In this document: positions 1 to 64,000 of the stretch, piece after piece
Position numbering within the stretch: the stretch's first letter is position 1
Layout of the letters: each line of letters starts with the position of its first letter
From: Arthrobacter sp. efr-133-TYG-118
Lineage (GTDB): Bacteria; Actinomycetota; Actinomycetes; Actinomycetales; Micrococcaceae
DNA length: 64,000 bases
Assembly (NCBI RefSeq): GCF_030209755.1
Contig: NZ_JARVRH010000009.1
Coordinates: 124,001 to 188,000, forward strand
Reading direction: 5' to 3'
Translations under genes and position numbers: made by a program
Notes under the pieces: model-generated
Seen by the model: only the letters and a program-made list of their open reading frames with translations
Database searches by the model: none
What the model was told of the DNA's origin: nothing

Positions 1-498
1 GGCCTTGAGTTCGACGCCGGCCACGTTCCCGACGTCGACTGCGGCCAGCGCGGCAAGGTCCGCCGGGTGAAGGCGGACGGCGGTTACCGTTTGCACGTCG
101 GAGACCGTTGCCAGGGCTCGGGCCAACGCGGCGCGGGCGGTGTTCCCGCCGTCGTTGAGTTCGTAGCCCAGGATGGCTTCGGCAAGCTCCATTGCGCTGG
201 CCGCCAACACGTCCTGCGCTTCCTCCAACACAGCGCCGCGGCGCTGCCGGGACGCGGCAGCGGCGGCTTCGAGCACGCCGACGGCTTGCGCGACAGCCAG
301 GCGCCCGGCGTCGAGCATTGCGCGGTGTTCGGCTTGAAACTGTTCGCGAAGACGCAACTGTTCCGCGGCCGCGGCCCGGGTGCCGGCCGCGTAGCCTGCC
401 GCGTGCCCCTGGGTGTACCCCCGGTCTTCCATGCGTGTCCTCGCGGCCGGCTGGATGTCCGGGAAGACCACCCTCTGGAGTTCAGCCTCAGTAGACAT
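1..498 (-). CDS. fliH: Flagellar assembly protein FliH, partial (C-terminus outside window)
   Basis: FliH is the cytoplasmic stator that binds and restrains the FliI ATPase of the flagellar type III export apparatus. The frame is open from an ATG at 498 to the window edge (166 codons). The N-terminus carries the Gly-rich GxxxG-type run (GYTQGHAAGYAAGT, about residues 27-40) typical of FliH, followed by a long Ala/Glu/Arg-rich helix. The start overlaps the end of fliG by 11 bases, so translation is probably coupled. Identity rests on the GxxxG helix plus position directly after fliG; the C-terminal domain cannot be checked here. Confidence 0.82.
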   Translation of the reverse strand, partial: MSTEAELQRVVFPDIQPAARTRMEDRGYTQGHAAGYAAGTRAAAAEQLRLREQFQAEHRAMLDAGRLAVAQAVGVLEAAAAASRQRRGAVLEEAQDVLAASAMELAEAILGYELNDGGNTARAALARALATVSDVQTVTAVRLHPADLAALAAVDVGNVAGVELKA

Positions 499-1516
499 AA
501 TCGTCTTCTTCCCCGCGCCGGACCACGATGGCGCCTTCGGCTTCCAGCTCACGGATGGAACGGACGATCTCTGCCCGGGCCTCTTCGACCTGGGAGGCGC
601 GCACCGGCCCGGCAGAAGCCATCTCGGCTTCCAGGATTTCGAGGTTCCGGCCGGACACGTTGGTGCGTACGGCCTCAAGCACGGCGGCAGGGGCACCTTT
701 CATGGCGACAGCGAGCACTTCGGCATTGACGCCGCGCAGGATCTGCTGGATGTCGCGGCGTTCCAATTTCACGATGTCCACGAAGGTCAGCATCCGGGCG
801 CGCACTTCCGTGGCCAGCTCCGGATCGAGGGACTCCAAGCCCTCCAGCACGGAGCGTTCGGTGTTGATGTCGGAGCGGTTGATGATGTCAACGAGGGGCT
901 GGATCCCGCCGACAATTTCGCTCGACTTCCTTTGCGACATGACGGCCCCAGCGCGAACCTTGAGGGTCTCGGCCACGATGCCCACGGCTTCCGGCGAAGC
1001 CATTCCCATCGTGGCGATGCAACGGGCCACCTCACTCCGCTGCACGTCGCCCAGGCCCGCCATGACCGCGGAAGCCTTGCCCGGCCGCAAATGCGCCAGG
1101 ATCAAGGCAATGGTCTGTGGCATCTCGCTGTCGATGAGGGCCAGGAGCTGGCCGGAATCCATCATTTCCAGGAATTCGAAGGACTTCCCGGCCATGGTGG
1201 ACGCGAGACGGTCCATGAAACCGGCCGCTTTGTCCGCGCCGAAGGACGCTTCCAGGAGCCCGACGGCGAATTCCTGGCCGCCGCGGGCCGTGCGGCGTCC
1301 GCTGACTGCAAGGTCGTGGAACTCGGTCATGACGTCGTCCGCAACGGATGAGGAAACGCGGCGCAAGCGTACGATCTCGGCGGCGATGTCCTCGGCCTCG
1401 GACTCGGAGAACTGGGTCATGACGGAAGCCGCGCTGCCAGGGCTCATCTGCATCAGCACCACGGCCACCTTCTGGGCACCGGTCAAGCCGCTTACGTCCA
1501 ACTCCCCGGCCCTCAT
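488..1516 (-). CDS. fliG: Flagellar motor switch protein FliG
   Basis: FliG sits on the MS ring and transmits torque from the stator to the rotor. The 342-residue length is normal. The middle-domain motif normally written EHPQ appears as EMPQ at residues 131-134, followed by TIALILAHL as in the family. The charged C-terminal torque helix region is present and the protein ends DDYVY. The start codon overlaps the end of fliF by 4 bases (ATGA type), and the stop overlaps fliH. Gene order fliF-fliG-fliH supports the call. Confidence 0.93.
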   Translation of the reverse strand: MRAGELDVSGLTGAQKVAVVLMQMSPGSAASVMTQFSESEAEDIAAEIVRLRRVSSSVADDVMTEFHDLAVSGRRTARGGQEFAVGLLEASFGADKAAGFMDRLASTMAGKSFEFLEMMDSGQLLALIDSEMPQTIALILAHLRPGKASAVMAGLGDVQRSEVARCIATMGMASPEAVGIVAETLKVRAGAVMSQRKSSEIVGGIQPLVDIINRSDINTERSVLEGLESLDPELATEVRARMLTFVDIVKLERRDIQQILRGVNAEVLAVAMKGAPAAVLEAVRTNVSGRNLEILEAEMASAGPVRASQVEEARAEIVRSIRELEAEGAIVVRRGEEDDYVY

Positions 1517-3147
1517 ACCGATTGCCTTTCATCCATGAGCCCACGCAGGTAATCGGCGGTCCGGGCCGGGTTCTCGGCAACCATTGCCTCAATCCGGGCC
1601 CGCCGCCGCTCGCCGTCGAGGGCCTCGGCGCCTGGTATCGGCAAGCCGGAGATCGGCAACGCCGGAACGGGATGCGCAGGCGGCAGTTCGATCGCCGTCG
1701 TGGCGGGCGGTCCTTCGAGCGCCGGGGTGGAAACGGCTTGGGGCAGCATCTCGTAGTCAATCCGTTCGCCAAGGTCAACCGGTTCGCGGCTCTGCCGGCG
1801 CCGCAGGAGGATCAGCACAACCACAATCAGCGCTACCACTGCCAGCAGGATGCTGCCGGCCAGGATGAGCGTATTCATTAAGTCCGACTGTTGCTTGGCG
1901 TCGGCTTGTGCTTTCGCCGCGCCCAATGCCTGAGCTGCCGCGTCTGCAGCCGAGGTACTGAAGGGCAGCACTTCGACCGTCACTACGTCGCCGCGGGTGG
2001 GATCGACGCCGGCCGCGGAAGTGACGAGTGCCTTGACCGAGTTCACGTTGAGTCCGGCCGCCGCCGACTGGTTGATGGCGACTGAGATGGTCTGGCGTTT
2101 CACGGCGCCTTGCGGAATGGTGCGGTCTTCCGTGACCTTGTTGACGGCGTTGTTCTTGGTGGTGTCGCTGGAGTCGAAGGTTCCATTGCCATTGGTTCCG
2201 CCCGGCACGGCAATGTTGTCCGGACCAAGGACACCGGAGGCGCCGCCGCCGGTTCCCGTGTACTTCTCGGTTTTGGTGGTCTCGCTGAGCGGAGCGGCAT
2301 CCTTGGCTGTGGAGAACGTCTCGCTGCGCTGTTGCGCGGACTCGGCGGTCACGTCGGCGGCGACGGCGACGGTGGCGTTGCCCGGTCCCACTACCCTGTC
2401 CAGCACGGCCTTCACCGAATCGGACGTGCGCTGTTGGTAGTCGGCGGCTTGCTTGGACGAGGAACCCGTGGCTCCCCCTCCCACCGTGGAGAGGACGTTG
2501 CCTTGGGAATCCACCACGGTCACGTTCGTTGGCTTCAGGTTTTCGATCGCCGCGGACGTCAAGTGCACGATCGCCTGGACCTTATCGGCGGACAGGGTGA
2601 TGCCGGGCTGCGTTTCCACGAACACGGATGCCGTGGCGTCCGGAGCCTTGTCCACGAAGACTGTCTTGGCCGGAATGGCCAACTGCACGGCGGCTGTCTT
2701 CACGCCGTCCATGGCCTGGATGGTAGTGGCGAGTTCGCCCTCAAGCGCGCGCTTGTAAGTCACGGACTGCTGGAACTCGGACGAGGTCACCCCAAGCTTG
2801 TCGAGCAGTGAATAGCCGGTGGCCGCAGCCGCCGGAAGGCCCGCGGCGGCCGCTTTCAGCCGTTCATCGTTGACCTTGTCATCGGGAACCAGGATGGTGG
2901 AGCCGCCGTTGCTGAGCTCGTACGGGACGTTGTCCTTGCGCAGCTGCTCCACGATGCCGTTGGCGTCCGTGTCCTTCAATCCGGAAAACAGCGGCGAGTA
3001 GGACGGCTTGCCCAACCATGCGGACAGGGCCACCCCGCCGAGCACCAGAACGGCGATGCCGATGATGGCGATGGTGCGCTGCCCGGCGGTGAACCCCTTG
3101 AATCCATCGCCCATCTTGCGGAAGAAGGCGGCAATCTGTGGAGGCAT
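1513..3147 (-). CDS. fliF: Flagellar M-ring protein FliF
   Basis: FliF builds the membrane MS ring on which the rotor and export gate assemble. The 544 residues include an N-terminal membrane segment near residues 25-45 (TIAIIGIAVLVLGGVAL) and a C-terminal one near 427-450, with the periplasmic ring-building YscJ-type domain between them (SPLFSGL and the following region). The cytoplasmic tail after the second segment is the FliG-binding part; it ends in a short RxxxxAEN-type segment (IEAMVAENPARTADYLRGL) usual for FliF. The ATG shares one base with the fliE stop (TGATG), which indicates coupling. Confidence 0.94.
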   Translation of the reverse strand: MPPQIAAFFRKMGDGFKGFTAGQRTIAIIGIAVLVLGGVALSAWLGKPSYSPLFSGLKDTDANGIVEQLRKDNVPYELSNGGSTILVPDDKVNDERLKAAAAGLPAAAATGYSLLDKLGVTSSEFQQSVTYKRALEGELATTIQAMDGVKTAAVQLAIPAKTVFVDKAPDATASVFVETQPGITLSADKVQAIVHLTSAAIENLKPTNVTVVDSQGNVLSTVGGGATGSSSKQAADYQQRTSDSVKAVLDRVVGPGNATVAVAADVTAESAQQRSETFSTAKDAAPLSETTKTEKYTGTGGGASGVLGPDNIAVPGGTNGNGTFDSSDTTKNNAVNKVTEDRTIPQGAVKRQTISVAINQSAAAGLNVNSVKALVTSAAGVDPTRGDVVTVEVLPFSTSAADAAAQALGAAKAQADAKQQSDLMNTLILAGSILLAVVALIVVVLILLRRRQSREPVDLGERIDYEMLPQAVSTPALEGPPATTAIELPPAHPVPALPISGLPIPGAEALDGERRRARIEAMVAENPARTADYLRGLMDERQSV

Positions 3148-3488
3148 CAGGCCTGCATCCTCATGATCTCGTTGAACGCGTCAACGCCCTTGTTCCGTAC
3201 CGTGGAGACAAGCTCCATGGTGATCTGGGCGCGGGTGGCAGCGATCGTCGCTTTGTGGATGTCGTCAAGGTTGCCCGTCACCGCCGATACTGCCAGCTGG
3301 TTCGACGTCGATTGCAGGGACTGGAGGTTGTCCACGGCACCTGTCAGCGCCGTAGCAAAGCTGTTGCTTCCCGCCGCCCCAGCAGTTCCGCCTACGTTGT
3401 CAGTGCCGCCCAGGTAGCCGGTGCCGGTGACGCCCTGCACGGAAAGCCCCCCGCCTCCTTGAATTGCGCCGATCGGGTCCAAAGCCAT
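3147..3488 (-). CDS. fliE: Flagellar hook-basal body protein FliE
   Basis: FliE is the small rod component that joins the MS ring to the proximal rod. The protein has 113 residues, with a variable Gly-rich N-terminus and a conserved helical C-terminus (TRAQITMELVSTVRNKGVDAFNEIMRM) that is the family signature. Both ends overlap neighbours by a single base (TGATG with flgC upstream and with fliF downstream), as in many flgB-flgC-fliE operons. Confidence 0.9.
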   Translation of the reverse strand: MALDPIGAIQGGGGLSVQGVTGTGYLGGTDNVGGTAGAAGSNSFATALTGAVDNLQSLQSTSNQLAVSAVTGNLDDIHKATIAATRAQITMELVSTVRNKGVDAFNEIMRMQA

Positions 3489-3880
3489 CAGGATTTTCCT
3501 ATCTCAAGCGCTGCCTGGTAAGTCTCACGGGCACGGTCCACCACTTGGGCGTTGGCCTGGTAGCCGCGTTGCGCCACAATCAGGGCACCCATCTGTTCGG
3601 CGAGGTCGATGTCCGGGTAACGGACATAGCCTTGGGCGTCAGCAAGCGGATGGTCAGGTTGGTACACGAGCCTGCCGGTGGCGCTGCCTTGGGGGGTGCT
3701 CTTGACGTACACGCCGTTTCCGTCCCTGCCCTCGGCTGCTTCGATGTAGCGGGCCTGGAAGACCTTGCCGCTGGTGCGCGTGACGGTATTCATGTTTGCC
3801 AGGTTGTCAGAAACGGCGTCGAGCCATTTGCGGTGGACAGTCAGCGCGGAGCCGGCAATCCCGATCGCGTCGAAAGTCAT
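3488..3880 (-). CDS. flgC: Flagellar basal-body rod protein FlgC
   Basis: FlgC is a proximal rod subunit exported through the flagellar apparatus. The reading frame extends further upstream, but the ATG at 3880 (MTFDAIGIAGSAL) is the true start because it matches the FlgC N-terminus and shares one base with the flgB stop. The 130-residue product has the N-terminal rod motif (AVSDNLANMNT, variant of NIAN-type motif) and the C-terminal helix with YQANAQVV, where most rod proteins have NYQANA. Confidence 0.92.
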   Translation of the reverse strand: MTFDAIGIAGSALTVHRKWLDAVSDNLANMNTVTRTSGKVFQARYIEAAEGRDGNGVYVKSTPQGSATGRLVYQPDHPLADAQGYVRYPDIDLAEQMGALIVAQRGYQANAQVVDRARETYQAALEIGKS

Positions 3881-4221
3881 CAGCTGGTCCTCATGGCCGT
3901 GCGGAGTGCAGTGAATTGCTCGCCGATGGCGCGGGAGGCGAACTGGTAGCGCAAGACAGTGTCCACATTCGAGAGGGTTTCGGTGTCCAGGTTCACGTTG
4001 TTGCCGTTGAGCTGGGTGGGTTCCTCGGAGGTAGTCACGGTAGCCGCGGCCTGCCCGTCTCCGGCGCTCACCGAGGCCGCAAGTGCGTCTTCGAACTGGA
4101 CCCTTTTGGCGTGGTAGTTCGGCGTGTTGATGTTGGCGATGTTGTTGGCGATGGTGCGCTGGCGCAATGAGAGCCCATCCAGGGCGCTGCCAAGGGCAAC
4201 AGAAGTCACTGACTCGAACAC
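3880..4221 (-). CDS. flgB: Flagellar basal-body rod protein FlgB
   Basis: FlgB is the most membrane-proximal rod subunit. I place the start at the GTG at 4221 (product beginning M/VFESVTSVALGSAL), not at an ATG further upstream, because FlgB proteins start this way and an AGGCAGG Shine-Dalgarno-like stretch precedes it. This gives 113 residues, normal for the family. The motif RTIANNIANINTPNY near residues 21-35 is diagnostic. It is the first gene of the flgB-flgC-fliE-fliF-fliG-fliH operon and has a sigma28-like promoter about 75 bases upstream. Confidence 0.9.
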   Translation of the reverse strand: MFESVTSVALGSALDGLSLRQRTIANNIANINTPNYHAKRVQFEDALAASVSAGDGQAAATVTTSEEPTQLNGNNVNLDTETLSNVDTVLRYQFASRAIGEQFTALRTAMRTS

Positions 4222-4295
4222 GACGGCCTGCCTTCGCGAATAGTATGAAGAGGCCGATCCGTGGCCGTGCATCGAGCATCCCTGCTCAACTTCCA

Positions 4296-4322
4296 CCATC
4301 GGCAAGCACGGGGCATCCGTTA
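4296..4322 (-). promoter_or_regulatory. Sigma28-like promoter for the flgB operon
   Basis: Read on the minus strand, TAAC (4319-4322) is followed after exactly 15 bases by GCCGATGG (4296-4303). The FliA-type consensus is TAAA-N15-GCCGATAA, so the -10 matches at 6 of 8 positions. It lies upstream of flgB in the correct direction. Identification is by eye; no sigma factor gene is in this window. Confidence 0.55.
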
Positions 4323-4355
4323 GCCGATTAGGGGATTGTTTTCGATACTTTCGCT

Positions 4356-4652
4356 TCAGCCCTGGACGTCGAGGAACAGCGGGCGCGCTGAACTTTGGCT
4401 GTCCGGGACGGCACTGAGGACGTCCAGGTGCGCGAGAGCGTCGTTGCGGACCTTGCCGAGCATGGCCATGGACTCCAGCTGCGCGTCCAGGATCCGGCGT
4501 GCCCGGTTCGCCAGCTCTTCAGGAAGTGGTCCGGTCCCGGCCTCGGCAGGCGGATTCCATGGCTCGGGCTCGCCGCCGGAGACTGCCAAGGCGATGTCTG
4601 CTTCAAGCCGGTCCAGGATTCCGGACCATTCCTGAACCCGATCAGCCGACAC
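4356..4652 (-). CDS. Small protein downstream of fliS, possible FliT-like chaperone
   Basis: A GTG at 4652 opens a 98-residue frame overlapping the end of fliS by 11 bases, so it is probably translationally coupled. The product is acidic and helical (EWSGILDRLEADIALAV near the start, ARRILDAQLESMAMLGK in the middle) with no membrane segment or signal. Many flagellar loci carry FliT, a small helical chaperone for the cap protein FliD, right after fliD-fliS; size and position fit, but I see no decisive sequence signature. The frame extends upstream to 4781, but that part overlaps fliS fully and is unlikely to be translated. Confidence 0.55.
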   Translation of the reverse strand: MSADRVQEWSGILDRLEADIALAVSGGEPEPWNPPAEAGTGPLPEELANRARRILDAQLESMAMLGKVRNDALAHLDVLSAVPDSQSSARPLFLDVQG

Positions 4653-5082
4653 CGAGAGTGCCGCTCGTCCTTGCCGTGCCGGATACCGTGGCCTGGACAG
4701 GCAGCTGCGAAGCGGCGTCGTGCCAGCCTTGCCGGAGCGGTTCCAAGAGCACAATGCATTCCGTGGTCCGGTTGACGTCACGGTAGATGTTTGCGCCGAT
4801 CATGGCTTCCATCGCGTACTGGTAGATGCTCAGCAGCCCGGATGCCCCGTCCCACACATCGGTCTTCAGGGTGGAGGACAGCTCCGTGACGATCGACTGG
4901 GCATGCAGCAGGTTTTCGCTGGCGACACCCCAGTTGGCGTTCTCCTGCGCGAACTGGGCGCGGTTCAAGTCGAGGAGCAGCCGGTCATAGAGCATCGTGA
5001 GGAGCCTGGCCGGCGGGGCCGAAAGGACGGCGTCGTCGTTGTAGCGGGAAAGCTGGCTGGCGCGGAGGGCTGTGGAGGTCAT
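4642..5082 (-). CDS. fliS: Flagellar export chaperone FliS
   Basis: FliS binds the disordered C-terminus of flagellin in the cytoplasm and prevents premature polymerisation. The 146-residue protein shows the family core: SRYNDDAVLSAPPARLLTMLYDRL in the first 35 residues (compare the family pattern of YxxxxxxxxSPxxLixmLYDgai), then a helical bundle with the YQYAMEAMIGAN stretch. It lies 12 bases downstream of fliD and is followed by an overlapping small gene. Confidence 0.92.
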   Translation of the reverse strand: MTSTALRASQLSRYNDDAVLSAPPARLLTMLYDRLLLDLNRAQFAQENANWGVASENLLHAQSIVTELSSTLKTDVWDGASGLLSIYQYAMEAMIGANIYRDVNRTTECIVLLEPLRQGWHDAASQLPVQATVSGTARTSGTLGVG

Positions 5083-5094
5083 GCTTTACGCTCC

Positions 5095-6474
5095 TTACTT
5101 CGTCGAGGTCGAAAGGCCGGCAATCTGGCCGGTGAGCCATGATTGCTGGGCGTTGAGTTGGCCAAGGGCCACTTCCATGGCGTTGTACGTGGTTTGCAGG
5201 GTCTGCCGTCTGGTGGCCAAGCGCTGGTCCCAGTCCGAGATCTGGCTGCCCAGGTCAGCCACTTCGGATTGTTGCCCCTTGATCAGGGCGGTTAGCGAAC
5301 CAGTGAACGGATCGGTAGCGCTCGTGGCAGCGTCGGACACCCGGGACGCAATCGTCTGGAGCGCTGACTGCGTCCCGGCGGGATCCGAGGCCAAGGACGA
5401 TTGGAGCTTGGCCGCGTCAAAGGTGAAGTTGCCGTCCCTCGTGACGTTGATTCCGTATTCGGAGGGAGACTTCCCGTTCACGGGCATCGACATGGCGGAG
5501 AAGACTTGGTCGTTGACCGAGCGGACACCACTGTTGCCGCTGAAGATCCCGCCGCTGGCCGCTGAGGCGCCATTGGAGTCGGTCGTCTGGGTCACCGCAC
5601 TGTAGATCGACACGAAGCCGAGGACGTCGTTGACCGCGTTCACCAAATCCCCTGCCTTTTTGGTGATTCCTGCGGAGTCGCTCGCAATGTTGACGCTCAC
5701 CGGTGTGGCAGTGACGGCGGAGGCCGTCACTGCCACACCGGGAAGCAAATCGGTGAAGGTGTTGGTTCCGGACGTGATTGTCTGTGCTGCCGGGGTCCCC
5801 GCATACAGCGTCGCTTTGGCATCCTGGGCGCCTTTGACGACGGCGGCGGAAGGGTCAGCCATCAGGTCGGTCGCGGTGCCGCCGCTCACCTGCGCTGCCG
5901 TACCCTGGTAGACGCTGAAGGCTCCAGCCGCACCTGAGGTGGTTGCGGTCAGTTGAAGGCGATAGGCTCCGTTGCCTGCCGGGACCTTCACGGCGCGAGC
6001 CGGGCCGGACGTCGCGTTGATTGCCGTCACAACGTCGTCAAGGGAGGTGGATGCGGGCGTGATCTCGGTCTGGTTTCCCGTGGAGTCGACAAGTGTCAGG
6101 TGTGCGGGAGCACCCGAGCCGTCGGTGGGCCAGCTGCTCATGGCGGCGGTGACGTCCACTTGGCTCTGGGCCAGCTGGGTGACTGTGACGTCGATGGAGC
6201 CCGCGGTCGCAGAGGTGGTCGCCGTCGCACTGAGCGACGGCGAACTCGTGGTGGCGCTAAACAAGTTCAACGCGTTCACAGCCGAATCGCCGCTCGCGAG
6301 GTCCTTCAGTGAAGACAATTTCGAATTGAGCGACTGAAGCGTCGAAATCATTGTCTGGTCTGACGCAAGCTTCGTCTTCAGTTGTGTCTGCGGTTGTGCT
6401 TCCACAGCCATGAGCGAATCAATGATGGAGGTGGTGTTCAAGCCGCTGGCGAGGCCGTCGATCGAGCTTCCCAC
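5095..6474 (-). CDS. fliD: Flagellar filament capping protein FliD
   Basis: FliD caps the growing filament and helps flagellin fold at the tip. A GTG at 6474 preceded by GGAAGG opens 459 residues. The N-terminus (IDGLASGLNTTSIIDSLMAVE) and the C-terminal part (DWDQRLATRRQTLQTTYNAMEVALGQLNAQQSWL) are the conserved FliD_N and FliD_C helices that form the cap base; the middle is Ala/Thr/Ser-rich and variable, as expected. No signal peptide is present because export goes through the flagellar channel. Confidence 0.94.
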   Translation of the reverse strand: MGSSIDGLASGLNTTSIIDSLMAVEAQPQTQLKTKLASDQTMISTLQSLNSKLSSLKDLASGDSAVNALNLFSATTSSPSLSATATTSATAGSIDVTVTQLAQSQVDVTAAMSSWPTDGSGAPAHLTLVDSTGNQTEITPASTSLDDVVTAINATSGPARAVKVPAGNGAYRLQLTATTSGAAGAFSVYQGTAAQVSGGTATDLMADPSAAVVKGAQDAKATLYAGTPAAQTITSGTNTFTDLLPGVAVTASAVTATPVSVNIASDSAGITKKAGDLVNAVNDVLGFVSIYSAVTQTTDSNGASAASGGIFSGNSGVRSVNDQVFSAMSMPVNGKSPSEYGINVTRDGNFTFDAAKLQSSLASDPAGTQSALQTIASRVSDAATSATDPFTGSLTALIKGQQSEVADLGSQISDWDQRLATRRQTLQTTYNAMEVALGQLNAQQSWLTGQIAGLSTSTK

Positions 6475-6519
6475 GTTGGTCCTTCCGGATGTGTTGGTTA
6501 TGTCAGCGGGATCCGGACG

Positions 6520-6560
6520 CGAATGGCGGCCAAGGGGTATTCCCGCCTGGCCGCCATTCG
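6520..6560. terminator. Hairpin between fliC and fliD
   Basis: A perfect 13-bp stem (6520-6532 with 6548-6560) encloses a 15-base loop in the fliC-fliD gap. It lies just after the flagellin stop on the minus strand. No T-run follows, so it may act as a weak terminator or as an mRNA 3' stabiliser that raises flagellin over FliD. Confidence 0.6.
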
Positions 6561-6588
6561 CTTATTGCCGGTCTGTTGCCGGAAGGTC

Positions 6589-7455
6589 CTAGCGCAGGAG
6601 CGAGAGAACGCCCTGGCCGGACTGGTTGGCCTGCGCCAGCATTGCGGTGCCGGCCTGGGACATGATGTTGGCCTTGGTGTACTTGACCATTTCCGAAGCC
6701 ATGTCCGTGTCCGTGATGCGGGACTCGGCTGCCTGCAGGTTTTCGCCGGAGACCTGGAGGGTCTTCGTGGCGTGCTCCAAACGGTTCTGGGTTGCACCCA
6801 GGTCGGCGCGCTGAGCCGAAACTGCCGCGATGGCGGTGTCAACGGCGGCGATGGTGAGCTGGGCGTTGGCGCTCGTGTCCACCTTGAAGCCTGCAGCACC
6901 TGCGGCGCCGGAGAGGCCCGTGGCGCCGGTTCCGACGGCGGTTGCGACGTCACCGAGGTTGACGGCGATTTTGTCGTTGGCGCTGCCGCCGGTGCCGACC
7001 TGGATGTTCAGGGCCGCGCCGCTGTTTCCCGCAGCACCCTTGAGCAGATCGATACCGTTGAACTGGGTGGACTGCGTGAGGCGGTCCAGTTCCTTGCCGA
7101 GCGAGTCACCTTCACCCTTGATCGCCGAGCGGGATGCGGCGTTGTTGGTGTCGTTCGAGCCTTGGACAGCGAGGTCACGCATGCGCTGGAGGATCGAGTG
7201 GACTTCAGTCAGTGCGCCTTCAGTGGTCTGGATGACCGAGATGCCGTCCTGGGCGTTACGGGCAGCCACTGCCGAACCGCTCACCTGGGACTTCAGGCCT
7301 TCCGAAATTGCCAAGCCTGCCGCGTCGTCAGCTGCGCGGTTGATGCGCAGGCCGCTGGAGAGCTTCTCCATCGACTTCGACACGTCGTTCTGCGTGCGGT
7401 TGAGGTTGCCGTAAGCGTTGTTCGCCATCAGGTTTGTGTTGATTGCCATACCCAT
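6589..7455 (-). CDS. fliC: Flagellin
   Basis: This is the filament subunit. The 288 residues contain only the conserved N- and C-terminal D0/D1 helices, with a short linker in place of the surface D2/D3 domains. The N-terminus has the classic INTNLMANNAYGNLN and SSGLRINRAADDAAG; the C-terminus has ESRITDTDMASEMVKYTK and ends GVLSLLR. LQRMRDLAVQ at residues 89-98 matches the D1 segment that vertebrate TLR5 recognises in enteric flagellins. The ATG at 7455 follows GGAGG by 8 bases; an in-frame ATG two codons later is also possible. A sigma28-like promoter lies about 65 bases upstream. Confidence 0.96.
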   Translation of the reverse strand: MGMAINTNLMANNAYGNLNRTQNDVSKSMEKLSSGLRINRAADDAAGLAISEGLKSQVSGSAVAARNAQDGISVIQTTEGALTEVHSILQRMRDLAVQGSNDTNNAASRSAIKGEGDSLGKELDRLTQSTQFNGIDLLKGAAGNSGAALNIQVGTGGSANDKIAVNLGDVATAVGTGATGLSGAAGAAGFKVDTSANAQLTIAAVDTAIAAVSAQRADLGATQNRLEHATKTLQVSGENLQAAESRITDTDMASEMVKYTKANIMSQAGTAMLAQANQSGQGVLSLLR

Positions 7456-7519
7456 GTTGTATTCCTCCGTGATTGGGTCTGCTGGTACTCCCAGGCCGTC
7501 CGTGGCCTGTCACTTCTGG

Positions 7520-7547
7520 TTATCGGAACAACGGTCCCCTTTGGTTA
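7520..7547 (-). promoter_or_regulatory. Sigma28-like promoter for fliC
   Basis: On the minus strand TAAC (7544-7547) is followed after 16 bases by TCCGATAA (7520-7527), 7 of 8 matches to the FliA -10 consensus GCCGATAA. It is well placed for flagellin at 7455. The spacer is one base longer than the usual 15. Confidence 0.55.
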
Positions 7548-7640
7548 GCAAAAGGCCGCAGGAAAATTTGCCACGGACCACAAGATCCACCCCACGTCGC
7601 TTGACTGGACAAAGCGAACAAATCATGCATAAACAACGCC

Positions 7641-7667
7641 TAACGCATCGGCCGCGGCGGCCGATAG
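7641..7667 (+). promoter_or_regulatory. Sigma28-like promoter for flgN-flgK-flgL-fliW
   Basis: On the plus strand TAAC (7641-7644), 15 bases, then GCCGATAG (7660-7667), 7 of 8 matches to the FliA -10 consensus. It sits 89 bases before flgN and about 100 bases from the divergent fliC promoter, so the 300-base gap between fliC and flgN is a divergent late-flagellar control region. Confidence 0.55.
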
Positions 7668-7755
7668 TTGTTTTCAGCGCGGCGAAGGCACAGGGGAAGT
7701 GCTTTCCCGCGGCGACGCACCCGAGAAACAAACCCGGAACTGGAGTTGACCCGAC

Positions 7756-8256
7756 ATGGCCATCCATGAACTGTCGGCCCTGCTGTGGCGAGAACGTGAG
7801 CTACTGGATCTCTTGACATTCAAGCTGGAGGAAGAGCAACTGCTCCTGACGGCGGGCAAATCCCGGTGGTTGCCGCATGGCACCCGGGAAGTGGAACAGG
7901 TCCTGGGACACTTGTCCAAGGCCGGGCTTGCAAGGGCGGTGGAAGTGGCGGCGGTGGCCGAGCAATGGGGCTTGCCTGCCAAGTCTTCACTGGGCGAGCT
8001 GGCCTCGTCCGCCCCGGAAGAAGCCTGGGCTGATGTCCTGTCCTCGCACCTGAACGCGATGCAGCAACAGACCGCCACCATCAAGGAACTGCGTGATTCA
8101 AACGAGCACTTCCTTCGCGCTGCCGTCCGTTCCACCCAGGAAACGATGGCGGACCTGAAGCCGGCGGCCGGGACCTACGACTCCCACGGGCGGACGGGTT
8201 CCCAGGGCAGGACCGCAGGCGCAACCCCGTCCCGCCTTTTCGACCAGCAATTCTGA
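7756..8256 (+). CDS. flgN: Flagellar export chaperone FlgN
   Basis: FlgN is the cytoplasmic chaperone for the hook-filament junction proteins FlgK and FlgL, whose genes follow directly. The 166-residue product is mostly helical and starts with a typical FlgN pattern (LSALLWRERELLDLLTFKLEEEQLLLTAG), with a polar, disordered tail after residue 135. The ATG at 7756 lies 89 bases past a sigma28-like promoter. Assignment is from helix pattern, size and position before flgK. Confidence 0.8.
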   Translation: MAIHELSALLWRERELLDLLTFKLEEEQLLLTAGKSRWLPHGTREVEQVLGHLSKAGLARAVEVAAVAEQWGLPAKSSLGELASSAPEEAWADVLSSHLNAMQQQTATIKELRDSNEHFLRAAVRSTQETMADLKPAAGTYDSHGRTGSQGRTAGATPSRLFDQQF

Positions 8257-8267
8257 CCGGAACACGG

Positions 8268-8328
8268 CCGGACACCCAAAGTCCGGACCACCAAGGGCCC
8301 GGACCACCAGGGCCCGACCACCAAAAGG
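8268..8328. repeat. Four imperfect 15-16 bp tandem repeats between flgN and flgK
   Basis: Units at 8268-8282, 8283-8298, 8299-8313 and 8314-8328 follow the pattern CCGGACCACCAAGGGC with small changes. They fill the gap between the flgN stop and the flgK ribosome-binding site. Length could vary between strains by slippage. Confidence 0.7.
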
Positions 8329-8336
8329 ACAAAGCA

Positions 8337-9758
8337 GTGAGCACATTCGGCGGACTCAACACGGCCTACCTGGGCCTCACCGCGGCGCAGCAAGGCATCA
8401 ACGTTGCCGGACAGAACATCGCCAACGCCGGCACTGACGGGTACACCAGGCAGCGGATCGAGCAATCGGCCGTCGGCGCACCGGCTCGCACCGGCCTCTT
8501 CTCAGCGGGCGCCCAGGCCGGTCAAGGCGTGTCGGTGGACGGGATCGCCCGCCTGGGCAACAGCTTCCTCGATGCCGGGGTGCGCTCCGGCGCCGCCCAG
8601 GCCGGTTACGCCGGGTACCGCTCCACCGAACTCCAGCAACTCGAAGGCTCCCTCAACGAGCCCGGGCCTGCCGGAATATCGACGGCGCTCCAGACTTTCT
8701 GGTCCTCGTGGCAGGGAGTCTCCAACCACCCGGGCGAAGCAGCCCCTGCCGGCGTGCTGCTGCAAGCCGGTACAAGCCTCGCCAATACCGTGTCGGCTGG
8801 CTACAAGGCGTTGGATTCACAGTGGACGCGGATTCGCGGAGAAGCCCAAACTACCGTCGCCACCCTGAATGATGCCGCAGCCCGGGTGGCCGGTTTCAAC
8901 GCAACCATCCGTTCCGTCACAGCCTCAGGTGGCTCCGCCAATGAGATCATCGACGCACGTAACAAGGTGAGTGAAAGCATCGCCTCCCTGGCTGGTGGAA
9001 CTGTCCGGGACAACGCCGACGGCACGGTGGATGTCTTCGTGGGCGGCAACGCCATCGTCTCGGGTACTTCCCACCGCGACCTCACCTTGAGCGGCCAGGC
9101 AAGTATGGGCGGGCCGGGCTACGCGGTGCAGTTGGAATGGGCCGATCGCCCCGGCGTGGCGGTTCCTGTCGACGGCGGAAAGCTCGCCGGCGCCGTATCC
9201 CTCCTTGCTCCCGCCGCGGCCGGAGGCGCGGGGGGCACCATCTCCGAGGCCGCCGATTCCTACAACGCCTTCGCCGCCAAACTCATGAACGACGTCAATG
9301 CCGTGCATCGCACCGGGCAGTCCACCGCGGGCGCCTCAAACCTCGATTTCTTCGCAACCACCCCTGGTGCCCCAGCAGCCCTGTCCCTCAGCGTTGTCCC
9401 GACGAGCGCCGCGGGAATCGCGACCGGCAACCCCGGCTCCGGCGCCCTCGACGGCAAAATCGCGGACGCAGTTGCCCAAATCGGCATCGGGCAAGGATCC
9501 CCTGACGCCTTGTGGTCCGGAATCGTCACAAGAATCGGCACCGCGTCCCAGTCGGCACAGCAGCACCAGCAGCTCGCCGACGCGGCGAGCACTGCCGCCG
9601 TCGGGCAGCGTTCCTCCGGCGCGTCCGTCAGCCTCGACGAGGAGAACATCAGCCTCCTGAGCAACCAGCACGCTTACCAAGCGGCTGCACGGGCCATGAC
9701 GGCCGTGGATGAAGCCCTCGACGTCCTGATCAACCACACCGGATTGGTGGGAAGGTAA
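8337..9758 (+). CDS. flgK: Flagellar hook-associated protein 1 (FlgK)
   Basis: FlgK is the first hook-filament junction protein. A GTG at 8337 preceded by AAAGGAC opens 473 residues. The N-terminus (LNTAYLGLTAAQQGINVAG then QNIANAGTDGYTRQR) is the FlgK rod/hook-type motif, and the C-terminus has the partner helix (SLDEENISLLSNQHAYQAAARAM). The middle is Ala/Gly-rich. It lies 80 bases after flgN and 3 bases before flgL. Confidence 0.95.
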   Translation: MSTFGGLNTAYLGLTAAQQGINVAGQNIANAGTDGYTRQRIEQSAVGAPARTGLFSAGAQAGQGVSVDGIARLGNSFLDAGVRSGAAQAGYAGYRSTELQQLEGSLNEPGPAGISTALQTFWSSWQGVSNHPGEAAPAGVLLQAGTSLANTVSAGYKALDSQWTRIRGEAQTTVATLNDAAARVAGFNATIRSVTASGGSANEIIDARNKVSESIASLAGGTVRDNADGTVDVFVGGNAIVSGTSHRDLTLSGQASMGGPGYAVQLEWADRPGVAVPVDGGKLAGAVSLLAPAAAGGAGGTISEAADSYNAFAAKLMNDVNAVHRTGQSTAGASNLDFFATTPGAPAALSLSVVPTSAAGIATGNPGSGALDGKIADAVAQIGIGQGSPDALWSGIVTRIGTASQSAQQHQQLADAASTAAVGQRSSGASVSLDEENISLLSNQHAYQAAARAMTAVDEALDVLINHTGLVGR

Positions 9759-9761
9759 GCC

Positions 9762-10649
9762 ATGCTGAACCGTGTCACGAACCAAACGATGGCCGCGGCC
9801 GCGCAACTGAACCTGCAGGCGGGGCAGGCCAAGCTCGCCGCACTGCAGGACAAGGCCAGCAACCTCAAGAACATCACCAGGCCCTCGGACGATCCCGCGG
9901 CCACGGCGAACCTCCTCGCCACGAAGAGCCAGCTCAGCGCCGCCGGACAGTATTCGAACAACATCAACGACGGCAATGGCTGGCTGACGACCGCGGACGC
10001 GGCCCTCGGTCAAGCCACCAACATCCTCAACCGGGTCCGAGACCTCACAGTCCAAGCTGCCAACGGTTCGCTGAACAGCACCGCCAAGGAGGCGATCGCC
10101 GTCGAAATCGAAGGCCTCAACAAGGACCTTCTCGCCCAGGCGAACACCCAGTACCTGGGCCGCAACGTCTTCGCTGGAAGTTCCGATTCAGCCGGCGCGT
10201 TCAGCAGCGCCACGCCGCCTGCGTACAACGGAACACAGGGCAGCACGGTAGAACGGCGGATTGACGCAACGCAGACAGTGCGGGTAGACGCCGACGGCGG
10301 TGCGATCTTCGGTGACGGCGCCGGCTCCGTTTTCGCTCTGGTGAGCAACGTCGTCGCCGATATCCGCTCCGGTGCGGATGTCAGCGGCCGTTTGACGGCG
10401 ATCGGTGACAAGATCAAGTCGGTCGTCAACGGACGCGCGGACGTCGGTGCCAGGCAGACCAAGCTCATGCGCGCCCAGGACTCGGTCGATGGGCTGAAGG
10501 CGTCGCTCGACGCACAGCGCTCCGGAATTGAAGACACAGACATCGGAAAGGTTGTCATGGACTTGAAGCTGCAGGAAACCAACTACCAGGTTGCCCTCGC
10601 GGTCACCGCCAAGACGCTCCAGCCCACGCTTATGGATTTCCTCAAATGA
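9762..10649 (+). CDS. flgL: Flagellar hook-associated protein 3 (FlgL)
   Basis: FlgL is the second junction protein, between FlgK and flagellin. The 295-residue product has flagellin-like ends: MLNRVTNQTMAAAAQLNLQ and NITRPSDDPAATAN at the start (the DDP motif typical of FlgL) and IEDTDIGKVVMDLKLQETNYQ near the C-terminus. It follows flgK after 3 bases and overlaps fliW by 4 bases. Confidence 0.95.
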   Translation: MLNRVTNQTMAAAAQLNLQAGQAKLAALQDKASNLKNITRPSDDPAATANLLATKSQLSAAGQYSNNINDGNGWLTTADAALGQATNILNRVRDLTVQAANGSLNSTAKEAIAVEIEGLNKDLLAQANTQYLGRNVFAGSSDSAGAFSSATPPAYNGTQGSTVERRIDATQTVRVDADGGAIFGDGAGSVFALVSNVVADIRSGADVSGRLTAIGDKIKSVVNGRADVGARQTKLMRAQDSVDGLKASLDAQRSGIEDTDIGKVVMDLKLQETNYQVALAVTAKTLQPTLMDFLK

Positions 10650-11032
10650 GCACGGCACAGGCTTCCCGGGAGCTGAGCTTCACCGCGCCCATGCCAGGGC
10701 TTGAAGCCTCTGACGGCTTCGCTTTGCGGGGAATCGACGGAGCCCCCGGGCTCTACGCGATGGAGTCGGCAAGCCCGCGCATCCGCATGTTCCTGGCCGA
10801 GGCCGCGGTTTACGTTCCTGGCTACGCGCCAGCCATCCCCCGCACAACATTGGAGGATCTGGGCCTGGACCGGGCTGAGCTCGCAACCACCCTGGTAGTG
10901 GTCAACCCGACCCCGGAAAGGACCACGGTCAATCTCGCGGCCCCCATCGTGCTGAACCCGGAAACCGGACGTTGCACGCAGCTTCTCCTCGACAGCAAGG
11001 AATACCCCCTCCGGGCCGAGCTGAGCGCCTAA
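10646..11032 (+). CDS. fliW: Flagellar assembly factor FliW
   Basis: FliW binds flagellin and, in Bacillus, also antagonises the translational repressor CsrA so that flagellin synthesis matches export. The 128-residue protein shows the family pattern: PMPGLEASDGFAL near the start, the middle stretch with LGLDRAELATTLVVVNP, and NLAAPIVLNPETGRCTQLLLDSKEYPLR near the end. The ATG overlaps the flgL stop. No csrA gene follows; the next 400 bases are intergenic repeats. Confidence 0.92.
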   Translation: MSTAQASRELSFTAPMPGLEASDGFALRGIDGAPGLYAMESASPRIRMFLAEAAVYVPGYAPAIPRTTLEDLGLDRAELATTLVVVNPTPERTTVNLAAPIVLNPETGRCTQLLLDSKEYPLRAELSA

Positions 11033-11057
11033 GCAACACCCGCTCTGTTAAGACCCC

Positions 11058-11250
11058 GACGCTCGCTCACCTTTGGGCAGTTTCGGGCAGACGCCCGCTC
11101 AGATGATCTGAGCGAGCGTCGCCGCTTTTGGCCGCATATGTGAGCGAGCGTCCCTCCCCCTTTTGTTGAGACACCGACGCTCGCTCACCTTTGGGCCGTT
11201 TCCGGCAGACGCTCGCTCACCTTTGGGCCGTTTCGGGCATACGCTCGCTC
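11058..11250. repeat. Cluster of GACGCTCGCTCA-type intergenic repeats
   Basis: Seven copies of the core GACGCTCGCTC(A) or its complement lie at 11058-11069, 11090-11100, 11110-11120, 11141-11152, 11176-11187, 11208-11219 and about 11240-11250, most followed by CTTTGGGC-CGTTTCGGGC. Copies two and three form a near-perfect 31-bp palindrome (11090-11120) that could end fliW transcription. The array is irregular and partly inverted, so it is a REP-like element, not CRISPR. Confidence 0.7.
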
Positions 11251-11290
11251 GGATGTTCCACCCCGAACCAAAATTGTTTGGTCAAACCAC

Positions 11291-11340
11291 TTGCGTCAAG
11301 GCTTCTCCGCGTCCATACTAAATGAACGTCATTCATTTAG
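11291..11340 (+). promoter_or_regulatory. Promoter with TetR-type palindromic operator upstream of APC permease
   Basis: TTGCGT (11291-11296), 17 bases, then CATACT (11314-11319) make a plausible promoter. A 23-bp palindrome CTAAATGA-ACGTCAT-TCATTTAG (11318-11340) overlaps the -10 and start point. Its size, AT-rich arms and ACGT-like centre resemble TetR-family operators. No TetR gene is in the window near it. Confidence 0.55.
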
Positions 11341-11370
11341 TGACTCCCGTCTCACCGGAGAACAGCCATC

Positions 11371-11430
11371 ATGATCTGCACCACCTACCCGGGCGTCCCA
11401 ACCTCCCCCGCCCGCCATCAGCTTCGATGA
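11371..11430 (+). CDS. Possible 19-codon leader ORF before the APC permease
   Basis: An ATG at 11371 with GGAG about 10 bases upstream opens 19 codons and ends TGA, 30 bases after the operator palindrome and 67 bases before the permease start. It may be a leader peptide or chance. There is no further evidence of translation. Confidence 0.22.
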   Translation: MICTTYPGVPTSPARHQLR

Positions 11431-11497
11431 CCCCACAGACGGCTTTCACTGCATGACCCAGCAACAACCTTCGGCCCATCTAGAAAGAGCCAAGCAC

Positions 11498-13063
11498 ATG
11501 ACTCAAATAACTCGCCCAAGCGCAAGGAAGTCCGTGGAGGCCCACGATCCCGCCGGCACCGAACACGGCATCAGCGGCAAAGGACTCAAGACGGGGCAGC
11601 TGGGGCTCCTCGCCGTCGTCGTCCTTGGTATTTCCTCCGTGGCGCCCGCCTACAGCCTGACCAGCTCACTGGGCCCGGCGGTCAACGCGGTGGGCCTGCA
11701 ACTGCCTGCAATCTTCATTGTCGCCTTCATCCCGATGATCCTCGTCGCATTCGCCTACCGGGAGCTCAACGCAGACTCTCCCGACAGCGGCACCACCTTC
11801 ACATGGGCCACGAAGGCCTTCGGCCCGTTCATCGGATGGATGGGCGGCTGGGGGCTGCTGGCCGCGAACATCATCGTCCTTTCCAACCTGGCAGGCGTCG
11901 CGGTGGACTTCTTCTACCTCTTCCTCGCCCAGGTTTTCGGCAATCCCGATCTTGCCGACCTCACCACCAACAAGGCCTTGAACATCGCCACATGCCTGGC
12001 CTTCGTGGCGCTGGCTGTCTGGGTCAGCTACCGAGGCCTCCACGCCACCAAGCTGGTGCAGTACGCCATGGTGGGATTCCAGGTAGTGGTCTTGGGCGTG
12101 TTCATCGTCATGGCCCTCACCCATGCTTCCTCCGGCGACACCCCCACGGCGATCGCCTTCAGCTGGGACTGGTTCGACCCGACGAAAATCAGCAGCTTCG
12201 AACAGTTCGCTGCCGGCATGTCCCTGGCGGTCTTCGTCTACTGGGGCTGGGATGTCTGCTTGACGGTCAATGAAGAGACCAAGGGCGGCAAAGGCACTGC
12301 CGGCAAGGCCGGAACCACGACGGCGATCGCCGTCCTGGGACTCTACGTCGCAGTGATCGTCGCAACGATGATGGTCGCAGGCGTCGGTGGCGACGGCATC
12401 GGCCTCAACAACCCGGACAACCAGTCCAATATCTTCGCCGCGTTGGCTTCCCCCGTGATGGGTCCCTTGGCCATCTTGATGTCTTTGGCCGTACTCGCAG
12501 GCACAGCGTCGTCCCTGCAGTCCACCATGGCTTCCCCCGCCCGAAGCCTCCTCGCCATGGGTCACTACGGCGCCCTTCCGCAGAAGTTCTCCACCGTGAG
12601 CAAGCGGTTCGGTTCCCCGGGCTATGCAACCATCATTGCCGGGGCTATCTCCGGCGGGTTCTACGCCATCATGAAGGTGGTCAGCGAGAACGTCCTCAAC
12701 GACACCATCCTGGCCCTGGGCTTGATGATCTGCTTCTACTACGGAATGACCGCTTTTGCCTGCGCTTGGTACTTCCGGCACAGCGTGTTCAACAGCGTCC
12801 GCAACTTCTTCATGCGTCTGCTCTTCCCGGTGATCGGTGGCGTCGTTCTGACACTCGTCTTCATCCAGACGGCAGTGGACAGCTGGTCTCCGGACTTCGG
12901 CAGCGGTTCCGAGATCTTCGGCGTCGGCCTCGTGTTCATCATCGGCGTGGGCATTCTGGCCCTCGGAGCAGTCGTCATGGTGATCATGGCCCGCGTCCGC
13001 CCCGGCTTCTTCCGCGGCGAGACCCTCCGGAAAGACACTCCGGCACTCGTGGTTCCCGAGTAG
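11498..13063 (+). CDS. APC-family amino acid permease
   Basis: This is a polytopic inner-membrane amino acid/amine transporter of the amino acid-polyamine-organocation superfamily. The first membrane segments carry GLLAVVVLGISSVAPAYSL and the following LGPAVNAVGLQLPAIFIVAF, typical of actinobacterial APC permeases; about 12 hydrophobic segments are visible. I prefer the ATG at 11498 because AAAGAG precedes it by 9 bases, while the upstream in-frame ATG at 11453 has no ribosome-binding site; this gives 521 residues. The gene stands alone behind a TetR-type operator and ahead of a strong hairpin. The substrate cannot be read from sequence. Confidence 0.85.
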   Translation: MTQITRPSARKSVEAHDPAGTEHGISGKGLKTGQLGLLAVVVLGISSVAPAYSLTSSLGPAVNAVGLQLPAIFIVAFIPMILVAFAYRELNADSPDSGTTFTWATKAFGPFIGWMGGWGLLAANIIVLSNLAGVAVDFFYLFLAQVFGNPDLADLTTNKALNIATCLAFVALAVWVSYRGLHATKLVQYAMVGFQVVVLGVFIVMALTHASSGDTPTAIAFSWDWFDPTKISSFEQFAAGMSLAVFVYWGWDVCLTVNEETKGGKGTAGKAGTTTAIAVLGLYVAVIVATMMVAGVGGDGIGLNNPDNQSNIFAALASPVMGPLAILMSLAVLAGTASSLQSTMASPARSLLAMGHYGALPQKFSTVSKRFGSPGYATIIAGAISGGFYAIMKVVSENVLNDTILALGLMICFYYGMTAFACAWYFRHSVFNSVRNFFMRLLFPVIGGVVLTLVFIQTAVDSWSPDFGSGSEIFGVGLVFIIGVGILALGAVVMVIMARVRPGFFRGETLRKDTPALVVPE

Positions 13064-13093
13064 ACCCCCACGCGGCAAATGCCTTCAGTGCGG

Positions 13094-13140
13094 CAGAAGC
13101 CCTGTCCCGGAATCACCCGGAGCAGGGCTTCTGTTGTGTT
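13094..13140 (+). terminator. Terminator after APC permease
   Basis: A perfect 11-bp stem (13094-13104 with 13123-13133) is followed by TTGTGTTT. It sits 30 bases after the permease stop and separates it from the convergent AMIN-like gene. Confidence 0.75.
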
Positions 13141-13168
13141 TAAGGTGGCTTGCGTTCCGGCGGGCCGC

Positions 13169-13714
13169 TCACCACATGTGGGCAACATCGATCACCAGGC
13201 GCGAACCCGTTCCCGGACCAGCCAACGTGAAGACCCTGAAGGGAAGCCGGGCGCGAAGACCCAGGCCGAGGCTCGTGTATCCCTCGAAGCTGCCCGCGTA
13301 AGCCACCTGCCGGAAGGTCTTGTAGTCCGAGACGTTCGTCAGCTCGTTCTTGTCGGCCGGGTTGTACGTGGCGTTGCCGCCGGAGTTGTAGGCCGGGGCG
13401 TTGACCGTGACTTGGAGGAACGCGTTGCCCCTCAGCTCGACCGGAAGTCCCGAGCCGTCGTGCAGTACCTGTGGAACGTAGCGGATTGAATAGCCGGCAA
13501 CTGCACCGTTCAGGTCGATCACCAGGCGGTCGAAGCAGCTTTGCTGGCCCGTCCTGACATTCACCACTTGTGCCTGGGTCAGCGCCGGGTTGGACTTCGC
13601 CAACGATCCCCACACGATCCCGCAGTACGGCTCCGCGGACGCCGCCCCTGGAGCCACGAGCCCGAGCCCGGCGGCCACTACCAAAGCCGCCAACCACGCA
13701 TGAAACTTTCTCAT
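13169..13714 (-). CDS. Secreted AMIN-like domain protein
   Basis: The 181-residue product has a Sec signal peptide (MRKFHAWLAALVVAAG, cleavage after ASA near residue 27). The mature part resembles the AMIN-like domain seen in actinobacterial cell-surface proteins: FDRLVIDLNG, then YVPQVLHDGSG, LRGNAFLQVTV and the closing SRLVIDVAH strand. AMIN-type domains bind cell-wall glycans, so a cell-envelope role is likely, but no enzymatic domain is attached. Cys residues near positions 31 and 60 could form a disulfide. GGGGAG precedes the ATG. It is a single-gene unit. Confidence 0.75.
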   Translation of the reverse strand: MRKFHAWLAALVVAAGLGLVAPGAASAEPYCGIVWGSLAKSNPALTQAQVVNVRTGQQSCFDRLVIDLNGAVAGYSIRYVPQVLHDGSGLPVELRGNAFLQVTVNAPAYNSGGNATYNPADKNELTNVSDYKTFRQVAYAGSFEGYTSLGLGLRARLPFRVFTLAGPGTGSRLVIDVAHMW

Positions 13715-14087
13715 CTGGGCCCACTCCCCTCGAATACTGAGCGATCCGATACCTCAAGCGTAGGAGCGTCGGGGCCCTTTAAGGAGCTTCGTATCCGCTT
13801 CGGCGCCCAACTGTTAGTGAACCTCGCGAAGGGTCACGAGGACGTGATTCTGCCGCCTGGTTTCCGCGGTTTTACAGGGTTTCGGGGCCGTTTCGCGCCT
13901 CGGTTCGTTATCACGGATAACGACGCCGGATACGTGACCGAGGAGGGGTCGCGAGGTGCGGGTGAAGGGGCCGGTGGCCTGCGTCACGCACGGCAACTTT
14001 TTAGGGGTCTGCAGCGTGCCAAACCCCGGGATTCCGGGAGTCCGGCGGGCATGATCTGCCAAAAGTCTGCTGGGCGTGACATGCAAA
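13715..14087. other. Gene-free stretch with one palindrome
   Basis: I see no convincing gene. The leftmost bases hold the promoter of the AMIN-like gene. A 17-bp palindrome CGTTATC-ACG-GATAACG lies at 13906-13922, far from either flanking start codon. Other reading frames here lack start signals and codon bias. Confidence 0.5.
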
Positions 14088-14133
14088 AGCCCCGCCCGGC
14101 TGGTTTGTTGCTGGATTCCAGTCGGGCGGGGCT
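14088..14133 (-). terminator. Terminator of the DUF4193 gene
   Basis: A perfect 11-bp GC-rich stem (14088-14098 with 14123-14133) is followed on the minus strand by TTTGCAT. It starts 17 bases after the stop of the DUF4193 gene. Confidence 0.75.
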
Positions 14134-14149
14134 GCTTTGCGTAGGGGGT

Positions 14150-14452
14150 TTAGCCTTCGCAGTCGCGGCAGTACTTGAGGCCGTTCTTTTCCAGTGCGAT
14201 CTGCGACCGGTGACGGACCAGGAAGCACGATGAACACGTAAATTCATCGGACTGCTCCGGGACAACGATGACGGTCAGTTCTTCGCCGGACAGATCGGCG
14301 CCCGGAAGGTCAATGCCCTCGGCTGTGTCGTTCTCGTCGATGTCGATGACAGCAGTCTGGGCACCGGAGCCGCGCGACGCCTGAAGGGCCTCAAGCGATT
14401 CGGCGGGAGACTCTTCTTCGGTCTTGCGTGGGGCGTCGTAATCGGTAGCCAT
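14150..14452 (-). CDS. DUF4193 family protein with zinc-ribbon-like cysteines
   Basis: This 100-residue acidic protein belongs to the actinobacterial DUF4193 family, which is nearly universal in the phylum and of unknown function. The N-terminal half is Glu/Asp-rich and probably disordered; the C-terminal half holds CSSC near residue 73 and CRDC near residue 96, a zinc-ribbon arrangement, with the conserved FLVRHRSQIA between them. No membrane segment is seen. It is transcribed alone and closed by its own terminator. Confidence 0.85.
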   Translation of the reverse strand: MATDYDAPRKTEEESPAESLEALQASRGSGAQTAVIDIDENDTAEGIDLPGADLSGEELTVIVVPEQSDEFTCSSCFLVRHRSQIALEKNGLKYCRDCEG

Positions 14453-14566
14453 TGTTGTGGTTCACTTTCGTTGCTGCATAGTGCCATTTCAGGCACCTCA
14501 GTGAAGCAGTTTAGGGCATAGTACACGCCATCAACGAATAGTGTGTTCAACAAGACATTTGGCCAC

Positions 14567-14597
14567 GTTAAAACCCCGGAATCCCGGGGGTTTTAAC
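14567..14597. terminator. Bidirectional terminator hairpin
   Basis: An 11-bp perfect inverted repeat, GTTAAAACCCC with GGGGTTTTAAC (14567-14577 and 14587-14597), has A/T-rich outer arms that act as U-tracts in both directions. It touches the stop codon of the small gene to its right. Confidence 0.7.
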
Positions 14598-14773
14598 TAC
14601 TCAGCTGCACGGATTTTCCGCGCCTGGGCGTCGGCGATGGCTACACCGCTGAGGGCCGGGAGCCAGCCGTACCGGGTGGTTTCAGTGGCTCCGGAGGCCC
14701 CCAGCTCGGCGGCGTCGTAGAAGTAGGCAGCTTCGATCCAGGCGCTCACCTTGGACATGATGGATACGATCAT
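14597..14773 (-). CDS. Small conserved-looking protein, 58 residues
   Basis: An ATG at 14773 (or at 14758, MSKVSAWIEAAYFYDAAEL) opens a frame ending TAG at 14597. The composition is protein-like, with a helix containing WIEAAYFYDAAELG and a middle GATETTRYGWLPALSG, and third-position GC matches local genes. The stop falls exactly at a terminator hairpin. There is no clear ribosome-binding site. I do not recognise the family. Confidence 0.5.
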   Translation of the reverse strand: MIVSIMSKVSAWIEAAYFYDAAELGASGATETTRYGWLPALSGVAIADAQARKIRAAE

Positions 14774-14829
14774 GCGGACACGCTATCGAGGCCGCGTTCA
14801 GGACCCGTTTCCGGTCTGTCACGGCTGTG

Positions 14830-15696
14830 TTAAATGATCCTGTACCCCAGTATCCGCGTGCCGCCGTCGTCGTCGCCGTCATCCGGCGCCGCGTGAATCA
14901 ACACCCCGGATTCATCCGCCGTGACGGCGACCGGGTTCCGTGTGATGACATGGCCGGCACCGCTGAACACGCCGATCGGCACGTCCCACCTGATCCTTTG
15001 CCGTAACGGTTCCACCAGGGCCAGTCCCCCGAGTTCAAGGGCAGTGCCATCGGCCTGCGGCAACAGGGAAATCCCGCTGCACAGCAGGAGGCCCGGCCCC
15101 AGGAGCTGGGCATCCTGGTAGTCGACGAAGTGGCCGGGATTCTCCCACTGATCCACCAGGCGGCCTTCCGTATCCCAGGTGAAGAGCTGCCGGGAACCCC
15201 AGCTTCCGCCGAACACCAGGTCCAATCCAGGGTCGCGGAGGATCCAACCGATGTGGTCATCCACGCGGAACCGCTCGCGGACCTCGAAGCTGTGCGGATC
15301 GATCGTATAGACGATGCTTCTGCTCGCGGCGCGGTACTCAGCGACGGAAACCCACACGTGGTCGCCGTCGAAATCGATACCGCCCGGGTGGTAGACGCTG
15401 CCTGCGCCGACCGGGATATCGCGGATCAATTCGCCGCCCTCGCCGAGGACGAAGACGTGCCCGCTCCCCCGCCCGGGAGTGCGCAGCGCAGGATCCGCCG
15501 CTGGGCGCGGCGCTTCGAGGATCTCAACCGACGACAAGAACGTCAGCCCTTTGGCGAAGGCCATTCCCTGCGGGTGGTGCGTCGGAAAGTCGAGGGAGAT
15601 CTCCTCAACCAGTTCGAAGCGGCTCCGCCGGTCAAGGCCGGAAATAGTGTCGGCGAGCGGAGTTAGGGGAGATGTCTCATTTGCCGGCGTCGGCAT
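14830..15696 (-). CDS. DUF6454-type beta-propeller-like protein
   Basis: The start at 15696 (MPTPANETSPLTPLAD) gives 288 residues and overlaps the upstream GDPD-IMPase gene by 20 bases; the longer frame would lie inside that gene. The sequence has repeated strand-loop units (GMAFAKGLTFLSSV, GSVYHPGGIDFDGDHVWVSVAE, DDHIGWILRDPGLDLVFGGSWGSR) resembling beta-propeller or lyase-like sheets, and it looks like proteins annotated DUF6454. No signal peptide is visible, so it is probably cytoplasmic. Being last in the Ugp-like operon, it may act on the imported phosphodiester or its product; this is inference only. Confidence 0.6.
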   Translation of the reverse strand: MPTPANETSPLTPLADTISGLDRRSRFELVEEISLDFPTHHPQGMAFAKGLTFLSSVEILEAPRPAADPALRTPGRGSGHVFVLGEGGELIRDIPVGAGSVYHPGGIDFDGDHVWVSVAEYRAASRSIVYTIDPHSFEVRERFRVDDHIGWILRDPGLDLVFGGSWGSRQLFTWDTEGRLVDQWENPGHFVDYQDAQLLGPGLLLCSGISLLPQADGTALELGGLALVEPLRQRIRWDVPIGVFSGAGHVITRNPVAVTADESGVLIHAAPDDGDDDGGTRILGYRII

Positions 15697-17224
15697 GTGC
15701 CTGGCTCCACAGTTCGTAAAGTTCGGCGGAGTATTCCGGACGGGCAGCAAGCACCCCACCCTGTTCCGGGAACGTGTCCATCTCACCTTCTGAATTGAGG
15801 ACGACGCCACCGGCCTCTTGAACAACGAGTGTCGCAGCCAGGTGGTCGATCGGGCTGAAACTCCCGATGATTGCCCCCGCACCACGCCCGGCAGCCACGC
15901 CCACCACCGTCATGGTCGCCGAACCCATGATCCGCATGATGCTGTGCCGTTCGCCGAGTTCGGCGAGCAGTTCCAGCATTCCGGGCCACGGCACATGCCC
16001 CGCGAGTTCGGTCGCCACAACGGTTCCGGCCAAAGCCGCCGTCGAGACTCCCGCACGAGCAAGCGAAAGCGGCTTCCCGTTCAGCCAGGCACCATGACCG
16101 GCCCACCCCTCGAAAATCTCGCCACGCCAAGGATCTGCGACGACGGCCACCGCGGGCTTGCGGTCCACCGCCAAGGCAAGCGAGAACGCCGTCCAAGGAA
16201 TGTGGTTCACGTAATTGGTGGTCCCGTCGACGGGATCAAGGTACCAACACGGTGCGCCGGGCACGGCGACTCCGCCCATTTCCTCGCCTACCACCGTGTG
16301 GCCGGGAAGGCGGTCGGCAATCACTTGCCGGACATGGCGCTCGACGGCGACATCGACTTCCGTGACGAGATCAGCAGGGTGCGCCTTGGTCGAGACCTGG
16401 CCGCGATCGGCGTCGCGCATGTACCCGACGGCCCATTCGGCCAGTTCCAACGCGACTTTCCGGGACTCAAGTACCTCATCTCCGGCAAGTCCCCCGGGAG
16501 CCTGGGCCGAAGCCCATGCCTGCGGGTCTTCAGCGATGGCGCTTTGCAACAGATCCAGTTGGTTGCTCGTGATCGAATCCACGCCAAGTCCCAAGGCCCA
16601 GCGCATGGATTCCAAGTCGTCCACAGTCCAGCATGCAACCTTGGCTCCCGCCGCGTGGATCTGTTCGACCATGTGCTTGCTGAGAACCACGTGCTCGGAA
16701 TTGACGAACTCGGGACTTAGTTCGGTAAACAGCTCTTCCGGTGGGGCGATCCTTTTGCTCCACGGCAGCCAGATCCGGGCCGCGGGGTCGAGGGCACGGA
16801 TGGTCCGCATTCCGTCCAGGTTCCCGCACCAGGCCACTTCGACGCCGCTTTCGCGTACGACGGCGGCAGCCGCCTCCGCGGGGCCGGGCTCGTCCATGTC
16901 GATGAGCAAGGTTGACCGGCTGCCGCGGAAAAGTTCGAGGGCTTCGGAAAGCAGCGGAATTCGTTCCTCGCCCGCGCCCAGTTGCCTGATGCGGTCATAG
17001 TCGGCGTCTGCCGCGTCGGCGTCGAGGCTCCAGATCCTGAGCAACGAGGCATCGTGGAGCAGGATCACCTGCCCGTCCTTCGTTACCCGGACGTCCACCT
17101 CCACGAGGTCCGCACCCGCGTCTATGGCCGAGGCGATGGCAGGCAGGGTGTTCTCCAGGTATTTGCTGGAGTCACCCCGATGGGCCGTGGCACGGGTCCT
17201 TTTGGTGTCAATGATGTTGCTCAA
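15677..17224 (-). CDS. Fusion of glycerophosphodiester phosphodiesterase and inositol monophosphatase
   Basis: The 515-residue protein joins two enzymes. Residues 1-235 are a GDPD domain: HRG at 15-17, EVD at 42-44 and HD at 57-58 are its catalytic and metal residues, with the late strand VACWTVDD near 196. Residues 250-510 are an inositol monophosphatase-type domain: GEE at 313-315, DPVDGTTNY at 330-338 and the SPID Asp at 460 are the Mg-binding set. Together they could cut a glycerophosphodiester and then dephosphorylate the product; glycerophosphoinositol is the obvious substrate if cleavage leaves inositol phosphate. It overlaps the ABC ATPase gene by 4 bases, so it belongs to the transporter operon, as UgpQ does in E. 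coli. Confidence 0.88.
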   Translation of the reverse strand: MSNIIDTKRTRATAHRGDSSKYLENTLPAIASAIDAGADLVEVDVRVTKDGQVILLHDASLLRIWSLDADAADADYDRIRQLGAGEERIPLLSEALELFRGSRSTLLIDMDEPGPAEAAAAVVRESGVEVAWCGNLDGMRTIRALDPAARIWLPWSKRIAPPEELFTELSPEFVNSEHVVLSKHMVEQIHAAGAKVACWTVDDLESMRWALGLGVDSITSNQLDLLQSAIAEDPQAWASAQAPGGLAGDEVLESRKVALELAEWAVGYMRDADRGQVSTKAHPADLVTEVDVAVERHVRQVIADRLPGHTVVGEEMGGVAVPGAPCWYLDPVDGTTNYVNHIPWTAFSLALAVDRKPAVAVVADPWRGEIFEGWAGHGAWLNGKPLSLARAGVSTAALAGTVVATELAGHVPWPGMLELLAELGERHSIMRIMGSATMTVVGVAAGRGAGAIIGSFSPIDHLAATLVVQEAGGVVLNSEGEMDTFPEQGGVLAARPEYSAELYELWSQAHADAGK

Positions 17225-18300
17225 AGTGCGGCACCCGCCTCTGCTACGAGGCGTCCGTCCCGGAAGGTCATGGCCTTGCGGATCCCCGCATACGTCTGCC
17301 GGCCTGGCTGCATGAGGGCGCCGCTCACAAAGCTGCGGAGCTGGGCATCGGCCCTGCGCACGTACACTTCCTGGAAATGTCCGCGAGGGACGACCCTCTC
17401 GACGGTCGCCGGGACCGCACCTGGGAAGGGCGTGTCTGCCAGGATGACGTCCTCGGGCCGGATCCCGAGAATGTCCGGGCCCTCGGTGATGAGTCCGTTG
17501 TTGAGTGAGCCTTCAATGCGGTTCATGCTGCCGATGAAGGTGGCCACAAACTCCGTTTCCGGGCGGGCATAGAGCGCTTCCGGAGTACTGTATTGCTCGA
17601 TCTTGCCCGCATTCATGACGGCGATGCGGTCGGACATCGACATCGCCTCTTCCTGGTCATGGGTGACGATGACCGTCGTGATGCCCAGTTCCTGCTGGAT
17701 CTTGCGGATATCTTCACGCACTTTGACACGCAGTTTCGCGTCCAGGTTGCTCAGCGGCTCGTCAAGGAGCAAGAGCTTCGGCTCCTGGACGAGTGCCCTG
17801 GCCAAAGCCACGCGTTGCTGCTCGCCGCCGGAAATGCGGGCGGGCTTGGAATCCTTGTGGTGCAAAAGGCTGACCAACTCCAGGACGGATTCCACCCTCT
17901 CCTTGATCTCGGCCTTGGACATCTTGCGGAGCTTCAGCGGGAAGCCGACGTTCTTGGCCACCGTCATGTGGGGCCATAGGGCGTAGTTCTGGAACACCAT
18001 GGCGCTGGGGCGATTCTCCGCGCCGAGGTGGGACACCTCCTGGCCTTCCACCTCGATGGAACCGGAATCCGGTTCCAGGAAGCCGGCAATCATGCGCAGC
18101 GTCGTCGTCTTGCCGCAGCCGGAGGGCCCTAGCAGGGACACCAGTTCGCCCTCTTTTACCGAGAGATCGAGGTTGTCGATGATGGTGCGGCCGCCGAGGA
18201 CCTTGCGGAGGCCGCGGACGGTCAGGCCACCGCCCGACGCCGCGGTCCCCGGCTTCGTTGTGTTGGTCAGTGGTCCAGTCAATGGTTCATGAATAGTCAT
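17221..18300 (-). CDS. ABC importer ATPase, UgpC/PotA type
   Basis: This cytoplasmic ATPase powers the importer encoded upstream. The ATG at 18300 (MTIHEPLTGPL) gives 359 residues; a longer frame runs into the permease gene. Walker A GPSGCGKTT is near residue 60, the Q-loop is in VFQNYALWPHM, the signature is SGGEQQR, Walker B is LLLLDEPLSNLD and the switch His is in VTHDQEEA. The C-terminal 100 residues form the TOBE/MalK-type regulatory domain (GIRPEDVIL). It lies 31 bases after the permease gene and overlaps the GDPD-IMPase gene. Confidence 0.92.
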   Translation of the reverse strand: MTIHEPLTGPLTNTTKPGTAASGGGLTVRGLRKVLGGRTIIDNLDLSVKEGELVSLLGPSGCGKTTTLRMIAGFLEPDSGSIEVEGQEVSHLGAENRPSAMVFQNYALWPHMTVAKNVGFPLKLRKMSKAEIKERVESVLELVSLLHHKDSKPARISGGEQQRVALARALVQEPKLLLLDEPLSNLDAKLRVKVREDIRKIQQELGITTVIVTHDQEEAMSMSDRIAVMNAGKIEQYSTPEALYARPETEFVATFIGSMNRIEGSLNNGLITEGPDILGIRPEDVILADTPFPGAVPATVERVVPRGHFQEVYVRRADAQLRSFVSGALMQPGRQTYAGIRKAMTFRDGRLVAEAGAAL

Positions 18301-18331
18301 GGGTTCTCTGTCTGACGTTGAGCGCGGGGCG

Positions 18332-19195
18332 CTATTTGATCTGGAAGCCTTCGGCGAGCTGACCGCCGAGGATGTGCTTGTGCGCCGCGAGCATGAGGGC
18401 AACGGAAGGGATGGCGAGCAGGATCGAGAAGACGGCAGCCACCTGGGTGGGGTAGTTCAGCACCAGGCTGTACATCTGGGTAGGCATGGTCATGAAGGCG
18501 GGCGCACCCACCAAGTACGTTCCTTGTGCTTCGTCGAAGGACGCCAGGAAGGACATCACGGCCGCGACGATAATCCCGGGCAATGCCATGGGGAGCGTCA
18601 CTGAAGCGAACACGCGCAATTTGGAGGCTCCGGCGTCGCGGGCTGCTTCCTCGAGGTTGCGCGGCACGGCAGCGAACGCTGCCGCCGGAATCCACGTCAT
18701 GAAGACCACTGTGCCCAGCACGTGCACCACGAGGATTCCCAAAATGGTGTTCATGAGGTTCAACGCGTAGAAGAGTGCCGCGAGGGTAACGAACAGGCCC
18801 ATTTTTGGAAAGGCGTTGGTCGCGAACAGGCTGATCAGGAAGAAGCGGCGTCCGGGAAAATCAAAGCGGGCGAAGGCGTAGGCGGCGGGCAAACAAATGA
18901 TCGCGGATACCAGAACCGTCAGCGGGGCGAAGAACAAGGAGTTCTGCACTGCGATGCCGAGCGCGCCGTCGTTGACGACAACCTGCCACCAGCGCAAAGT
19001 CCAGTCGTCGGGAAGGAGATTGGGATAGGTCCAGTTACCGGCGAAGGCGCGGACACCCAGCCAGAGGAGGGGCCCCAGGATGAAAACGACCATGAGCACG
19101 ACGAACAGGCCCACCAGCACACGGCGGAAAATCGAGTCCGGCGTGAGGGGCCGGCGGGTGCGGGAAGCAATGGGGGAACCGGTGGAGATAGCCAT
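18332..19195 (-). CDS. ABC importer permease, second subunit (UgpE/PotC type)
   Basis: This inner-membrane permease has 287 residues, six predicted membrane segments and the cytoplasmic EAA loop EEAARDAGASKLRVF followed by TLPMALPGI, which docks the ATPase. The first segment is near residues 25-48. Its ATG shares one base with the stop of the other permease gene. It forms the heterodimeric channel with the product of 19195-20157. Confidence 0.9.
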   Translation of the reverse strand: MAISTGSPIASRTRRPLTPDSIFRRVLVGLFVVLMVVFILGPLLWLGVRAFAGNWTYPNLLPDDWTLRWWQVVVNDGALGIAVQNSLFFAPLTVLVSAIICLPAAYAFARFDFPGRRFFLISLFATNAFPKMGLFVTLAALFYALNLMNTILGILVVHVLGTVVFMTWIPAAAFAAVPRNLEEAARDAGASKLRVFASVTLPMALPGIIVAAVMSFLASFDEAQGTYLVGAPAFMTMPTQMYSLVLNYPTQVAAVFSILLAIPSVALMLAAHKHILGGQLAEGFQIK

Positions 19196-20157
19196 CAGAC
19201 TTTCCCCTGTTCCTTGGCGGAACGGAAGTTAGCCCACACGTAGAGCGCGGCGATTCCGGAGGCAATCAGGAAGACAGTGAAGGCCATGACCGCCGACTGC
19301 TGGGGTTGGTTGAAGGCGGAGAAGTAGTTGGACATGTCCACTCCGAGCATGTTCGGCGAATTGGGCCCGGTGAAGTACGGGACCGTGAACGATCCAACGA
19401 TTCCAATGGCCGTAAACGTCGTCGCGATGATGATAGGAACGGCCGCCATGGGAACGATCACTGAGACGATCGTGCGCAAGGAACCGGCACCGGCGTCGCG
19501 GGCTGCTTCGATCATAGCGTTCGGCACGGACTGCAGGCCGGAGGAGACCATGAGCACGGCGAATGGCAGGGACGTCCAGACCGAGCCGATGATGACCGTG
19601 ACCATGGTGAAGGCCCATACGGGGAAGTCAAGCCCGAAGAGGGCAAAGACGCTCCGCAGGAAACCTGTGCCGGAGTAGAACGTCAGGATCGCCCACGAGG
19701 CGATGACCACCGGGATGAAGAGCGGCACGATAGCCAGTCCGGAGAGAAGTCGGGCCATTCGACCACCCTTGAGCTTGAGATAGAGGCCAATGCCCAAGGC
19801 CAGGAAGATCACCGTTGCTGTGCTGACCAGCGTCACGATGACGGTGACGAGAAGGTCGCCGAGGAAACGCTTGTTCGTGAACATCTCCTGATACGCGGCC
19901 AGGGTTCCCCACCAGGCGTCTGCCTCGTGGACGTTCTGGCCAATGGTGGCGATGGTGTGGTTCAAGCCGCCGGTCAGGCCGATGCTGAAACCGAAGGCGA
20001 GCACGATCGGGAAGCCGACGAAGAGTGCGATCAGCAGGATCGGCGGGAGGGCCATGAAGAATCCGACGGCGCGCTGGCCCAGACGCTTAGGGCGCGTGGC
20101 ACCAGCCGGCGGAACTGTTTGTTGCAGTTCCGCCGGCTTTTGAAGCGTGGTTGTCAC
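19195..20157 (-). CDS. ABC importer permease, first subunit (UgpA/PotB type)
   Basis: The 320-residue membrane protein has a first segment near residues 32-55 (FFMALPPILLIALFVGFPIV), five further segments, and the EAA loop IEAARDAGAGSLRTIVSVIVPM. It overlaps the binding-protein gene by 4 bases and the second permease gene by 1 base, so the four transporter genes form one operon. Confidence 0.9.
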   Translation of the reverse strand: MTTTLQKPAELQQTVPPAGATRPKRLGQRAVGFFMALPPILLIALFVGFPIVLAFGFSIGLTGGLNHTIATIGQNVHEADAWWGTLAAYQEMFTNKRFLGDLLVTVIVTLVSTATVIFLALGIGLYLKLKGGRMARLLSGLAIVPLFIPVVIASWAILTFYSGTGFLRSVFALFGLDFPVWAFTMVTVIIGSVWTSLPFAVLMVSSGLQSVPNAMIEAARDAGAGSLRTIVSVIVPMAAVPIIIATTFTAIGIVGSFTVPYFTGPNSPNMLGVDMSNYFSAFNQPQQSAVMAFTVFLIASGIAALYVWANFRSAKEQGKV

Positions 20158-21314
20158 TGGCCGGGAACCTTCTGGTCCCAGAGGTTGTTCAGGTCTTTGC
20201 CCATCTGGTCGAAGTAGCCCTTACGCAGGTTGTTGGTGTCTGCGTCCTTGAACTTGTCCTTCACATCAGCCGGCAATTTGTCCAGGCTGATCGCCGGGAA
20301 ACCGGACATTACCTTGATGATCATGGTCTGCGCGTCCGGCGAGAGGACGAAGTTGGCAAGCTTCAACGCGGCTTCCTGGCGGGGCGAGGACTTGGGAATG
20401 CCGAGGTAGGCAGCACCGCCGGTGAAGGACGGGTTGCTGATCTGGGTGGCCTTCACGGTGGAAGGAATCTGTCCGTTGGTCAAGCCGGTGATGAACTGGT
20501 CGGACCACACCGGAGCCATGGAGATCTGTCCCTTGGCGAGCAGGTCAAGTGTCTGCTGGTTGCCGTTGGGGTAGACACCGCTCTGGAAAACGGACGAGTT
20601 GAGGTCCTTCAACGTCGCGAAGCCCTGGTCCCAGTACTTCTCGAGGTCCTTCTCGTAGCCCACCGCCATCTTGGCCCGGGCGTCGGCGGGAACGAACTTG
20701 TCCAAAACGGTGGCAACGAATGCACCGCCGGACCCTCCCGACTTGGGCGAGTTGTAGGTGAACTTGCCCGGGTTTGCCTTGATCCAGGCGAGCAAATCGT
20801 CAAGGGTCTTCGGCGGAGTGGCAACGGTCTTCGTGTCATATGCGAGGAGCACCGCGGAGCCGCGGTAGGGGATGCCACCCGTGCCGCCGGCTTTGATGAC
20901 ATCCTGCGGGACATCGTTCAGGGCGGAAATCGTCTGCGAGCTCACGGAGGTCAGCAGATTGGCTGCGGAGGCCTTGGGAACGAAGCCACCATCCACGAGG
21001 TCGAAATCAGGTTCCTTGTTCTGCTCCGTGGCGCTGGTCAGTTTCGCCAGGGTCTGGGCATCGTGCTCGCCGTGCAGATCGAGGGTGACCTTCACGTTGT
21101 AGCCGGGGTTGGCCTTCTCGAAGGCGGGAACGAGGCTCTTTTCCCACAGGTTCTGGACGTTCGTATCCCCGCTGATGAAGACGGTGATCGTCTTGTCCGG
21201 GGATGCGCTCGAGCCATTGTTCTGGGCCGAAGCGGTACTGCTTTGAGCGCAGCCGGTCACAGCGGTGGCTGCAACAACGGCGACGGCGGCCGCTGCTAGA
21301 AAGCGGTTGGTCAT
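20154..21314 (-). CDS. Extracellular solute-binding lipoprotein of the Ugp-like importer
   Basis: The 386-residue protein has a lipoprotein signal with lipobox VTGC (Cys near residue 22), so it is anchored outside the membrane. The fold is that of family 1 binding proteins (FISGDTNVQNLWEKSLVPAFEKANPGY at the start of the mature part). It is the first gene of the operon binding protein, permease, permease, ATPase, GDPD-IMPase, DUF6454. Family 1 proteins bind sugars, polyols and glycerophosphodiesters; the phosphodiesterase in the operon favours the last. Confidence 0.85.
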   Translation of the reverse strand: MTNRFLAAAAVAVVAATAVTGCAQSSTASAQNNGSSASPDKTITVFISGDTNVQNLWEKSLVPAFEKANPGYNVKVTLDLHGEHDAQTLAKLTSATEQNKEPDFDLVDGGFVPKASAANLLTSVSSQTISALNDVPQDVIKAGGTGGIPYRGSAVLLAYDTKTVATPPKTLDDLLAWIKANPGKFTYNSPKSGGSGGAFVATVLDKFVPADARAKMAVGYEKDLEKYWDQGFATLKDLNSSVFQSGVYPNGNQQTLDLLAKGQISMAPVWSDQFITGLTNGQIPSTVKATQISNPSFTGGAAYLGIPKSSPRQEAALKLANFVLSPDAQTMIIKVMSGFPAISLDKLPADVKDKFKDADTNNLRKGYFDQMGKDLNNLWDQKVPGQ

Positions 21315-21490
21315 GGTGTTCCTTCATCTTGAACCGAAAAGTCCCCCCAAGGGCAGGAACTACCATCCAAGGGCAAGGTGAAGGAGCGGGTCACGGCCCA
21401 TGAATCCGGGGTTAACCAGAAACAGAATTAACGCGAATATGTCAGGACATAAGAACAACAGCATGGGATCCCGAGCGGCAACGGACTGCG

Positions 21491-22318
21491 CTACTTGAGG
21501 GCCCGCTTCCATTTAATCGTCAGGAACGTGACCAGGACGGCTATCGCTGCGGCCAGCGCCAGGCTGACGGGGCCGGTGCCCCAGTCGAGTCCCCCTCGTT
21601 CGGGGGAAACGGCGGTCCAGTCAGAGAAGGACGCCCCCAATGGCCGGGTCAGGATGTACGCGAACCAGAAGGCGGGGACCGCTGCAAGCAGGCGACGCCA
21701 GTGGGCCAGTGCGGGGACAGCGATGACAACTGCGAACATGATGCCTGAGGCGAGGTAGCCCAGGCCGAGCGAGTAGGCGGTCAGGTCCCCGGTAGCTGTG
21801 CCAAGTGCGAACGTAGTCAGCACCGCAGCCCAATAGAAGGACTCCCGACGCCGGGTGGTGATGCTGTGGATGGAGAGGGTCTTCTCGCTCCGGTGCCAGA
21901 GCAGGAAAACGACGGCGAGCGCCACGGTGAAGAACAGCGTCGACGCCAGATAGGGGACGCCAAGCCCGACGTGAACGGCGTCCGCAGCCATGGTCCCAAA
22001 CACACTGACCATCGCGACGGCGGTCCAGTACACCCAGGGGATGTACCGGCGGACACGGAACTGCAGGACCAATGAAATCACCAATGCCGCGAACCCGAGG
22101 CCCAAAGCGATCTCGGGTTCGAATCGGTGGACAAGAAAATCGGACGTAGTTTCGCCCATCCCTGTTGTAAGGATCTTCACCACCCAGAACAGGACGGTCA
22201 CCTCGGGTACTTTCGACGCGGCGGCTCGGGAGACGGCGTTCTGCAGTTGCTCGCCGACAACTGCGGTGTCCTTGAGCCGCGGGCTAGCGATGAGTTCTTC
22301 GGGCATCATGGCCCCCAT
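21491..22318 (-). CDS. DUF347-family polytopic membrane protein
   Basis: The 275-residue protein has the repeated-segment layout of DUF347 membrane proteins (COG4705 type): KVPEVTVLFWVVKIL then TTGMGETTSDFL in the first unit (residues 36-62), and similar FYWAAVLTTFALGTATGDL and FWFAYILTRPLGASFSDW later. I count eight membrane segments. The G-E/D pairs inside the repeats suggest a transporter, but the substrate is unknown. It stands alone and is transcribed away from the small membrane protein gene at 22426. ATGs at 22318 and a few codons downstream are both possible starts. Confidence 0.75.
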   Translation of the reverse strand: MGAMMPEELIASPRLKDTAVVGEQLQNAVSRAAASKVPEVTVLFWVVKILTTGMGETTSDFLVHRFEPEIALGLGFAALVISLVLQFRVRRYIPWVYWTAVAMVSVFGTMAADAVHVGLGVPYLASTLFFTVALAVVFLLWHRSEKTLSIHSITTRRRESFYWAAVLTTFALGTATGDLTAYSLGLGYLASGIMFAVVIAVPALAHWRRLLAAVPAFWFAYILTRPLGASFSDWTAVSPERGGLDWGTGPVSLALAAAIAVLVTFLTIKWKRALK

Positions 22319-22425
22319 TGTTCAGGGCTTTCCCGAGCGTTTCCCGAATATGACATTCGGACGCCGCTGCCTGACACGGCAACGAGCCCTCAAGCAGCCG
22401 GCCCGATTCGCGGGATAATGGAACT

Positions 22426-22740
22426 ATGGCCGATCAGGATCAGGATCCTTGGGACGAGTTCGACAGGCTCAAGCCCGCGGGACACGATCGCGTGCAGGGC
22501 TATCCGGGCGGGGAACCCTTGGGTTTTGGCTTCCAGACGGGAGTGCGGAGCGCACGAGTGGCCTTCGGTTTCGCCGTCTACGCGCTGGTCCTCGGAACCG
22601 TACTCGTCCTGGTCGGGATCATCGACTTTATCGGCACGGGCGAGTTGCTGTGGCTGGGATTGATGGTGCTCATCGAGGCCGCCTTCATCTACGGCTTCAT
22701 CCAGCTGGCGCACCAAGCGCGCAACCGACGCTCAAGCTAG
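22426..22740 (+). CDS. Small two-segment membrane protein
   Basis: The 104-residue product has an acidic N-terminus (MADQDQDPWDEFDRLKPAG) and two hydrophobic segments near residues 47-67 and 73-94, ending in a basic tail, which predicts cytoplasmic termini. No family is recognised. It lies 107 bases from the divergent DUF347 gene. Confidence 0.65.
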   Translation: MADQDQDPWDEFDRLKPAGHDRVQGYPGGEPLGFGFQTGVRSARVAFGFAVYALVLGTVLVLVGIIDFIGTGELLWLGLMVLIEAAFIYGFIQLAHQARNRRSS

Positions 22741-22759
22741 TGGCCCCGCCGCCGAAGAA

Positions 22760-23077
22760 TCACAACCCCTCCGCGATCTGCTTGATCGCGGCCAGGCGGC
22801 GATCCCACTCCGCGCCGATGCGGTCGAGGCTGCGTGCCGTTTCGCTCAGCTGCGAGCCGAGCACCCTGTAGCGCAGTTCGCGGCCCACGCGGACTGATTC
22901 AACGAGTCCGGCCTCCTGCAGCACCGCGAGGTGCTTGGCGATCGCTTGTCGGGTGACCGGGAGCCGCCCGGCGAGGGCCGACGCCGATGCGTCGCCCTCG
23001 CCGAGGGCAGCCAGGATGCTCCACCTCGTCTCGTCGCCGAGCGCGGCGAACACTGGAACCAGGGTGCTCGTGGTCAC
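22760..23077 (-). CDS. ArsR-family winged-helix regulator
   Basis: The 105-residue protein is a helix-turn-helix repressor of the type coupled to SRPBCC/AHSA1 genes. The core FAALGDETRWSILAALGEG, SALAGRLPVTRQAIAKHLAVLQEAGLV and VGRELRYRV are the family's dimerisation, recognition-helix and wing segments. There are no metal-binding Cys clusters, so it probably senses something other than metals. It overlaps the SRPBCC gene by 4 bases and should be autoregulated through the two palindromes at 23582-23631. Confidence 0.88.
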   Translation of the reverse strand: MTTSTLVPVFAALGDETRWSILAALGEGDASASALAGRLPVTRQAIAKHLAVLQEAGLVESVRVGRELRYRVLGSQLSETARSLDRIGAEWDRRLAAIKQIAEGL

Positions 23078-23556
23078 GACCCACCCTCGACATAAGCGGC
23101 CAGTTCGTCCAGCTCAGAGTCCCAGCCCTGGCGGTGACTCTCCATGTTGAACGCCGGATCGCTCGTCGTGTCGAAGCCGGTCTCGACGACGGTGAGCTGC
23201 GTTCCGCCGTCGAGCGCTTCAAGCGTGAAGCGGAACACAGTCGAATGGTCAGGGTCAACCTCGGCCGGCTGGGTGCCGCGCGCGTCGTCGTTGCTCCAGC
23301 GGTAGGCGATCATTCGCGGTGGGTCGAGCTCCTCGATCAGCACCGGGAAGGCGCCGTATCCTTCGAAAGAGAAGACACCGCTGGCGCCGACGGCGACCTT
23401 GTCGAGGACGGCGGTTTGTCCGAACCAGCGCGCAATGTGCTCGGCCTCGGTGATCGCGGCCCAAACCTTCTCAATTGGCGCTGCGATGGTGATGGTGCGC
23501 CTCACGGTGAATTCGCCGGCGTCGACGACGGAGGCCTGGTTTGCAGTCATAGTCAT
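23074..23556 (-). CDS. SRPBCC (AHSA1-like) domain protein
   Basis: The 160-residue protein has the START/Bet v 1-like fold with a hydrophobic pocket: RRTITIAAPIEKVWAAITEAEHIARWFG at the start and a C-terminal long helix (HRQGWDSELDELAAYVEG). These proteins bind lipids or small hydrophobic molecules. It is the first gene of a two-gene operon with an ArsR regulator. Confidence 0.85.
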   Translation of the reverse strand: MTMTANQASVVDAGEFTVRRTITIAAPIEKVWAAITEAEHIARWFGQTAVLDKVAVGASGVFSFEGYGAFPVLIEELDPPRMIAYRWSNDDARGTQPAEVDPDHSTVFRFTLEALDGGTQLTVVETGFDTTSDPAFNMESHRQGWDSELDELAAYVEGGS

Positions 23557-23581
23557 GATTCTGTTCCTTTCAGTCAGTTAC

Positions 23582-23631
23582 TGCAACTACAGGGTTGCAT
23601 TAACTCAAAGAAAGAGCAACCCTTAGGTTGC
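23582..23631. promoter_or_regulatory. Two palindromic operators, probably for the ArsR regulator
   Basis: GCAACC-CTTA-GGTTGC (23616-23631) is a perfect 16-bp palindrome; TGCAAC-TACAGG-GTTGCA (23582-23599) is a second copy of the same pattern. They lie 26 bases upstream of the SRPBCC-ArsR start codon on the minus strand, where a repressor would block the promoter. Confidence 0.65.
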
Positions 23632-23643
23632 AGATCGGATTCC

Positions 23644-24315
23644 TCAACCCTTGCGCGGCAAATACGTGTTCACGGGGCGCCCCGTCGAACCGTAGGCCAA
23701 ATGCAGGTCAACGAGTCCCTTGCGTTCGAGTTCGCTGAGATAGCGCTGGGCGGTGGGGCGGCTGATGCCGACGCTGCCCGCAATCTCCGATGCGCCCAAG
23801 GGTTCCGTGGAGTGAACCACCATATCGAGGACTTTTTGCATGGTGGGTGGCAGGCGCCGGGGTCCTTTGGCGGGCGGAGCCGTCCGGCGCAGGCTGAAGA
23901 GCTGGTCCACGGTCGCCTGGTCGGCCACGGTCCGGGACTCCGCTTCCTGCCGCCAGCGCCGATAGGCCTCGAGCTGGGTTTGCAGCTGCTCGAAGCCAAA
24001 CGGTTTGACGAGGTAGTACACCGCTCCCCCACGCATGGCGGCCCGTACAGTCTCGAGATCCCGGGCGGCGGTGATCATGACGGCGTCGAGCTTTTCGCCG
24101 GCTCCCTGAAGGGACCTCAACAGACTGATTCCGTCTTCATCGGGAAGGTAGACATCGAGGAGAAGCAGGTCTGGTTTGAGCCGCTGCACGGCTTCCCTGG
24201 CCTCCGCCGCGGTGTGGGCCTCACCGACGCATTCGTATCCCTCGATCTTAGCCACGCGGCTGGCGTGGATGCGCGCTACGCGGAAGTCGTCGTCGACCAC
24301 CAAGGTCCGGATCAT
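23644..24315 (-). CDS. CitB/DpiA-type response regulator
   Basis: The 223-residue protein has an N-terminal receiver domain with acidic pair DDD at 8-10, phospho-acceptor Asp in LLLLDVYLPDEDG, Thr in MITAARD and Lys in YYLVKPFGFEQL. The C-terminal part is a helix-turn-helix (GASEIAGSVGISRPTAQRYLSELERKGLV) typical of CitB/DcuR/DpiA regulators. It overlaps the sensor kinase gene by 4 bases. This family controls uptake of citrate or C4-dicarboxylates. Confidence 0.9.
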   Translation of the reverse strand: MIRTLVVDDDFRVARIHASRVAKIEGYECVGEAHTAAEAREAVQRLKPDLLLLDVYLPDEDGISLLRSLQGAGEKLDAVMITAARDLETVRAAMRGGAVYYLVKPFGFEQLQTQLEAYRRWRQEAESRTVADQATVDQLFSLRRTAPPAKGPRRLPPTMQKVLDMVVHSTEPLGASEIAGSVGISRPTAQRYLSELERKGLVDLHLAYGSTGRPVNTYLPRKG

Positions 24316-25967
24316 TCGATTGATTTTCCTGTCATGACCGGGGTGTCGGATTCCATGTGCGGTTCCGGCAACCAGATTTCAAAGCGTCCCCCAGGGCCAG
24401 GGAAAACATCCATGGTGCCCCCTGCACGGCGAACGATCCTGCTCACCAGCGCAAGGCCTATCCCCCGACGCATTCCCGGCCGCGGTTCCTTGGTGGTGAA
24501 CCCGTCGGCGGTGATCGTGCCCACCAATTCTGCAGGAACGCCGGGCCCATTGTCGGTCACGCAAATGAAAATGCCCGAGGAATCGTCCAGCTGGATGGTC
24601 ACCTCACGGGGCGCAGCTTGCTCGGCGAGGATCTCGACGGCGTTGTCCAGGAGGTTCCCGACGATCGTGAGCAGCGCTTGCGTTTCGAGGAACGGTTGGC
24701 GCAGCTGCGAGTCGTCCGTCACCGAGATTCCGACATCCTGCTCGGCAGCCACGGTGATTTTCGCGAGCAGCAGGGCCGCGAGCTCCGGCGGCTCGATCCG
24801 CGAGCGCAAGCCCTCGCCGAGCGAGCGCGAGGTGTCCGAAATCCGCGATACGAAATTCCGCGCCTGGTCCACGTCTCCGAGTTCCAGGAGTCCGTCCACC
24901 ACGTGGAGGCGGTTGGCGTACTCGTGCTCCTGGGCGCGCAAGGCCTCCATCAGGCCTTCGACGGAGCGAAGGTCACGCACCAGGCCCTCAACCTCGGTGC
25001 GGTCCCGCAGCGTGACCACGGAACCTATGCTCCTCCCGGCCAAGGCGACGGACATCCGGTTCACCACGAGCAGGGCGTCCTCGGTGATGACGATCTGGTC
25101 GGTACCGCTGATCTGCCCGGTCAGCAGGGAACGAAGCCTCCCGGCGGGCAGGAGATCCTCGATCTTCTCTCCGAGCACGTTTTCCTCCAGGTGCAGCAGG
25201 GTGCGCGCCTCGGAGTTGATGACGGTGACCCGGCCGTCGTCGTCGAAACCTATCATCGCTTCGCGGATGCCGTGCAGCAGGGCTTCGCGCTCCTGCAGCA
25301 GGGACGCAATCTCCACCGGTTCGAGATCGAAGGTGACCCGCTTGATTCTGCGCGCCAGGAGGGCGGAACCCATGGCGCTGATCACGAGCACGACGGCTGA
25401 ATAGCCGGCAATCAGCAACACCTGTTTGGCGAGCTCGCTGCTTTCCGTGGTCTCCAGGATTCCCACCGAGACCTGCCCGACGACGGTCCCGTCCGCTGCG
25501 CGCACCGGTGCCTTGGCGTTGACTGAGTCACCGAGGCTGCCTTTGTCGATTCCGACATGGGTCTGCCCGTCAAGGACCGCAACGGGTTCTTCCAGGGTCT
25601 GTCCGATGAGGTTTGGATTCGGATGGGAGTACCGGACACCTTTCCGGTCGGTGACGACGACGTAGTCCGGCTGCGCCTGGGACTGGACTTTGCTCGCAAT
25701 CGCCTGGATCGTGTGCGTCGGATCTCCGTTCCCCAGCGACGTCACGATTTCCGGCATTTGCGCCACCGTCGTTGCGATCCCCAGCGCCCGGAGCCGGTAT
25801 TGGTCTTCAAGGGTCTGGTTGCTGATCTGGGTGTAGAGAAGCGCGCCCAAAGTGACTGTCACAAAGAGGATGCAGAGCAACCACACCAGGATCTGGGAGG
25901 CAAGGGGCCGCGCCTTCCAACGCGCTCCGAAAAACCGCAAGCCACGCAACCCTGGATGCACCGCCAA
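24312..25967 (-). CDS. CitA/DcuS-type sensor histidine kinase
   Basis: The 551-residue membrane kinase has a segment near residues 25-47, an extracytoplasmic PAS-like sensor domain (about 50-185, with RKGVRYSHPNPNLIGQ as in CitA/DcuS), a second segment near 190-212, a cytoplasmic PAS domain (IGFDDDGRVTVINSEAR), the phospho-acceptor His in EHEYANRLHVVDGLLEL, and the ATPase domain with N-box GNLLDNAVE and G-box DNGPGVP. The expected ligand is citrate or a dicarboxylate. No matching transporter gene adjoins it here. Confidence 0.9.
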   Translation of the reverse strand: MAVHPGLRGLRFFGARWKARPLASQILVWLLCILFVTVTLGALLYTQISNQTLEDQYRLRALGIATTVAQMPEIVTSLGNGDPTHTIQAIASKVQSQAQPDYVVVTDRKGVRYSHPNPNLIGQTLEEPVAVLDGQTHVGIDKGSLGDSVNAKAPVRAADGTVVGQVSVGILETTESSELAKQVLLIAGYSAVVLVISAMGSALLARRIKRVTFDLEPVEIASLLQEREALLHGIREAMIGFDDDGRVTVINSEARTLLHLEENVLGEKIEDLLPAGRLRSLLTGQISGTDQIVITEDALLVVNRMSVALAGRSIGSVVTLRDRTEVEGLVRDLRSVEGLMEALRAQEHEYANRLHVVDGLLELGDVDQARNFVSRISDTSRSLGEGLRSRIEPPELAALLLAKITVAAEQDVGISVTDDSQLRQPFLETQALLTIVGNLLDNAVEILAEQAAPREVTIQLDDSSGIFICVTDNGPGVPAELVGTITADGFTTKEPRPGMRRGIGLALVSRIVRRAGGTMDVFPGPGGRFEIWLPEPHMESDTPVMTGKSIE

Positions 25968-26020
25968 CCTCTTCCTACTCCCTTAGTAGCTTATGTGACA
26001 AAGTTCACGGCCACTACGGC

Positions 26021-27412
26021 TCAGGCGCCGACGGGCACTTTGGCGTGCCACGAGGTGTGTTGCTCATAGACGTGGGCGATGCCCAAGAGATCTGGCTCCG
26101 CGAATTCCCGCCCCAGGAAATGCATCCCCACCGGTTGTCCTCCCGCAAATCCGCAAGGGATGCTCAGTCCGGGCATGCCGGTGAGGTTGGCCGGCGAGAG
26201 CATCATAAGCGCGCTGGAGAGGGAGTCCTTCCCTGTTGAGCCGGTCAGCGAGTGGGACATGTCCGCTTCGATCGGCGCGACGGACGGAAGCGTCGGGGAC
26301 ACCAATGCCTGGACACCGGCGACGTCCATGGCAGTCCGCAGGGAAGCGCGCAGATATGAGCGCACTTTACGTGCCAGCCGGACATCCTCGCACGGCACCA
26401 AGGCACCTGTTTCGATCATCACGCGAGTGCCGGGCAGATACTTGTCAGCGCTTCGGGCGAGCAGTTCGCGATGGTGCTCCACCGATTCGGATAGCGATAT
26501 CGCCAAGCTCGCCGGCAGGGCCATCTTCAGTTCGGGGAGGGACACCTCGACAACTTCCGCCCCCAGCTCCTGCAACGCGATCACAGCCTGCTCGAGGACC
26601 GCGGCCACTTCCGGCGTGACCTCCCACCCGGCCCAGGCGCCACGATCCACCGCCACGCGGGTCAGGGCGGGCATCGCCTCGGGGAGCACCATCTCCTGCA
26701 GCCGGGCCGCCGTCTCAGGGCCCACCATGCCTTGGAGCATCGCCGCGCAGTCCGCCACGCTTCGAGTGATCGGCCCGATGTGGTCGAGGGTATGGCTGAC
26801 GTTGAGCACGCCTGATCCGTCGATCATCCCGGCCGTCGCTTTGAGGCCCACCAGTCCGTTCACCGATGCCGGATTCCGCACGGATCCGCCGGTATCCGTG
26901 CCCAGGGCGCCCGGTGCGCTCCCGACGGCCACGGCCACTCCCGAGCCGATGCTGGAACCGCCCGCGTAGCGCTCGGCTCCCCAGGGATTTTTCGACGGCG
27001 GGGTCCCTTGTCCGAAGGCGAATTCATGGGTCACCGTCTTGCCCAGAATCACTGCCCCGTTCCGCCGCAGGTGCCGGACTACGCCGGCGTCGTCCGAAGC
27101 AACGCGGCCCCGGAGTGCCAGGGACCCGCCTTCAGCAGGCATCCCCCGCACGTCGATGACGTCCTTCACTCCGAGCGGAATCCCGTGGAGCGGTCCGAGG
27201 AACTCGCCGCGCCGTCCGCGATTGTCGGCGGCGCGTGCCTCGTTTCGGGCGCCCTGATGGTCGACGTAGGCCCAGGCATGCACTGAATCTTCAGTCGCTT
27301 CGAGGCGCCCGATGACGGATTCCACGAGTTCGGCTGCTGAGAGTTCGCCGCGGCGCAGGAGCCCGGACGCCTCCGCGATTCCCAGTTCCCATGCTTCAGT
27401 CATTCGCGCCAC
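26021..27412 (-). CDS. Amidase-signature enzyme (GatA/AtzE-like)
   Basis: The 463-residue enzyme belongs to the Ser-cisSer-Lys amidases. The Lys is in GIPLGVKDVID, the Ser-rich loop is GGSSIGSGVAVAVGSAPG, and the second Ser is in TDTGGSVRNPAS. The usual GGSSGGS is GGSSIGS here. It overlaps by 17 bases a 62-residue gene that looks like a GatC/AtzG partner, so it is probably a two-subunit amidase. It is the third gene of an operon beginning with an amidohydrolase, and probably opens or deaminates a linear amide product of that enzyme. Confidence 0.86.
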   Translation of the reverse strand: MARMTEAWELGIAEASGLLRRGELSAAELVESVIGRLEATEDSVHAWAYVDHQGARNEARAADNRGRRGEFLGPLHGIPLGVKDVIDVRGMPAEGGSLALRGRVASDDAGVVRHLRRNGAVILGKTVTHEFAFGQGTPPSKNPWGAERYAGGSSIGSGVAVAVGSAPGALGTDTGGSVRNPASVNGLVGLKATAGMIDGSGVLNVSHTLDHIGPITRSVADCAAMLQGMVGPETAARLQEMVLPEAMPALTRVAVDRGAWAGWEVTPEVAAVLEQAVIALQELGAEVVEVSLPELKMALPASLAISLSESVEHHRELLARSADKYLPGTRVMIETGALVPCEDVRLARKVRSYLRASLRTAMDVAGVQALVSPTLPSVAPIEADMSHSLTGSTGKDSLSSALMMLSPANLTGMPGLSIPCGFAGGQPVGMHFLGREFAEPDLLGIAHVYEQHTSWHAKVPVGA

Positions 27413-27584
27413 CTCCCGGGGCTTCGGGGAAACTTTGGGGGTCGAAATCGGTCCTCAACGCGGCCATGCCGCGCTGAAAGTCATTGAATGAGCGTTCGAC
27501 GGCGGCGGCGTCCTCCTGCTGGATGGTCTCGCCCACCAGCTCGATGAGTCGCGCGCGCTGCTCCGGGGTCAGCTGCCCGCTCAC
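27396..27584 (-). CDS. Small GatC/AtzG-like subunit of the amidase
   Basis: This 62-residue protein is wedged between an amidohydrolase gene (4-base overlap) and an amidase gene (17-base overlap). It is one long helix region (ARLIELVGETIQQEDAAAVERSFNDFQRGM) followed by an extended tail with DFDPQSFPEAP. GatC, and AtzG which partners the biuret-pathway amidase AtzE, have this size and layout and stabilise the amidase through their extended tails. The call is from architecture and gene order, not from clear sequence identity. Confidence 0.6.
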   Translation of the reverse strand: MSGQLTPEQRARLIELVGETIQQEDAAAVERSFNDFQRGMAALRTDFDPQSFPEAPGGGAND

Positions 27585-28984
27585 CGGCGCGCCGCCGGAG
27601 TCAGGCGGCCGTCCCGCACCACGCAGACGCCATTGACGAAGACGAAGCGTACGTCCCGGAAGTCTTCGGCGCTGGCCACGACAACATCGGCTTCCCGTCC
27701 TGCTTCAATCCGGCCACCATTGGGCGCAATCCCCGGAATCAATCCGGTCACTGCCGACGTCGCCATGCCCACTGCTCCTGCCAAGGATCGATAGCCGTGT
27801 TCGGCGACATCCTGCACGGCCGAGATCAATTCATCGTGGTGGCCCTCGTGGCCGTAGTCGGTGGCGAGGACGTCCACGAGCCCGGGCTCCTGCAGCAAGA
27901 CATCCCAGTGCTCGCGCGTTGTCACGGTCTGTTTGCGGTGCAGGAGGTCGAAAACGGAAACTTCGGCCGACCAGCCGTGGTCCCTGCCGAGCTTGGCCAG
28001 CGCGAGAGCCTCCGCGGGAGTGTGCGAGGGATGGTTGGCGTGGGAGGCAATGACACGCGCCTTCGTCCGGTGTGGATTGGGTCCGCCTGTCTTGTGCCCA
28101 GGTGTCCCGTCCATGAGATTGCGCATGACCCGTGCCGTTGCGGCTGCACTGTGCAGGATCGCCGGCACGCCAAATAGAGCCGCGGCCTGGACCCCCTCCC
28201 GGATGCCGTTGAGTGCCGGCTCGACGGAAGGCAACACGGAATCCGCGATGATTTTCCGCAATTCGACGAGGTCGATTTGTCCTTCGAGCCCGGCTTCAGC
28301 GGCGGCGGCGCGCAGCTCCGCCATGTCGCAAGCGTCCGGGTCGATGAACCGGCCAAGCACGGCCTCCTTCATGCGCCGGGCCTGCACCGGGTGCACCCGC
28401 ACGCCGCTCGCACTTTCGATGGCTCGAGGGATGTAGCTCAGGTCCTGCCCTCCGCCGCCGAGGGTCTGCCCGCCGCCGAGCTCACCGATGGCGATCGCGC
28501 CGTCGTTGAGCATCTTCTCCACCGTGCTGTGGCATGACTGCGCGGGCAGTCCCCGTCCGTCAGCCATTCGTGCGGCCCGCTCAGCCTCGGGCAAGTACGT
28601 CGTGGCTCCCCGGACATGGACCGCATGGCGGCGGTCTGCTTCGCGGACATGGTCCATGGTGCAAAAACCGCAAAGGTTCAGCACCGTGGTGGTTCCCGCA
28701 AGAAGGTGGCGGTCAAGATTCGCCAGCCACTCGTCGTCAGGCGGCGCGGGGGCGCCGCTGGGCATGAGCGGGCCCGGAGTCACCCCGTGGACGTGGCTAT
28801 TAATGAGACCGGGCATCACGACGCATCCGCTCGCATCGATCATCTCGCCGTCGAAGGCCTGTTCGCGATCCCAACGCTCGAGAACATCGGAGACGCGCCC
28901 GCGGCGCAGGATGACTGCTCCTGATTCGACCACCGTATTGCCTGTGCCTGGCACTACGGTGCCACCGTGGATGAGCGTAGACAT
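27581..28984 (-). CDS. Amidohydrolase-superfamily enzyme
   Basis: The 467-residue enzyme has the beta-sandwich start (LIHGGTVVPGTGNTVVESGAVILRRGRV), the metal-binding HVH in GLINSHVHG, later candidate ligands in ASHANHPSHTP, and a catalytic Asp in VLATDYGHEG. The end has the usual GRIEAGREADVVV. It resembles cyclic-amide or deaminase-type amidohydrolases but I cannot name the substrate. It is the first gene of the operon amidohydrolase, small subunit, amidase, and its promoter faces the deacetylase gene at 29053 across an operator. Confidence 0.82.
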   Translation of the reverse strand: MSTLIHGGTVVPGTGNTVVESGAVILRRGRVSDVLERWDREQAFDGEMIDASGCVVMPGLINSHVHGVTPGPLMPSGAPAPPDDEWLANLDRHLLAGTTTVLNLCGFCTMDHVREADRRHAVHVRGATTYLPEAERAARMADGRGLPAQSCHSTVEKMLNDGAIAIGELGGGQTLGGGGQDLSYIPRAIESASGVRVHPVQARRMKEAVLGRFIDPDACDMAELRAAAAEAGLEGQIDLVELRKIIADSVLPSVEPALNGIREGVQAAALFGVPAILHSAAATARVMRNLMDGTPGHKTGGPNPHRTKARVIASHANHPSHTPAEALALAKLGRDHGWSAEVSVFDLLHRKQTVTTREHWDVLLQEPGLVDVLATDYGHEGHHDELISAVQDVAEHGYRSLAGAVGMATSAVTGLIPGIAPNGGRIEAGREADVVVASAEDFRDVRFVFVNGVCVVRDGRLTPAARR

Positions 28985-29011
28985 TCGACTCCCTATCGAT
29001 TACGTTCATGA

Positions 29012-29032
29012 TATCGAAGTATCTTCACTATA
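29012..29032. promoter_or_regulatory. Operator in the amidohydrolase/deacetylase divergent promoter
   Basis: TATCGAAG (29012-29019) and CTTCACTATA (29023-29032) form a near-palindrome around TAT. The same 10-mer CTTCACTATA occurs at 33629-33638, and TATCGAAG recurs at 31343 and 43154. This is a candidate site for the XRE-cupin regulator. Confidence 0.55.
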
Positions 29033-29052
29033 ACCACAGAGGAGATTCCACA

Positions 29053-29973
29053 GTGTCCGTCCCTTCCACCACCCGGGATTTCGTGGGCTACGGCGAGCAC
29101 CCCCCGGAGTTCCGCTGGCCCGGAGGTGCCCGCGTTGCGGTGTCCCTGGTGATCAATGTCGAAGACGGAGCGGAGCGCAGCATCGCGCGCGGAGGCCCTG
29201 CGGACGATCTTGGAGCGCACTGGATCAGGCACCCCGCCCATCCCACGGCCCGGAATCTCACACTGGAGTCGGCTTTCGAATACGGGTCAAGGGCAGGCAT
29301 CTGGCGGGTGTTGCGGATTCTGAGGCGCCACGACGTGAGGGCAACTGCCTTCTGCTGCGCCACGGCACTCGAACAAAACCCCCGGATCGCGGCTGCGCTG
29401 GTCAGGGATGGCCACGAAATTGCCGACCACGGTTACAACTGGGACACCCACGCCGGGCTCACTCCCGACGAGGAACGCGCGCTGATAACCGCATCCCGCG
29501 ACTCCATCGCCAAGAGCACCGGAGGTCCGCCCACGAGTTGGTACTCCCGCGACGGACTCAACCCGGGTACGCGGGACATCCTCGCCGCCGCTGGATTCAT
29601 GTACGAGTCCAACAGCTTCAACGATGACGTGCCGCATTTTGGAACCGGGATAGACAACGCGGGGAAGGACGGAACAGGGTTGCCAGTCTTGCCCTACGCA
29701 GGCGACACCAACGACTCGGGCCTCTTCACACAGTTCCCCACGGCTACCGCGTTCGCCCGCCAATTGTGCGGCACGCTGGACATGATGCTTACTGACAGCC
29801 GGTCCGGACCGTCCGTCATGAACGTGGGCCTCCACCCGCGCCTCATTGGCCGGCCTGCCTACGCAACCGCCCTGGACGCATTCTTGTCCCACGCGGGCAA
29901 GAATGCGGCGTGGATCGCGACTCGTTCGCAGATCATCGAGGCTTGGCTGCTGAATACGCGGCGACAGCCCTAA
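29053..29973 (+). CDS. PuuE/cyclic-imidase-type polysaccharide deacetylase family protein
   Basis: A GTG at 29053 preceded by GAGGAG gives 306 residues; the ATG at 29008 would lie inside the operator. The protein has the NodB-like fold in its allantoinase/cyclic-imide hydrolase form: RDFVGYGEHPPEFRWPGG, VINVEDGAE in place of the FDDG motif, and HEIADHGYNWDTH. Members of this branch open rings of imides or allantoin and do not act on glycans. The end of the gene overlaps the convergent racemase gene by 4 bases. A paralogue is encoded at 32638-33561. Confidence 0.82.
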   Translation: MSVPSTTRDFVGYGEHPPEFRWPGGARVAVSLVINVEDGAERSIARGGPADDLGAHWIRHPAHPTARNLTLESAFEYGSRAGIWRVLRILRRHDVRATAFCCATALEQNPRIAAALVRDGHEIADHGYNWDTHAGLTPDEERALITASRDSIAKSTGGPPTSWYSRDGLNPGTRDILAAAGFMYESNSFNDDVPHFGTGIDNAGKDGTGLPVLPYAGDTNDSGLFTQFPTATAFARQLCGTLDMMLTDSRSGPSVMNVGLHPRLIGRPAYATALDAFLSHAGKNAAWIATRSQIIEAWLLNTRRQP

Positions 29974-30695
29974 GCGGTAGCGAGCAGCGCGCCCCATCCC
30001 GGGATCGGGCGCGCAGTTCGGGCCAAGCGGAGGAGATGCCACAGCGTGGCTGTTGCGCTGTCGACGACGGGCACGCCGAACTCGGATTCGAATCCGGCCG
30101 CCAGATAGGCCGAGCGAAGGTTCGTCCCAATGCAGACGACGGCGTCGACCCCGGCCCCAAAAGCGGGCTTCATCAGCGCGCCGATATCCGCGCCCGACAT
30201 TCGCGAGATTTCCGGGTTCGACATTGACGTCGCGGGCACCGAAGAGCGCACCACTTCCAGGCCGCTGGCGGCGTACTCACGTTCAATCAGCGACATGATG
30301 CCCCGGGGGCCGGGAAAAACGACGGCGACCCGGCCGGCGTCGAGCGCCTTCAGTGCGGCCACGAGCGCCAGGGATGCGGTGGTGGCCGGCGCGCCCGTGG
30401 CCTCCGTCAAAGATTCGGCGAGCGCCCGGTCGCCTTCGAGGCCGGTCCACGAACCCGACGTTCCGTGGAATGCGATGGCATCCAACTCAGCATCACTGAG
30501 CAGCGACGGCGCGTCGCCGAGAACCTTCGCGTCGATGCGGTCATCGAGGTCCGCCGGAAGCCGGAAGCGGCTGTAGTGCACGCCGACGTCCGGCGATCCG
30601 GCCAGAATGTCAGCCGTCAGCGACTCAGCGTTGGAGTTCGACGACGGCACGAGCATTCCCAAGCGGGAAGACGGTCCGGGCGGGTGGCTCGTCAA
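29970..30695 (-). CDS. Asp/Glu racemase-superfamily protein (maleate isomerase-like), catalytic Cys missing
   Basis: The 241-residue protein resembles the maleate isomerase/arylmalonate decarboxylase branch: RLGMLVPSSNSNAE at the start, AFHGTSGSWTG in the middle and VVCIGTNLRSAYLAAG near residue 190. In active relatives a Cys usually precedes TSG and TNL; here both positions are Gly, although one Cys lies two residues before the second motif. It may have a different chemistry or bind a ligand without catalysis. It overlaps the XRE-cupin regulator gene by 4 bases, so both are co-transcribed. Confidence 0.75.
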   Translation of the reverse strand: MTSHPPGPSSRLGMLVPSSNSNAESLTADILAGSPDVGVHYSRFRLPADLDDRIDAKVLGDAPSLLSDAELDAIAFHGTSGSWTGLEGDRALAESLTEATGAPATTASLALVAALKALDAGRVAVVFPGPRGIMSLIEREYAASGLEVVRSSVPATSMSNPEISRMSGADIGALMKPAFGAGVDAVVCIGTNLRSAYLAAGFESEFGVPVVDSATATLWHLLRLARTARPIPGWGALLATA

Positions 30696-31309
30696 TGGGA
30701 TTTACCCAGCGACGGCGGCGTCGAGATCGCCACCATGACCGCTGCAGTGTCCGTGAGGTTGCTCCACCAATGCGGCAGGGTGGCGTCATAGGTCAGGCTG
30801 TCGCCCTCGCCCAAGGTGAATTCCTGTCCGCCGACACTGGCCACGAGCGTGCCGGTCTGGACCACAACGCACTCCTCGCCCTCGTGCGAATGCGGAACCT
30901 CCGCGCCGTCGAAACGCGCAGGGATCGTCATGTTGATGACGCCAAGCTTCCGGTCCGCATCGGGCACGATCAATTCCATGACGATTCCTTGGGACGGAAT
31001 CTCAATGCGGCGGCGATCGGCCCGGCGCACCAGCATGTGGTTATGCGTCTCGCTGGGGTCGGTAAACATGCTCGCCAGCGGCACACCAAGGGAATTGGCC
31101 AGGCGAAGGAGCGTGGCGAATGACGGATTACCGATGCCGCGCTCGATCTGGCTGATTAGTCCGGCGCTCACACCGGCCCGGTCCGCCAATTCCTCAACAG
31201 TGAACCGCCCGGCACGCTGTTCCTTGAGCATGGCGCCCAAATGGGTGATCCACAGGTTGCGGTGCAGAGTGTCATCGTCGTCGACTTTAACAACTTCCGT
31301 GCTTCCCAA
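30692..31309 (-). CDS. XRE-cupin transcriptional regulator
   Basis: The 205-residue regulator has an N-terminal helix-turn-helix (FTVEELADRAGVSAGLISQIERGIGNPSFATLLRLA, about residues 36-71) and a C-terminal cupin sensor domain (VPHSHEGEECVVVQTG, near residue 140, with the His/Glu cupin motif). This SutR/PuuR-like layout regulates amine, amino acid and amide catabolism genes. It has its own upstream half-sites (31343-31369), which suggests autoregulation, and is the best candidate for the control of the whole 26-47 kb island. Confidence 0.88.
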   Translation of the reverse strand: MGSTEVVKVDDDDTLHRNLWITHLGAMLKEQRAGRFTVEELADRAGVSAGLISQIERGIGNPSFATLLRLANSLGVPLASMFTDPSETHNHMLVRRADRRRIEIPSQGIVMELIVPDADRKLGVINMTIPARFDGAEVPHSHEGEECVVVQTGTLVASVGGQEFTLGEGDSLTYDATLPHWWSNLTDTAAVMVAISTPPSLGKSH

Positions 31310-31342
31310 TACAGCTCCTCAGTGTTCCAGCACTCATCAGTA

Positions 31343-31369
31343 TATCGAAGACTCGTCAACTAAACGAAG
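31343..31369. promoter_or_regulatory. Half-sites upstream of the XRE-cupin gene
   Basis: TATCGAAG (31343-31350) and AAACGAAG (31362-31369) lie 34-60 bases upstream of the regulator start codon on the minus strand. The first is identical to sites at 29012 and 43154. Confidence 0.5.
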
Positions 31370-31463
31370 AAATCCCGGTGGGATCCTCCGGCGTCGAGCC
31401 TTGCCTTCATCGTCACAGCATGCCAGCATCGGCACCGCCGCAGAAGAACCACGCGGCTCATTT

Positions 31464-32210
31464 TCACGGGGAGTCACACCTCTTCCAGTGCGTCTCCGGA
31501 GCGGCGGCCGCAGCCAGCTGCGCGATCATCGAGGCGAGTTCCCGTTCCCAGTACACCGCGGCGCGATCGGCGCCCCGGGCGTGGACATCGCCGGCCCTGG
31601 CAATGTCGGCCGCGGGAAGGCCCACGCTTTGGCCGGCAGCTCCGAGGACGTCGACCACGCGCTGTACGGATTCCTCAAGCGCGACTGCTCCTGGCCTCCC
31701 CTGTTTCAGCAGTTCACCGGCAAGGTCCGTGGGGCCCACCCAGCCGCCATCGAAATGCTCCAAAGCCACGAAGTCTTCGACGGCGTCAACGGCTTCCACC
31801 GTCTCAAAGAGGACCGTCAGCCGGGGCTCCAGCGAATAGTCCGCACCAAACGCCGAGGCGAACGAGGCCTGTTTCGGCCTGGACCCCGGAGGACCAAACC
31901 TTGTCGCCCTGTGGGCCCGTTCAAGTTCTTTCGGATGCCGCACCTTGGGGAGCACAATCTCATCCACCCCCGTGTTGGCGAACGCCACCAAGGTCATGTC
32001 ATCAAGGTCAGGGACACGGACGGCGACCCGGGTGTGGGCGCCTGATAGCCGCTGGACCGCATCTGCGCATTGCTGCAGCGTCAACGTTGTCTGCTCTGCG
32101 TCGAGGACCACGAAATCCAGGTTTCGGTAGGCGACCACCGACAACAGCGTGGGGGTCGGCTCGGCCGTGATGAGTCCAACCTGTCGAACGAGCGACGACG
32201 TCGCCATCAC
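31464..32210 (-). CDS. HpcH/HpaI-type aldolase
   Basis: The 248-residue enzyme fits the class II pyruvate aldolase/citrate-lyase-beta family: FVVLDAEQTTL near residue 33 (usually DxEH), RVAVRVPDLDD, the metal ligand Glu in LFETVEAVDAV, and GGWVGPTDLAGEL with the metal-binding Asp. Such enzymes cleave 2-oxo-4-hydroxyacids to pyruvate plus an aldehyde, a common last step in ring catabolism. It is the third gene of an operon with an imidase-type deacetylase and a cupin, overlapping the cupin gene by 4 bases. Confidence 0.8.
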   Translation of the reverse strand: MMATSSLVRQVGLITAEPTPTLLSVVAYRNLDFVVLDAEQTTLTLQQCADAVQRLSGAHTRVAVRVPDLDDMTLVAFANTGVDEIVLPKVRHPKELERAHRATRFGPPGSRPKQASFASAFGADYSLEPRLTVLFETVEAVDAVEDFVALEHFDGGWVGPTDLAGELLKQGRPGAVALEESVQRVVDVLGAAGQSVGLPAADIARAGDVHARGADRAAVYWERELASMIAQLAAAAAPETHWKRCDSP

Positions 32211-32608
32211 TCGTCCGCCACGAACTGCCAGTCGGCGGGCTTGCTGACGCCGACAACCAGATTGACGTCTTCGTCGCCGTCGTTGGTGATGCCATGGGTT
32301 GTGCCCCGTGGGATGTAGATGCCATCGCCTGGCTTGGCCCTGTACTCTGCGTCGCCCAGATGAACGAGGGGCTCGCCCGAAATGACCACGTAGAACTCAG
32401 AGGCATCCGGATGATGATGGCATAGGTGATGTTGTCCGGGGAGAATCCTGCCCCAGCTGACACATAGGTCGTCGGATCCGCTCAGGTCACGCGAGATGAG
32501 CGTGGAGACGAGCCCTTGGTCCCGTTGTCCGCGAAGGCCCGTCTTCTCCAGCGCCGTGAAGCCCTGTTCATTGACGTTATGGACCAACCGCGAAATATCC
32601 GTGGCCAT
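32207..32608 (-). CDS. Single-domain cupin protein
   Basis: The ATG at 32608 follows GGAGGG and gives 133 residues; the longer frame overlaps the upstream gene. It has both cupin motifs: GQHHLCHHHPDASEFYVVISGE (metal His/Glu set) and PGDGIYIPRGTTHGITN. Such proteins act as isomerases, lyases or small-molecule sensors. It sits between the imidase-type deacetylase and the aldolase genes, so a role on an intermediate of the pathway is likely. Confidence 0.82.
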   Translation of the reverse strand: MATDISRLVHNVNEQGFTALEKTGLRGQRDQGLVSTLISRDLSGSDDLCVSWGRILPGQHHLCHHHPDASEFYVVISGEPLVHLGDAEYRAKPGDGIYIPRGTTHGITNDGDEDVNLVVGVSKPADWQFVADE

Positions 32609-32637
32609 TGGCGTCCCTCCTCCAGGCATTGACGTAG

Positions 32638-33561
32638 TCACGCGCGGCCTTCGTACGCCGCTTCGAGGTGGCCGGCCGCAGGCGGATTGGCGATCCACCA
32701 CCGGGCAATTTCCTCCCTTGTAGCGAACCAAACGTCGTTCCGCGCGAGGGCATACTCCAGGAAGCGCCTGACCCCCAAGGCGACGCTGGGCCTCCCGCCG
32801 ATGCGCAAATGAACTCCTACGGACATCATCCTGGGCACCGTTTCCCCTTCGAGCAGAAGGCAGTCGAGGCTGTCCTTCAGTACGTTGAAGAAGTCATCCG
32901 CTGTCCCGAAGCTTCCGGGGCCCCAAAACCTCGCGTCGTTCGTGTCGCCCGAGTACGGGACCACGAGGTGGCGGGATTCTCCGGCGGCCACGAAATACGG
33001 CAGGTCGTCCGCATAGGAATTGGAGTCATAGAGAAAGCCCTCGTCCTTGAGGATCGCGCGGGTGTTCTCGGTGATTCCTTCTCGGACGTACCAACCCACC
33101 GGCCGGACACCCGAGACTGCCTCGATCGCCGCGACGCAGGCCCTGATTTCGGCCAGTTCTTCGGCCGGAGTCATTCCGACAGTTCCGCGCCATTTGTAGC
33201 CATGCGCGCAAACCTCGTGTCCGTCGCGAACGATCGCCTGGGCGGCCTCGGGGTTTCGTTCCAGGGCAACACCGCATGCCATGAATGTCGCGGGCACGTT
33301 GTAGTCCCGGAGCAAAGCCAAAAAGCGCCAGATTCCCACCCTGCTGCCGTACTCGAAGAAAGATTCCTTCATCAAGCTCCGCCGGCCCGGATCCGAAGAC
33401 CAACCACCGAAAATCGTGACGTCTTCGTCACTTTCATCACCGGCTTCTATGGAGCTCTCCGCGCCTTCCTCGTAGTTGATGACCATGGAGATGGCCACCT
33501 TGGCACCATTGGGCCAAGTCACGACCGGGGGGTTTTCCCCGTATCCAATGAGGTCTCGCAT
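32638..33561 (-). CDS. Second PuuE/cyclic-imidase-type deacetylase family protein
   Basis: The 307-residue protein is a paralogue of the product of 29053-29973: MRDLIGYGENPPVVTWPNG, VINYEEGAE, SFFEYGSRVGIWR and HEVCAHGYKWRGT align with it. The VIN-EEG and AHGY segments are the branch's forms of the NodB metal motifs. The expected reaction is hydrolysis of a cyclic amide, imide or allantoin-like ring. It is the first gene of the operon with the cupin and aldolase, behind an operator at 33592-33638. Confidence 0.82.
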   Translation of the reverse strand: MRDLIGYGENPPVVTWPNGAKVAISMVINYEEGAESSIEAGDESDEDVTIFGGWSSDPGRRSLMKESFFEYGSRVGIWRFLALLRDYNVPATFMACGVALERNPEAAQAIVRDGHEVCAHGYKWRGTVGMTPAEELAEIRACVAAIEAVSGVRPVGWYVREGITENTRAILKDEGFLYDSNSYADDLPYFVAAGESRHLVVPYSGDTNDARFWGPGSFGTADDFFNVLKDSLDCLLLEGETVPRMMSVGVHLRIGGRPSVALGVRRFLEYALARNDVWFATREEIARWWIANPPAAGHLEAAYEGRA

Positions 33562-33591
33562 TGACTCACTCCTTGCCGTTCGTCGCTATGA

Positions 33592-33638
33592 ATTGAAGCG
33601 TCGCATTCTTTCATTATATTGAATCAAACTTCACTATA
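33592..33638. promoter_or_regulatory. Operator half-sites upstream of the second deacetylase operon
   Basis: ATTGAAG (33592-33598), TATTGAA (33617-33623) and CTTCACTATA (33629-33638) lie 31-77 bases upstream of the deacetylase start on the minus strand. The last element is identical to that at 29023-29032. Confidence 0.55.
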
Positions 33639-33641
33639 CAA

Positions 33642-34478
33642 TTAGCGGCCTTCCGCGTAGACCTTCCTGTGCGCGGCCAGTGACGTCCTGAGCATTCCGT
33701 CGACGTCGTTGATCACATTGCCGTGGGCGGGGCCGATCAGCGTCGTGGGAAGCATGTCCAGGACCGCTTCAATGCCGTCGAAGGCATCGCTGACGTCCAC
33801 GAACTTCGTCCAGTAGAGAGCCCGACCGGTTCCATACGCCGCTTGGTCCACGGTGGGAGGTTCCGGCATCTCGCCGGACAACAAACGGCATTGGCCAGGG
33901 AGGTGGACCGGTTCGTCGTCGTCCTCTGACGCTGCCCCGCCCGCTGCGGGAACGTCGTGGATGAAGGAGAAGCCGTCCGAAACAAACATCATCCGGGCGC
34001 CGTCGTCGTGGCCCCACAGCGTGTTCTCCAGGTCCCGGATGAAGGCCGGGAGGAAGCGGAACTCCCGGCCGCCTAGATCGATCCGGCTTCCGGCCGCCTG
34101 GGTCCTGAGCCTGGAGCGGTATTCAGGGAAATGCAGATGGTAATCACGGACGTCACCCACCACGAGCGCCCCGGGATACTTGTCCAGCAGGGCAGGCAGG
34201 TTCCCGGCGTGGGGGATCTCGGGATGGGTCGGGAAGACATAATCCAGGGGGCGTTCACCGAGAACCAATTCCAGCTGGGCGAGAAGGAGGGCACGGTGGG
34301 CCGGATCCCCTGTATCTACCAAGAGCGTCGCTTCGGAGCCCACCACCAGATAGGAGGAGACGTGATAGTGGACTTCCTGTCCCTGGGCGCTGGCCGACAG
34401 GCAGCCACCCAGCCAGTAGGTTCCGTCGGCAAGCCACCGGAGTTCGACTGCATCGTGCTTCACTGGATTCTCATTCAC
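33642..34478 (-). CDS. Flavodiiron-like MBL-fold protein, type A (copy 1)
   Basis: The 278-residue protein is a stand-alone metallo-beta-lactamase fold related to the oxygen-binding diiron domain of flavodiiron proteins. The ligand loop is THPEIPHAGN (about residues 79-88): the flavodiiron pattern H-x-E-x-D-H has Pro in place of Asp. The late Asp (FVSDGF) and final His (GPAHGN) are kept; the middle His is replaced within AFIRDLEN. No flavodoxin domain follows. It overlaps its type B partner gene by 4 bases. A paralogue pair is at 37675-39325. The function is unknown. Confidence 0.72.
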   Translation of the reverse strand: MNENPVKHDAVELRWLADGTYWLGGCLSASAQGQEVHYHVSSYLVVGSEATLLVDTGDPAHRALLLAQLELVLGERPLDYVFPTHPEIPHAGNLPALLDKYPGALVVGDVRDYHLHFPEYRSRLRTQAAGSRIDLGGREFRFLPAFIRDLENTLWGHDDGARMMFVSDGFSFIHDVPAAGGAASEDDDEPVHLPGQCRLLSGEMPEPPTVDQAAYGTGRALYWTKFVDVSDAFDGIEAVLDMLPTTLIGPAHGNVINDVDGMLRTSLAAHRKVYAEGR

Positions 34479-35206
34479 TGGATCCCCATTTCCTCGATTG
34501 CGCGCGCCAGCTCCCCTGCCTGCTCAAGGCACATGTCCCTTCCAATAAAGGGAGTTCCGTAGCCGGGGCCGACGGCGCGGACATCGCGGTCCCGGAAGAT
34601 GTCTCCAATGTTCCGCGCGATCGGACTGGTATCTGCCCCTGTGAACCAGCGAAATTTCCGGAGTCCCTCCCGGGTCTCCGGGCCGGCGCTGCCGCCGTGC
34701 GTGAATGCATCCGAGGTCAGCAGCCCGCCCGATTCCGGATCGAAAACCCAGAGCGTCGGCAGGAGCCGGAGGAGCGGTGAAACGAGTTCGACGACGATGC
34801 CGTCCAGCACTTCTACCCGCATCGATGTCCCCGGATCCACGGCAATCCGCTTGGATTCGGCCTTGGAACGAGGCACGGTGATTCCGCCGGTGTACCAGAC
34901 CGAGCCAACCGGGAAGCGCTCCTCGATGGCGGGGATGTTGAGACAGCATTCCATTTCGGTCCGGGTGAGGACAATGGATAGCGGCTCTCCGGGTGACAGC
35001 AGCCGGTCAAGCTGTTCGATGATTCCTTCCTGATGAAGGCGAACCCCGGTGTCCACCACCACTGAACCAGACGGCCCCTTGATCAAGTAACAGTTCACCG
35101 CTTGCGTACGCCGTACGCCGGGCGGGCACCAGCTCACGCGCTCATCCAGTTCGATGTCCCCGCCGAGCCGGTAGATCCGGCCGCTCAGCAAACCGCTCAT
35201 CCTCAC
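34475..35206 (-). CDS. Flavodiiron-like MBL-fold protein, type B (copy 1), metal ligands degenerate
   Basis: The 243-residue protein shares the MBL fold (NCYLIKGPSGSVVVDTG; LLTSDAFTHG) with flavodiiron domains, where SDAF-GxH is the bridging-Asp motif. The first ligand loop reads TRTEMECCLN, so the usual two His are Arg and Cys, while the Glu is retained; the last His becomes Tyr in GPGYGTPF. It is therefore unlikely to bind a normal diiron centre and may be a regulatory or structural partner of type A, whose gene overlaps by 4 bases downstream. Confidence 0.68.
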   Translation of the reverse strand: MRMSGLLSGRIYRLGGDIELDERVSWCPPGVRRTQAVNCYLIKGPSGSVVVDTGVRLHQEGIIEQLDRLLSPGEPLSIVLTRTEMECCLNIPAIEERFPVGSVWYTGGITVPRSKAESKRIAVDPGTSMRVEVLDGIVVELVSPLLRLLPTLWVFDPESGGLLTSDAFTHGGSAGPETREGLRKFRWFTGADTSPIARNIGDIFRDRDVRAVGPGYGTPFIGRDMCLEQAGELARAIEEMGIQ

Positions 35207-35229
35207 TCCTTCCCTTGGATCCGGATGGT

Positions 35230-35904
35230 TCAGGAGTTGCTGGCCGTCTCCCAGACAGCAATAGCTTCATCCAGGGTGCAGACGTCATGCCGGGCCCGCA
35301 TGACGGTCAACGCGGCGTCGTGCACCACCGTGTCATAGGCTCCCACCGCGTCCTCGAGCAGCACGGCATAGAAGTCGTTGTGCACGGCGTCGCGCAGGGT
35401 TGCTTCGACACAGCCACCGGTGGAAACGCCCACGAGGGCCACCGCCTCGATCCCCTGGCTGCGGAGCAGCAAGGCGAGTTCCGTGGCGATGAAGGCGCTG
35501 GGGCGTCGCTTGGTGATCACGACTTCCCCGTCTTCGGGCATGCAGGGTTCGCAGAACTCTGTCGCGGGGTCGCCTTTGGCACTGAGCTTGCCGAGATCAA
35601 TGGGGCGACCGTTCGCTGCTGTATACAGGGCACGCAGCCAGGCCGCCGGCGAGCTGGCGCCGTCAGGAAGGTTCTCGACGCGAATGTGGAAAACCGGCAC
35701 CCCATTGGCACGCGCCGCAGTGATGGCGCGACCGCACTTTTCGACAACGGACGGCATCATGCTCATGTCATGTCCGGAATCTCCTATTGCGCCACCGGAC
35801 GAAACAGCCCCCACCTGCATGTCGATGACAACCAAGGCTGTGGTGGCGGGATCGAGCAGTTCCTGGAGGGTGTGGCGGACAGGTTTGCCGCAGATTTCAA
35901 TCAT
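35230..35904 (-). CDS. Isochorismatase-family cysteine hydrolase
   Basis: The 224-residue enzyme has the triad of amide-cleaving isochorismatase relatives: Asp in ALVVIDMQ (near residue 28), Lys in ITKRRPSAF, and nucleophile Cys in GVSTGGCVEATLRDA, with the cis-peptide before it. Related enzymes hydrolyse N-carbamoylsarcosine, ureidoacrylate, maleamate or nicotinamide, all of which are products of ring opening. It lies 23 bases upstream of the type B MBL gene and downstream of the binding protein gene, in one likely operon. Confidence 0.86.
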   Translation of the reverse strand: MIEICGKPVRHTLQELLDPATTALVVIDMQVGAVSSGGAIGDSGHDMSMMPSVVEKCGRAITAARANGVPVFHIRVENLPDGASSPAAWLRALYTAANGRPIDLGKLSAKGDPATEFCEPCMPEDGEVVITKRRPSAFIATELALLLRSQGIEAVALVGVSTGGCVEATLRDAVHNDFYAVLLEDAVGAYDTVVHDAALTVMRARHDVCTLDEAIAVWETASNS

Positions 35905-36009
35905 GGTTTTCTTCCTTCACGGGGATGCAGGGTCGCAGGGAATCCGGGGTCGGGTGAATTCTGGCCGACGGTCACCCGCCGGCCAGAACTACGTGCTTCA
36001 CAGGGTTTG

Positions 36010-37602
36010 TTATTTGCCTAGACCAGCGAAATAGACCTGGTCGTTGGTGAGCGGCACGGCCCCCGTCAAGGTGTCCTGCTTGACGATCAGGTTCCTGACC
36101 TCCACCAGGGAGAGAATCGGGGCGCCCTGGTCCACCAATCCGGCCATCTTCTTGAGCAAGGCTGCCCTCTGGTCCGTGTTCGCGGTCGGGGTGGCCGCCA
36201 ACTGAGTCCGGGTGGCATCGAATTCAGGATTGGACCATCCGGTGCTGTTGCTCGGAGCTCCGGTGGAGTAGAACGCGTAGGTGTAGAACGCGGGGTCGGC
36301 GATGACAATCGGCTCGGAGTACAGGACCGCTTGGAAGCGGCCGTCGATAAGTGCCGAGGAGAAGTCCGTCGGGCTCGCCACGTTCAACAACTGCACCGTG
36401 ATACCCACCTTCGCCAACATGGATTGGATAAGGACGGCTGAACTCTTCGCGACAGGGCCCGGGCGGCTCACGCTGTAGCTAAGTGTCAGGGGGAACCCGT
36501 TCGCGTACTGGGTCTGCGCCAGCAGCTTCTTGGCCCCGTCGGGGTCGTATTTGTAGGTGGGTGAATCCTTCACGGTGGGAAAGATCGAGCCCGCCGGGTC
36601 CGCGAGGCCGGCATAGGCGCCCTTGGCCAGGGCAGCTCGGTCGATCGCCATGGAAACTGCCTGGCGAACCTTCGCATCTGCCAAAGGACCGGTCTTCGTG
36701 TTGAACATCATGGTGTCGCGGGTCTGGCTGGTGCACTTAAGGACACTGACTCCATTGACACCGGTCATCGAGCTGTATTGGTCATATTCGAAGCCGTTGG
36801 CAATCTGGGCCTCGCCGGTCTTCACCAATTGGGTCCGGGTCGCGGTGTCGGGAACCGCTTTGACCACAACCCGCTTCACCGAGCCTCGATCGCCTCCCCA
36901 GTTCGGGTCCGCGGTCACCGTCAGGGACGTGCCGGGAGTAAACTCCTCGAGCTTCCAACCGCTGTAGTCGGCCAGATTCTTCGAGAGCCACTTGTTGGCC
37001 GTGGGGTCATCCGGCGTGACGTGAAGTTTCGCTTCCTTGCTGTCGTGGATGTAGAAGAGATTGTTCTGCAGTGACTCGAGCGTGTATGACGTCATCCCCA
37101 CGGTGTTGAGTTCAACAGTTCGGTCATCGATCACGGTGACGAGGTTGTCCACGTTGAATCCGCTGCTCTTGAGCGTGCCCTTCATGACGGGCTGCCGCAC
37201 CATGCCGATCGCCAGGCTCCATTTCACGTCGTCGGCCGAGAGGGTGTTTCCAAACTGGCTTGTCAGCTTCCGTAGCTTGACGATGACCCCCTTGCCATCC
37301 GGGGCGGCTACCGCGCTCTCGGCGAGCCGACCGGTGACCGCGGTAGACGGCGTCGAGCATGATTGGTCATCGCTCGCGCCGGTTTTGTACTCCAGCAACT
37401 GGGAACCGAGGCCGCTGAGCACCACATGCGATGCACTGCCGCCCCACGGGGCCGGGGTGAGACTATCCGGGAGGGCGCCGACGGCGATGACGACCGACTC
37501 CGGCTTGGCCACCGCTGCGGTGGGAGTGGCTCCCCCGCATCCGGTAAGCGACACAGCTGCCGCGGCTGCAAACCAGCCGAGCAATAAACGCGAATTCTTC
37601 AT
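36010..37602 (-). CDS. Family 5 solute-binding lipoprotein (Dpp/Opp type)
   Basis: The 530-residue protein has a lipoprotein signal with lipobox LTGC near residue 22 and the family 5 features: VVIAVGALPDSLTPAPWGG, VVVKAVPDTATRTQLVKTGEAQIANGF, VRQAVSMAIDRAALAKGAY. These proteins bind peptides, nickel, or small amide-like solutes. The matching permeases and ATPases are in the adjacent operon 39390-43136. Its place between two MBL gene pairs suggests that it captures the compound degraded by this island. Confidence 0.88.
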   Translation of the reverse strand: MKNSRLLLGWFAAAAAVSLTGCGGATPTAAVAKPESVVIAVGALPDSLTPAPWGGSASHVVLSGLGSQLLEYKTGASDDQSCSTPSTAVTGRLAESAVAAPDGKGVIVKLRKLTSQFGNTLSADDVKWSLAIGMVRQPVMKGTLKSSGFNVDNLVTVIDDRTVELNTVGMTSYTLESLQNNLFYIHDSKEAKLHVTPDDPTANKWLSKNLADYSGWKLEEFTPGTSLTVTADPNWGGDRGSVKRVVVKAVPDTATRTQLVKTGEAQIANGFEYDQYSSMTGVNGVSVLKCTSQTRDTMMFNTKTGPLADAKVRQAVSMAIDRAALAKGAYAGLADPAGSIFPTVKDSPTYKYDPDGAKKLLAQTQYANGFPLTLSYSVSRPGPVAKSSAVLIQSMLAKVGITVQLLNVASPTDFSSALIDGRFQAVLYSEPIVIADPAFYTYAFYSTGAPSNSTGWSNPEFDATRTQLAATPTANTDQRAALLKKMAGLVDQGAPILSLVEVRNLIVKQDTLTGAVPLTNDQVYFAGLGK

Positions 37603-37674
37603 AAGCCTGGTTCCAATTTCTGTACAGAGGGAAAGGACGTGTTACGAGTAGTGCGCTGCTGATGTGGCAGTGGA

Positions 37675-38490
37675 TTAGTAACGGTAGGCGTGCTTGTGGC
37701 CGGCCCGGATGATGGGCGCCACCTCCGGAATATTGGTGATCACGTTGCCGTGGGTGGGCGCTACGATCTTGACCCCAAGGTCATCCATCAGCTTGCCGAC
37801 TCGGTCGTAAACCTGGTCGGCGTCGTTGGCGAATCTGGCCCAGTACAACGCGCTGCCGGTAAAGAAGGCAGCATTCTCGACCGCAATGGGTGCCGAGAGT
37901 TCATCTGTTGTCAGGCCACATTCGCCGGGGAGGTGCACCGGATCCTCATCATCGAGTTCCGGGCGGTGCATGTAGCAAAAGCCGTCGGCCGTGAAAAGCA
38001 CGCCCGACTTCGGTACGAAGCCCCATTGGGTATTTGGCAGGTCCCTGATCATCGCCTCGACGATCACGAATTCATATCCGCCGCCCAGATCCACCTTGTC
38101 TCCGGGAACCCGGGCGTGAAGGTTGGGCACGATCTGGGGGTAAAAAAGGTGGTAGTCCCGAATGTCGCCAACAACCTTGATGTCGGGGTACTTCTCGACG
38201 AGGCGGGGAAGGTTTCCCGTGTGCGGCAGCTCCGGATGCGTCGGGAAGACGTAGCCCAGAGGCTTGTCCCCGAGCAACCCGTCAAGGGTTTCCGAAATGA
38301 TGTTCCAGCTGGAGGGGTTGCCCGTATCAATGAGAATTGACGATTCGGTCCCTTGTGCCAGATAGGTGGAGGTGTGCCCGTGGATAACGCGGTCCTGGAG
38401 GTGGAACGGCAGGCACGAACTCATCCAGGTGACGCCGTCGGCTACCTCACGCGGAAGGTCGCGGCTCATAGTTTCTACTAGTTCTTCCAT
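37675..38490 (-). CDS. Flavodiiron-like MBL-fold protein, type A (copy 2)
   Basis: The ATG at 38490 follows AGGAGA and gives 271 residues. It aligns along its length with the copy at 33642-34478: FPTHPELPHTGNLP, VVGDIRDYHLFYP, AMIRDLPNTQWGF, FTADGFCYMH, VHLPGEC and APTHGNVI. The ligand pattern is the same: His, Glu, Pro, His in the first loop, Asp and final His kept, middle His lost. Residues shared by both copies mark the likely active site. It is the second gene of the operon, 10 bases after its type B partner. Confidence 0.72.
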   Translation of the reverse strand: MEELVETMSRDLPREVADGVTWMSSCLPFHLQDRVIHGHTSTYLAQGTESSILIDTGNPSSWNIISETLDGLLGDKPLGYVFPTHPELPHTGNLPRLVEKYPDIKVVGDIRDYHLFYPQIVPNLHARVPGDKVDLGGGYEFVIVEAMIRDLPNTQWGFVPKSGVLFTADGFCYMHRPELDDEDPVHLPGECGLTTDELSAPIAVENAAFFTGSALYWARFANDADQVYDRVGKLMDDLGVKIVAPTHGNVITNIPEVAPIIRAGHKHAYRY

Positions 38491-38500
38491 CGGGATTCTC

Positions 38501-39325
38501 CTATGCCTTTTCCGGTGCCAACGCGGCGAGCATGAAATCAAGGTGCCGGCGGACGAGCTCACGCCCGCGGATCACGCAGCCGCGGGAAGGGGCGATGGTC
38601 TCGGGAGCGAGAGTCTCGAACTTGTCAGAGAGCCATTCCCGAAGCGGCTCGCACGTGGCCCGCGGGATCCACTCGTATTTCGCGTAGAGGTGCTCCGCGA
38701 CCTGCTTGGCGGTGGTGGTGTCCTCGGCGAGGGAGTCAATGATGCGGGAACCGTCCGGGCTCGTCATGGTGCCGTGGGTGAAGGTATCGGAGGTGAAGAT
38801 GGTTCCGGTATTCGCGTCCCAACCCCAGAAGGTCGGGAGGAGCCGCAGGAGCGGCGACTCGATGGTCAAGTACCTGCCCGGCGCCACCTCGATCTCGGGA
38901 GTGCGGGCCATGGAATCCCCGCCCTCTCCCTTCTGGTCGATCTGCTGCCGACGGCCTCGGAGCGCGAGGCGGCTGAGGTCATCGAATGCATCGAAGGGGT
39001 TGATGGCGCCACCGGTGAAGAGGCGCTCGATGTCGAATTTCCCGGCAATAGGTTCCAGGTTCGAAACGCAGTCCATCTCGCTCCGCGTGAAAAACATGGA
39101 GAGCCGGCCGTCGTCGTCAAGCAGCTCAACCAAGTCATCGAGGATCTCCTGACTGTGGACTGCGAGTCCGGTGTCGACCATCAGCCGGCCGGAGCCCTCA
39201 CTGAGGAGATAGCAATTCGACGGTTGGAAGCCGGTCGCTCCGGCCGGTACCCAGCTCACGCGGCCGTCGAGCGGAATGGTTCCACCGAGGGCGATAACTT
39301 TATCTTCATGAACTTTAGTGAACAT
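38501..39325 (-). CDS. Flavodiiron-like MBL-fold protein, type B (copy 2), metal ligands degenerate
   Basis: The 274-residue protein is a paralogue of 34475-35206 (RVSWVPAG, NCYLLSEGSGRLMVDTG, SPLLRLLPTFWGWD, FTSDTFTHG). The first ligand loop is TRSEMDCVSN: Arg and Cys replace His, Glu and Asp are present. The last His becomes Arg in APSRGCVI. It has an insert of about 30 residues after position 115 that copy 1 lacks. The start codon lies only 2 bases from the operator at 39328-39343, so the mRNA may be nearly leaderless. It heads a likely operon with type A copy 2, the binding protein, isochorismatase and copy 1 of both types. Confidence 0.68.
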   Translation of the reverse strand: MFTKVHEDKVIALGGTIPLDGRVSWVPAGATGFQPSNCYLLSEGSGRLMVDTGLAVHSQEILDDLVELLDDDGRLSMFFTRSEMDCVSNLEPIAGKFDIERLFTGGAINPFDAFDDLSRLALRGRRQQIDQKGEGGDSMARTPEIEVAPGRYLTIESPLLRLLPTFWGWDANTGTIFTSDTFTHGTMTSPDGSRIIDSLAEDTTTAKQVAEHLYAKYEWIPRATCEPLREWLSDKFETLAPETIAPSRGCVIRGRELVRRHLDFMLAALAPEKA

Positions 39326-39327
39326 AT

Positions 39328-39343
39328 CTTCAATCTATTGAAG
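39328..39343. promoter_or_regulatory. Perfect 16-bp operator palindrome before the MBL operon
   Basis: CTTCAAT-CT-ATTGAAG is the clearest palindromic form of the half-site seen across the island. It sits directly upstream of the type B copy 2 start codon on the minus strand. Confidence 0.6.
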
Positions 39344-39389
39344 TCGGAGGATGTCTGTCAAGACTTCCCGGGAGGCGGCTAAGGGCTTC

Positions 39390-40457
39390 TTAGGAGATGG
39401 CTGCCGGCGTCGCGCCCAGGCGCCGCTGACGGCGTCCGGCTACGGCTACGGCTTTGCTGCGTGTGCGTGGGTCCAGAAGGGTTATCAAGGTGTCGAGAAT
39501 GACATAGCCGAGCAAGCTTGTGGATCCCATGATGAGGACAAAGCCTTGAATGACGGGCACGTCGCCTTTGAGCACGCCGTCGAGAGACCAACCGCCCACT
39601 CCAGGCCAGGAAAAAACACTTTCCACAATGGCCGCTCCGCTGAGGGAGGCGGCAAAAAGAAGTACCAAGTAGGTCATGAGTGACCCGCGAATGTCACTGA
39701 GGGCATACCGGAACACTTGGGCAGGACGCAGGCCGCAGGCCCTCGCAAACTCGATTTGTGGTGATTGGAGCACCTGCAACAGTCCCGAGCGCACTGTCTT
39801 TCCGAACGGGGCAGCGAAGAACAAGCCCATAGTCACGATAGGAAGGACGGCGCGGCCGAGGATTGACGAAAACGTTCCCCACTGGCCGGCAATTATCGCG
39901 TCAAGAGGGATTGACCCCGTGACGTGCGGTGGAGTGATTTGCGCGCTCGAGAGCATGCCGATCGGTGCGGGCGCGATGCGCAGTTGTTGATAGAAGACAA
40001 ACAGCAACAAGAGGGCCAACACGAATTCCGGCATGGCCATAAGGATGGATATCCAGAAGGTGAAGGCCTTGTCCGCAAAGCGTCGGTAGCGGTAGGCCGC
40101 GAACGTTCCGCTCGCCATGCCGATAATGAGGGCCAAGGCGAGCCCTGGCACCAGGTAGATCAAGGTATTGGGGAGCCGGGTCAGGATTTCGCTGGATACC
40201 GAACTGCCGGTGAAGAGCGAATGGCCAAGGTCACCGCTCAGCGTTCTGGACATGTAGCCGAGGTAGCGTTCCCAGAAAGGCAGGTCCAGGCCAAGTTCCG
40301 CGTGGATTCGGGCGATGTCTGCCGGAGTTGCGTATTCACCCAGGAGGGCCACCGCGGGGTCGCCGGGGAGAAGGGAAACCAGGCCAAAACTGAGGGTGAT
40401 GAGGCCACACAGCAGTAAGGCTGCGATCAGGAGTCTTGAAATGATGTAGCGGATCAT
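39390..40457 (-). CDS. Dpp-type ABC permease (DppB-like)
   Basis: The 355-residue membrane protein begins with the DppB signature MIRYIISRLLIAALLLCG and has SLLPGDPAVALLG, six membrane segments and the cytoplasmic loop EFARACGLRPAQVFRYALSD that contacts the ATPases. It is the last gene of the four-gene transporter operon, overlapping the ATPase gene by 4 bases. The operon order permease, ATPase, ATPase, permease differs from the usual permease pair first. Confidence 0.9.
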   Translation of the reverse strand: MIRYIISRLLIAALLLCGLITLSFGLVSLLPGDPAVALLGEYATPADIARIHAELGLDLPFWERYLGYMSRTLSGDLGHSLFTGSSVSSEILTRLPNTLIYLVPGLALALIIGMASGTFAAYRYRRFADKAFTFWISILMAMPEFVLALLLLFVFYQQLRIAPAPIGMLSSAQITPPHVTGSIPLDAIIAGQWGTFSSILGRAVLPIVTMGLFFAAPFGKTVRSGLLQVLQSPQIEFARACGLRPAQVFRYALSDIRGSLMTYLVLLFAASLSGAAIVESVFSWPGVGGWSLDGVLKGDVPVIQGFVLIMGSTSLLGYVILDTLITLLDPRTRSKAVAVAGRRQRRLGATPAAIS

Positions 40458-41272
40458 GAAATCTGCCCCTGGGAATTCGTGGTGCCAACGACGGCGGAAT
40501 AGGGAACCACCGGCAACGCGGCGGAAATGAGCGACTGGGTATAAGGGTGCTGCGGCGCCATCAAGACGTCCCGGGTGGGGCCAACCTCCACGATTTTGCC
40601 GCGATGCATGACAGCCACCGTGGAACAGAAATGCCGCACCGTTTCGATGTCGTGCGAAATGAATACATATGTGAGGCCCCGCGAAGCCCTGAGGCGCGCG
40701 AGGGTGCGCAGGATCGAGGCCCGGATGGTCAGGTCCAGCGAGGACGTTGGTTCGTCCAGGACCACCAGGCCTGGATTCGTGACCAGGGCGCGTGCGATGC
40801 CTACGCGCTGTTGTTGTCCCCCGCTCAGGTTCGCCGGACGCCGGTCCATGAAATCAGCCGAGAGGCCGACTTCCTCCAAGGTCGCCAAGACCCGCAACCG
40901 TCGCTCGGCCCGGCTCCCCATCCGGGCGACGATGAGCGGCTCCTCGACGATCTGCCGGATCGTCAGGCGCGGGTTCAATGACGCGAAGGGTTCCTGGAAG
41001 ACAATCTGCCAATGGCGCCGCTTGCGGCGGAGTTCGCCACGGCCGAGGGCCAACACGTCCTGCCCTTCGATGACGACGGATCCGGAATCCGGCTCGGTCA
41101 GCCTCAGGACCAAGCGGCCGAGCGTTGACTTGCCGGAACCACTTTCGCCGATGATGCCGAGCGTCTCGCCGGCTTCCACGGACAGGGTAATTCCATCTAC
41201 GGCGCGCGCTTCTCCATGGGGGGTTCGGAAGATCTTCGTGACATCCACGAGTTCAAGTAGCGGCATTCTCAA
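40454..41272 (-). CDS. Dpp-type ABC ATPase (DppF-like)
   Basis: The 272-residue ATPase has Walker A GESGSGKST near residue 39, Q-loop VFQEPFASLNP, signature LSGGQQQR, Walker B LVVLDEPTSSLD and switch His in FISHDIETV. The C-terminal APQHPYTQSLISA is the oligopeptide-importer tail; the Fe-S Cys cluster seen in some members is absent. It pairs with the product of 41269-42159. Confidence 0.9.
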   Translation of the reverse strand: MRMPLLELVDVTKIFRTPHGEARAVDGITLSVEAGETLGIIGESGSGKSTLGRLVLRLTEPDSGSVVIEGQDVLALGRGELRRKRRHWQIVFQEPFASLNPRLTIRQIVEEPLIVARMGSRAERRLRVLATLEEVGLSADFMDRRPANLSGGQQQRVGIARALVTNPGLVVLDEPTSSLDLTIRASILRTLARLRASRGLTYVFISHDIETVRHFCSTVAVMHRGKIVEVGPTRDVLMAPQHPYTQSLISAALPVVPYSAVVGTTNSQGQIS

Positions 41273-42159
41273 GACCTCCGGGCTTCGGACAATTGGACCT
41301 TAGAGGGGTCCGGCGTTTCCGGCTCCGTCGTATTCGGTGCCTCAGCGCTCCCTGGCACGTAGGGCGTCTCGTCTTCGGGACGCACCACCGAGTTGAGCAG
41401 GGAGATCGTGTAGGGATGCTGTGGACGGACGAAAACGTCGTCGACGAGTCCTTGTTCCACGATATTTCCGTGGTACATGACCAGCACGCGGTTGCAGTAT
41501 GCGGCCACCACCCCGAGGTCATGGGTCACAATCAGCATCGAGCGGCCACTCTCTACCGTCAGGCGGCGAAGAGTATCGAGGACCTGGCGCTGGACGGTGA
41601 GGTCGAGCGCCGTCGTCGGCTCGTCGGCGATCACCAGCTGCGGGTTGAGGTAAAGCGCCATGGCGATGACGACGCGCTGGGCCATGCCGCCGCTGAGTTC
41701 GTGCGCATAACCGCGCATGACGCGTTCCGGATCGCGGACTCCAGTCGATTCCAACAGCTGCAGTGCACGGCTGCGCTCGGAGGCATCAACCTTCACTCCA
41801 TGCGCCTTGGCGATATTGGCAAACTGCTTCTCGATGCGGGTCACCGGATTCAGGGCGCTGAATGGATTCTGGGCAATGAATCCGATGTCCTTTCCCCTGA
41901 TTTGGCGCATCTCCCGTTCGGGCAGTTCCAAGAGGCTTCGGCCAGCGAAGGTCACGTTGCCGGCGGACACCTTGCCCGGCGGCATCAACAACTTCGTGAT
42001 GGAACGGACCACCGTCGATTTGCCCGATCCGGATTCGCCGACGATCCCGACGATCTCGTTGTCCTGCACCTCGAAGGAAACGCCGTGCAATGCCCGGACC
42101 ACACCCCGGGGGGTGTGGAACTCGGTTTCGAGTTCCCGGACTTGGAGGGTCTTGTTCAT
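41269..42159 (-). CDS. Dpp-type ABC ATPase (DppD-like)
   Basis: The 296-residue ATPase has Walker A GESGSGKST near residue 41, Q-loop IAQNPFSALNP, signature LSGGMAQR, Walker B LVIADEPTTALD and the switch His in VTHDLGVVA. The C-terminal RPQHPYTISLLNS is typical of this family. It overlaps both flanking genes by 4 bases. Confidence 0.9.
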   Translation of the reverse strand: MNKTLQVRELETEFHTPRGVVRALHGVSFEVQDNEIVGIVGESGSGKSTVVRSITKLLMPPGKVSAGNVTFAGRSLLELPEREMRQIRGKDIGFIAQNPFSALNPVTRIEKQFANIAKAHGVKVDASERSRALQLLESTGVRDPERVMRGYAHELSGGMAQRVVIAMALYLNPQLVIADEPTTALDLTVQRQVLDTLRRLTVESGRSMLIVTHDLGVVAAYCNRVLVMYHGNIVEQGLVDDVFVRPQHPYTISLLNSVVRPEDETPYVPGSAEAPNTTEPETPDPSKVQLSEARRS

Positions 42160-43136
42160 CGGGTGTGCTCCACTCGTTCCATCGTGTTCTCAATCGCACC
42201 GGCAATGATGTTGAGCGAGCCAATGACCAGGAGGAGGGCCAGCGCGGGAAAGGCCACGGCCCACCACTGGCCACGGATCAGCATGCTGACGCCGTCTTCG
42301 ATCATCGCGCCCCAGCTTGGCTGGGGCGGTTTGACCCCGACGCCGAGGAAGTTCAAGGCAGCAATCGTGCTCAAGGCGCCGGCAGTGGTCAGCGTGGCCT
42401 GCACCAGGATCACACCGTAGGCGTTCCTGAAGATGTGGTTGAAGGCCACACGGATCGGCGAACATCCGATGGCCACTGCCGCCTCGACGTACCTTGACGA
42501 GCGGAGCGAAATCGCCGCTGCACGGGACAAGCGAACAAAGCGTGGAGCCGCAACCAGGGCGATGGCGAGGATGACATCGGTGGCTCCGCCGCCCATGAGC
42601 TGGATGGACACCACAGCAATCACGATGATGGGGAGCGCGGCGAAAGCGTCAACTATCCGCATGATCGCTTCCCCGGCCAAGCCGGTAGTGGCGAACAGGC
42701 CCAAGGGAACGCCGATGACAAGGGCAATGGCCGTCGCCGCCAGCGAAATGGGAAGGTCTAGCCTCGCCGATTCAATCGTCCGGGAGAACACATCCATTCC
42801 GTTGCCGTCCGTGCCGAACCAATGAACGGAGTTGGGGGCCAGGGCCATGGATTCCACGTCCGGCTGCAGGGGGTTTTGGGGAAGGTGGAGAAAGATCGCC
42901 GCAAGCGGGAGTCCCACAATGATGCCGGCGGCGAGGACGGCGAGGACCGTCCCTGATCGCTTGTACACCCAAGCCCTGCCTTGCTTGGCCCAGCTCGACG
43001 CACGTCCGCCCAGGGACCTCACTGGAGTCCGGGACTCGACTGTCGTAGTTTCACTCAATTGGCACTCGATCCGGTTGACGGGTGTAGGTGAAAGTCTTTT
43101 TTTGACTGGCGCATCCGGGCTCCAGCCACTCGACAT
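42156..43136 (-). CDS. Dpp-type ABC permease (DppC-like)
   Basis: The 326-residue frame has a long polar N-terminus, then a DppC core: LAAGIIVGLPLAAIFLHLP, PNSVHWFGTDGNGMDVFSR, five further membrane segments and the EAA loop EAAVAIGCSPIRVAFNHIF. The start is uncertain: the ATG at 43136 lacks a spaced ribosome-binding site, and an in-frame TTG near codon 27 is possible. It is the first gene of the importer operon; TATCGAAG lies 18 bases upstream of its start. Confidence 0.86.
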   Translation of the reverse strand: MSSGWSPDAPVKKRLSPTPVNRIECQLSETTTVESRTPVRSLGGRASSWAKQGRAWVYKRSGTVLAVLAAGIIVGLPLAAIFLHLPQNPLQPDVESMALAPNSVHWFGTDGNGMDVFSRTIESARLDLPISLAATAIALVIGVPLGLFATTGLAGEAIMRIVDAFAALPIIVIAVVSIQLMGGGATDVILAIALVAAPRFVRLSRAAAISLRSSRYVEAAVAIGCSPIRVAFNHIFRNAYGVILVQATLTTAGALSTIAALNFLGVGVKPPQPSWGAMIEDGVSMLIRGQWWAVAFPALALLLVIGSLNIIAGAIENTMERVEHTR

Positions 43137-43153
43137 CCTGCCGAGAATTTACA

Positions 43154-43236
43154 TATCGAAGTTTCATCACTTTATTGAAGTCTTTCATCGAGTGTCAATG
43201 GTCACTGTTGACAGGACCATCAAGCATCTTCATTAT
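43154..43236. promoter_or_regulatory. Divergent control region of the importer and aminotransferase operons
   Basis: Half-sites TATCGAAG (43154-43161) and ATTGAAG (43174-43180) face the importer operon. On the plus strand TTGACA (43208-43213), 17 bases, then CATTAT (43231-43236) form a strong sigma70-type promoter for the aminotransferase operon; CTTCATTAT (43228-43236), another copy of the half-site, overlaps its -10. Confidence 0.6.
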
Positions 43237-43330
43237 GGTGACAACGCCGACAGTAAGATGAAGACGGATGTCAACCTTGGTGTGAAGCCGAGCCCCTGAT
43301 CTGTTTTCCGAACACGATTTGGAGACAACA

Positions 43331-44308
43331 ATGACCAATCTGAGTGAATCCGCAACTGCGACCGACACCAATGCGCCCGCATTCGGGCCCAGTGTTCGCT
43401 ACCTGCTCCGTGACGGCGAACTGGTGGAGTACGCAGATGCCAAGCTCCACGTCCTGAGCACCACGTTGAAGTACGGAGTCGGCGTTTTCGAAGGGTTCCG
43501 CGCCTACTGGAGCGATGAGGACCAGCAGCTCTACGCCTTCCGGGTGGCCGACCACATGCGCCGGCTGATTGACTCGATGCGGGTGGTGGAGATCGATGGG
43601 CCGCGCGACATCGGCGTCTTGAGTGAACAATTGCTCGGCCTGGTGCGTGCGAACGGTCTGCGCGGGAACCTCCACATGCGCGCACAAGTATTCGTCGACT
43701 CAAGCGATGGCAAGCCGGAGGACACTGGTCCGGTCACTGTCTTCATGGCGGCCATCCCGATGGGCAACTATTTCGGGGCCAGCGGACTGGACGTTCAGAT
43801 CAGCAGTTGGGCCCGTTTGTCCGATCGCTCCATGCCGCCCCGGGTCAAATCGATCGCCAATTACCAAAACGGGCGGCTTGCCATGCTGGAGGCCCGGCGC
43901 AACGGGTACGATGCAGCGCTGCTGTTGACCGAAGACGGCCATGTTGCCGAAGGTGCTGGCTACAACGTGTTCATGGTTCGCCAGGGGCGGCTGTGCACGC
44001 CCCCCGCAACGGACAGCATCCTGGAGGGCATAACCCGGGACAGCGTCCTCCATCTGGCACGAAACGTCCTCGGCGTCGACGTCGACATCCGGGCCATCGA
44101 CCGCACGGAACTCTACTCGGCTGATGAAATCTTCGTGTGCGGCAGCGCCGCCGAAATCAACCACGTCTCCTCCGTGGACCGCACGCCGATCGGCGAGGGA
44201 ACTGCCGGCGAACTAACCCGCCAGCTTCAACAGGCCTACCGGCAGGCCGTCGTCGGACGCGTAGCCGCCGATCAAAAGTGGGCCTTGCCCGTCTACCCCA
44301 CCGCGTAG
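43331..44308 (+). CDS. Class IV aminotransferase (branched-chain/D-amino acid type)
   Basis: The ATG at 43331 follows GGAGAC by 5 bases and gives 325 residues; a TTG four codons upstream is less likely. The fold-type IV PLP enzyme shows GVFEGFRAYWS, the PLP Lys in PPRVKSIANYQNG, and the phosphate-binding end LEGITRDSVLHLA and VCGSAAEINHV. IlvE and D-amino acid transaminases share these. Between a transporter and amide hydrolases it probably handles the amino acid released from the ring compound. Confidence 0.86.
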   Translation: MTNLSESATATDTNAPAFGPSVRYLLRDGELVEYADAKLHVLSTTLKYGVGVFEGFRAYWSDEDQQLYAFRVADHMRRLIDSMRVVEIDGPRDIGVLSEQLLGLVRANGLRGNLHMRAQVFVDSSDGKPEDTGPVTVFMAAIPMGNYFGASGLDVQISSWARLSDRSMPPRVKSIANYQNGRLAMLEARRNGYDAALLLTEDGHVAEGAGYNVFMVRQGRLCTPPATDSILEGITRDSVLHLARNVLGVDVDIRAIDRTELYSADEIFVCGSAAEINHVSSVDRTPIGEGTAGELTRQLQQAYRQAVVGRVAADQKWALPVYPTA

Positions 44309-44340
44309 CTTCACCGCACCGCCTCAACGAAAGGGGCAGC

Positions 44341-45246
44341 ATGCTGAACATGCTCCACGCAAGCCATGAATCGGCGTCGGGATCCTTTGACCGCGACGCC
44401 ACACCCGTGATTGAAGTAGGCCAGGGCGAGCTGTTCTCCCTTGGCGCCCGGAGCCTGCTGACCGGCGGCCTGTTCGAACGCACCGGGGAATACGAGAAGT
44501 TATCGATCCCCGTGACCGGGCCGGTCTCGGTGCGCGGCGTCAATCCAGGGGACACACTCCGGATAGACGTCCACGAGATCCGGATAGCGGACCGGGGCGC
44601 CATGGTCACCCTTCCCGGGCGCGGCGGTTTCACCGGCGGGCTGGGGCGATACGGCCGGGTTGTCGACATTGTGGACGGGAGCGTCCGGTTCGACGACGAC
44701 ATCCGGATCCCCATCCGGCCGATGATCGGCAAGATCGGCGTGGCACCGGCCGACGGGAATCCCAACTCAAGCACGGTCGGGACGCACGGCGGCAACATGG
44801 ACTGCAAGGACGTGACCGCCGGTTCCGCCGTCATCTTGCCCGTGCAGAGCGCGAACGCCTTGCTCTATGCCGGCGACCTTCATGCAGTACAGGGCGACGG
44901 CGAGTGCTCCCTCACCGCCGTCGAGGTCGAGGGCAATGTTGTCCTCTCCTGCCACGTTCTGGCCGGGGTCACCGTCAAGCGGCCAGTGGTCTTGTCCGGG
45001 GGTTCCGTCATCACGATAGGCGACGGCGAGACTCTCGACGACGCCGCGCGGCTGGCGCTCGACGACATGCTCGAGCTCCTGCAGGCGGACCGGAAGTGGA
45101 CCCGTGAGAAGACGGCGATGCTGATGAGCGCGGCTGCGGACGTTTCCGTGTCCCAGCTCGTCAACGCCCGCGCCTCGGTCAAAGTCTCCCTCGCCGCCCG
45201 CTACTTCACGTCCGCACCGTTTTCCATCAACCCTCAGCAACACTGA
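44341..45246 (+). CDS. Acetamidase/formamidase family amide hydrolase
   Basis: The ATG at 44341 follows AAAGGGG and gives 301 residues. It has the FmdA/AmdA layout: GPVSVRGVNPGDTLRIDV, IPIRPMIGKIGVAP, the conserved THGGNMDCKDVTAGSAVILPV and LYAGDLHAVQGDGE with metal/catalytic residues. These enzymes hydrolyse simple amides such as formamide to ammonia and acid. It lies between the aminotransferase and the hydantoinase-like gene in one operon. Confidence 0.88.
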   Translation: MLNMLHASHESASGSFDRDATPVIEVGQGELFSLGARSLLTGGLFERTGEYEKLSIPVTGPVSVRGVNPGDTLRIDVHEIRIADRGAMVTLPGRGGFTGGLGRYGRVVDIVDGSVRFDDDIRIPIRPMIGKIGVAPADGNPNSSTVGTHGGNMDCKDVTAGSAVILPVQSANALLYAGDLHAVQGDGECSLTAVEVEGNVVLSCHVLAGVTVKRPVVLSGGSVITIGDGETLDDAARLALDDMLELLQADRKWTREKTAMLMSAAADVSVSQLVNARASVKVSLAARYFTSAPFSINPQQH

Positions 45247-45262
45247 AAGGCGCGACCCCCTG

Positions 45263-46687
45263 ATGCTTGATCTCGTTCTCACCAACGGCCTGGTTGTTAC
45301 CCCGTCCGGCGCCAAAACCCTGGACATCGGCATAGCGGGGGGCAAGATTGTGTCCCTTCGCGAGACGGGCCTCGGTCCCACGGAGGAGGCGACGCGTACA
45401 GTCGATCTCCGCGGCCAATTGCTTGTCCCTGGAGGCGTGGACCCGCATGTCCACACCAACTCCGTCCTTCCAACGGCGGCCGAAAGCGGAATCAAGTGTT
45501 TTGGCCCTGACCGCGTGAGCGAGGGCGCCATCCACGGTGGCACCACCACCCTGGTGGACTTCGCGCATTGGCAACCCGGCGATGAGCTCTCGGAGTCGTT
45601 TGCCCGCAAATCGGCCGAGTGGGCAGGGTCGAGCTACACCGATTACGCCTTGCACGGGACGTTCAAGGAACCGGAAATTCCGTTCGAAGTACTCGAACAG
45701 ATTCCCGACGCCGTCGCGGCCGGCCATGGAAGCTACAAAGTCTGGATGACCAACACCACCCCGACGCGCCCCAAGCAGAAGACGGACCTGGGCAATATGT
45801 GGGGACTCATGCAACAAACCGCCCAGGCCGGGGCGATGCTGGCGGTGCACGCCGAGGACGACGACATCGTCATGTACGCCTACAAGCAATTGCAGCGCGA
45901 GGGCAGGATCGGGCTAGAGAACATGCACCACGCCCACAACAACCTTTCGGAAAAGTTGTCCTTCCAGCGAGTCATTACGCTCGCCGAGCACGTCGGTGCA
46001 CCCATTTACCTCATGCACGTCAGCGCCCGCGAAGGCGTGGATGCCATCCGCGAGGCACGCGGGCGCGGTCAAGCGGTCTACGGCGAGATCCTCCCCCACT
46101 ACGCGTACTTCACGGCCGAGGACTACAAGCAGAAGAACGGCGCGATCTATCACACCTACCCTTCCTTGAAATCGGAAACCGACCGCGACTCCATGTGGGA
46201 ATCGCTGCTCGAAGGATCGCTCAGCACCCTGGCAACCGACGGCGTGTGCACCGACCTAGAGGTGAAGACCCGTGGCAAGACCATTCTTGACGCCACGGGC
46301 GGTCATGCCGGCGTCGAGATGCGCATGGCTGTCGCCTACACCGAAGGCGTGGCCAAGCGCGGGCTCGATCTCACCCGCTTCGTGGACATCACCTCAGCCA
46401 ACGCCGCGAAAATCCTCGGACTGTACCCGCAGAAAGGCGTGATCGCGGTGGGCAGCGATGCCGACTTGGCGGTCCTGGACACCACGGTGAAGCGGACCAT
46501 CCACGCTGAGGACCTGCACGAAGCCGACTACACTCCGTGGGACGGCTACGAGGTGGCCGCGTGGCCCAGCATGACGATCCTGCGCGGGCAGGTCATGGTT
46601 GAAAACCGCGAACTGAAGGCAGAAGCCGGAGGTTCGCTCCTCAAGCAGCATGTCTCGAGCGACGTTCGGAACCGGCCAGCCTGCTGA
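45263..46687 (+). CDS. Hydantoinase/dihydropyrimidinase
   Basis: The 474-residue amidohydrolase matches the cyclic amide ring-openers in full: VDPHVHTN (first two metal His), the carboxylated Lys in GSYKVWMTN, His in AVHAEDDD and LMHVSAREG, and catalytic Asp in LATDGVCTD. The Gly-rich DPHVH-to-GTTTLVDFA part is typical. It hydrolyses hydantoins or dihydropyrimidines to N-carbamoyl amino acids, which an isochorismatase-type or amidase enzyme of this island could split further. It follows the amide hydrolase gene by 16 bases. Confidence 0.92.
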   Translation: MLDLVLTNGLVVTPSGAKTLDIGIAGGKIVSLRETGLGPTEEATRTVDLRGQLLVPGGVDPHVHTNSVLPTAAESGIKCFGPDRVSEGAIHGGTTTLVDFAHWQPGDELSESFARKSAEWAGSSYTDYALHGTFKEPEIPFEVLEQIPDAVAAGHGSYKVWMTNTTPTRPKQKTDLGNMWGLMQQTAQAGAMLAVHAEDDDIVMYAYKQLQREGRIGLENMHHAHNNLSEKLSFQRVITLAEHVGAPIYLMHVSAREGVDAIREARGRGQAVYGEILPHYAYFTAEDYKQKNGAIYHTYPSLKSETDRDSMWESLLEGSLSTLATDGVCTDLEVKTRGKTILDATGGHAGVEMRMAVAYTEGVAKRGLDLTRFVDITSANAAKILGLYPQKGVIAVGSDADLAVLDTTVKRTIHAEDLHEADYTPWDGYEVAAWPSMTILRGQVMVENRELKAEAGGSLLKQHVSSDVRNRPAC

Positions 46688-46696
46688 CAAGCAGCG

Positions 46697-46725
46697 CCCG
46701 ACGGCGGCGGACCGCCGTCGTCGGG
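46697..46725 (+). terminator. Imperfect GC-rich hairpin after the hydantoinase gene
   Basis: CCCGAC (46697-46702) pairs with GTCGGG (46720-46725) and GGCGG with CCGCC inside, with a small bulge. It begins 9 bases after the stop codon. There is no T-run. Confidence 0.4.
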
Positions 46726-46742
46726 AGCCCCCTCCTGAGACA

Positions 46743-46787
46743 GGTACTGACAGGGACTCCCTGCCAGTACCGAGCTATCCCTAGGCT
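46743..46787. promoter_or_regulatory. Inverted repeat and promoter-like element before the aldo/keto reductase
   Basis: GGTACTGACAGGG-ACT-CCCTGCCAGTACC (46743-46771, one mismatched pair) is followed by TAGGCT (46782-46787). The left arm GTACTGACAGG and the distance to a TAGSCT hexamer (38 bases) match the upstream region of the MmyB-type regulator at 48718. Confidence 0.55.
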
Positions 46788-46790
46788 TGA

Positions 46791-47831
<1,041 letters not shown>

Positions 47832-47922
47832 GCGTCCGCGTGGTGCCACGCTTCCGGATCCTGTGAGCCAGGCGGAATTGTCACAGTTCAGGCACAGCAC
47901 AGGTATACAGGGGCCAAAGTGT

Positions 47923-47954
47923 GGGGTTCGAGGATGGGTATAGCTTCGAACCCC
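47923..47954 (+). promoter_or_regulatory. Hairpin in the leader of the PepSY-like gene
   Basis: GGGGTTCGA (47923-47931) pairs with TCGAACCCC (47946-47954) around a 14-base loop, ending 29 bases before the GTG start. It may stabilise the mRNA or bind a protein. Confidence 0.35.
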
Positions 47955-47983
47955 TCGGAGTTGAACCTCTAAGGAGCAACATC

Positions 47984-48598
47984 GTGAACAAAGTCCGGAA
48001 AATCGCAGTGGGCGCCGCGTTGATTGGCGCGGTCGCAGGCGGCGGCGCCCTCACCGCCATGGCCCTCCCGGCCGATGCCGCAACCACTGACACCTCGACC
48101 GCCAGCCCATCCGCCCCCGCCACGGGCGGCGGCACGCACGGAACGGAAACGGCCCTGACCGGTGACACCGCAAGCAAGGTCAAGGCCGCCGTACTGGCCG
48201 CCAACTCCGGCGCCACGGTGGAGAACATGACCACCGAAGACGACGGCAGCGCCGCCTACGAAGCCCACATCACCAAGTCGGACGGCACGCGCGCCACCGT
48301 CAAGCTCGACGCAAGTTTCAAGGTCACCGCAACCGAAACCGGCGGCCCGGGCGGCGGGAAGGGCGGCCACGGCAACCACGGAAACGAAACCGATCTCAGC
48401 GGTGACACCGCAAGCAAGGTCAAGGCCGCCGTACTGGCCGCCAACTCCGGCGCCACGGTGGAGAACATGACCACCGAAGACGACGGCAGCGCCGCCTACG
48501 AAGCCCACATCACCAAGTCGGACGGCACGCACGCCACCGTCAAGCTCGACGCAAGCTTCAAGGTCACCGCAACCGAAACCGGCGGCCCCGGTCACTAA
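47984..48598 (+). CDS. Secreted protein with two nearly identical PepSY-like repeats
   Basis: A GTG at 47984 preceded by AAGGAG gives 204 residues. A signal peptide runs to about ADAA near residue 32. Then come two domains of about 60 residues that are almost identical (GDTASKVKAAVLAANSGATV, TTEDDGSAAYEAHITKSDGT, DASFKVTATE), joined by a Gly/His-rich linker. Each looks like a PepSY-type alpha-beta unit, found in secreted inhibitors and envelope proteins. The two DNA repeats differ at only two bases. The role is unknown; it is probably exported to the envelope or medium. Confidence 0.8.
   Translation: MNKVRKIAVGAALIGAVAGGGALTAMALPADAATTDTSTASPSAPATGGGTHGTETALTGDTASKVKAAVLAANSGATVENMTTEDDGSAAYEAHITKSDGTRATVKLDASFKVTATETGGPGGGKGGHGNHGNETDLSGDTASKVKAAVLAANSGATVENMTTEDDGSAAYEAHITKSDGTHATVKLDASFKVTATETGGPGH
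48161..48588 (+). repeat. 188-bp direct duplication inside the PepSY-like gene
   Basis: 48161-48348 and 48401-48588 are identical except at two positions (48291/48531 and 48316/48556), with an exact 240-base offset. One change is synonymous, the other swaps Arg for His. It is a recent in-frame duplication. Confidence 0.92.
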
Positions 48599-48668
48599 CT
48601 CCCAATCCAAGTAACCATTGTGGGCGGATACGGCACCCAGCCGCGTCCGCCCACAGCGCTTGAACCGT

Positions 48669-48711
48669 GTACTGACAGGACCTCCCGCACCTCCGTTGCC
48701 CGAAGTAGCCT
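48669..48711 (+). promoter_or_regulatory. Promoter element of the MmyB-type regulator
   Basis: GTACTGACAGG (48669-48679) then CTCCC, and TAGCCT (48706-48711) 7 bases before the ATG. The layout copies that upstream of the aldo/keto reductase. With no ribosome-binding site and a -10-like hexamer this close, the mRNA is probably leaderless. Confidence 0.5.
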
Positions 48712-48717
48712 GAATCC

Positions 48718-49602
48718 ATGGACAGTCGAAACGATGTGAGTGAGTTCCTGCGCTCCCGCCGGGCCAAAGTGACACCCGAGCAAGTGAATCTCATTGTGGG
48801 TGCCAACCGCCGGGTGCCTGGGCTGCGGCGGGAAGAAGTCGCAACCTTGGCTTCAGTCAGCGTGGACTACTACGCGCGGCTGGAACGCGGCAACCTCACA
48901 GGCGTCTCCGACGAAGTGCTCGAATCGATTGCCCACGCCCTCAGGCTGGACGAAGCCGAAACCGCCCACTTGTTCGATCTCGCCCGTGCCGCGCAACCCG
49001 GGCCGGCCCGCCGCCGTCGGGCAGCCACGCCTGTGCAGCAGGTCCGTCCGAGCCTCCAGAGATTCATGGACGCGATTACGGGTGCCCCGACGTGGGTGCG
49101 GAACGAGCGCATGGATCTCATCACCGCCAACCCGCTCGGCCGCGCCCTTTACTCGCCCCTTTTTGCCGATCACGTCCGGCCCGTGAACAACGCCCGGTTC
49201 GTGTTCCTCAACCCCGAGTCCCGCAACTTCTACCCCGACTGGGAGCAAGGCGCGAATGACATTGTCGCCACCCTCCGCAGCTACGCCGGAAGGCAACCGC
49301 ACAACAAGGGCCTAAGCGATCTGGTGGGCGAGCTCGCCACCCGAAGCGAGGAATTCCGCACACGTTGGGCCGCCCACAACGTCCGCTTCCACCGAACCGG
49401 CACCAAGCGCCTCCACCACCCGGTGGTCGGAGATCTCGAACTCAGCTACGAGGCAATGGAACTGCCGGCCAACCCCGGGTGGACGATGTTCGCCTACACC
49501 GCCGAGCCCGGGTCAGCGAGCGACGAACGCCTGAAACTGCTCGCGAGCTGGGCGGCCACCACCGCAAGCGAACTGGCTGCGCCGGCGTCGATCTCCGACT
49601 AA
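48718..49602 (+). CDS. MmyB-type XRE regulator
   Basis: The 294-residue protein has an N-terminal helix-turn-helix with the branch's signature RVPGLRREEVATLASVSVDYYARLERGN (about residues 32-59), then the MmyB ligand-binding PAS-like domain (MDLITANPLGRALYSPLF, RFVFLNPESRNFYPDWE, HNVRFHRTGTKRLHHPVVGDLEL). In Actinobacteria these regulators usually control nearby dehydrogenases or reductases; the aldo/keto reductase at 46833 shares its promoter element. Confidence 0.9.
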   Translation: MDSRNDVSEFLRSRRAKVTPEQVNLIVGANRRVPGLRREEVATLASVSVDYYARLERGNLTGVSDEVLESIAHALRLDEAETAHLFDLARAAQPGPARRRRAATPVQQVRPSLQRFMDAITGAPTWVRNERMDLITANPLGRALYSPLFADHVRPVNNARFVFLNPESRNFYPDWEQGANDIVATLRSYAGRQPHNKGLSDLVGELATRSEEFRTRWAAHNVRFHRTGTKRLHHPVVGDLELSYEAMELPANPGWTMFAYTAEPGSASDERLKLLASWAATTASELAAPASISD

Positions 49603-50029
49603 GCGCGGTGAGGGTGGGACCGTCAGTCCTAGGAAAAGCAGGGAGCGGCACATCTGCTGACATCGTCTTCCGGAGCGCTTAGCGTCTTTAACAGAACCTC
49701 GAACGACGGCGGTTCCGCCTTTGAGTCTTCGGGTTTCTTCCAGCCGCAAACTGATTTACCAGTTCGGGCCTCCACGTTTAGATAAGAAGAAGATGACTAT
49801 GGAATTTTCGTTGATGATGGCTTGCGCAGTCATCGGCATCGTAAACAATGACAGCCGCAGTGCCTTGCCGGGGGCCCCGGTTGTTCCAGCACGTCCGGCA
49901 AGACGCCTGCGGCTGGCTCGACTGCGGGGTTGGATCGCGACAGCTTTGCACCGGGCCGCGTGGGGAATTGAACCTGAGCCGCAGCCTGTTATGGAGACTT
50001 GCCGGTGAGTTGCGCGGATTGACCGAACG
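49603..50029. other. 427-base gap without a convincing gene
   Basis: A 95-codon plus-strand frame (49721-50008) has no ribosome-binding site and an unnatural composition. I see no hairpin or repeat worth naming. Confidence 0.5.
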
Positions 50030-50317
50030 TCAGGCGGGATCCTGCGGACTGAACATCACTGCGTTCCATTCCCGGATCTCGCCGGGTACCGCCAATCCTT
50101 CCAGGACGAAAGGATCGCCCGCGATGAACTGCTCCGCCCTTTCCTTGCTGGTGAAGATGCCCATCGAACCGTTCACTGCGGGGTTGTTGAAAGTCCCGAT
50201 GCCGATCAGTCCGCCCTCGGCGGCGAACGCCCGCATATATTCAACGTGCCTGGGGTAGGCAGCCTGAAGCCCAGGAAGTGCTGAAGGATCCGAGCTGTAG
50301 AAGACGACGAATTGCAT
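50030..50317 (-). CDS. YciI-family protein
   Basis: The ATG at 50317 (MQFVVFYSSD) gives 95 residues; the longer frame overlaps the upstream gene. The ferredoxin-like fold is suggested by YPRHVEYMRAFAAEGGLIGIGTF and the catalytic-type motif GDPFVLEGL (His-Asp pair in YciI). Some members act as hydrolases or dehydrochlorinases. It lies 8 bases after an SRPBCC gene in a two-gene operon. Confidence 0.85.
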   Translation of the reverse strand: MQFVVFYSSDPSALPGLQAAYPRHVEYMRAFAAEGGLIGIGTFNNPAVNGSMGIFTSKERAEQFIAGDPFVLEGLAVPGEIREWNAVMFSPQDPA

Positions 50318-50325
50318 TGTTTGCC

Positions 50326-50790
50326 CTAGTTTTCGGGTCCGGCGCTGTCGAGTCCGGCGAGGGTCTGACCGAGCCGCGGGAGCACGTGGTTTCGCCATCC
50401 GCCGCTCATGATGCAGTGCGATGCAATGTGCGTCGGTTCGGCGGGATTGAACCCTTCGTGGACGAGGACCAACCGTGTTCCGTCGTCCTCCGGCGAGATG
50501 GACCATGTCACCGTGCTGTCGAGATTGTTCCCGGAGTTCGCGTCCCGCCACGAAATGCGCAGCCGCTTCCCGGCGTCCAGGTCAAGGACTTCGCTAGCCA
50601 CCAAGCCACTGAAACCGACTGCCGGAACGGGAATCCCGCGCATCTGGAACTGGTGCCCGACGATTGCTTTGAAGTCGTTTTCCATCAACCAGCGGGCGAT
50701 CAGTGCCGGATCCGTCAGCGCCTGCCAAACCTTGGCAGGCGCATGCGGCAGGAATTCTTCGACCTCGATGGTCGTAAGTTGTTCACTCAT
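50326..50790 (-). CDS. SRPBCC (AHSA1-like) domain protein
   Basis: The 154-residue protein has the START-like fold: EEFLPHAPAKVWQALTDPALIARWLM near the start and a C-terminal helix (GGWRNHVLPRLGQTLAG). It is the first gene of the SRPBCC-YciI operon and faces the PadR gene at 50999 across a shared intergenic region, so the PadR regulator may control it. Confidence 0.83.
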   Translation of the reverse strand: MSEQLTTIEVEEFLPHAPAKVWQALTDPALIARWLMENDFKAIVGHQFQMRGIPVPAVGFSGLVASEVLDLDAGKRLRISWRDANSGNNLDSTVTWSISPEDDGTRLVLVHEGFNPAEPTHIASHCIMSGGWRNHVLPRLGQTLAGLDSAGPEN

Positions 50791-50918
50791 TTAGTGTCCT
50801 CAATCTCGTTCACGACCATCCTAAGTTCCGAGGGGGCCGTTGGCGGAGCGATCGAGCATCCCCGGGCGGCGTCGCCGCCAGGCTCGCGCAAAATACAGGT
50901 CTTGTTTAACGACAGTCA

Positions 50919-50940
50919 GCGATATATCGTTAACTATCGC
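50919..50940. promoter_or_regulatory. PadR-type operator
   Basis: GCGATA-N10-TATCGC (50919-50940), with an inner CGATATATCG, is an inverted repeat of the size PadR dimers bind. It lies between the divergent SRPBCC and PadR genes, 59 bases before the PadR start. Confidence 0.55.
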
Positions 50941-50998
50941 AGAACAAGCTGCGAGCCTCAGGGCAACCCACACACAACATTGAAGGGACGATGCCGTC

Positions 50999-51622
50999 AT
51001 GAAAGGCATTCACGACAACAAACACACAGATTGCGGTCCGGATATGGAACGCTTCGGACGCGGCCGGAGCCGTCGCGGACCCCACGGACACGGCGGATTC
51101 GGGCCAGGCCGCGGGTTTGGGCCAGGCCGCGGTTTCGGACCGGGCTTCGGGCCGGGGTTTGGCCCAGGCTTTGGTCCCGGCGGCCAGCGCCGGGCCAACA
51201 AGGGCGACGTTCGTTTCGCGATCCTCTCCCTGCTGGCCGAAGCACCATCCAACGGATACGGACTCATCAAGACAATCGCCGAGAAGACGTCCGGATCGTG
51301 GCGCCCAAGCCCGGGTTCCGTCTATCCGACGCTGCAGCAGCTCGTTGACGAGGAGCTCATTGCACCCGTCGGCGAAGGCCGACGCACCGAATTCACACTC
51401 ACCGACGCCGGGAAGGCATACGTCGCGGAGCACGCCGAGGAGCTGGAAAATGCGTGGAACATCGATCCAGAAGGATCAGGACCCGCGTTTCACCAGAGCG
51501 TGGCAAAGCTCATGGGGGTTATCCACCAATTCCGCTTCGCCGCAACCGACGAACAACGCACGGCCGCCATGGAAAGAATCGACGAAACCCGGCGAGCGCT
51601 CTACCACATCCTCGCTGACTAG
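50999..51622 (+). CDS. PadR-family regulator with Gly/Phe/Pro-rich N-terminus
   Basis: The 207-residue protein starts with a low-complexity run of FGPG and GRG units (residues 20-63), then the PadR winged helix (DVRFAILSLLAEAPSNGYGLIKTIAEKTSGSWRPSPGSVYPTLQQL) and a C-terminal helical domain with LENAWNIDPEG. The G/F-rich leader is common in actinobacterial PadR proteins and its role is not known. Autoregulation through 50919-50940 is likely. The gene ends at a long hairpin. Confidence 0.9.
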   Translation: MKGIHDNKHTDCGPDMERFGRGRSRRGPHGHGGFGPGRGFGPGRGFGPGFGPGFGPGFGPGGQRRANKGDVRFAILSLLAEAPSNGYGLIKTIAEKTSGSWRPSPGSVYPTLQQLVDEELIAPVGEGRRTEFTLTDAGKAYVAEHAEELENAWNIDPEGSGPAFHQSVAKLMGVIHQFRFAATDEQRTAAMERIDETRRALYHILAD

Positions 51623-51631
51623 CACCGCACC

Positions 51632-51675
51632 TTCCGAAGCCGCGACGCGGAGTCGACCTGCTCGCGGCTTCGGAA
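51632..51675 (+). terminator. Hairpin after the PadR gene
   Basis: A perfect 14-bp stem (51632-51645 with 51662-51675) starts 10 bases after the stop. There is no T-run. Confidence 0.6.
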
Positions 51676-51868
51676 ACGTCTGCCTGAGTTTCCCCGCGCC
51701 CTGGCCGTCGTGCGCATGGACTTGAGCTCGCCCTGCTTCCCTGAGCCAAGTGGGGAATCGATGAGTTTGAGCGCGCACTCCCCTGGTTCGGTTTCCGGTC
51801 TATGCTGGGTTTCGCGGTTGCGCCGGGCTCGACCAAGCGCTCCGAACTGCTACTGAGAGCGATGGTCC

Positions 51869-53110
51869 ATGAGCGGTTGCGAAGCAGTCTTGGCAGGCCT
51901 TGAAGCAGAGCTCGGTTGGATCCGTGATACCTACATCGATCTGCATAGGCACCCCGAGCTGAGCCTCGAGGAGCATAGAACTTCGAAGCTCGTCGAGGGA
52001 AAACTCGCGGCATTCGGCTATAACGTAACCCGCATCGGGGGCACCGGCGTCGTCGGTATCCTCGCAAACGGAGACGGCCCGACGGTGCTTGCCCGCGCAG
52101 ACACGGACGCGCTACCCGTCGCCGAGGCTACCGGGCTGCCTTATGCGTCGACCGTGGACGGGGTCATGCACGCGTGCGGGCACGACCTGCACGTCGCTGC
52201 GCTGCTCGGCGCCGCCAAGCTCATGGCCGACGGGCGAAGAGCCTGGTCCGGGACCTACATCGCGCTGTTCCAACCCGGCGAAGAGATCGGGGCCGGAGCC
52301 CAAGCAATGGTCGACGACGGACTCGTCGCCAAAGTGCCGCCGCCCGACGTTGCCTTCGCCCAGCATGTGATGCCGATCCCGGCGGGGAGGATCGCCACCA
52401 CGGCGGGCCCAGTCCTCTCAGCCGCGGACTCGCTCAAGATCACCGTGTACGGGAAGGGCGCGCACGGCTCGATGCCGCACATGTCCGTTGACCCGGTGGT
52501 GCTGGCCTCCTCGATCGTGCTCAGACTTCAGTCCATCGTCTCGCGGGAGACCAAGCCGGGCGACTTCGCGGTTGTCACGGTGGGGGCGCTCAACGCCGGA
52601 GCGACCTCGAACATCATCCCCGACCGGGCCACCCTCCTGCTCAACGTCCGCACTTACGACGCCCAGGTCCGTGCATCCGTCCTCGCGGCCATTGAGCGGA
52701 TAGTCAAGGGCGAGTGCTACGCCGCCGGATCACCGCAAGACCCTGATTTCGAGTACTACGACCAATTCCCGCTCACCAGCAACGACGCGGCCGTGACGGA
52801 GAAGGTGCGGGCCGCATTCTCCGCCCGCTTCGGGGCGGACTCCGTGCGCCACGCCACACCACAGACCGCGTCGGAGGACTTCAGCCGCATTCCGGACGCT
52901 TTCGGCGTACCGTACACGTTCTGGTTCCTGGGCGGTGTGGATCCCGAAACCTACCGCGCCGCCGCCGAACGCGGGACAGTAGCCCAGGACATAGCGGCCA
53001 ACCACTCCCCGCTCTTCGCGCCAGTGATGGACCCGGCTCTATCCATAGGTGTCCAGACCCACGTGGTCGCAGCACTGTCTTACCTGTCCACGGAAGGCGC
53101 AACACCATGA
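51869..53110 (+). CDS. M20-family amidohydrolase (hippurate/aminoacylase type)
   Basis: The 413-residue zinc enzyme has LHRHPELSLEEHRT at the start, metal ligands in HACGHDLHVAALLG and the catalytic Glu pair in LFQPGEEIGAGAQ, a lid/dimerisation domain in the middle (GKGAHGSMPHMSVDP), and the late Asp/His in TASEDFSRIP and AANHSPLF. Members hydrolyse N-acyl amino acids. No signal peptide. It is transcribed alone. Confidence 0.9.
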   Translation: MSGCEAVLAGLEAELGWIRDTYIDLHRHPELSLEEHRTSKLVEGKLAAFGYNVTRIGGTGVVGILANGDGPTVLARADTDALPVAEATGLPYASTVDGVMHACGHDLHVAALLGAAKLMADGRRAWSGTYIALFQPGEEIGAGAQAMVDDGLVAKVPPPDVAFAQHVMPIPAGRIATTAGPVLSAADSLKITVYGKGAHGSMPHMSVDPVVLASSIVLRLQSIVSRETKPGDFAVVTVGALNAGATSNIIPDRATLLLNVRTYDAQVRASVLAAIERIVKGECYAAGSPQDPDFEYYDQFPLTSNDAAVTEKVRAAFSARFGADSVRHATPQTASEDFSRIPDAFGVPYTFWFLGGVDPETYRAAAERGTVAQDIAANHSPLFAPVMDPALSIGVQTHVVAALSYLSTEGATP

Positions 53111-53164
53111 GCCCGGACGACGGCGGGACCTCCCGCCGTCGTGCCATGCGTTAAGCGACGCGAT

Positions 53165-53425
53165 TCAGGAGTACCACTGCCACTCAGGCGGTGCCCAGCC
53201 TGAGGGAACCTGATGGTTGTCCTTAGTACCGCATCTTGCACAGCTGTAGCTTGCCGACGGTGGCCGCAATCCGCTGCCATCGGCCGCATAGACAGCGGGA
53301 ACATACTCATGGAAGGTCAAAGGAAACCCTGGACCGCACTGCCCACAGGCCGGCACCCGGGGCGGCGCTGCGGGAACACAGGGACGATAAGTGGCCATTC
53401 GATGTCCAGCACGGGCAACCGTCAT
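53165..53425 (-). CDS. Small zinc-ribbon-like protein
   Basis: An ATG at 53425 preceded by GAGGGAG opens 86 residues. Two Cys pairs, CGQCG near residue 28 and CARCG near residue 62, suggest a zinc ribbon; the C-terminus is rich in Pro and Trp (GWAPPEWQWYS). No family is recognised and it stands alone. The Cys spacing and good ribosome-binding site argue that it is real. Confidence 0.6.
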   Translation of the reverse strand: MTVARAGHRMATYRPCVPAAPPRVPACGQCGPGFPLTFHEYVPAVYAADGSGLRPPSASYSCARCGTKDNHQVPSGWAPPEWQWYS

Positions 53426-53709
53426 GTTTCTCCCTCACGTCTTCATCGGTCGGGAATCGGCGTTGGCCAGATCCCGCGTTCAAAGTTCATGCCCGAACGC
53501 CCACATCGTTCATATGAACCCAATGGGGCAGCCAGCGGGTAGTGGGTCAAACCCTATGTCAGGATTCCCTTAAGGGCCATGGGCAAGCCGGAAAAGATGG
53601 TTCGCAATCAGTTAAGCCGCTAACGGAGGCATCTGTTGCCTGCGTCACATCCTCCGTTTAGTCTTTGTTCCGGGCCGCAGCGTCGCGGTTCATGATCGGA
53701 AGAGGACTC

Positions 53710-54015
53710 ATGACCGAAAAAATCCGGCTTCTCGTAAAAATGGACATCGATGGTGCCCAGGTCCGCATCTCAGCCCACGGGCATCTAACCTCCCGCAGCC
53801 TCCACGCCCTCTACGTCGTCGCGAGGCGGGCCAACGCCCTCATGCATGGTCTGGCCCTTGAAATCGACGTTAGCGGAGCAAACGTCGACCGCGCCGCCAT
53901 GGAAGCGCTCCTAGGCTGCTCGCAATCCCGCCGTCTTCCGGCCCTGATCGATCCCCAACAGTCAGATGTCAACATCTCGGTCCGGTCATCCGCCGACGCT
54001 GTGATGGCCGCCTGA
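53710..54015 (+). CDS. Small STAS-like protein
   Basis: The ATG at 53710 follows AGAGGA and gives 101 residues. The layout of alternating strands and helices (RISAHGHLTSRSLHALYVVARRA, ALEIDVSGANVDRAAMEALL) resembles STAS/anti-sigma-antagonist domains, but the usual phospho-Ser site is not clear. It could be a small regulator of stress sigma factors. Its stop is directly followed by the remains of a PAP2 phosphatase gene. Confidence 0.55.
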   Translation: MTEKIRLLVKMDIDGAQVRISAHGHLTSRSLHALYVVARRANALMHGLALEIDVSGANVDRAAMEALLGCSQSRRLPALIDPQQSDVNISVRSSADAVMAA

Positions 54016-54483
54016 ATCCGGGCGGCGCTGGGGCCGCACATAGTCTCCAAAGCATCACTGCTGGCCTTCGCAACGGGCTGGGTCTACGACGCAGTAACAG
54101 AAGCAAATGGCGTGGCCGCCCTGGACCACCCCGTCCTGGACGCAGCGAAGACCATGCGCAGCCCCGCACTGGACGCTGCAGCCACTGCCTACACCGATTT
54201 GGGTGGAGGCATCGGGATGCCGATCCTGGCGGCGATCGCCACCGCAGTACTGGTCCTCCGGGCCCGCTCCTGGACCCCGGCGATCCTCATTGTGACTGCA
54301 GCAGCCGGCTCCCTGTTCATGACAATCGCCGGCAAGCAGCTCACCGGTCGCGCCCGGCCCCTGCTCAGCGATGCGGTGCCGCCCTACGAGTATTCCCCCT
54401 CGTTTCCCAGCGGGCATTCGCTGAACTCGTTCGTTCTCGCCGGAATCATCGCCTACCTGGTCGTCCTGCGTTGCCGCAGGTGA
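54016..54483 (+). pseudogene. Remnant of a PAP2-family phosphatase
   Basis: The frame from 54016 encodes membrane-protein sequence in good codon use (SKASLLAFATGWVYDAV, then GGIGMPILAAIATAVLVL), with phosphatase motif 1 (KQLTGRARP) and motif 2 (PSGH). It stops after LAGIIAYLVVLRCRR, before motif 3 (SRxxxxxH), so the active site is incomplete. No ATG precedes the first membrane segment; only a GTG at 54112, inside the conserved region, could start it. Both ends are lost, so I call it a pseudogene. Confidence 0.65.
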
Positions 54484-54509
54484 AGGGAAGGAGCCGAACA
54501 AAAGGTAGC

Positions 54510-54544
54510 GTGATGGGGCAGACATGCTCCGCCTGCCCCATCAC
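54510..54544. terminator. Hairpin between convergent units
   Basis: A perfect 12-bp stem (54510-54521 with 54533-54544) lies between the PAP2 remnant and the convergent hydroxyacid dehydrogenase gene, serving either or both. Confidence 0.65.
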
Positions 54545-54559
54545 GTCGTTGGATTGCCG

Positions 54560-55519
54560 CTAATTGATCGGTGCGGGCGGTTGTTCGCCACTGAGCACGG
54601 CGAGGGCGTTGTCGGCGGCGAGCATCGCCATCGCCGTGCGCGTCTCCACTGTGGCGGAGCCCAGATGCGGCACTAGCACCACGTTCTCCAGGTCCAGCAA
54701 TGCGGGATGGACCTGGGGCTCACGCTCGAAGACGTCCAGCCCGGCACCGGCGATGACGCCGTCGCTGAGCGCGGCAGCAAGCGCCGCTTCGTCGATGATC
54801 GGTCCGCGCGCGGTATTGACGAGGTATGCCGAGCTCTTCATCGCCGCGAGTTGTTCCGCGCCGATCAGATGGTGCGTGGCGGGGCCGTAAGGGCAGTGCA
54901 GCGAGACGACATCGGAAACTGCCAGCAACTCGTCGAGATCGACCCGCCGGGCGCCCAGTTCCGCGGCGATTGCGGGGTCGATCTCGCTGCGCGACTGGTA
55001 GACGATTTCCATGCCGAAGGCCTTGGCCCGACGTGCGGTCGCCTGGCCGATGCCGCCCATGCCGACGACGCCTAGGGTCTTGCTTTGCAGGCTGGACCCG
55101 AGCAGGAAGAACATGCCCCACTTCCACGGCTGACCGGCGCGGATAAGCCGTTCGCCCTCACCCAGCCGGCGGGTTGCCATGAGGATGAGCCCGAAGGCGA
55201 TGTCGGCGGTTGCCTCGGTGAGTACACCGGGCGTGTTGGTGGCGACGATGCGGCGTTCGGTGCAGGCCGGCACGTCGATGTTGTCATAGCCCACGGCGAC
55301 GTTCGCGACGACCTTGAGCCGCGGGCCGGCAGCGTCGAGCAGCTCGGCGTCGATGCGTTCGGTGAGCAGGCTTACGACGGCGTCCGCCCCGGCCACGCGG
55401 CGCAGGAGCTCCTCGCGGCCAATCGACTCCGAACCCGTCCAGGCATCGACTTCGTGCTCGGCACGAAGCTTTTCGATCGCGGCGTCGGGCACCCGCCCCG
55501 TGACGACTACCCGGCTCAT
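54560..55519 (-). CDS. D-2-hydroxyacid dehydrogenase
   Basis: The ATG at 55519 overlaps the aminotransferase stop (ATGA) and gives 319 residues; an upstream GTG-type start is less likely. The NAD-binding motif is VVGMGGIGQATARRAK, and the catalytic Arg, Glu and His lie in NTARGPIIDE, DVFEREPQVH and VPHLGSAT. The family includes glyoxylate, hydroxypyruvate and branched 2-keto acid reductases. With the aminotransferase upstream, it probably reduces the keto acid that enzyme forms. Confidence 0.9.
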   Translation of the reverse strand: MSRVVVTGRVPDAAIEKLRAEHEVDAWTGSESIGREELLRRVAGADAVVSLLTERIDAELLDAAGPRLKVVANVAVGYDNIDVPACTERRIVATNTPGVLTEATADIAFGLILMATRRLGEGERLIRAGQPWKWGMFFLLGSSLQSKTLGVVGMGGIGQATARRAKAFGMEIVYQSRSEIDPAIAAELGARRVDLDELLAVSDVVSLHCPYGPATHHLIGAEQLAAMKSSAYLVNTARGPIIDEAALAAALSDGVIAGAGLDVFEREPQVHPALLDLENVVLVPHLGSATVETRTAMAMLAADNALAVLSGEQPPAPIN

Positions 55520-56715
55520 GCCGTCTCGATCCACTTGCGCAGGCGGCCGAGACCGTCGTTGATGTCTGGCACCTCGATGCCCGAATAGGCGAGCCGGATG
55601 TACTGCCGCTCCTCACCGGGCAGGCGCCGGCCGAAGTGTTCACGAGTGCAGAAGGAGACGCCCGTCTGGTACAGGGCATCTGTGGCGAAATCTCCGACTG
55701 CCGTGTAACCCAAGCGCTCCATAACCTCGGTGACATCGGGGAACAGGTAGAACGTCGACTGCGGCACGGCGACATGCATGCCGGGGATGTCATTCACGAG
55801 CTCGCATGCGGCATCCCGGCGCTCGCGCAGCACGTCGAGCATCCGCTGCACAGGTTCCTGGGGACCTCGGAGCGCTTCGATTCCGGCCCACTGCACATAA
55901 TGCGTCGTGCAGGACTCATCGTTGGTGTTGAGCGTGCTGAGCACCTTGGCGATCTCGAGCGGGGCAACGGCGCAGCCGAGGCGTGAGCCGGTCATCGCGA
56001 ACTTCTTACTGAACGTGTAGAGGATGACGGTCCGCTCAGCCATGCCGGGAAGCGATGCGATCGAGCTCGAGACCCCCTCATAGCGGGTCTCGAAGTAGGC
56101 CTCGTCGGAGAGCACCCAGAGGTCGTGTTCCATTGCGAGCTGTGCGATGGCCTCCCGCTCGGCCGCCGTCGACTCCGCCGAGATGGGGTTCTGCAGGTCG
56201 TTGTAGATGATGGCGACCGTGTTCGGGGTGATTGACGCGCGGATCTGGTCGAGGTCGATCGCGAAGCCCGTGCTCGTGGGCACGTAACGGTAGGGCACGG
56301 CGGTTCCGCCGAGGTACTCGATCTGCGATTCGTAGATCGGGAAGCCGGGGTTGGGGTAGAGCACGTCCTGGCCGGGGTTCATGACCGCCTGCAGGAATTT
56401 CGTGATGACGGGCTTGCCACCTGTCATCACCACCACGTTGTCGGGGGAGAACGTGATCCCGCGGCGCGAGCCGAGGTCCTCGGCGAGGGCTTCGCGCAGT
56501 TGCGGGATGCCGGGACCGGGGCAGTATCCCGTGTAGCCGTCGGCAATCGCCCTGTTCATCGCCTCCACGATGTGCGGGGCCGTCGGGATGTTGATGTCGC
56601 CAAGATGAAAGGGGTACACACTGTTCCCCTTCGCTTTCCAGGCGGCTGCGGCCTGGGCGACGCTGAAGGCGGTTTCGGTGCCCAGACGTTCAAGCCGGTG
56701 CGCGAGTTGCTGCAT
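55516..56715 (-). CDS. Class I PLP-dependent aminotransferase
   Basis: The 399-residue fold-type I enzyme has HLGDINIPTAPHIVEAM at the start, the PLP Lys in LYTFSKKFAMTGSRLG, a Tyr-Asn-Asp stretch IIYNDLQNPISAES where most members have NPxNPTG, and the carboxylate-binding Arg in IRLAYSG. Substrate unknown; aspartate/alanine-type. It is the first gene of the operon with the hydroxyacid dehydrogenase. Its promoter carries sites like those of the GntR-controlled purU promoter. Confidence 0.88.
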   Translation of the reverse strand: MQQLAHRLERLGTETAFSVAQAAAAWKAKGNSVYPFHLGDINIPTAPHIVEAMNRAIADGYTGYCPGPGIPQLREALAEDLGSRRGITFSPDNVVVMTGGKPVITKFLQAVMNPGQDVLYPNPGFPIYESQIEYLGGTAVPYRYVPTSTGFAIDLDQIRASITPNTVAIIYNDLQNPISAESTAAEREAIAQLAMEHDLWVLSDEAYFETRYEGVSSSIASLPGMAERTVILYTFSKKFAMTGSRLGCAVAPLEIAKVLSTLNTNDESCTTHYVQWAGIEALRGPQEPVQRMLDVLRERRDAACELVNDIPGMHVAVPQSTFYLFPDVTEVMERLGYTAVGDFATDALYQTGVSFCTREHFGRRLPGEERQYIRLAYSGIEVPDINDGLGRLRKWIETA

Positions 56716-56778
56716 ACTGTTCCACTCCTCGTTGAGTTGACGATCGATTCTCCGGCGAATTCAGATCAAGTTCGGGAC

Positions 56779-56813
56779 TAATATATCAAACCACGAATTA
56801 AGATATACGAATA
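56779..56813. promoter_or_regulatory. GntR-type half-sites before the aminotransferase operon
   Basis: TAATATATCA (56779-56788) differs at one base from TGATATATCA before purU (59937-59946), and TATACG (56804-56809) also occurs before purU (59918-59923). They lie 64-94 bases upstream of the aminotransferase start. Confidence 0.5.
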
Positions 56814-56969
56814 GTGCCAAGGGGAACAAGGGTTCTTCCTTACGAGTCAACCCGTCCTCTGGCGTGAGGTCTAAGACGGGCGTACCGTCGGTTAAACCCA
56901 CGCGGTAGCAGCGAAAGGCAGCCCGCGCCCCGCGCGGCACATAAATGCGCTCGTTTGAAGGAGCCGGCA

Positions 56970-59126
56970 GTGGCTGGATGGAATGCTGACACGGCGGCTG
57001 GACCCCTGGGGTCAGGCACAGTGACTTTGGTCGAAGGATCATCCTTCTGCATTTCATCGGCCAACGGAGACATCCATCCCGAACTCCCGCACGGGGTCTT
57101 CCACCTGGATACTCGCATCCTGTCCCGCTGGAATCTAACCATCAACGGCAAGCCCCTCGAACCCCTGGCTGCCGAGACGAAGGAACCGTATCGGGCCATA
57201 TTCGCTGGCCGCCTGCAGCTCTCGGATGGGTATGCGGACAGTCCATTGATCGTGGAACGGCTGCGTGAGGTGGGGGCAGGGATCCGGGAGCGGATCACCA
57301 TCCGCAATTACTCGGCGGAGCCTGCTGAGTGCAAGATTGTGCTTGCCGTCGAAGCGGATTTCGCCGATTTGTTCGAAGTGAAAGAGGCACGAATCCAACG
57401 ACGATGGACTGAGACACGCGATCAGGACGGCGACTCGCTGGAAATCCAAGCCACGTGGCACGACGTCCGGAAGGGCGTCGTCGTCACGGCGGATGGGGCC
57501 AAAGCCGCAGGTGAGGGGCTGACATTCGAGATAGTGGTCCCTCCCTACGGGTACTGGAGTACCCGATTGAATGTTGTACCCACGGACAATGGTGCTCGTC
57601 CCGACGCGCCATTTGTCCATCCGGCTCCTGGCGAAATGTCTCCTAGTGACCGGCGCCGTCAAGAGTGGGTGGCGAAGATTCCGGCACTGCAAATGGGCAA
57701 CCTTTCCATCCAGCGGACGCTGCGGCGAAGCTACGACGACTTGGGAGCGCTTAGAATCGAGGACCCTGGGCATCCAGAGCGCGTGGTCGTCGCTGCCGGA
57801 GCGCCGTGGTTCATGACTCTGTTCGGTCGCGATTCGCTGTGGGCTTCGGAAATGTCGCTTCCAGTGGACCCTTCCCTGGCCCTGGGCACTCTGAAGACCC
57901 TGGCTGACCACCAGGGCAGCGTCGTGGACGTGATGAGCGAAGAGGAGCCCGGCAAGATCCTGCACGAGGTACGGCTCGATGTCTCCAGCGGGCTGGCGCT
58001 TGGCGGCAAATCCACCTACTACGGAAGCGTCGACGCAACTCCGCTGTTCGTGGTCGTGCTGGGTTCCGTCAGTCGCTGGGGTTTTGACAAAGCGACCATC
58101 GCCGCCCTGTTGCCCAACGCGGACCGCGCCTTGGAGTGGATCCGGGAATACGGGGACCGGGATGGGGACGGATTTGTCGAGTATGAGCGCCTCAACGATC
58201 ACGGGTTGGTCAACCAAGGATGGAAGGACTCCTGGGACGGCATCAACTTCGCCGACGGAACCCTCGCGGAACCGCCGATCGCCCTGTGCGAGGTCCAGGC
58301 CTACGTCCACGGCGCATACGTGGCGCGCTCCTGGATGGCGTACGACGCCGGCGATCTCGCCTTGGCAGCCGAGCTTCGAGACCGGGCCGCGAAACTGAAG
58401 CAGCAGTTCAACGAACAGTTCTGGCTGCCCGACAAAGGCTACTACGCCGTTGCGCTCGACCGCGATAAGCGGCCGGTGGACGCCTGCGCGTCCAATATGG
58501 GCCACTGCCTCTGGTTCGGCCTTGTGGATGAGGACAAGGCGCCACAAATGGTCGAGCGTCTGATGTCCCCGGAGATGTTCAGCGGATGGGGAGTGCGGAC
58601 CTTGGCCAGCGACATGCGGGCCTATAACCCTGCCAGCTATCACAACGGGTCGGTCTGGCCCCACGACAATGCGCTCATTGTGGCTGGGCTGCTCCGATAT
58701 GGGTTTGTGGAAGAAGCACAGCGGATAGCCACTGCACTGCTGGAGGCGGCCGAATACTCGGGCGGCCGACTGCCCGAGCTATTCTGCGGCTTCAGCCGCG
58801 ACCAGTTTGCCGAACCCGTGCCCTACCCCACGGCTTGTTCTCCACAGGCTTGGGCCGCGACCACACCAATCCTGCTGGTGACCAGCCTGATGCGCTACGA
58901 CGCACACATTTCCCAAGGGGGGCTATGGCTGGACCCTGTCCTGCCGGATTCCTACGGCGAACTGCACATCACGAACGCGCCTATGGGCTCCGGCCGGATC
59001 ACCATCGACATATCCGGTTCAGCCGCCTCCGTTCAGGGCGTGCCGGAGGGCTTGGTGCTCCACCGCGGGCAACGGCCGTGGATAACCGATCTCGTGGAGC
59101 AAGCCAAACTGCGTCCGGAAAAATAG
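56970..59126 (+). CDS. Glycogen debranching enzyme-like glycoside hydrolase
   Basis: The GTG at 56970 follows AAGGAG by 6 bases and gives 718 residues; a TTG five codons earlier overlaps that site. The N-terminal beta domain (SSANGDIHPELPHGVFHLDTRILSRWNL) is the GDE N-terminal type; the C-terminal (alpha/alpha)6 barrel has FMTLFGRDSLWASEMSL, WIREYGDRDGDGFVEY, LVNQGWKDSWDG and HNGSVWPHDNALIV, where the acidic catalytic residues lie. The substrate is an alpha-glucan or related oligosaccharide. It is transcribed alone, divergent from the aminotransferase. Confidence 0.86.
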   Translation: MAGWNADTAAGPLGSGTVTLVEGSSFCISSANGDIHPELPHGVFHLDTRILSRWNLTINGKPLEPLAAETKEPYRAIFAGRLQLSDGYADSPLIVERLREVGAGIRERITIRNYSAEPAECKIVLAVEADFADLFEVKEARIQRRWTETRDQDGDSLEIQATWHDVRKGVVVTADGAKAAGEGLTFEIVVPPYGYWSTRLNVVPTDNGARPDAPFVHPAPGEMSPSDRRRQEWVAKIPALQMGNLSIQRTLRRSYDDLGALRIEDPGHPERVVVAAGAPWFMTLFGRDSLWASEMSLPVDPSLALGTLKTLADHQGSVVDVMSEEEPGKILHEVRLDVSSGLALGGKSTYYGSVDATPLFVVVLGSVSRWGFDKATIAALLPNADRALEWIREYGDRDGDGFVEYERLNDHGLVNQGWKDSWDGINFADGTLAEPPIALCEVQAYVHGAYVARSWMAYDAGDLALAAELRDRAAKLKQQFNEQFWLPDKGYYAVALDRDKRPVDACASNMGHCLWFGLVDEDKAPQMVERLMSPEMFSGWGVRTLASDMRAYNPASYHNGSVWPHDNALIVAGLLRYGFVEEAQRIATALLEAAEYSGGRLPELFCGFSRDQFAEPVPYPTACSPQAWAATTPILLVTSLMRYDAHISQGGLWLDPVLPDSYGELHITNAPMGSGRITIDISGSAASVQGVPEGLVLHRGQRPWITDLVEQAKLRPEK

Positions 59127-59178
59127 GCCGCGGGAGACCTAACGACGGCGGCGGCACGCTGGGCCGGAGTGGTCTTCT

Positions 59179-59862
59179 TTACGCAGCAAACAGCGCTGAA
59201 CGGACGGCCTTTTCGAAGCCGTCGACGTGAATTCGCGCCAGTTCTGCAGCCCTGGCCTCGTCGCCGTCGATCACCGCACCGAGAAGATCAAGGTGTTCAT
59301 GAACGTGGCGGGAAAGATCAGGCAGGCGATCGAGGACCATGCACCAGATCCGCGTCGCCAGGTTGTCGTAGCGGATCAGCACATCCTCCAAGTGCGGATT
59401 TGCCGCTGCCGCATAGATCCCCTGGTGCACGCGGGCATCAAGACGGAGCGTCTCCACCACGGAGGCGCCGTTGACCTCGAATGACTCCACCGCACGCATC
59501 ACAGAGCGCAGGCGCTCCCTGGTTGCCGGCGTCGCAACCCGCGCCGCCCGCGCAGCCGCCAGGGGCTCGAGCTGGGCGCGAATCTCCGATATAAACGCCA
59601 GATCTGTCACCTCAACGCGGGTGGCGAAGGTTCCCCTTCGCGGATAGCTGATGACCAAGCGGTCCAATTCGAGGCGCTTCAATGCTTCCCTCACGGGAGT
59701 GCGCCCTATGCCAAGGTCCCTCGCCAGCGCGTCGTCGTTCAACAAGTCGCCCGGCTTGATGTCCAGCGTCAGGAGCCTGTCGCGTATCCGCTCGTAGGCC
59801 ACCTCAGCCAGGGACCTCGGACCGGCGGCATCCACTACTACTTCCAGCGCTTCAAATACCAC
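59179..59862 (-). CDS. GntR-family (FCD) regulator
   Basis: A GTG start at 59862 gives 227 residues. The winged helix is AYERIRDRLLTLDIKPGD, LARDLGIGRTPVREALKRLELDRLV; the C-terminal FCD domain has metal-binding-type residues in LDARVHQGIYAAAANPHL and HVHEHLDLLGAVIDGD. FCD-type GntR proteins sense small carboxylates. It is transcribed divergently from purU-dmg with palindrome CTGATATATCAG between them, so it probably controls dimethylglycine catabolism. Confidence 0.88.
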   Translation of the reverse strand: MVFEALEVVVDAAGPRSLAEVAYERIRDRLLTLDIKPGDLLNDDALARDLGIGRTPVREALKRLELDRLVISYPRRGTFATRVEVTDLAFISEIRAQLEPLAAARAARVATPATRERLRSVMRAVESFEVNGASVVETLRLDARVHQGIYAAAANPHLEDVLIRYDNLATRIWCMVLDRLPDLSRHVHEHLDLLGAVIDGDEARAAELARIHVDGFEKAVRSALFAA

Positions 59863-59935
59863 GGTACCGACCTTTCGCGTCCAGCCAAGCGGACTATTGA
59901 CCTTACTCGAACTCCAGTATACGCTAGTTCCCAGT

Positions 59936-59947
59936 CTGATATATCAG
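59936..59947. promoter_or_regulatory. GntR-type palindrome before purU
   Basis: CTGATATATCAG (59936-59947) is a perfect 12-bp palindrome in the divergent GntR/purU region, 35 bases before purU. A second ATATATC follows at 59961. Confidence 0.55.
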
Positions 59948-59981
59948 TAACTGACTTGAAAATATATCTTAAGGAGGAGAC

Positions 59982-63450
<3,469 letters not shown>

Positions 63451-63473
63451 CACCACGGGCCATCCAAAGGCAT

Positions 63474-63512
63474 GCGGCCCGGACTCATCCTCGCAACCAG
63501 AGTCCGGGCCGC
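63474..63512 (+). terminator. Terminator after dimethylglycine oxidase
   Basis: A perfect 13-bp GC-rich stem (63474-63486 with 63500-63512) is followed by TGCTTTTCCC. It lies 24 bases after the stop and separates dmg from the cyclodeaminase gene. Confidence 0.8.
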
Positions 63513-63585
63513 TGCTTTTCCCTCGACTCTTCTACCGCCCCAGCTCTCCAAGCCCAGCCTCGGAAGACACAGCCCAGGAAAACCC

Positions 63586-64000
63586 ATGATCAGTTCAGAA
63601 ACAATCAACAATTACCTCACCAGGCTTGCTTCACGTCAGCCCACCCCCGGCGGAGGCGCAGCCGCTGCGCTTCACGCCGCCCAAGGTGCCGCCCTCGTTG
63701 CCATGGTCGCCAGGTACACCACGGGCGCCAAATACGAGCAACACGCCGCACTGGTCTCAAGGATCATCGCGGCCGCCGACGCACTCGTGGACGAAGCCCT
63801 GCGACTTGCGGACGCCGACGAACTAGCCTTCCAGGGTGTCATCGATTCCTACAAGCTGTCCTCCGGGACCGAGGCCCTCAACGAAGCGCGGTCGGCCGCC
63901 ATCCAGGATGCCCTCGTTCACGCTGCACAGACCCCGGCACAGCTGGTCACGGTCTCAGGAGCCATCGTCGAACTGGCCACGGAACTGTTCGACGCCGCAA
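63586..64000 (+). CDS. fchA: Methenyl-THF cyclohydrolase/formiminoTHF cyclodeaminase, partial (runs off right edge)
   Basis: An ATG at 63586 preceded by AGGA opens a frame to the window end (138 codons). The N-terminus NNYLTRLASRQPTPGGGAAAALHAAQGAALVAMVARYT is the folate-binding start of the cyclodeaminase family (FTCD C-terminal domain, FchA), with the PTPGGG loop. It would convert methenyl-THF or formimino-THF to formyl-THF, supplying PurU. The C-terminus is outside the window. Confidence 0.85.
   Translation, partial: MISSETINNYLTRLASRQPTPGGGAAAALHAAQGAALVAMVARYTTGAKYEQHAALVSRIIAAADALVDEALRLADADELAFQGVIDSYKLSSGTEALNEARSAAIQDALVHAAQTPAQLVTVSGAIVELATELFDAA

Follow-up and report, generated by a model that had tools for sequence, protein, structure and literature searches.

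Paired flavodiiron-like proteins, one ligand-bearing and one ligand-poor, as putative subunits of one metalloenzyme in bacterial catabolic gene clusters

From our sequence, structure and gene-neighbourhood comparisons, we conclude, with a probability of roughly 0.6, that each of two neighbouring A-B gene pairs in the soil bacterium Arthrobacter sp. efr-133-TYG-118 encodes a single two-subunit metalloenzyme of a catabolic cluster, type A carrying the metal site and type B being ligand-poor. Both pairs lie in the window, the 64,000-nucleotide stretch of DNA that was analysed. Each pair would be built from two diverged copies of the metallo-beta-lactamase (MBL) domain seen in flavodiiron proteins (FDPs) and in the diiron O2 sensor ODP, without a flavodoxin domain. 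A and B very probably form a physical complex, A is likely to be the catalytic and B the non-catalytic subunit, and iron is a somewhat better than even choice for the metal. No description of such a pair was found in open PMC papers.

The preliminary description of this DNA placed the four open reading frames correctly but omitted their strand. All four lie on the minus strand (Table 1), where their translations are intact, whereas reading the same stretches on the plus strand gives antisense products, three of the four with stops. The first ligand loops read THPEIPHAGN (A1), THPELPHTGN (A2), TRTEMECC (B1) and TRSEMDCV (B2), in agreement with the motifs given earlier, and the paralogy of the pairs is evident from identities of 42% between A1 and A2 (E = 4e-78) and 32% between B1 and B2 (E = 2e-34). 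The spacing also holds: B1 shares 4 bases (34475-34478) with A1, the A1 start codon lying on the B1 stop codon, and B2 and A2 are separated by 10 bases when the ATG at 38490 is taken as the A2 start. A longer A2 reading frame with a GTG start at 38562 is also present. As previously described, a binding protein and an isochorismatase-type gene lie between the pairs, assigned by Pfam scan to the family-5 and isochorismatase domains, respectively. The PuuE-like, isochorismatase and racemase-type genes of the window all score below NCBIfam cut-offs. The A and B proteins are 243-278 amino acids long, and in the annotated plasmid records examined the genes are labelled 'MBL fold metallo-hydrolase' and type B 'hypothetical protein'. 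Purifying selection is indicated for all four genes by dN/dS of 0.02-0.21. That B is a decaying pseudogene is ruled out by its open frames and by dN/dS of 0.04-0.21 in eight comparisons, the ratios being rough in those where dS exceeds 1.

Table 1. Genes of the two A-B pairs and their surroundings, with positions in the window
Gene product	Position	Strand	Basis
Second PuuE-like hydrolase	29008..29973	+	TIGR03212 228.6 bits (below cut-off); PF01522
Asp/Glu racemase superfamily protein (EutA / arylmalonate decarboxylase type)	29970..30695	-	below NCBIfam cut-off
HTH-cupin regulator	30692..31309	-	PF01381 + PF07883
HpcH/HpaI aldolase-family protein	31464..32210	-	PF03328
Cupin-domain protein	32207..32731	-	PF07883
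PuuE-like polysaccharide-deacetylase-family hydrolase (allantoinase/cyclic-imidase type)	32638..33561	-	TIGR03212 310.8 bits against cut-off 424.6; PF01522
A1: MBL-fold protein, altered ligand set same as A2	33642..34478	-	sequence comparison
B1: MBL-fold partner, probably degenerate metal site	34475..35206	-	sequence comparison
Isochorismatase-family hydrolase	35230..35904	-	PF00857 E 5.1e-36; top NCBIfam: biuret amidohydrolase, RutB, both below cut-off
Substrate-binding protein, SBP_bac_5 (peptide/nickel/opine-type ABC transporter)	36010..37602	-	PF00496 E 1.2e-55; all NCBIfam matches below cut-off
A2: MBL-fold protein, FDP-like ligands	37675..38490	-	sequence alignment, predicted fold
B2: MBL-fold partner, probably degenerate metal site	38501..39325	-	sequence alignment, predicted fold
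ABC transporter permease adjoining B2	39390..40457	-	PF00528
Two ABC-transporter ATPases	40454-41272, 41269-42159	-	open reading frames, named by eye from sequence; kept in most window-type loci
Second ABC transporter permease	42156..43136	-	PF00528

The proposed likeness to the diiron domain of FDPs was borne out for A2 by sequence and fold, and for B2 by fold. AF2 models of both proteins (pLDDT 86.7 for A2 and 90.0 for B2) show an FDP-type MBL fold on structure comparison. The top PDB match of A2 is FprA (2ohh; Z 25.1, rmsd 2.8, 235 aligned), with Z of 22.0-25.1 for FDPs, 20.4-23.7 for ODPs and 20.5 for the best other MBL protein, ODP 6qnm (Z 20.4) being level with the zinc MBL 1a7t (Z 20.5). 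B2 matches 1e5d best (Z 25.6, rmsd 2.9, 244 aligned), with Z of 20.2-25.6 for FDP/ODP against 18.4 for the best other MBL protein. A1 (45.5 bits) and A2 (36.9 bits) pass the cut-off of 22.7 for PF00753 (Metallo-beta-lactamase), and B1 (20.3) and B2 (14.9) fall short, B2 being assigned by fold. For PF19583 (ODP), A1 and A2 reach 17.0 and 16.1 bits, below the gathering cut-off of 27.2, and the Pfam scan lists no match for B1 or B2. The reported absence of a flavodoxin domain from all four proteins was confirmed, as Pfam gives MBL/ODP matches only and the NCBIfam flavorubredoxin models cover no more than the MBL part of A1 and A2, scoring far below cut-off. Membership of the FDPs is ruled out, since the flavodoxin domain is absent and the H-x-E-x-D-H ... 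H ... D ... H set is not kept, and membership of the ODP family is ruled out by the sub-threshold PF19583 scores. Nor are these proteins normal zinc hydrolases, because FDPs lead the fold matches, no MBL hydrolase ranking above them, and the ligands do not follow the HxHxDH pattern.

At the ligand positions, A2 has H85, E87, P89, H90, D150, D169 and H247. All of these except the Pro are invariant in 65 of 65 type-A sequences, and Pro replaces the FDP loop Asp in 62 of the 65, many of which are near-copies. The count takes type-A proteins at 200 bits or more and type-B proteins at 150 bits or more. It leaves out the repeat loci L044-L046 as well as L022 and L030, where reading frames are broken in B1 or in many genes, and five divergent pairs (ten sequences) were tallied apart. 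The type-A set previously reported, with His, Glu, His, Asp and His kept and Pro for the loop Asp, thus stands, except that the middle His described as lost is a conserved Asp (D150, 65/65) where all eight FDPs in the sequence alignment have His. The replaced loop residue had also been called the bridging Asp, which in FDPs we take to be the later one, D169 here. The site residues of B2 are R81, E83, D85, C86, D180 and R248, the latter in place of the last His. Of the changes claimed for type B, Arg for the first His is universal (65/65), but the Cys and the loss of the last His vary between relatives. As judged from these residues, the metal site of B is probably degenerate or lost, and the active site would lie in A and be rich in carboxylates, with H85, E87, D150 and D169 predicted to form metal site 1 and H90, H247 and D169 site 2. 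The change from loop Asp to Pro should leave two His, one Asp and a vacant position at site 2, and B, with Arg for its first His, may serve structure, regulation or substrate binding. For iron-binding FDPs, PMC7785958 reports acidic ligand sets and a Glu in motif 2.

Every clear type-B gene sampled adjoins a type-A gene, with one gene between them in two cases. A search of 396 genomes gave matches in 41, and five places in three genomes were clear (E 3e-51 or better), each with an adjoining A gene; the remaining matches (E 2e-19 or worse) were read as adjacent A genes or FDP-like proteins. B likewise adjoined A in 14/14 cases of a further sample (one with a gene between), in 19/19 loci of another (a cyclase gene lying between in L129) and in six of six plasmid records; among the other plasmid matches, H9-H13 are haloarchaeal and fall outside this set, and H15-H16 look FDP-like. 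Loci retrieved with an A query had an adjoining B gene in 21 of 21 cases (L015-L035), L035 with a dehydrogenase-like gene, named by eye, between the two. Among 249 genomes of one order, A was found in 15 and B in 16, and the sixteenth carries a divergent adjacent pair with an A score presumably just under the limit. In the tree, types 1 and 2 form lineages of their own, which occur together in all 15 window-type loci holding both places (L015-L028, L030) and on two contigs of an Amycolatopsis genome. That the two pairs serve two substrates or steps, as suggested before, is plausible.

In a tree of 39 A-B pairs picked from lineages, the 39 A and 39 B sequences each fall on one side of a branch with support of 100/99. 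The A tree parallels the B tree (Mantel r 0.796 over 39 pairs; 0 of 5000 permutations as high). Of 5000 shuffles that re-paired A and B inside their genomes, only one matched as well, matched evolution holding even among paralogous pairs within one genome. In the genomes sampled, a ligand-bearing and a ligand-poor MBL paralogue co-occur and co-evolve. Chance adjacency is ruled out by the repeated adjacency, the co-occurrence and the mirrored trees, and the same three observations are strong genomic evidence for the A-B partnership and heterodimer of the preliminary description. Neither of the two outcomes named there as refuting, a confident match to a normal zinc-hydrolase family and A and B homologues that never co-occur, was observed. 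Both members of five divergent pairs, haloarchaea included, keep the ligands (10/10 sequences), so that B probably lost its site later; the branch that places these pairs, as possible orthologues, relative to A and B has support of 28/42.

Most neighbours of A-B genes have catabolic roles, with amide- or ring-opening hydrolases among them. Transporters and catabolic enzymes recur, and among the genes listed the neighbours vary widely between loci. Of 39 loci, 17 gave a hit to a seed of the PuuE-like, isochorismatase, formamidase, cyclase or Amidohydro_2 kind, against none of 20 control stretches (p 1.8e-4); without the seed loci the figures are 7/28 against 0/20 (p 0.016). The p-values here and below are soft, as the classes were chosen after viewing the loci and the loci share ancestry. 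The controls were set at round, non-random coordinates in A-B-carrying genomes, with none for plasmid loci. Amidohydro_2 takes in decarboxylases and hydratases. 'Oxidative' neighbours are not enriched without seed loci (7/28 against 2/20, p 0.18); a Rieske ferredoxin gene lies near five of the 39 loci, and the combined Rieske and Amidohydro_2 set (5/39 against 0/20) is not significant (p about 0.12, hand count). No reductase or electron donor conserved beside the pairs was found in the 39 loci, and no chemotaxis genes were seen beside them. In small-genome alphaproteobacteria (L117, L118, L120-L122, L131, L132) the pair is its own unit, the preceding gene facing it and the following gene pointing away. 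In the window, A-B lies near hydrolase genes (PuuE-like and isochorismatase-like), an aldolase-family gene and the genes of a peptide/opine-type importer, and may act on small, perhaps nitrogen-containing compounds. A substrate named by analogy (a maleamate/nicotinate-like lower route, or a cyclic imide) is no more than a lead: PMC9304392 reports the cyclic imidase HxnM as a relative of PuuE-type proteins, but the window's genes of these kinds score below NCBIfam cut-offs and the neighbours vary between loci.

Regarding the chemistry, we tentatively prefer, at somewhat under even odds, self-sufficient O2 activation by non-haem iron on a small, perhaps nitrogen-containing substrate to hydrolysis. 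The margin is narrow and hydrolysis almost as probable, A-B then being a heterodimeric metal-dependent hydrolase (of a lactone, cyclic imide or cyclic amide, for example) with Zn-, Mn- or Fe-activated water and no O2 chemistry. The majority of characterised MBL proteins are hydrolases, and the hydrolase-type neighbours, the stand-alone units of the alphaproteobacteria and the lack of a conserved electron donor beside the pairs agree with such a role. It is harder to reconcile with the FDP-like, more acidic ligand set of A and with closest folds that are O2/NO-handling diiron proteins, and without Amidohydro_2 loci the neighbour signal shrinks to three of the 28 non-seed loci (L077, L090, L124). 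Hydrolase neighbours are equally compatible with a hydrolase and an oxygenase. More speculatively, and with less than even confidence, A-B may be heterodimeric non-haem iron oxygenases of a class yet to be characterised, made of FDP-type MBL domains that lack the flavodoxin, with a Pro/Asp-remodelled A and a ligand-poor B, by which aerobic bacteria and haloarchaea oxidise small nitrogen-containing or ring compounds with no external electron donor.

Adjacency alone would also be compatible with A and B being separate enzymes that catalyse consecutive steps and have no more in common than an operon, and the genes intervening in L035 and L129 fit that arrangement. It is improbable given the loss of the first metal ligand from every type-B sequence counted and the matched evolution of A and B. 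A non-catalytic pair that, like ODP or PqsE, acts as a sensor (of O2, iron or a metabolite) and controls its cluster has ODP and PqsE among the structural matches and the lost ligands of B in its favour. We regard it as very improbable, since type A keeps its ligand residues throughout, transporters and catabolic enzymes recur as neighbours, and no receptor, kinase or regulator family common to most loci was seen in the neighbour clusters of 26 loci or in the annotations.

Among the solved structures listed, FDPs (FprA, ROO, flavorubredoxin) have the closest MBL fold, and A keeps their His-x-Glu, following His, later Asp and last His. They differ in having a flavodoxin domain, a loop Asp and middle His where A has Pro and Asp, and a first His where B has Arg, and A-B genes are paired in catabolic clusters. 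ODP likewise consists of one FDP-like MBL domain, about as long as A and B, with the weak A1 and A2 matches noted above, and is set apart by the Pfam cut-off, other ligand changes and the chemotaxis genes not seen beside A-B. In CmlA-type MBL diiron hydroxylases an acidic residue replaces the motif-3 His; the residue of A at motif 3 is Asp. Cyanobacteria also combine ligand-canonical (Flv3, Flv4) and non-canonical (Flv1, Flv2) FDP paralogues; according to excerpts of PMC4390876, Flv1/Flv3 and Flv2/Flv4 heterodimers are proposed and Flv2/Flv4 was shown by BN-PAGE, but these proteins have flavodoxin and flavin-reductase domains, a photosynthetic role and an unrelated gene setting. The INTS11/INTS9 and CPSF73/CPSF100 MBL heterodimers join an active to a ligand-less subunit, INTS9 being termed a pseudoenzyme in PMC7980224; both resemble the proposed A-B arrangement as parallels only and are eukaryotic zinc nucleases with beta-CASP domains. 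ETHE1 persulfide dioxygenase, as described in passages of PMC4383860, has an MBL fold and carries out O2-dependent oxidation with mononuclear iron on two His and one Asp. These ligands form its site 1 (His79, His135, Asp154), whereas in A a 2-His-1-Asp set is predicted only at site 2 and the predicted site 1 is richer in carboxylates. DnfA was dropped as a guide to A-B chemistry, being an AurF-type diiron protein.

If A-B is a two-subunit enzyme, the 'hypothetical' half of these pairs in Actinobacteria and Alphaproteobacteria would be explained. The pairs would then form a natural record of the origin of a pseudoenzyme subunit, ranging from those with both sites intact, some of them haloarchaeal, to those in which one site is dead, and the remodelled site of A would tell which FDP ligands may change as an O2/NO-reductase fold turns metabolic. 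The small, conserved clusters mean that the substrate should be findable through ordinary genetics.

Two paralogous gene pairs in the window encode proteins of the metallo-beta-lactamase (MBL) fold, each comprising a single-domain type A protein (A1, A2) with ligand residues like those of flavodiiron proteins (FDPs) and a type B partner (B1, B2) with a degenerate metal site. A1 and A2 are 42% identical and B1 and B2 32%; in both pairs B precedes A in the direction of transcription. Comparison with four relatives indicates purifying selection on all four genes (dN/dS 0.02-0.21), and no further A-B pair was found elsewhere in the 5.28-Mb genome. Genes nearby encode an ABC transporter, two PuuE-like deacetylase-family hydrolases, a cupin, an HpcH/HpaI aldolase-family protein, an Asp/Glu-racemase-type protein, an amidase, two amidohydrolases and an acetamidase/formamidase. 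An sCache-domain sensor kinase and an amidase gene (24312-25967 and 26021-27412, both minus strand) adjoin the cluster, of which they may form part. Diverging from the transporter genes are those for a class IV aminotransferase, an acetamidase/formamidase-family protein and an amidohydrolase (43319-46687, plus strand); formamidase-family genes recur in loci L118 and L122 of other genomes. In Arthrobacter sp. Hiyo8 (L030), many cluster genes, mostly 94-99% identical to those of the window, have frame breaks, which are probably sequencing errors.

The A-B pairs and intervening genes, in order of transcription
Feature	Position	Strand	Description
B2	39325-38501	minus	type B, first of pair 2
A2	38490-37675	minus	type A, after B2
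Binding protein	37602-36010	minus	after A2
Isochorismatase-family gene	35904-35230	minus	after binding protein
B1	35206-34475	minus	type B, first of pair 1
A1	34478-33642	minus	type A, after B1

The resemblance to FDPs proposed in the preliminary description was borne out by structure prediction. The AF2 models of A2 (mean pLDDT 86.7, alignment of 29 rows) and B2 (90.0, 26 rows) are confident, and FDPs are the best PDB matches of both: FprA 2ohh for A2 (Z 25.1, rmsd 2.8, 235 aligned, residues 12-271) and ROO 1e5d for B2 (Z 25.6, rmsd 2.9, 244 aligned, residues 1-272). For A2, FDPs score Z 22.0-25.1 and diiron O2 sensors (ODP, PF19583) 20.4-23.7, the lowest ODP tying with the best other MBL (20.5); for B2, FDPs and ODPs reach down to 20.2, and the best other MBL scores 18.4. 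Sequence searches matched A2 to FDPs (2ohh, E 2.7e-8) and B2 to ODP alone (E 0.99). By predicted fold, the A-B proteins are FDP/ODP-like.

Nine residues are invariant in 65 type A sequences (H85, E87, H90, D150, D169, H175, H186, E197 and H247, numbered as in A2), and P89 is present in 62. In all eight FDPs used for comparison, positions 89 and 150 are Asp and His, respectively. The middle His described earlier as lost is indeed absent from type A, but its position is occupied by a conserved Asp, since D150 is invariant. Mapped onto the FDP ligand positions, H85, E87, D150 and D169 would form site 1, and H90, H247 and D169 site 2. In type B (B2 numbering), the first His is replaced by Arg (R81) in 65/65 sequences, E83 is kept in 63 and D180 in all 65, while variation occurs at the last His and at the residue following the loop. 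Two actinobacterial FDP-like ORFs of about 270 and 360 aa (L047:1183-1983 and L052:1219-2307) retain the loop Asp and carry a further Asp in place of the middle His (HDDEDHTGN ... YDSPTT in L052), forming a second altered-ligand group.

Five divergent pairs (Natrinema L078, Halocatena L079, Paracoccus L080, L134 and L135) have two intact sites, all ten members keeping His, Glu/Asp, Pro, His, Asp, Asp and His. Every type A (W156) and type B (W167) sequence, 65 of each, and all ten divergent-pair members share a Trp that none of the eight FDPs has, so A, B and the divergent pairs look like one branch. Types A and B (39 rows each) are separated by a branch with support of 100/99; deep branches are poorly resolved (support 28/42 for the ten divergent-pair members). 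Whichever way these fall, the simplest view is that the Arg of B is derived, because the first His is present in FDPs, A and the divergent pairs. Duplication with two metal sites, followed by loss of one, would be the likely course. Upstream of the Halocatena pair lies a third annotated MBL gene (L079:3695-4597), beside a long FAD-binding oxidoreductase gene.

The proposed A-B partnership held in the search across genomes: every clear type B sampled had a type A nearby, namely 5/5 places among 396 phylum genomes, 14/14 in six additional genomes (in one case separated by a dehydrogenase-like gene), 19/19 further loci (L129 with an intervening cyclase gene) and 6/6 plasmid records. Conversely, B adjoined A in all 21 loci retrieved with A as query (L015-L035). 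Among 249 genomes of one alphaproteobacterial order, scoring the best 10 first-look candidates per genome, A was detected in 15 and B in 16, namely these 15 and G1467, where the pair is divergent and adjacent and we infer that A scores just under the limit used. Of the other hits of the A query, which also include L043, the seven loci L036-L042 come from anaerobes or Bacteroidales and by score are FDPs (74-91 bits against the A model). Few genomes carry the pair: at E 1e-25 it occurs in 4/385 genomes of the class and 1/398 of the phylum of genome G450, and in 2/249 of the order of G454, with G450 or G454 itself included each time. The closest named relatives are Arthrobacter (A2 identity 98-100%), with clear A2 copies in 4 of the 37 genus genomes sampled, including that of the window, and one weak match (E 6e-4). 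We take the named carriers to be aerobes.

Across 39 A-B pairs, the pairwise distances of A and of B correlate (r = 0.796), a value equalled in 0/5000 permutations. Re-pairing within ten multi-pair genomes or loci, which removes species history, equalled it in 1/5000, although five of the ten inherited the type-1/type-2 split from a common ancestor. We consider that A and B very probably (roughly 0.85) form a physical complex, of which A is quite likely the catalytic half. Flv3/Flv1 and Flv4/Flv2 (PMC4390876) and INTS11/INTS9 (PMC7980224) are precedents for pairing a good site with a bad one.

Neighbourhoods of A-B loci vary and are mostly catabolic. Against 20 control stretches, all from A-B-carrying genomes (one the window's, 16 from genomes among the 39 loci), counts were higher for tripartite-tricarboxylate or family-5 binding proteins (16/39 vs 1/20, p 0.003; 11/28, p 0.007, with seed loci removed), amide/ring hydrolase families (17/39 vs 0/20, p 1.8e-4; 7/28, p 0.016, or 3/28 without Amidohydro_2) and flavin, Rieske, molybdenum or 2-oxoglutarate oxidative genes (14/39 vs 2/20, p 0.03; 7/28, p 0.18). 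These differences are leads, because the loci share ancestry, the seeds were taken from A-B loci that had already been viewed, and Amidohydro_2 includes proteins other than C-N hydrolases. A and B lie side by side in nine small, AT-rich genomes (0.9-1.5 Mb; L117-L122, L131-L133), in six adjoining a common long run of catabolic genes, among them those for a HisD-like dehydrogenase, cyclase, SDR, PuuE-like hydrolase, CaiB-type CoA transferase, 2OG-Fe oxygenase and formamidase; the run is visible as far as the contig reaches in L132, L133 is truncated where its contig stops, and in L119 HisD alone is present, 4 kb from the pair. Rieske ferredoxin and Amidohydro_2 genes occur together near A-B in five distant loci (L032, L078, L082, L083, L129). 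In L087 (33-13359), the pair is in a purine/ureide neighbourhood, between genes for urate oxidase, a luciferase-like monooxygenase, a polysaccharide-deacetylase-family protein and a fused OHCU decarboxylase-HIUase.

As no electron-donor gene is conserved beside A-B pairs, the main readings are a self-sufficient oxygenase and a hydrolase. That the pair would act as an oxygenase is a possibility to which we give nearly even odds; the MBL fold can carry such chemistry, ETHE1 being an iron dioxygenase (PMC4383860). Hydrolysis is only slightly less likely. Iron seems somewhat likelier than zinc as the metal of A, by analogy with iron-binding FDPs, whose ligand set is reportedly more acidic, with Glu in motif 2 (PMC7785958).

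Membership of the FDPs was rejected, as flavodoxin and ligand tests both failed, and of the ODPs, the scores being below the family cut-off. No NCBIfam model matched above its own cut-off, and no description of the pair was found in open PMC papers. We rate the A-B proteins as a flavodoxin-free, cognate, paired branch of FDP-like MBLs with a remodelled site, rare and widely scattered.
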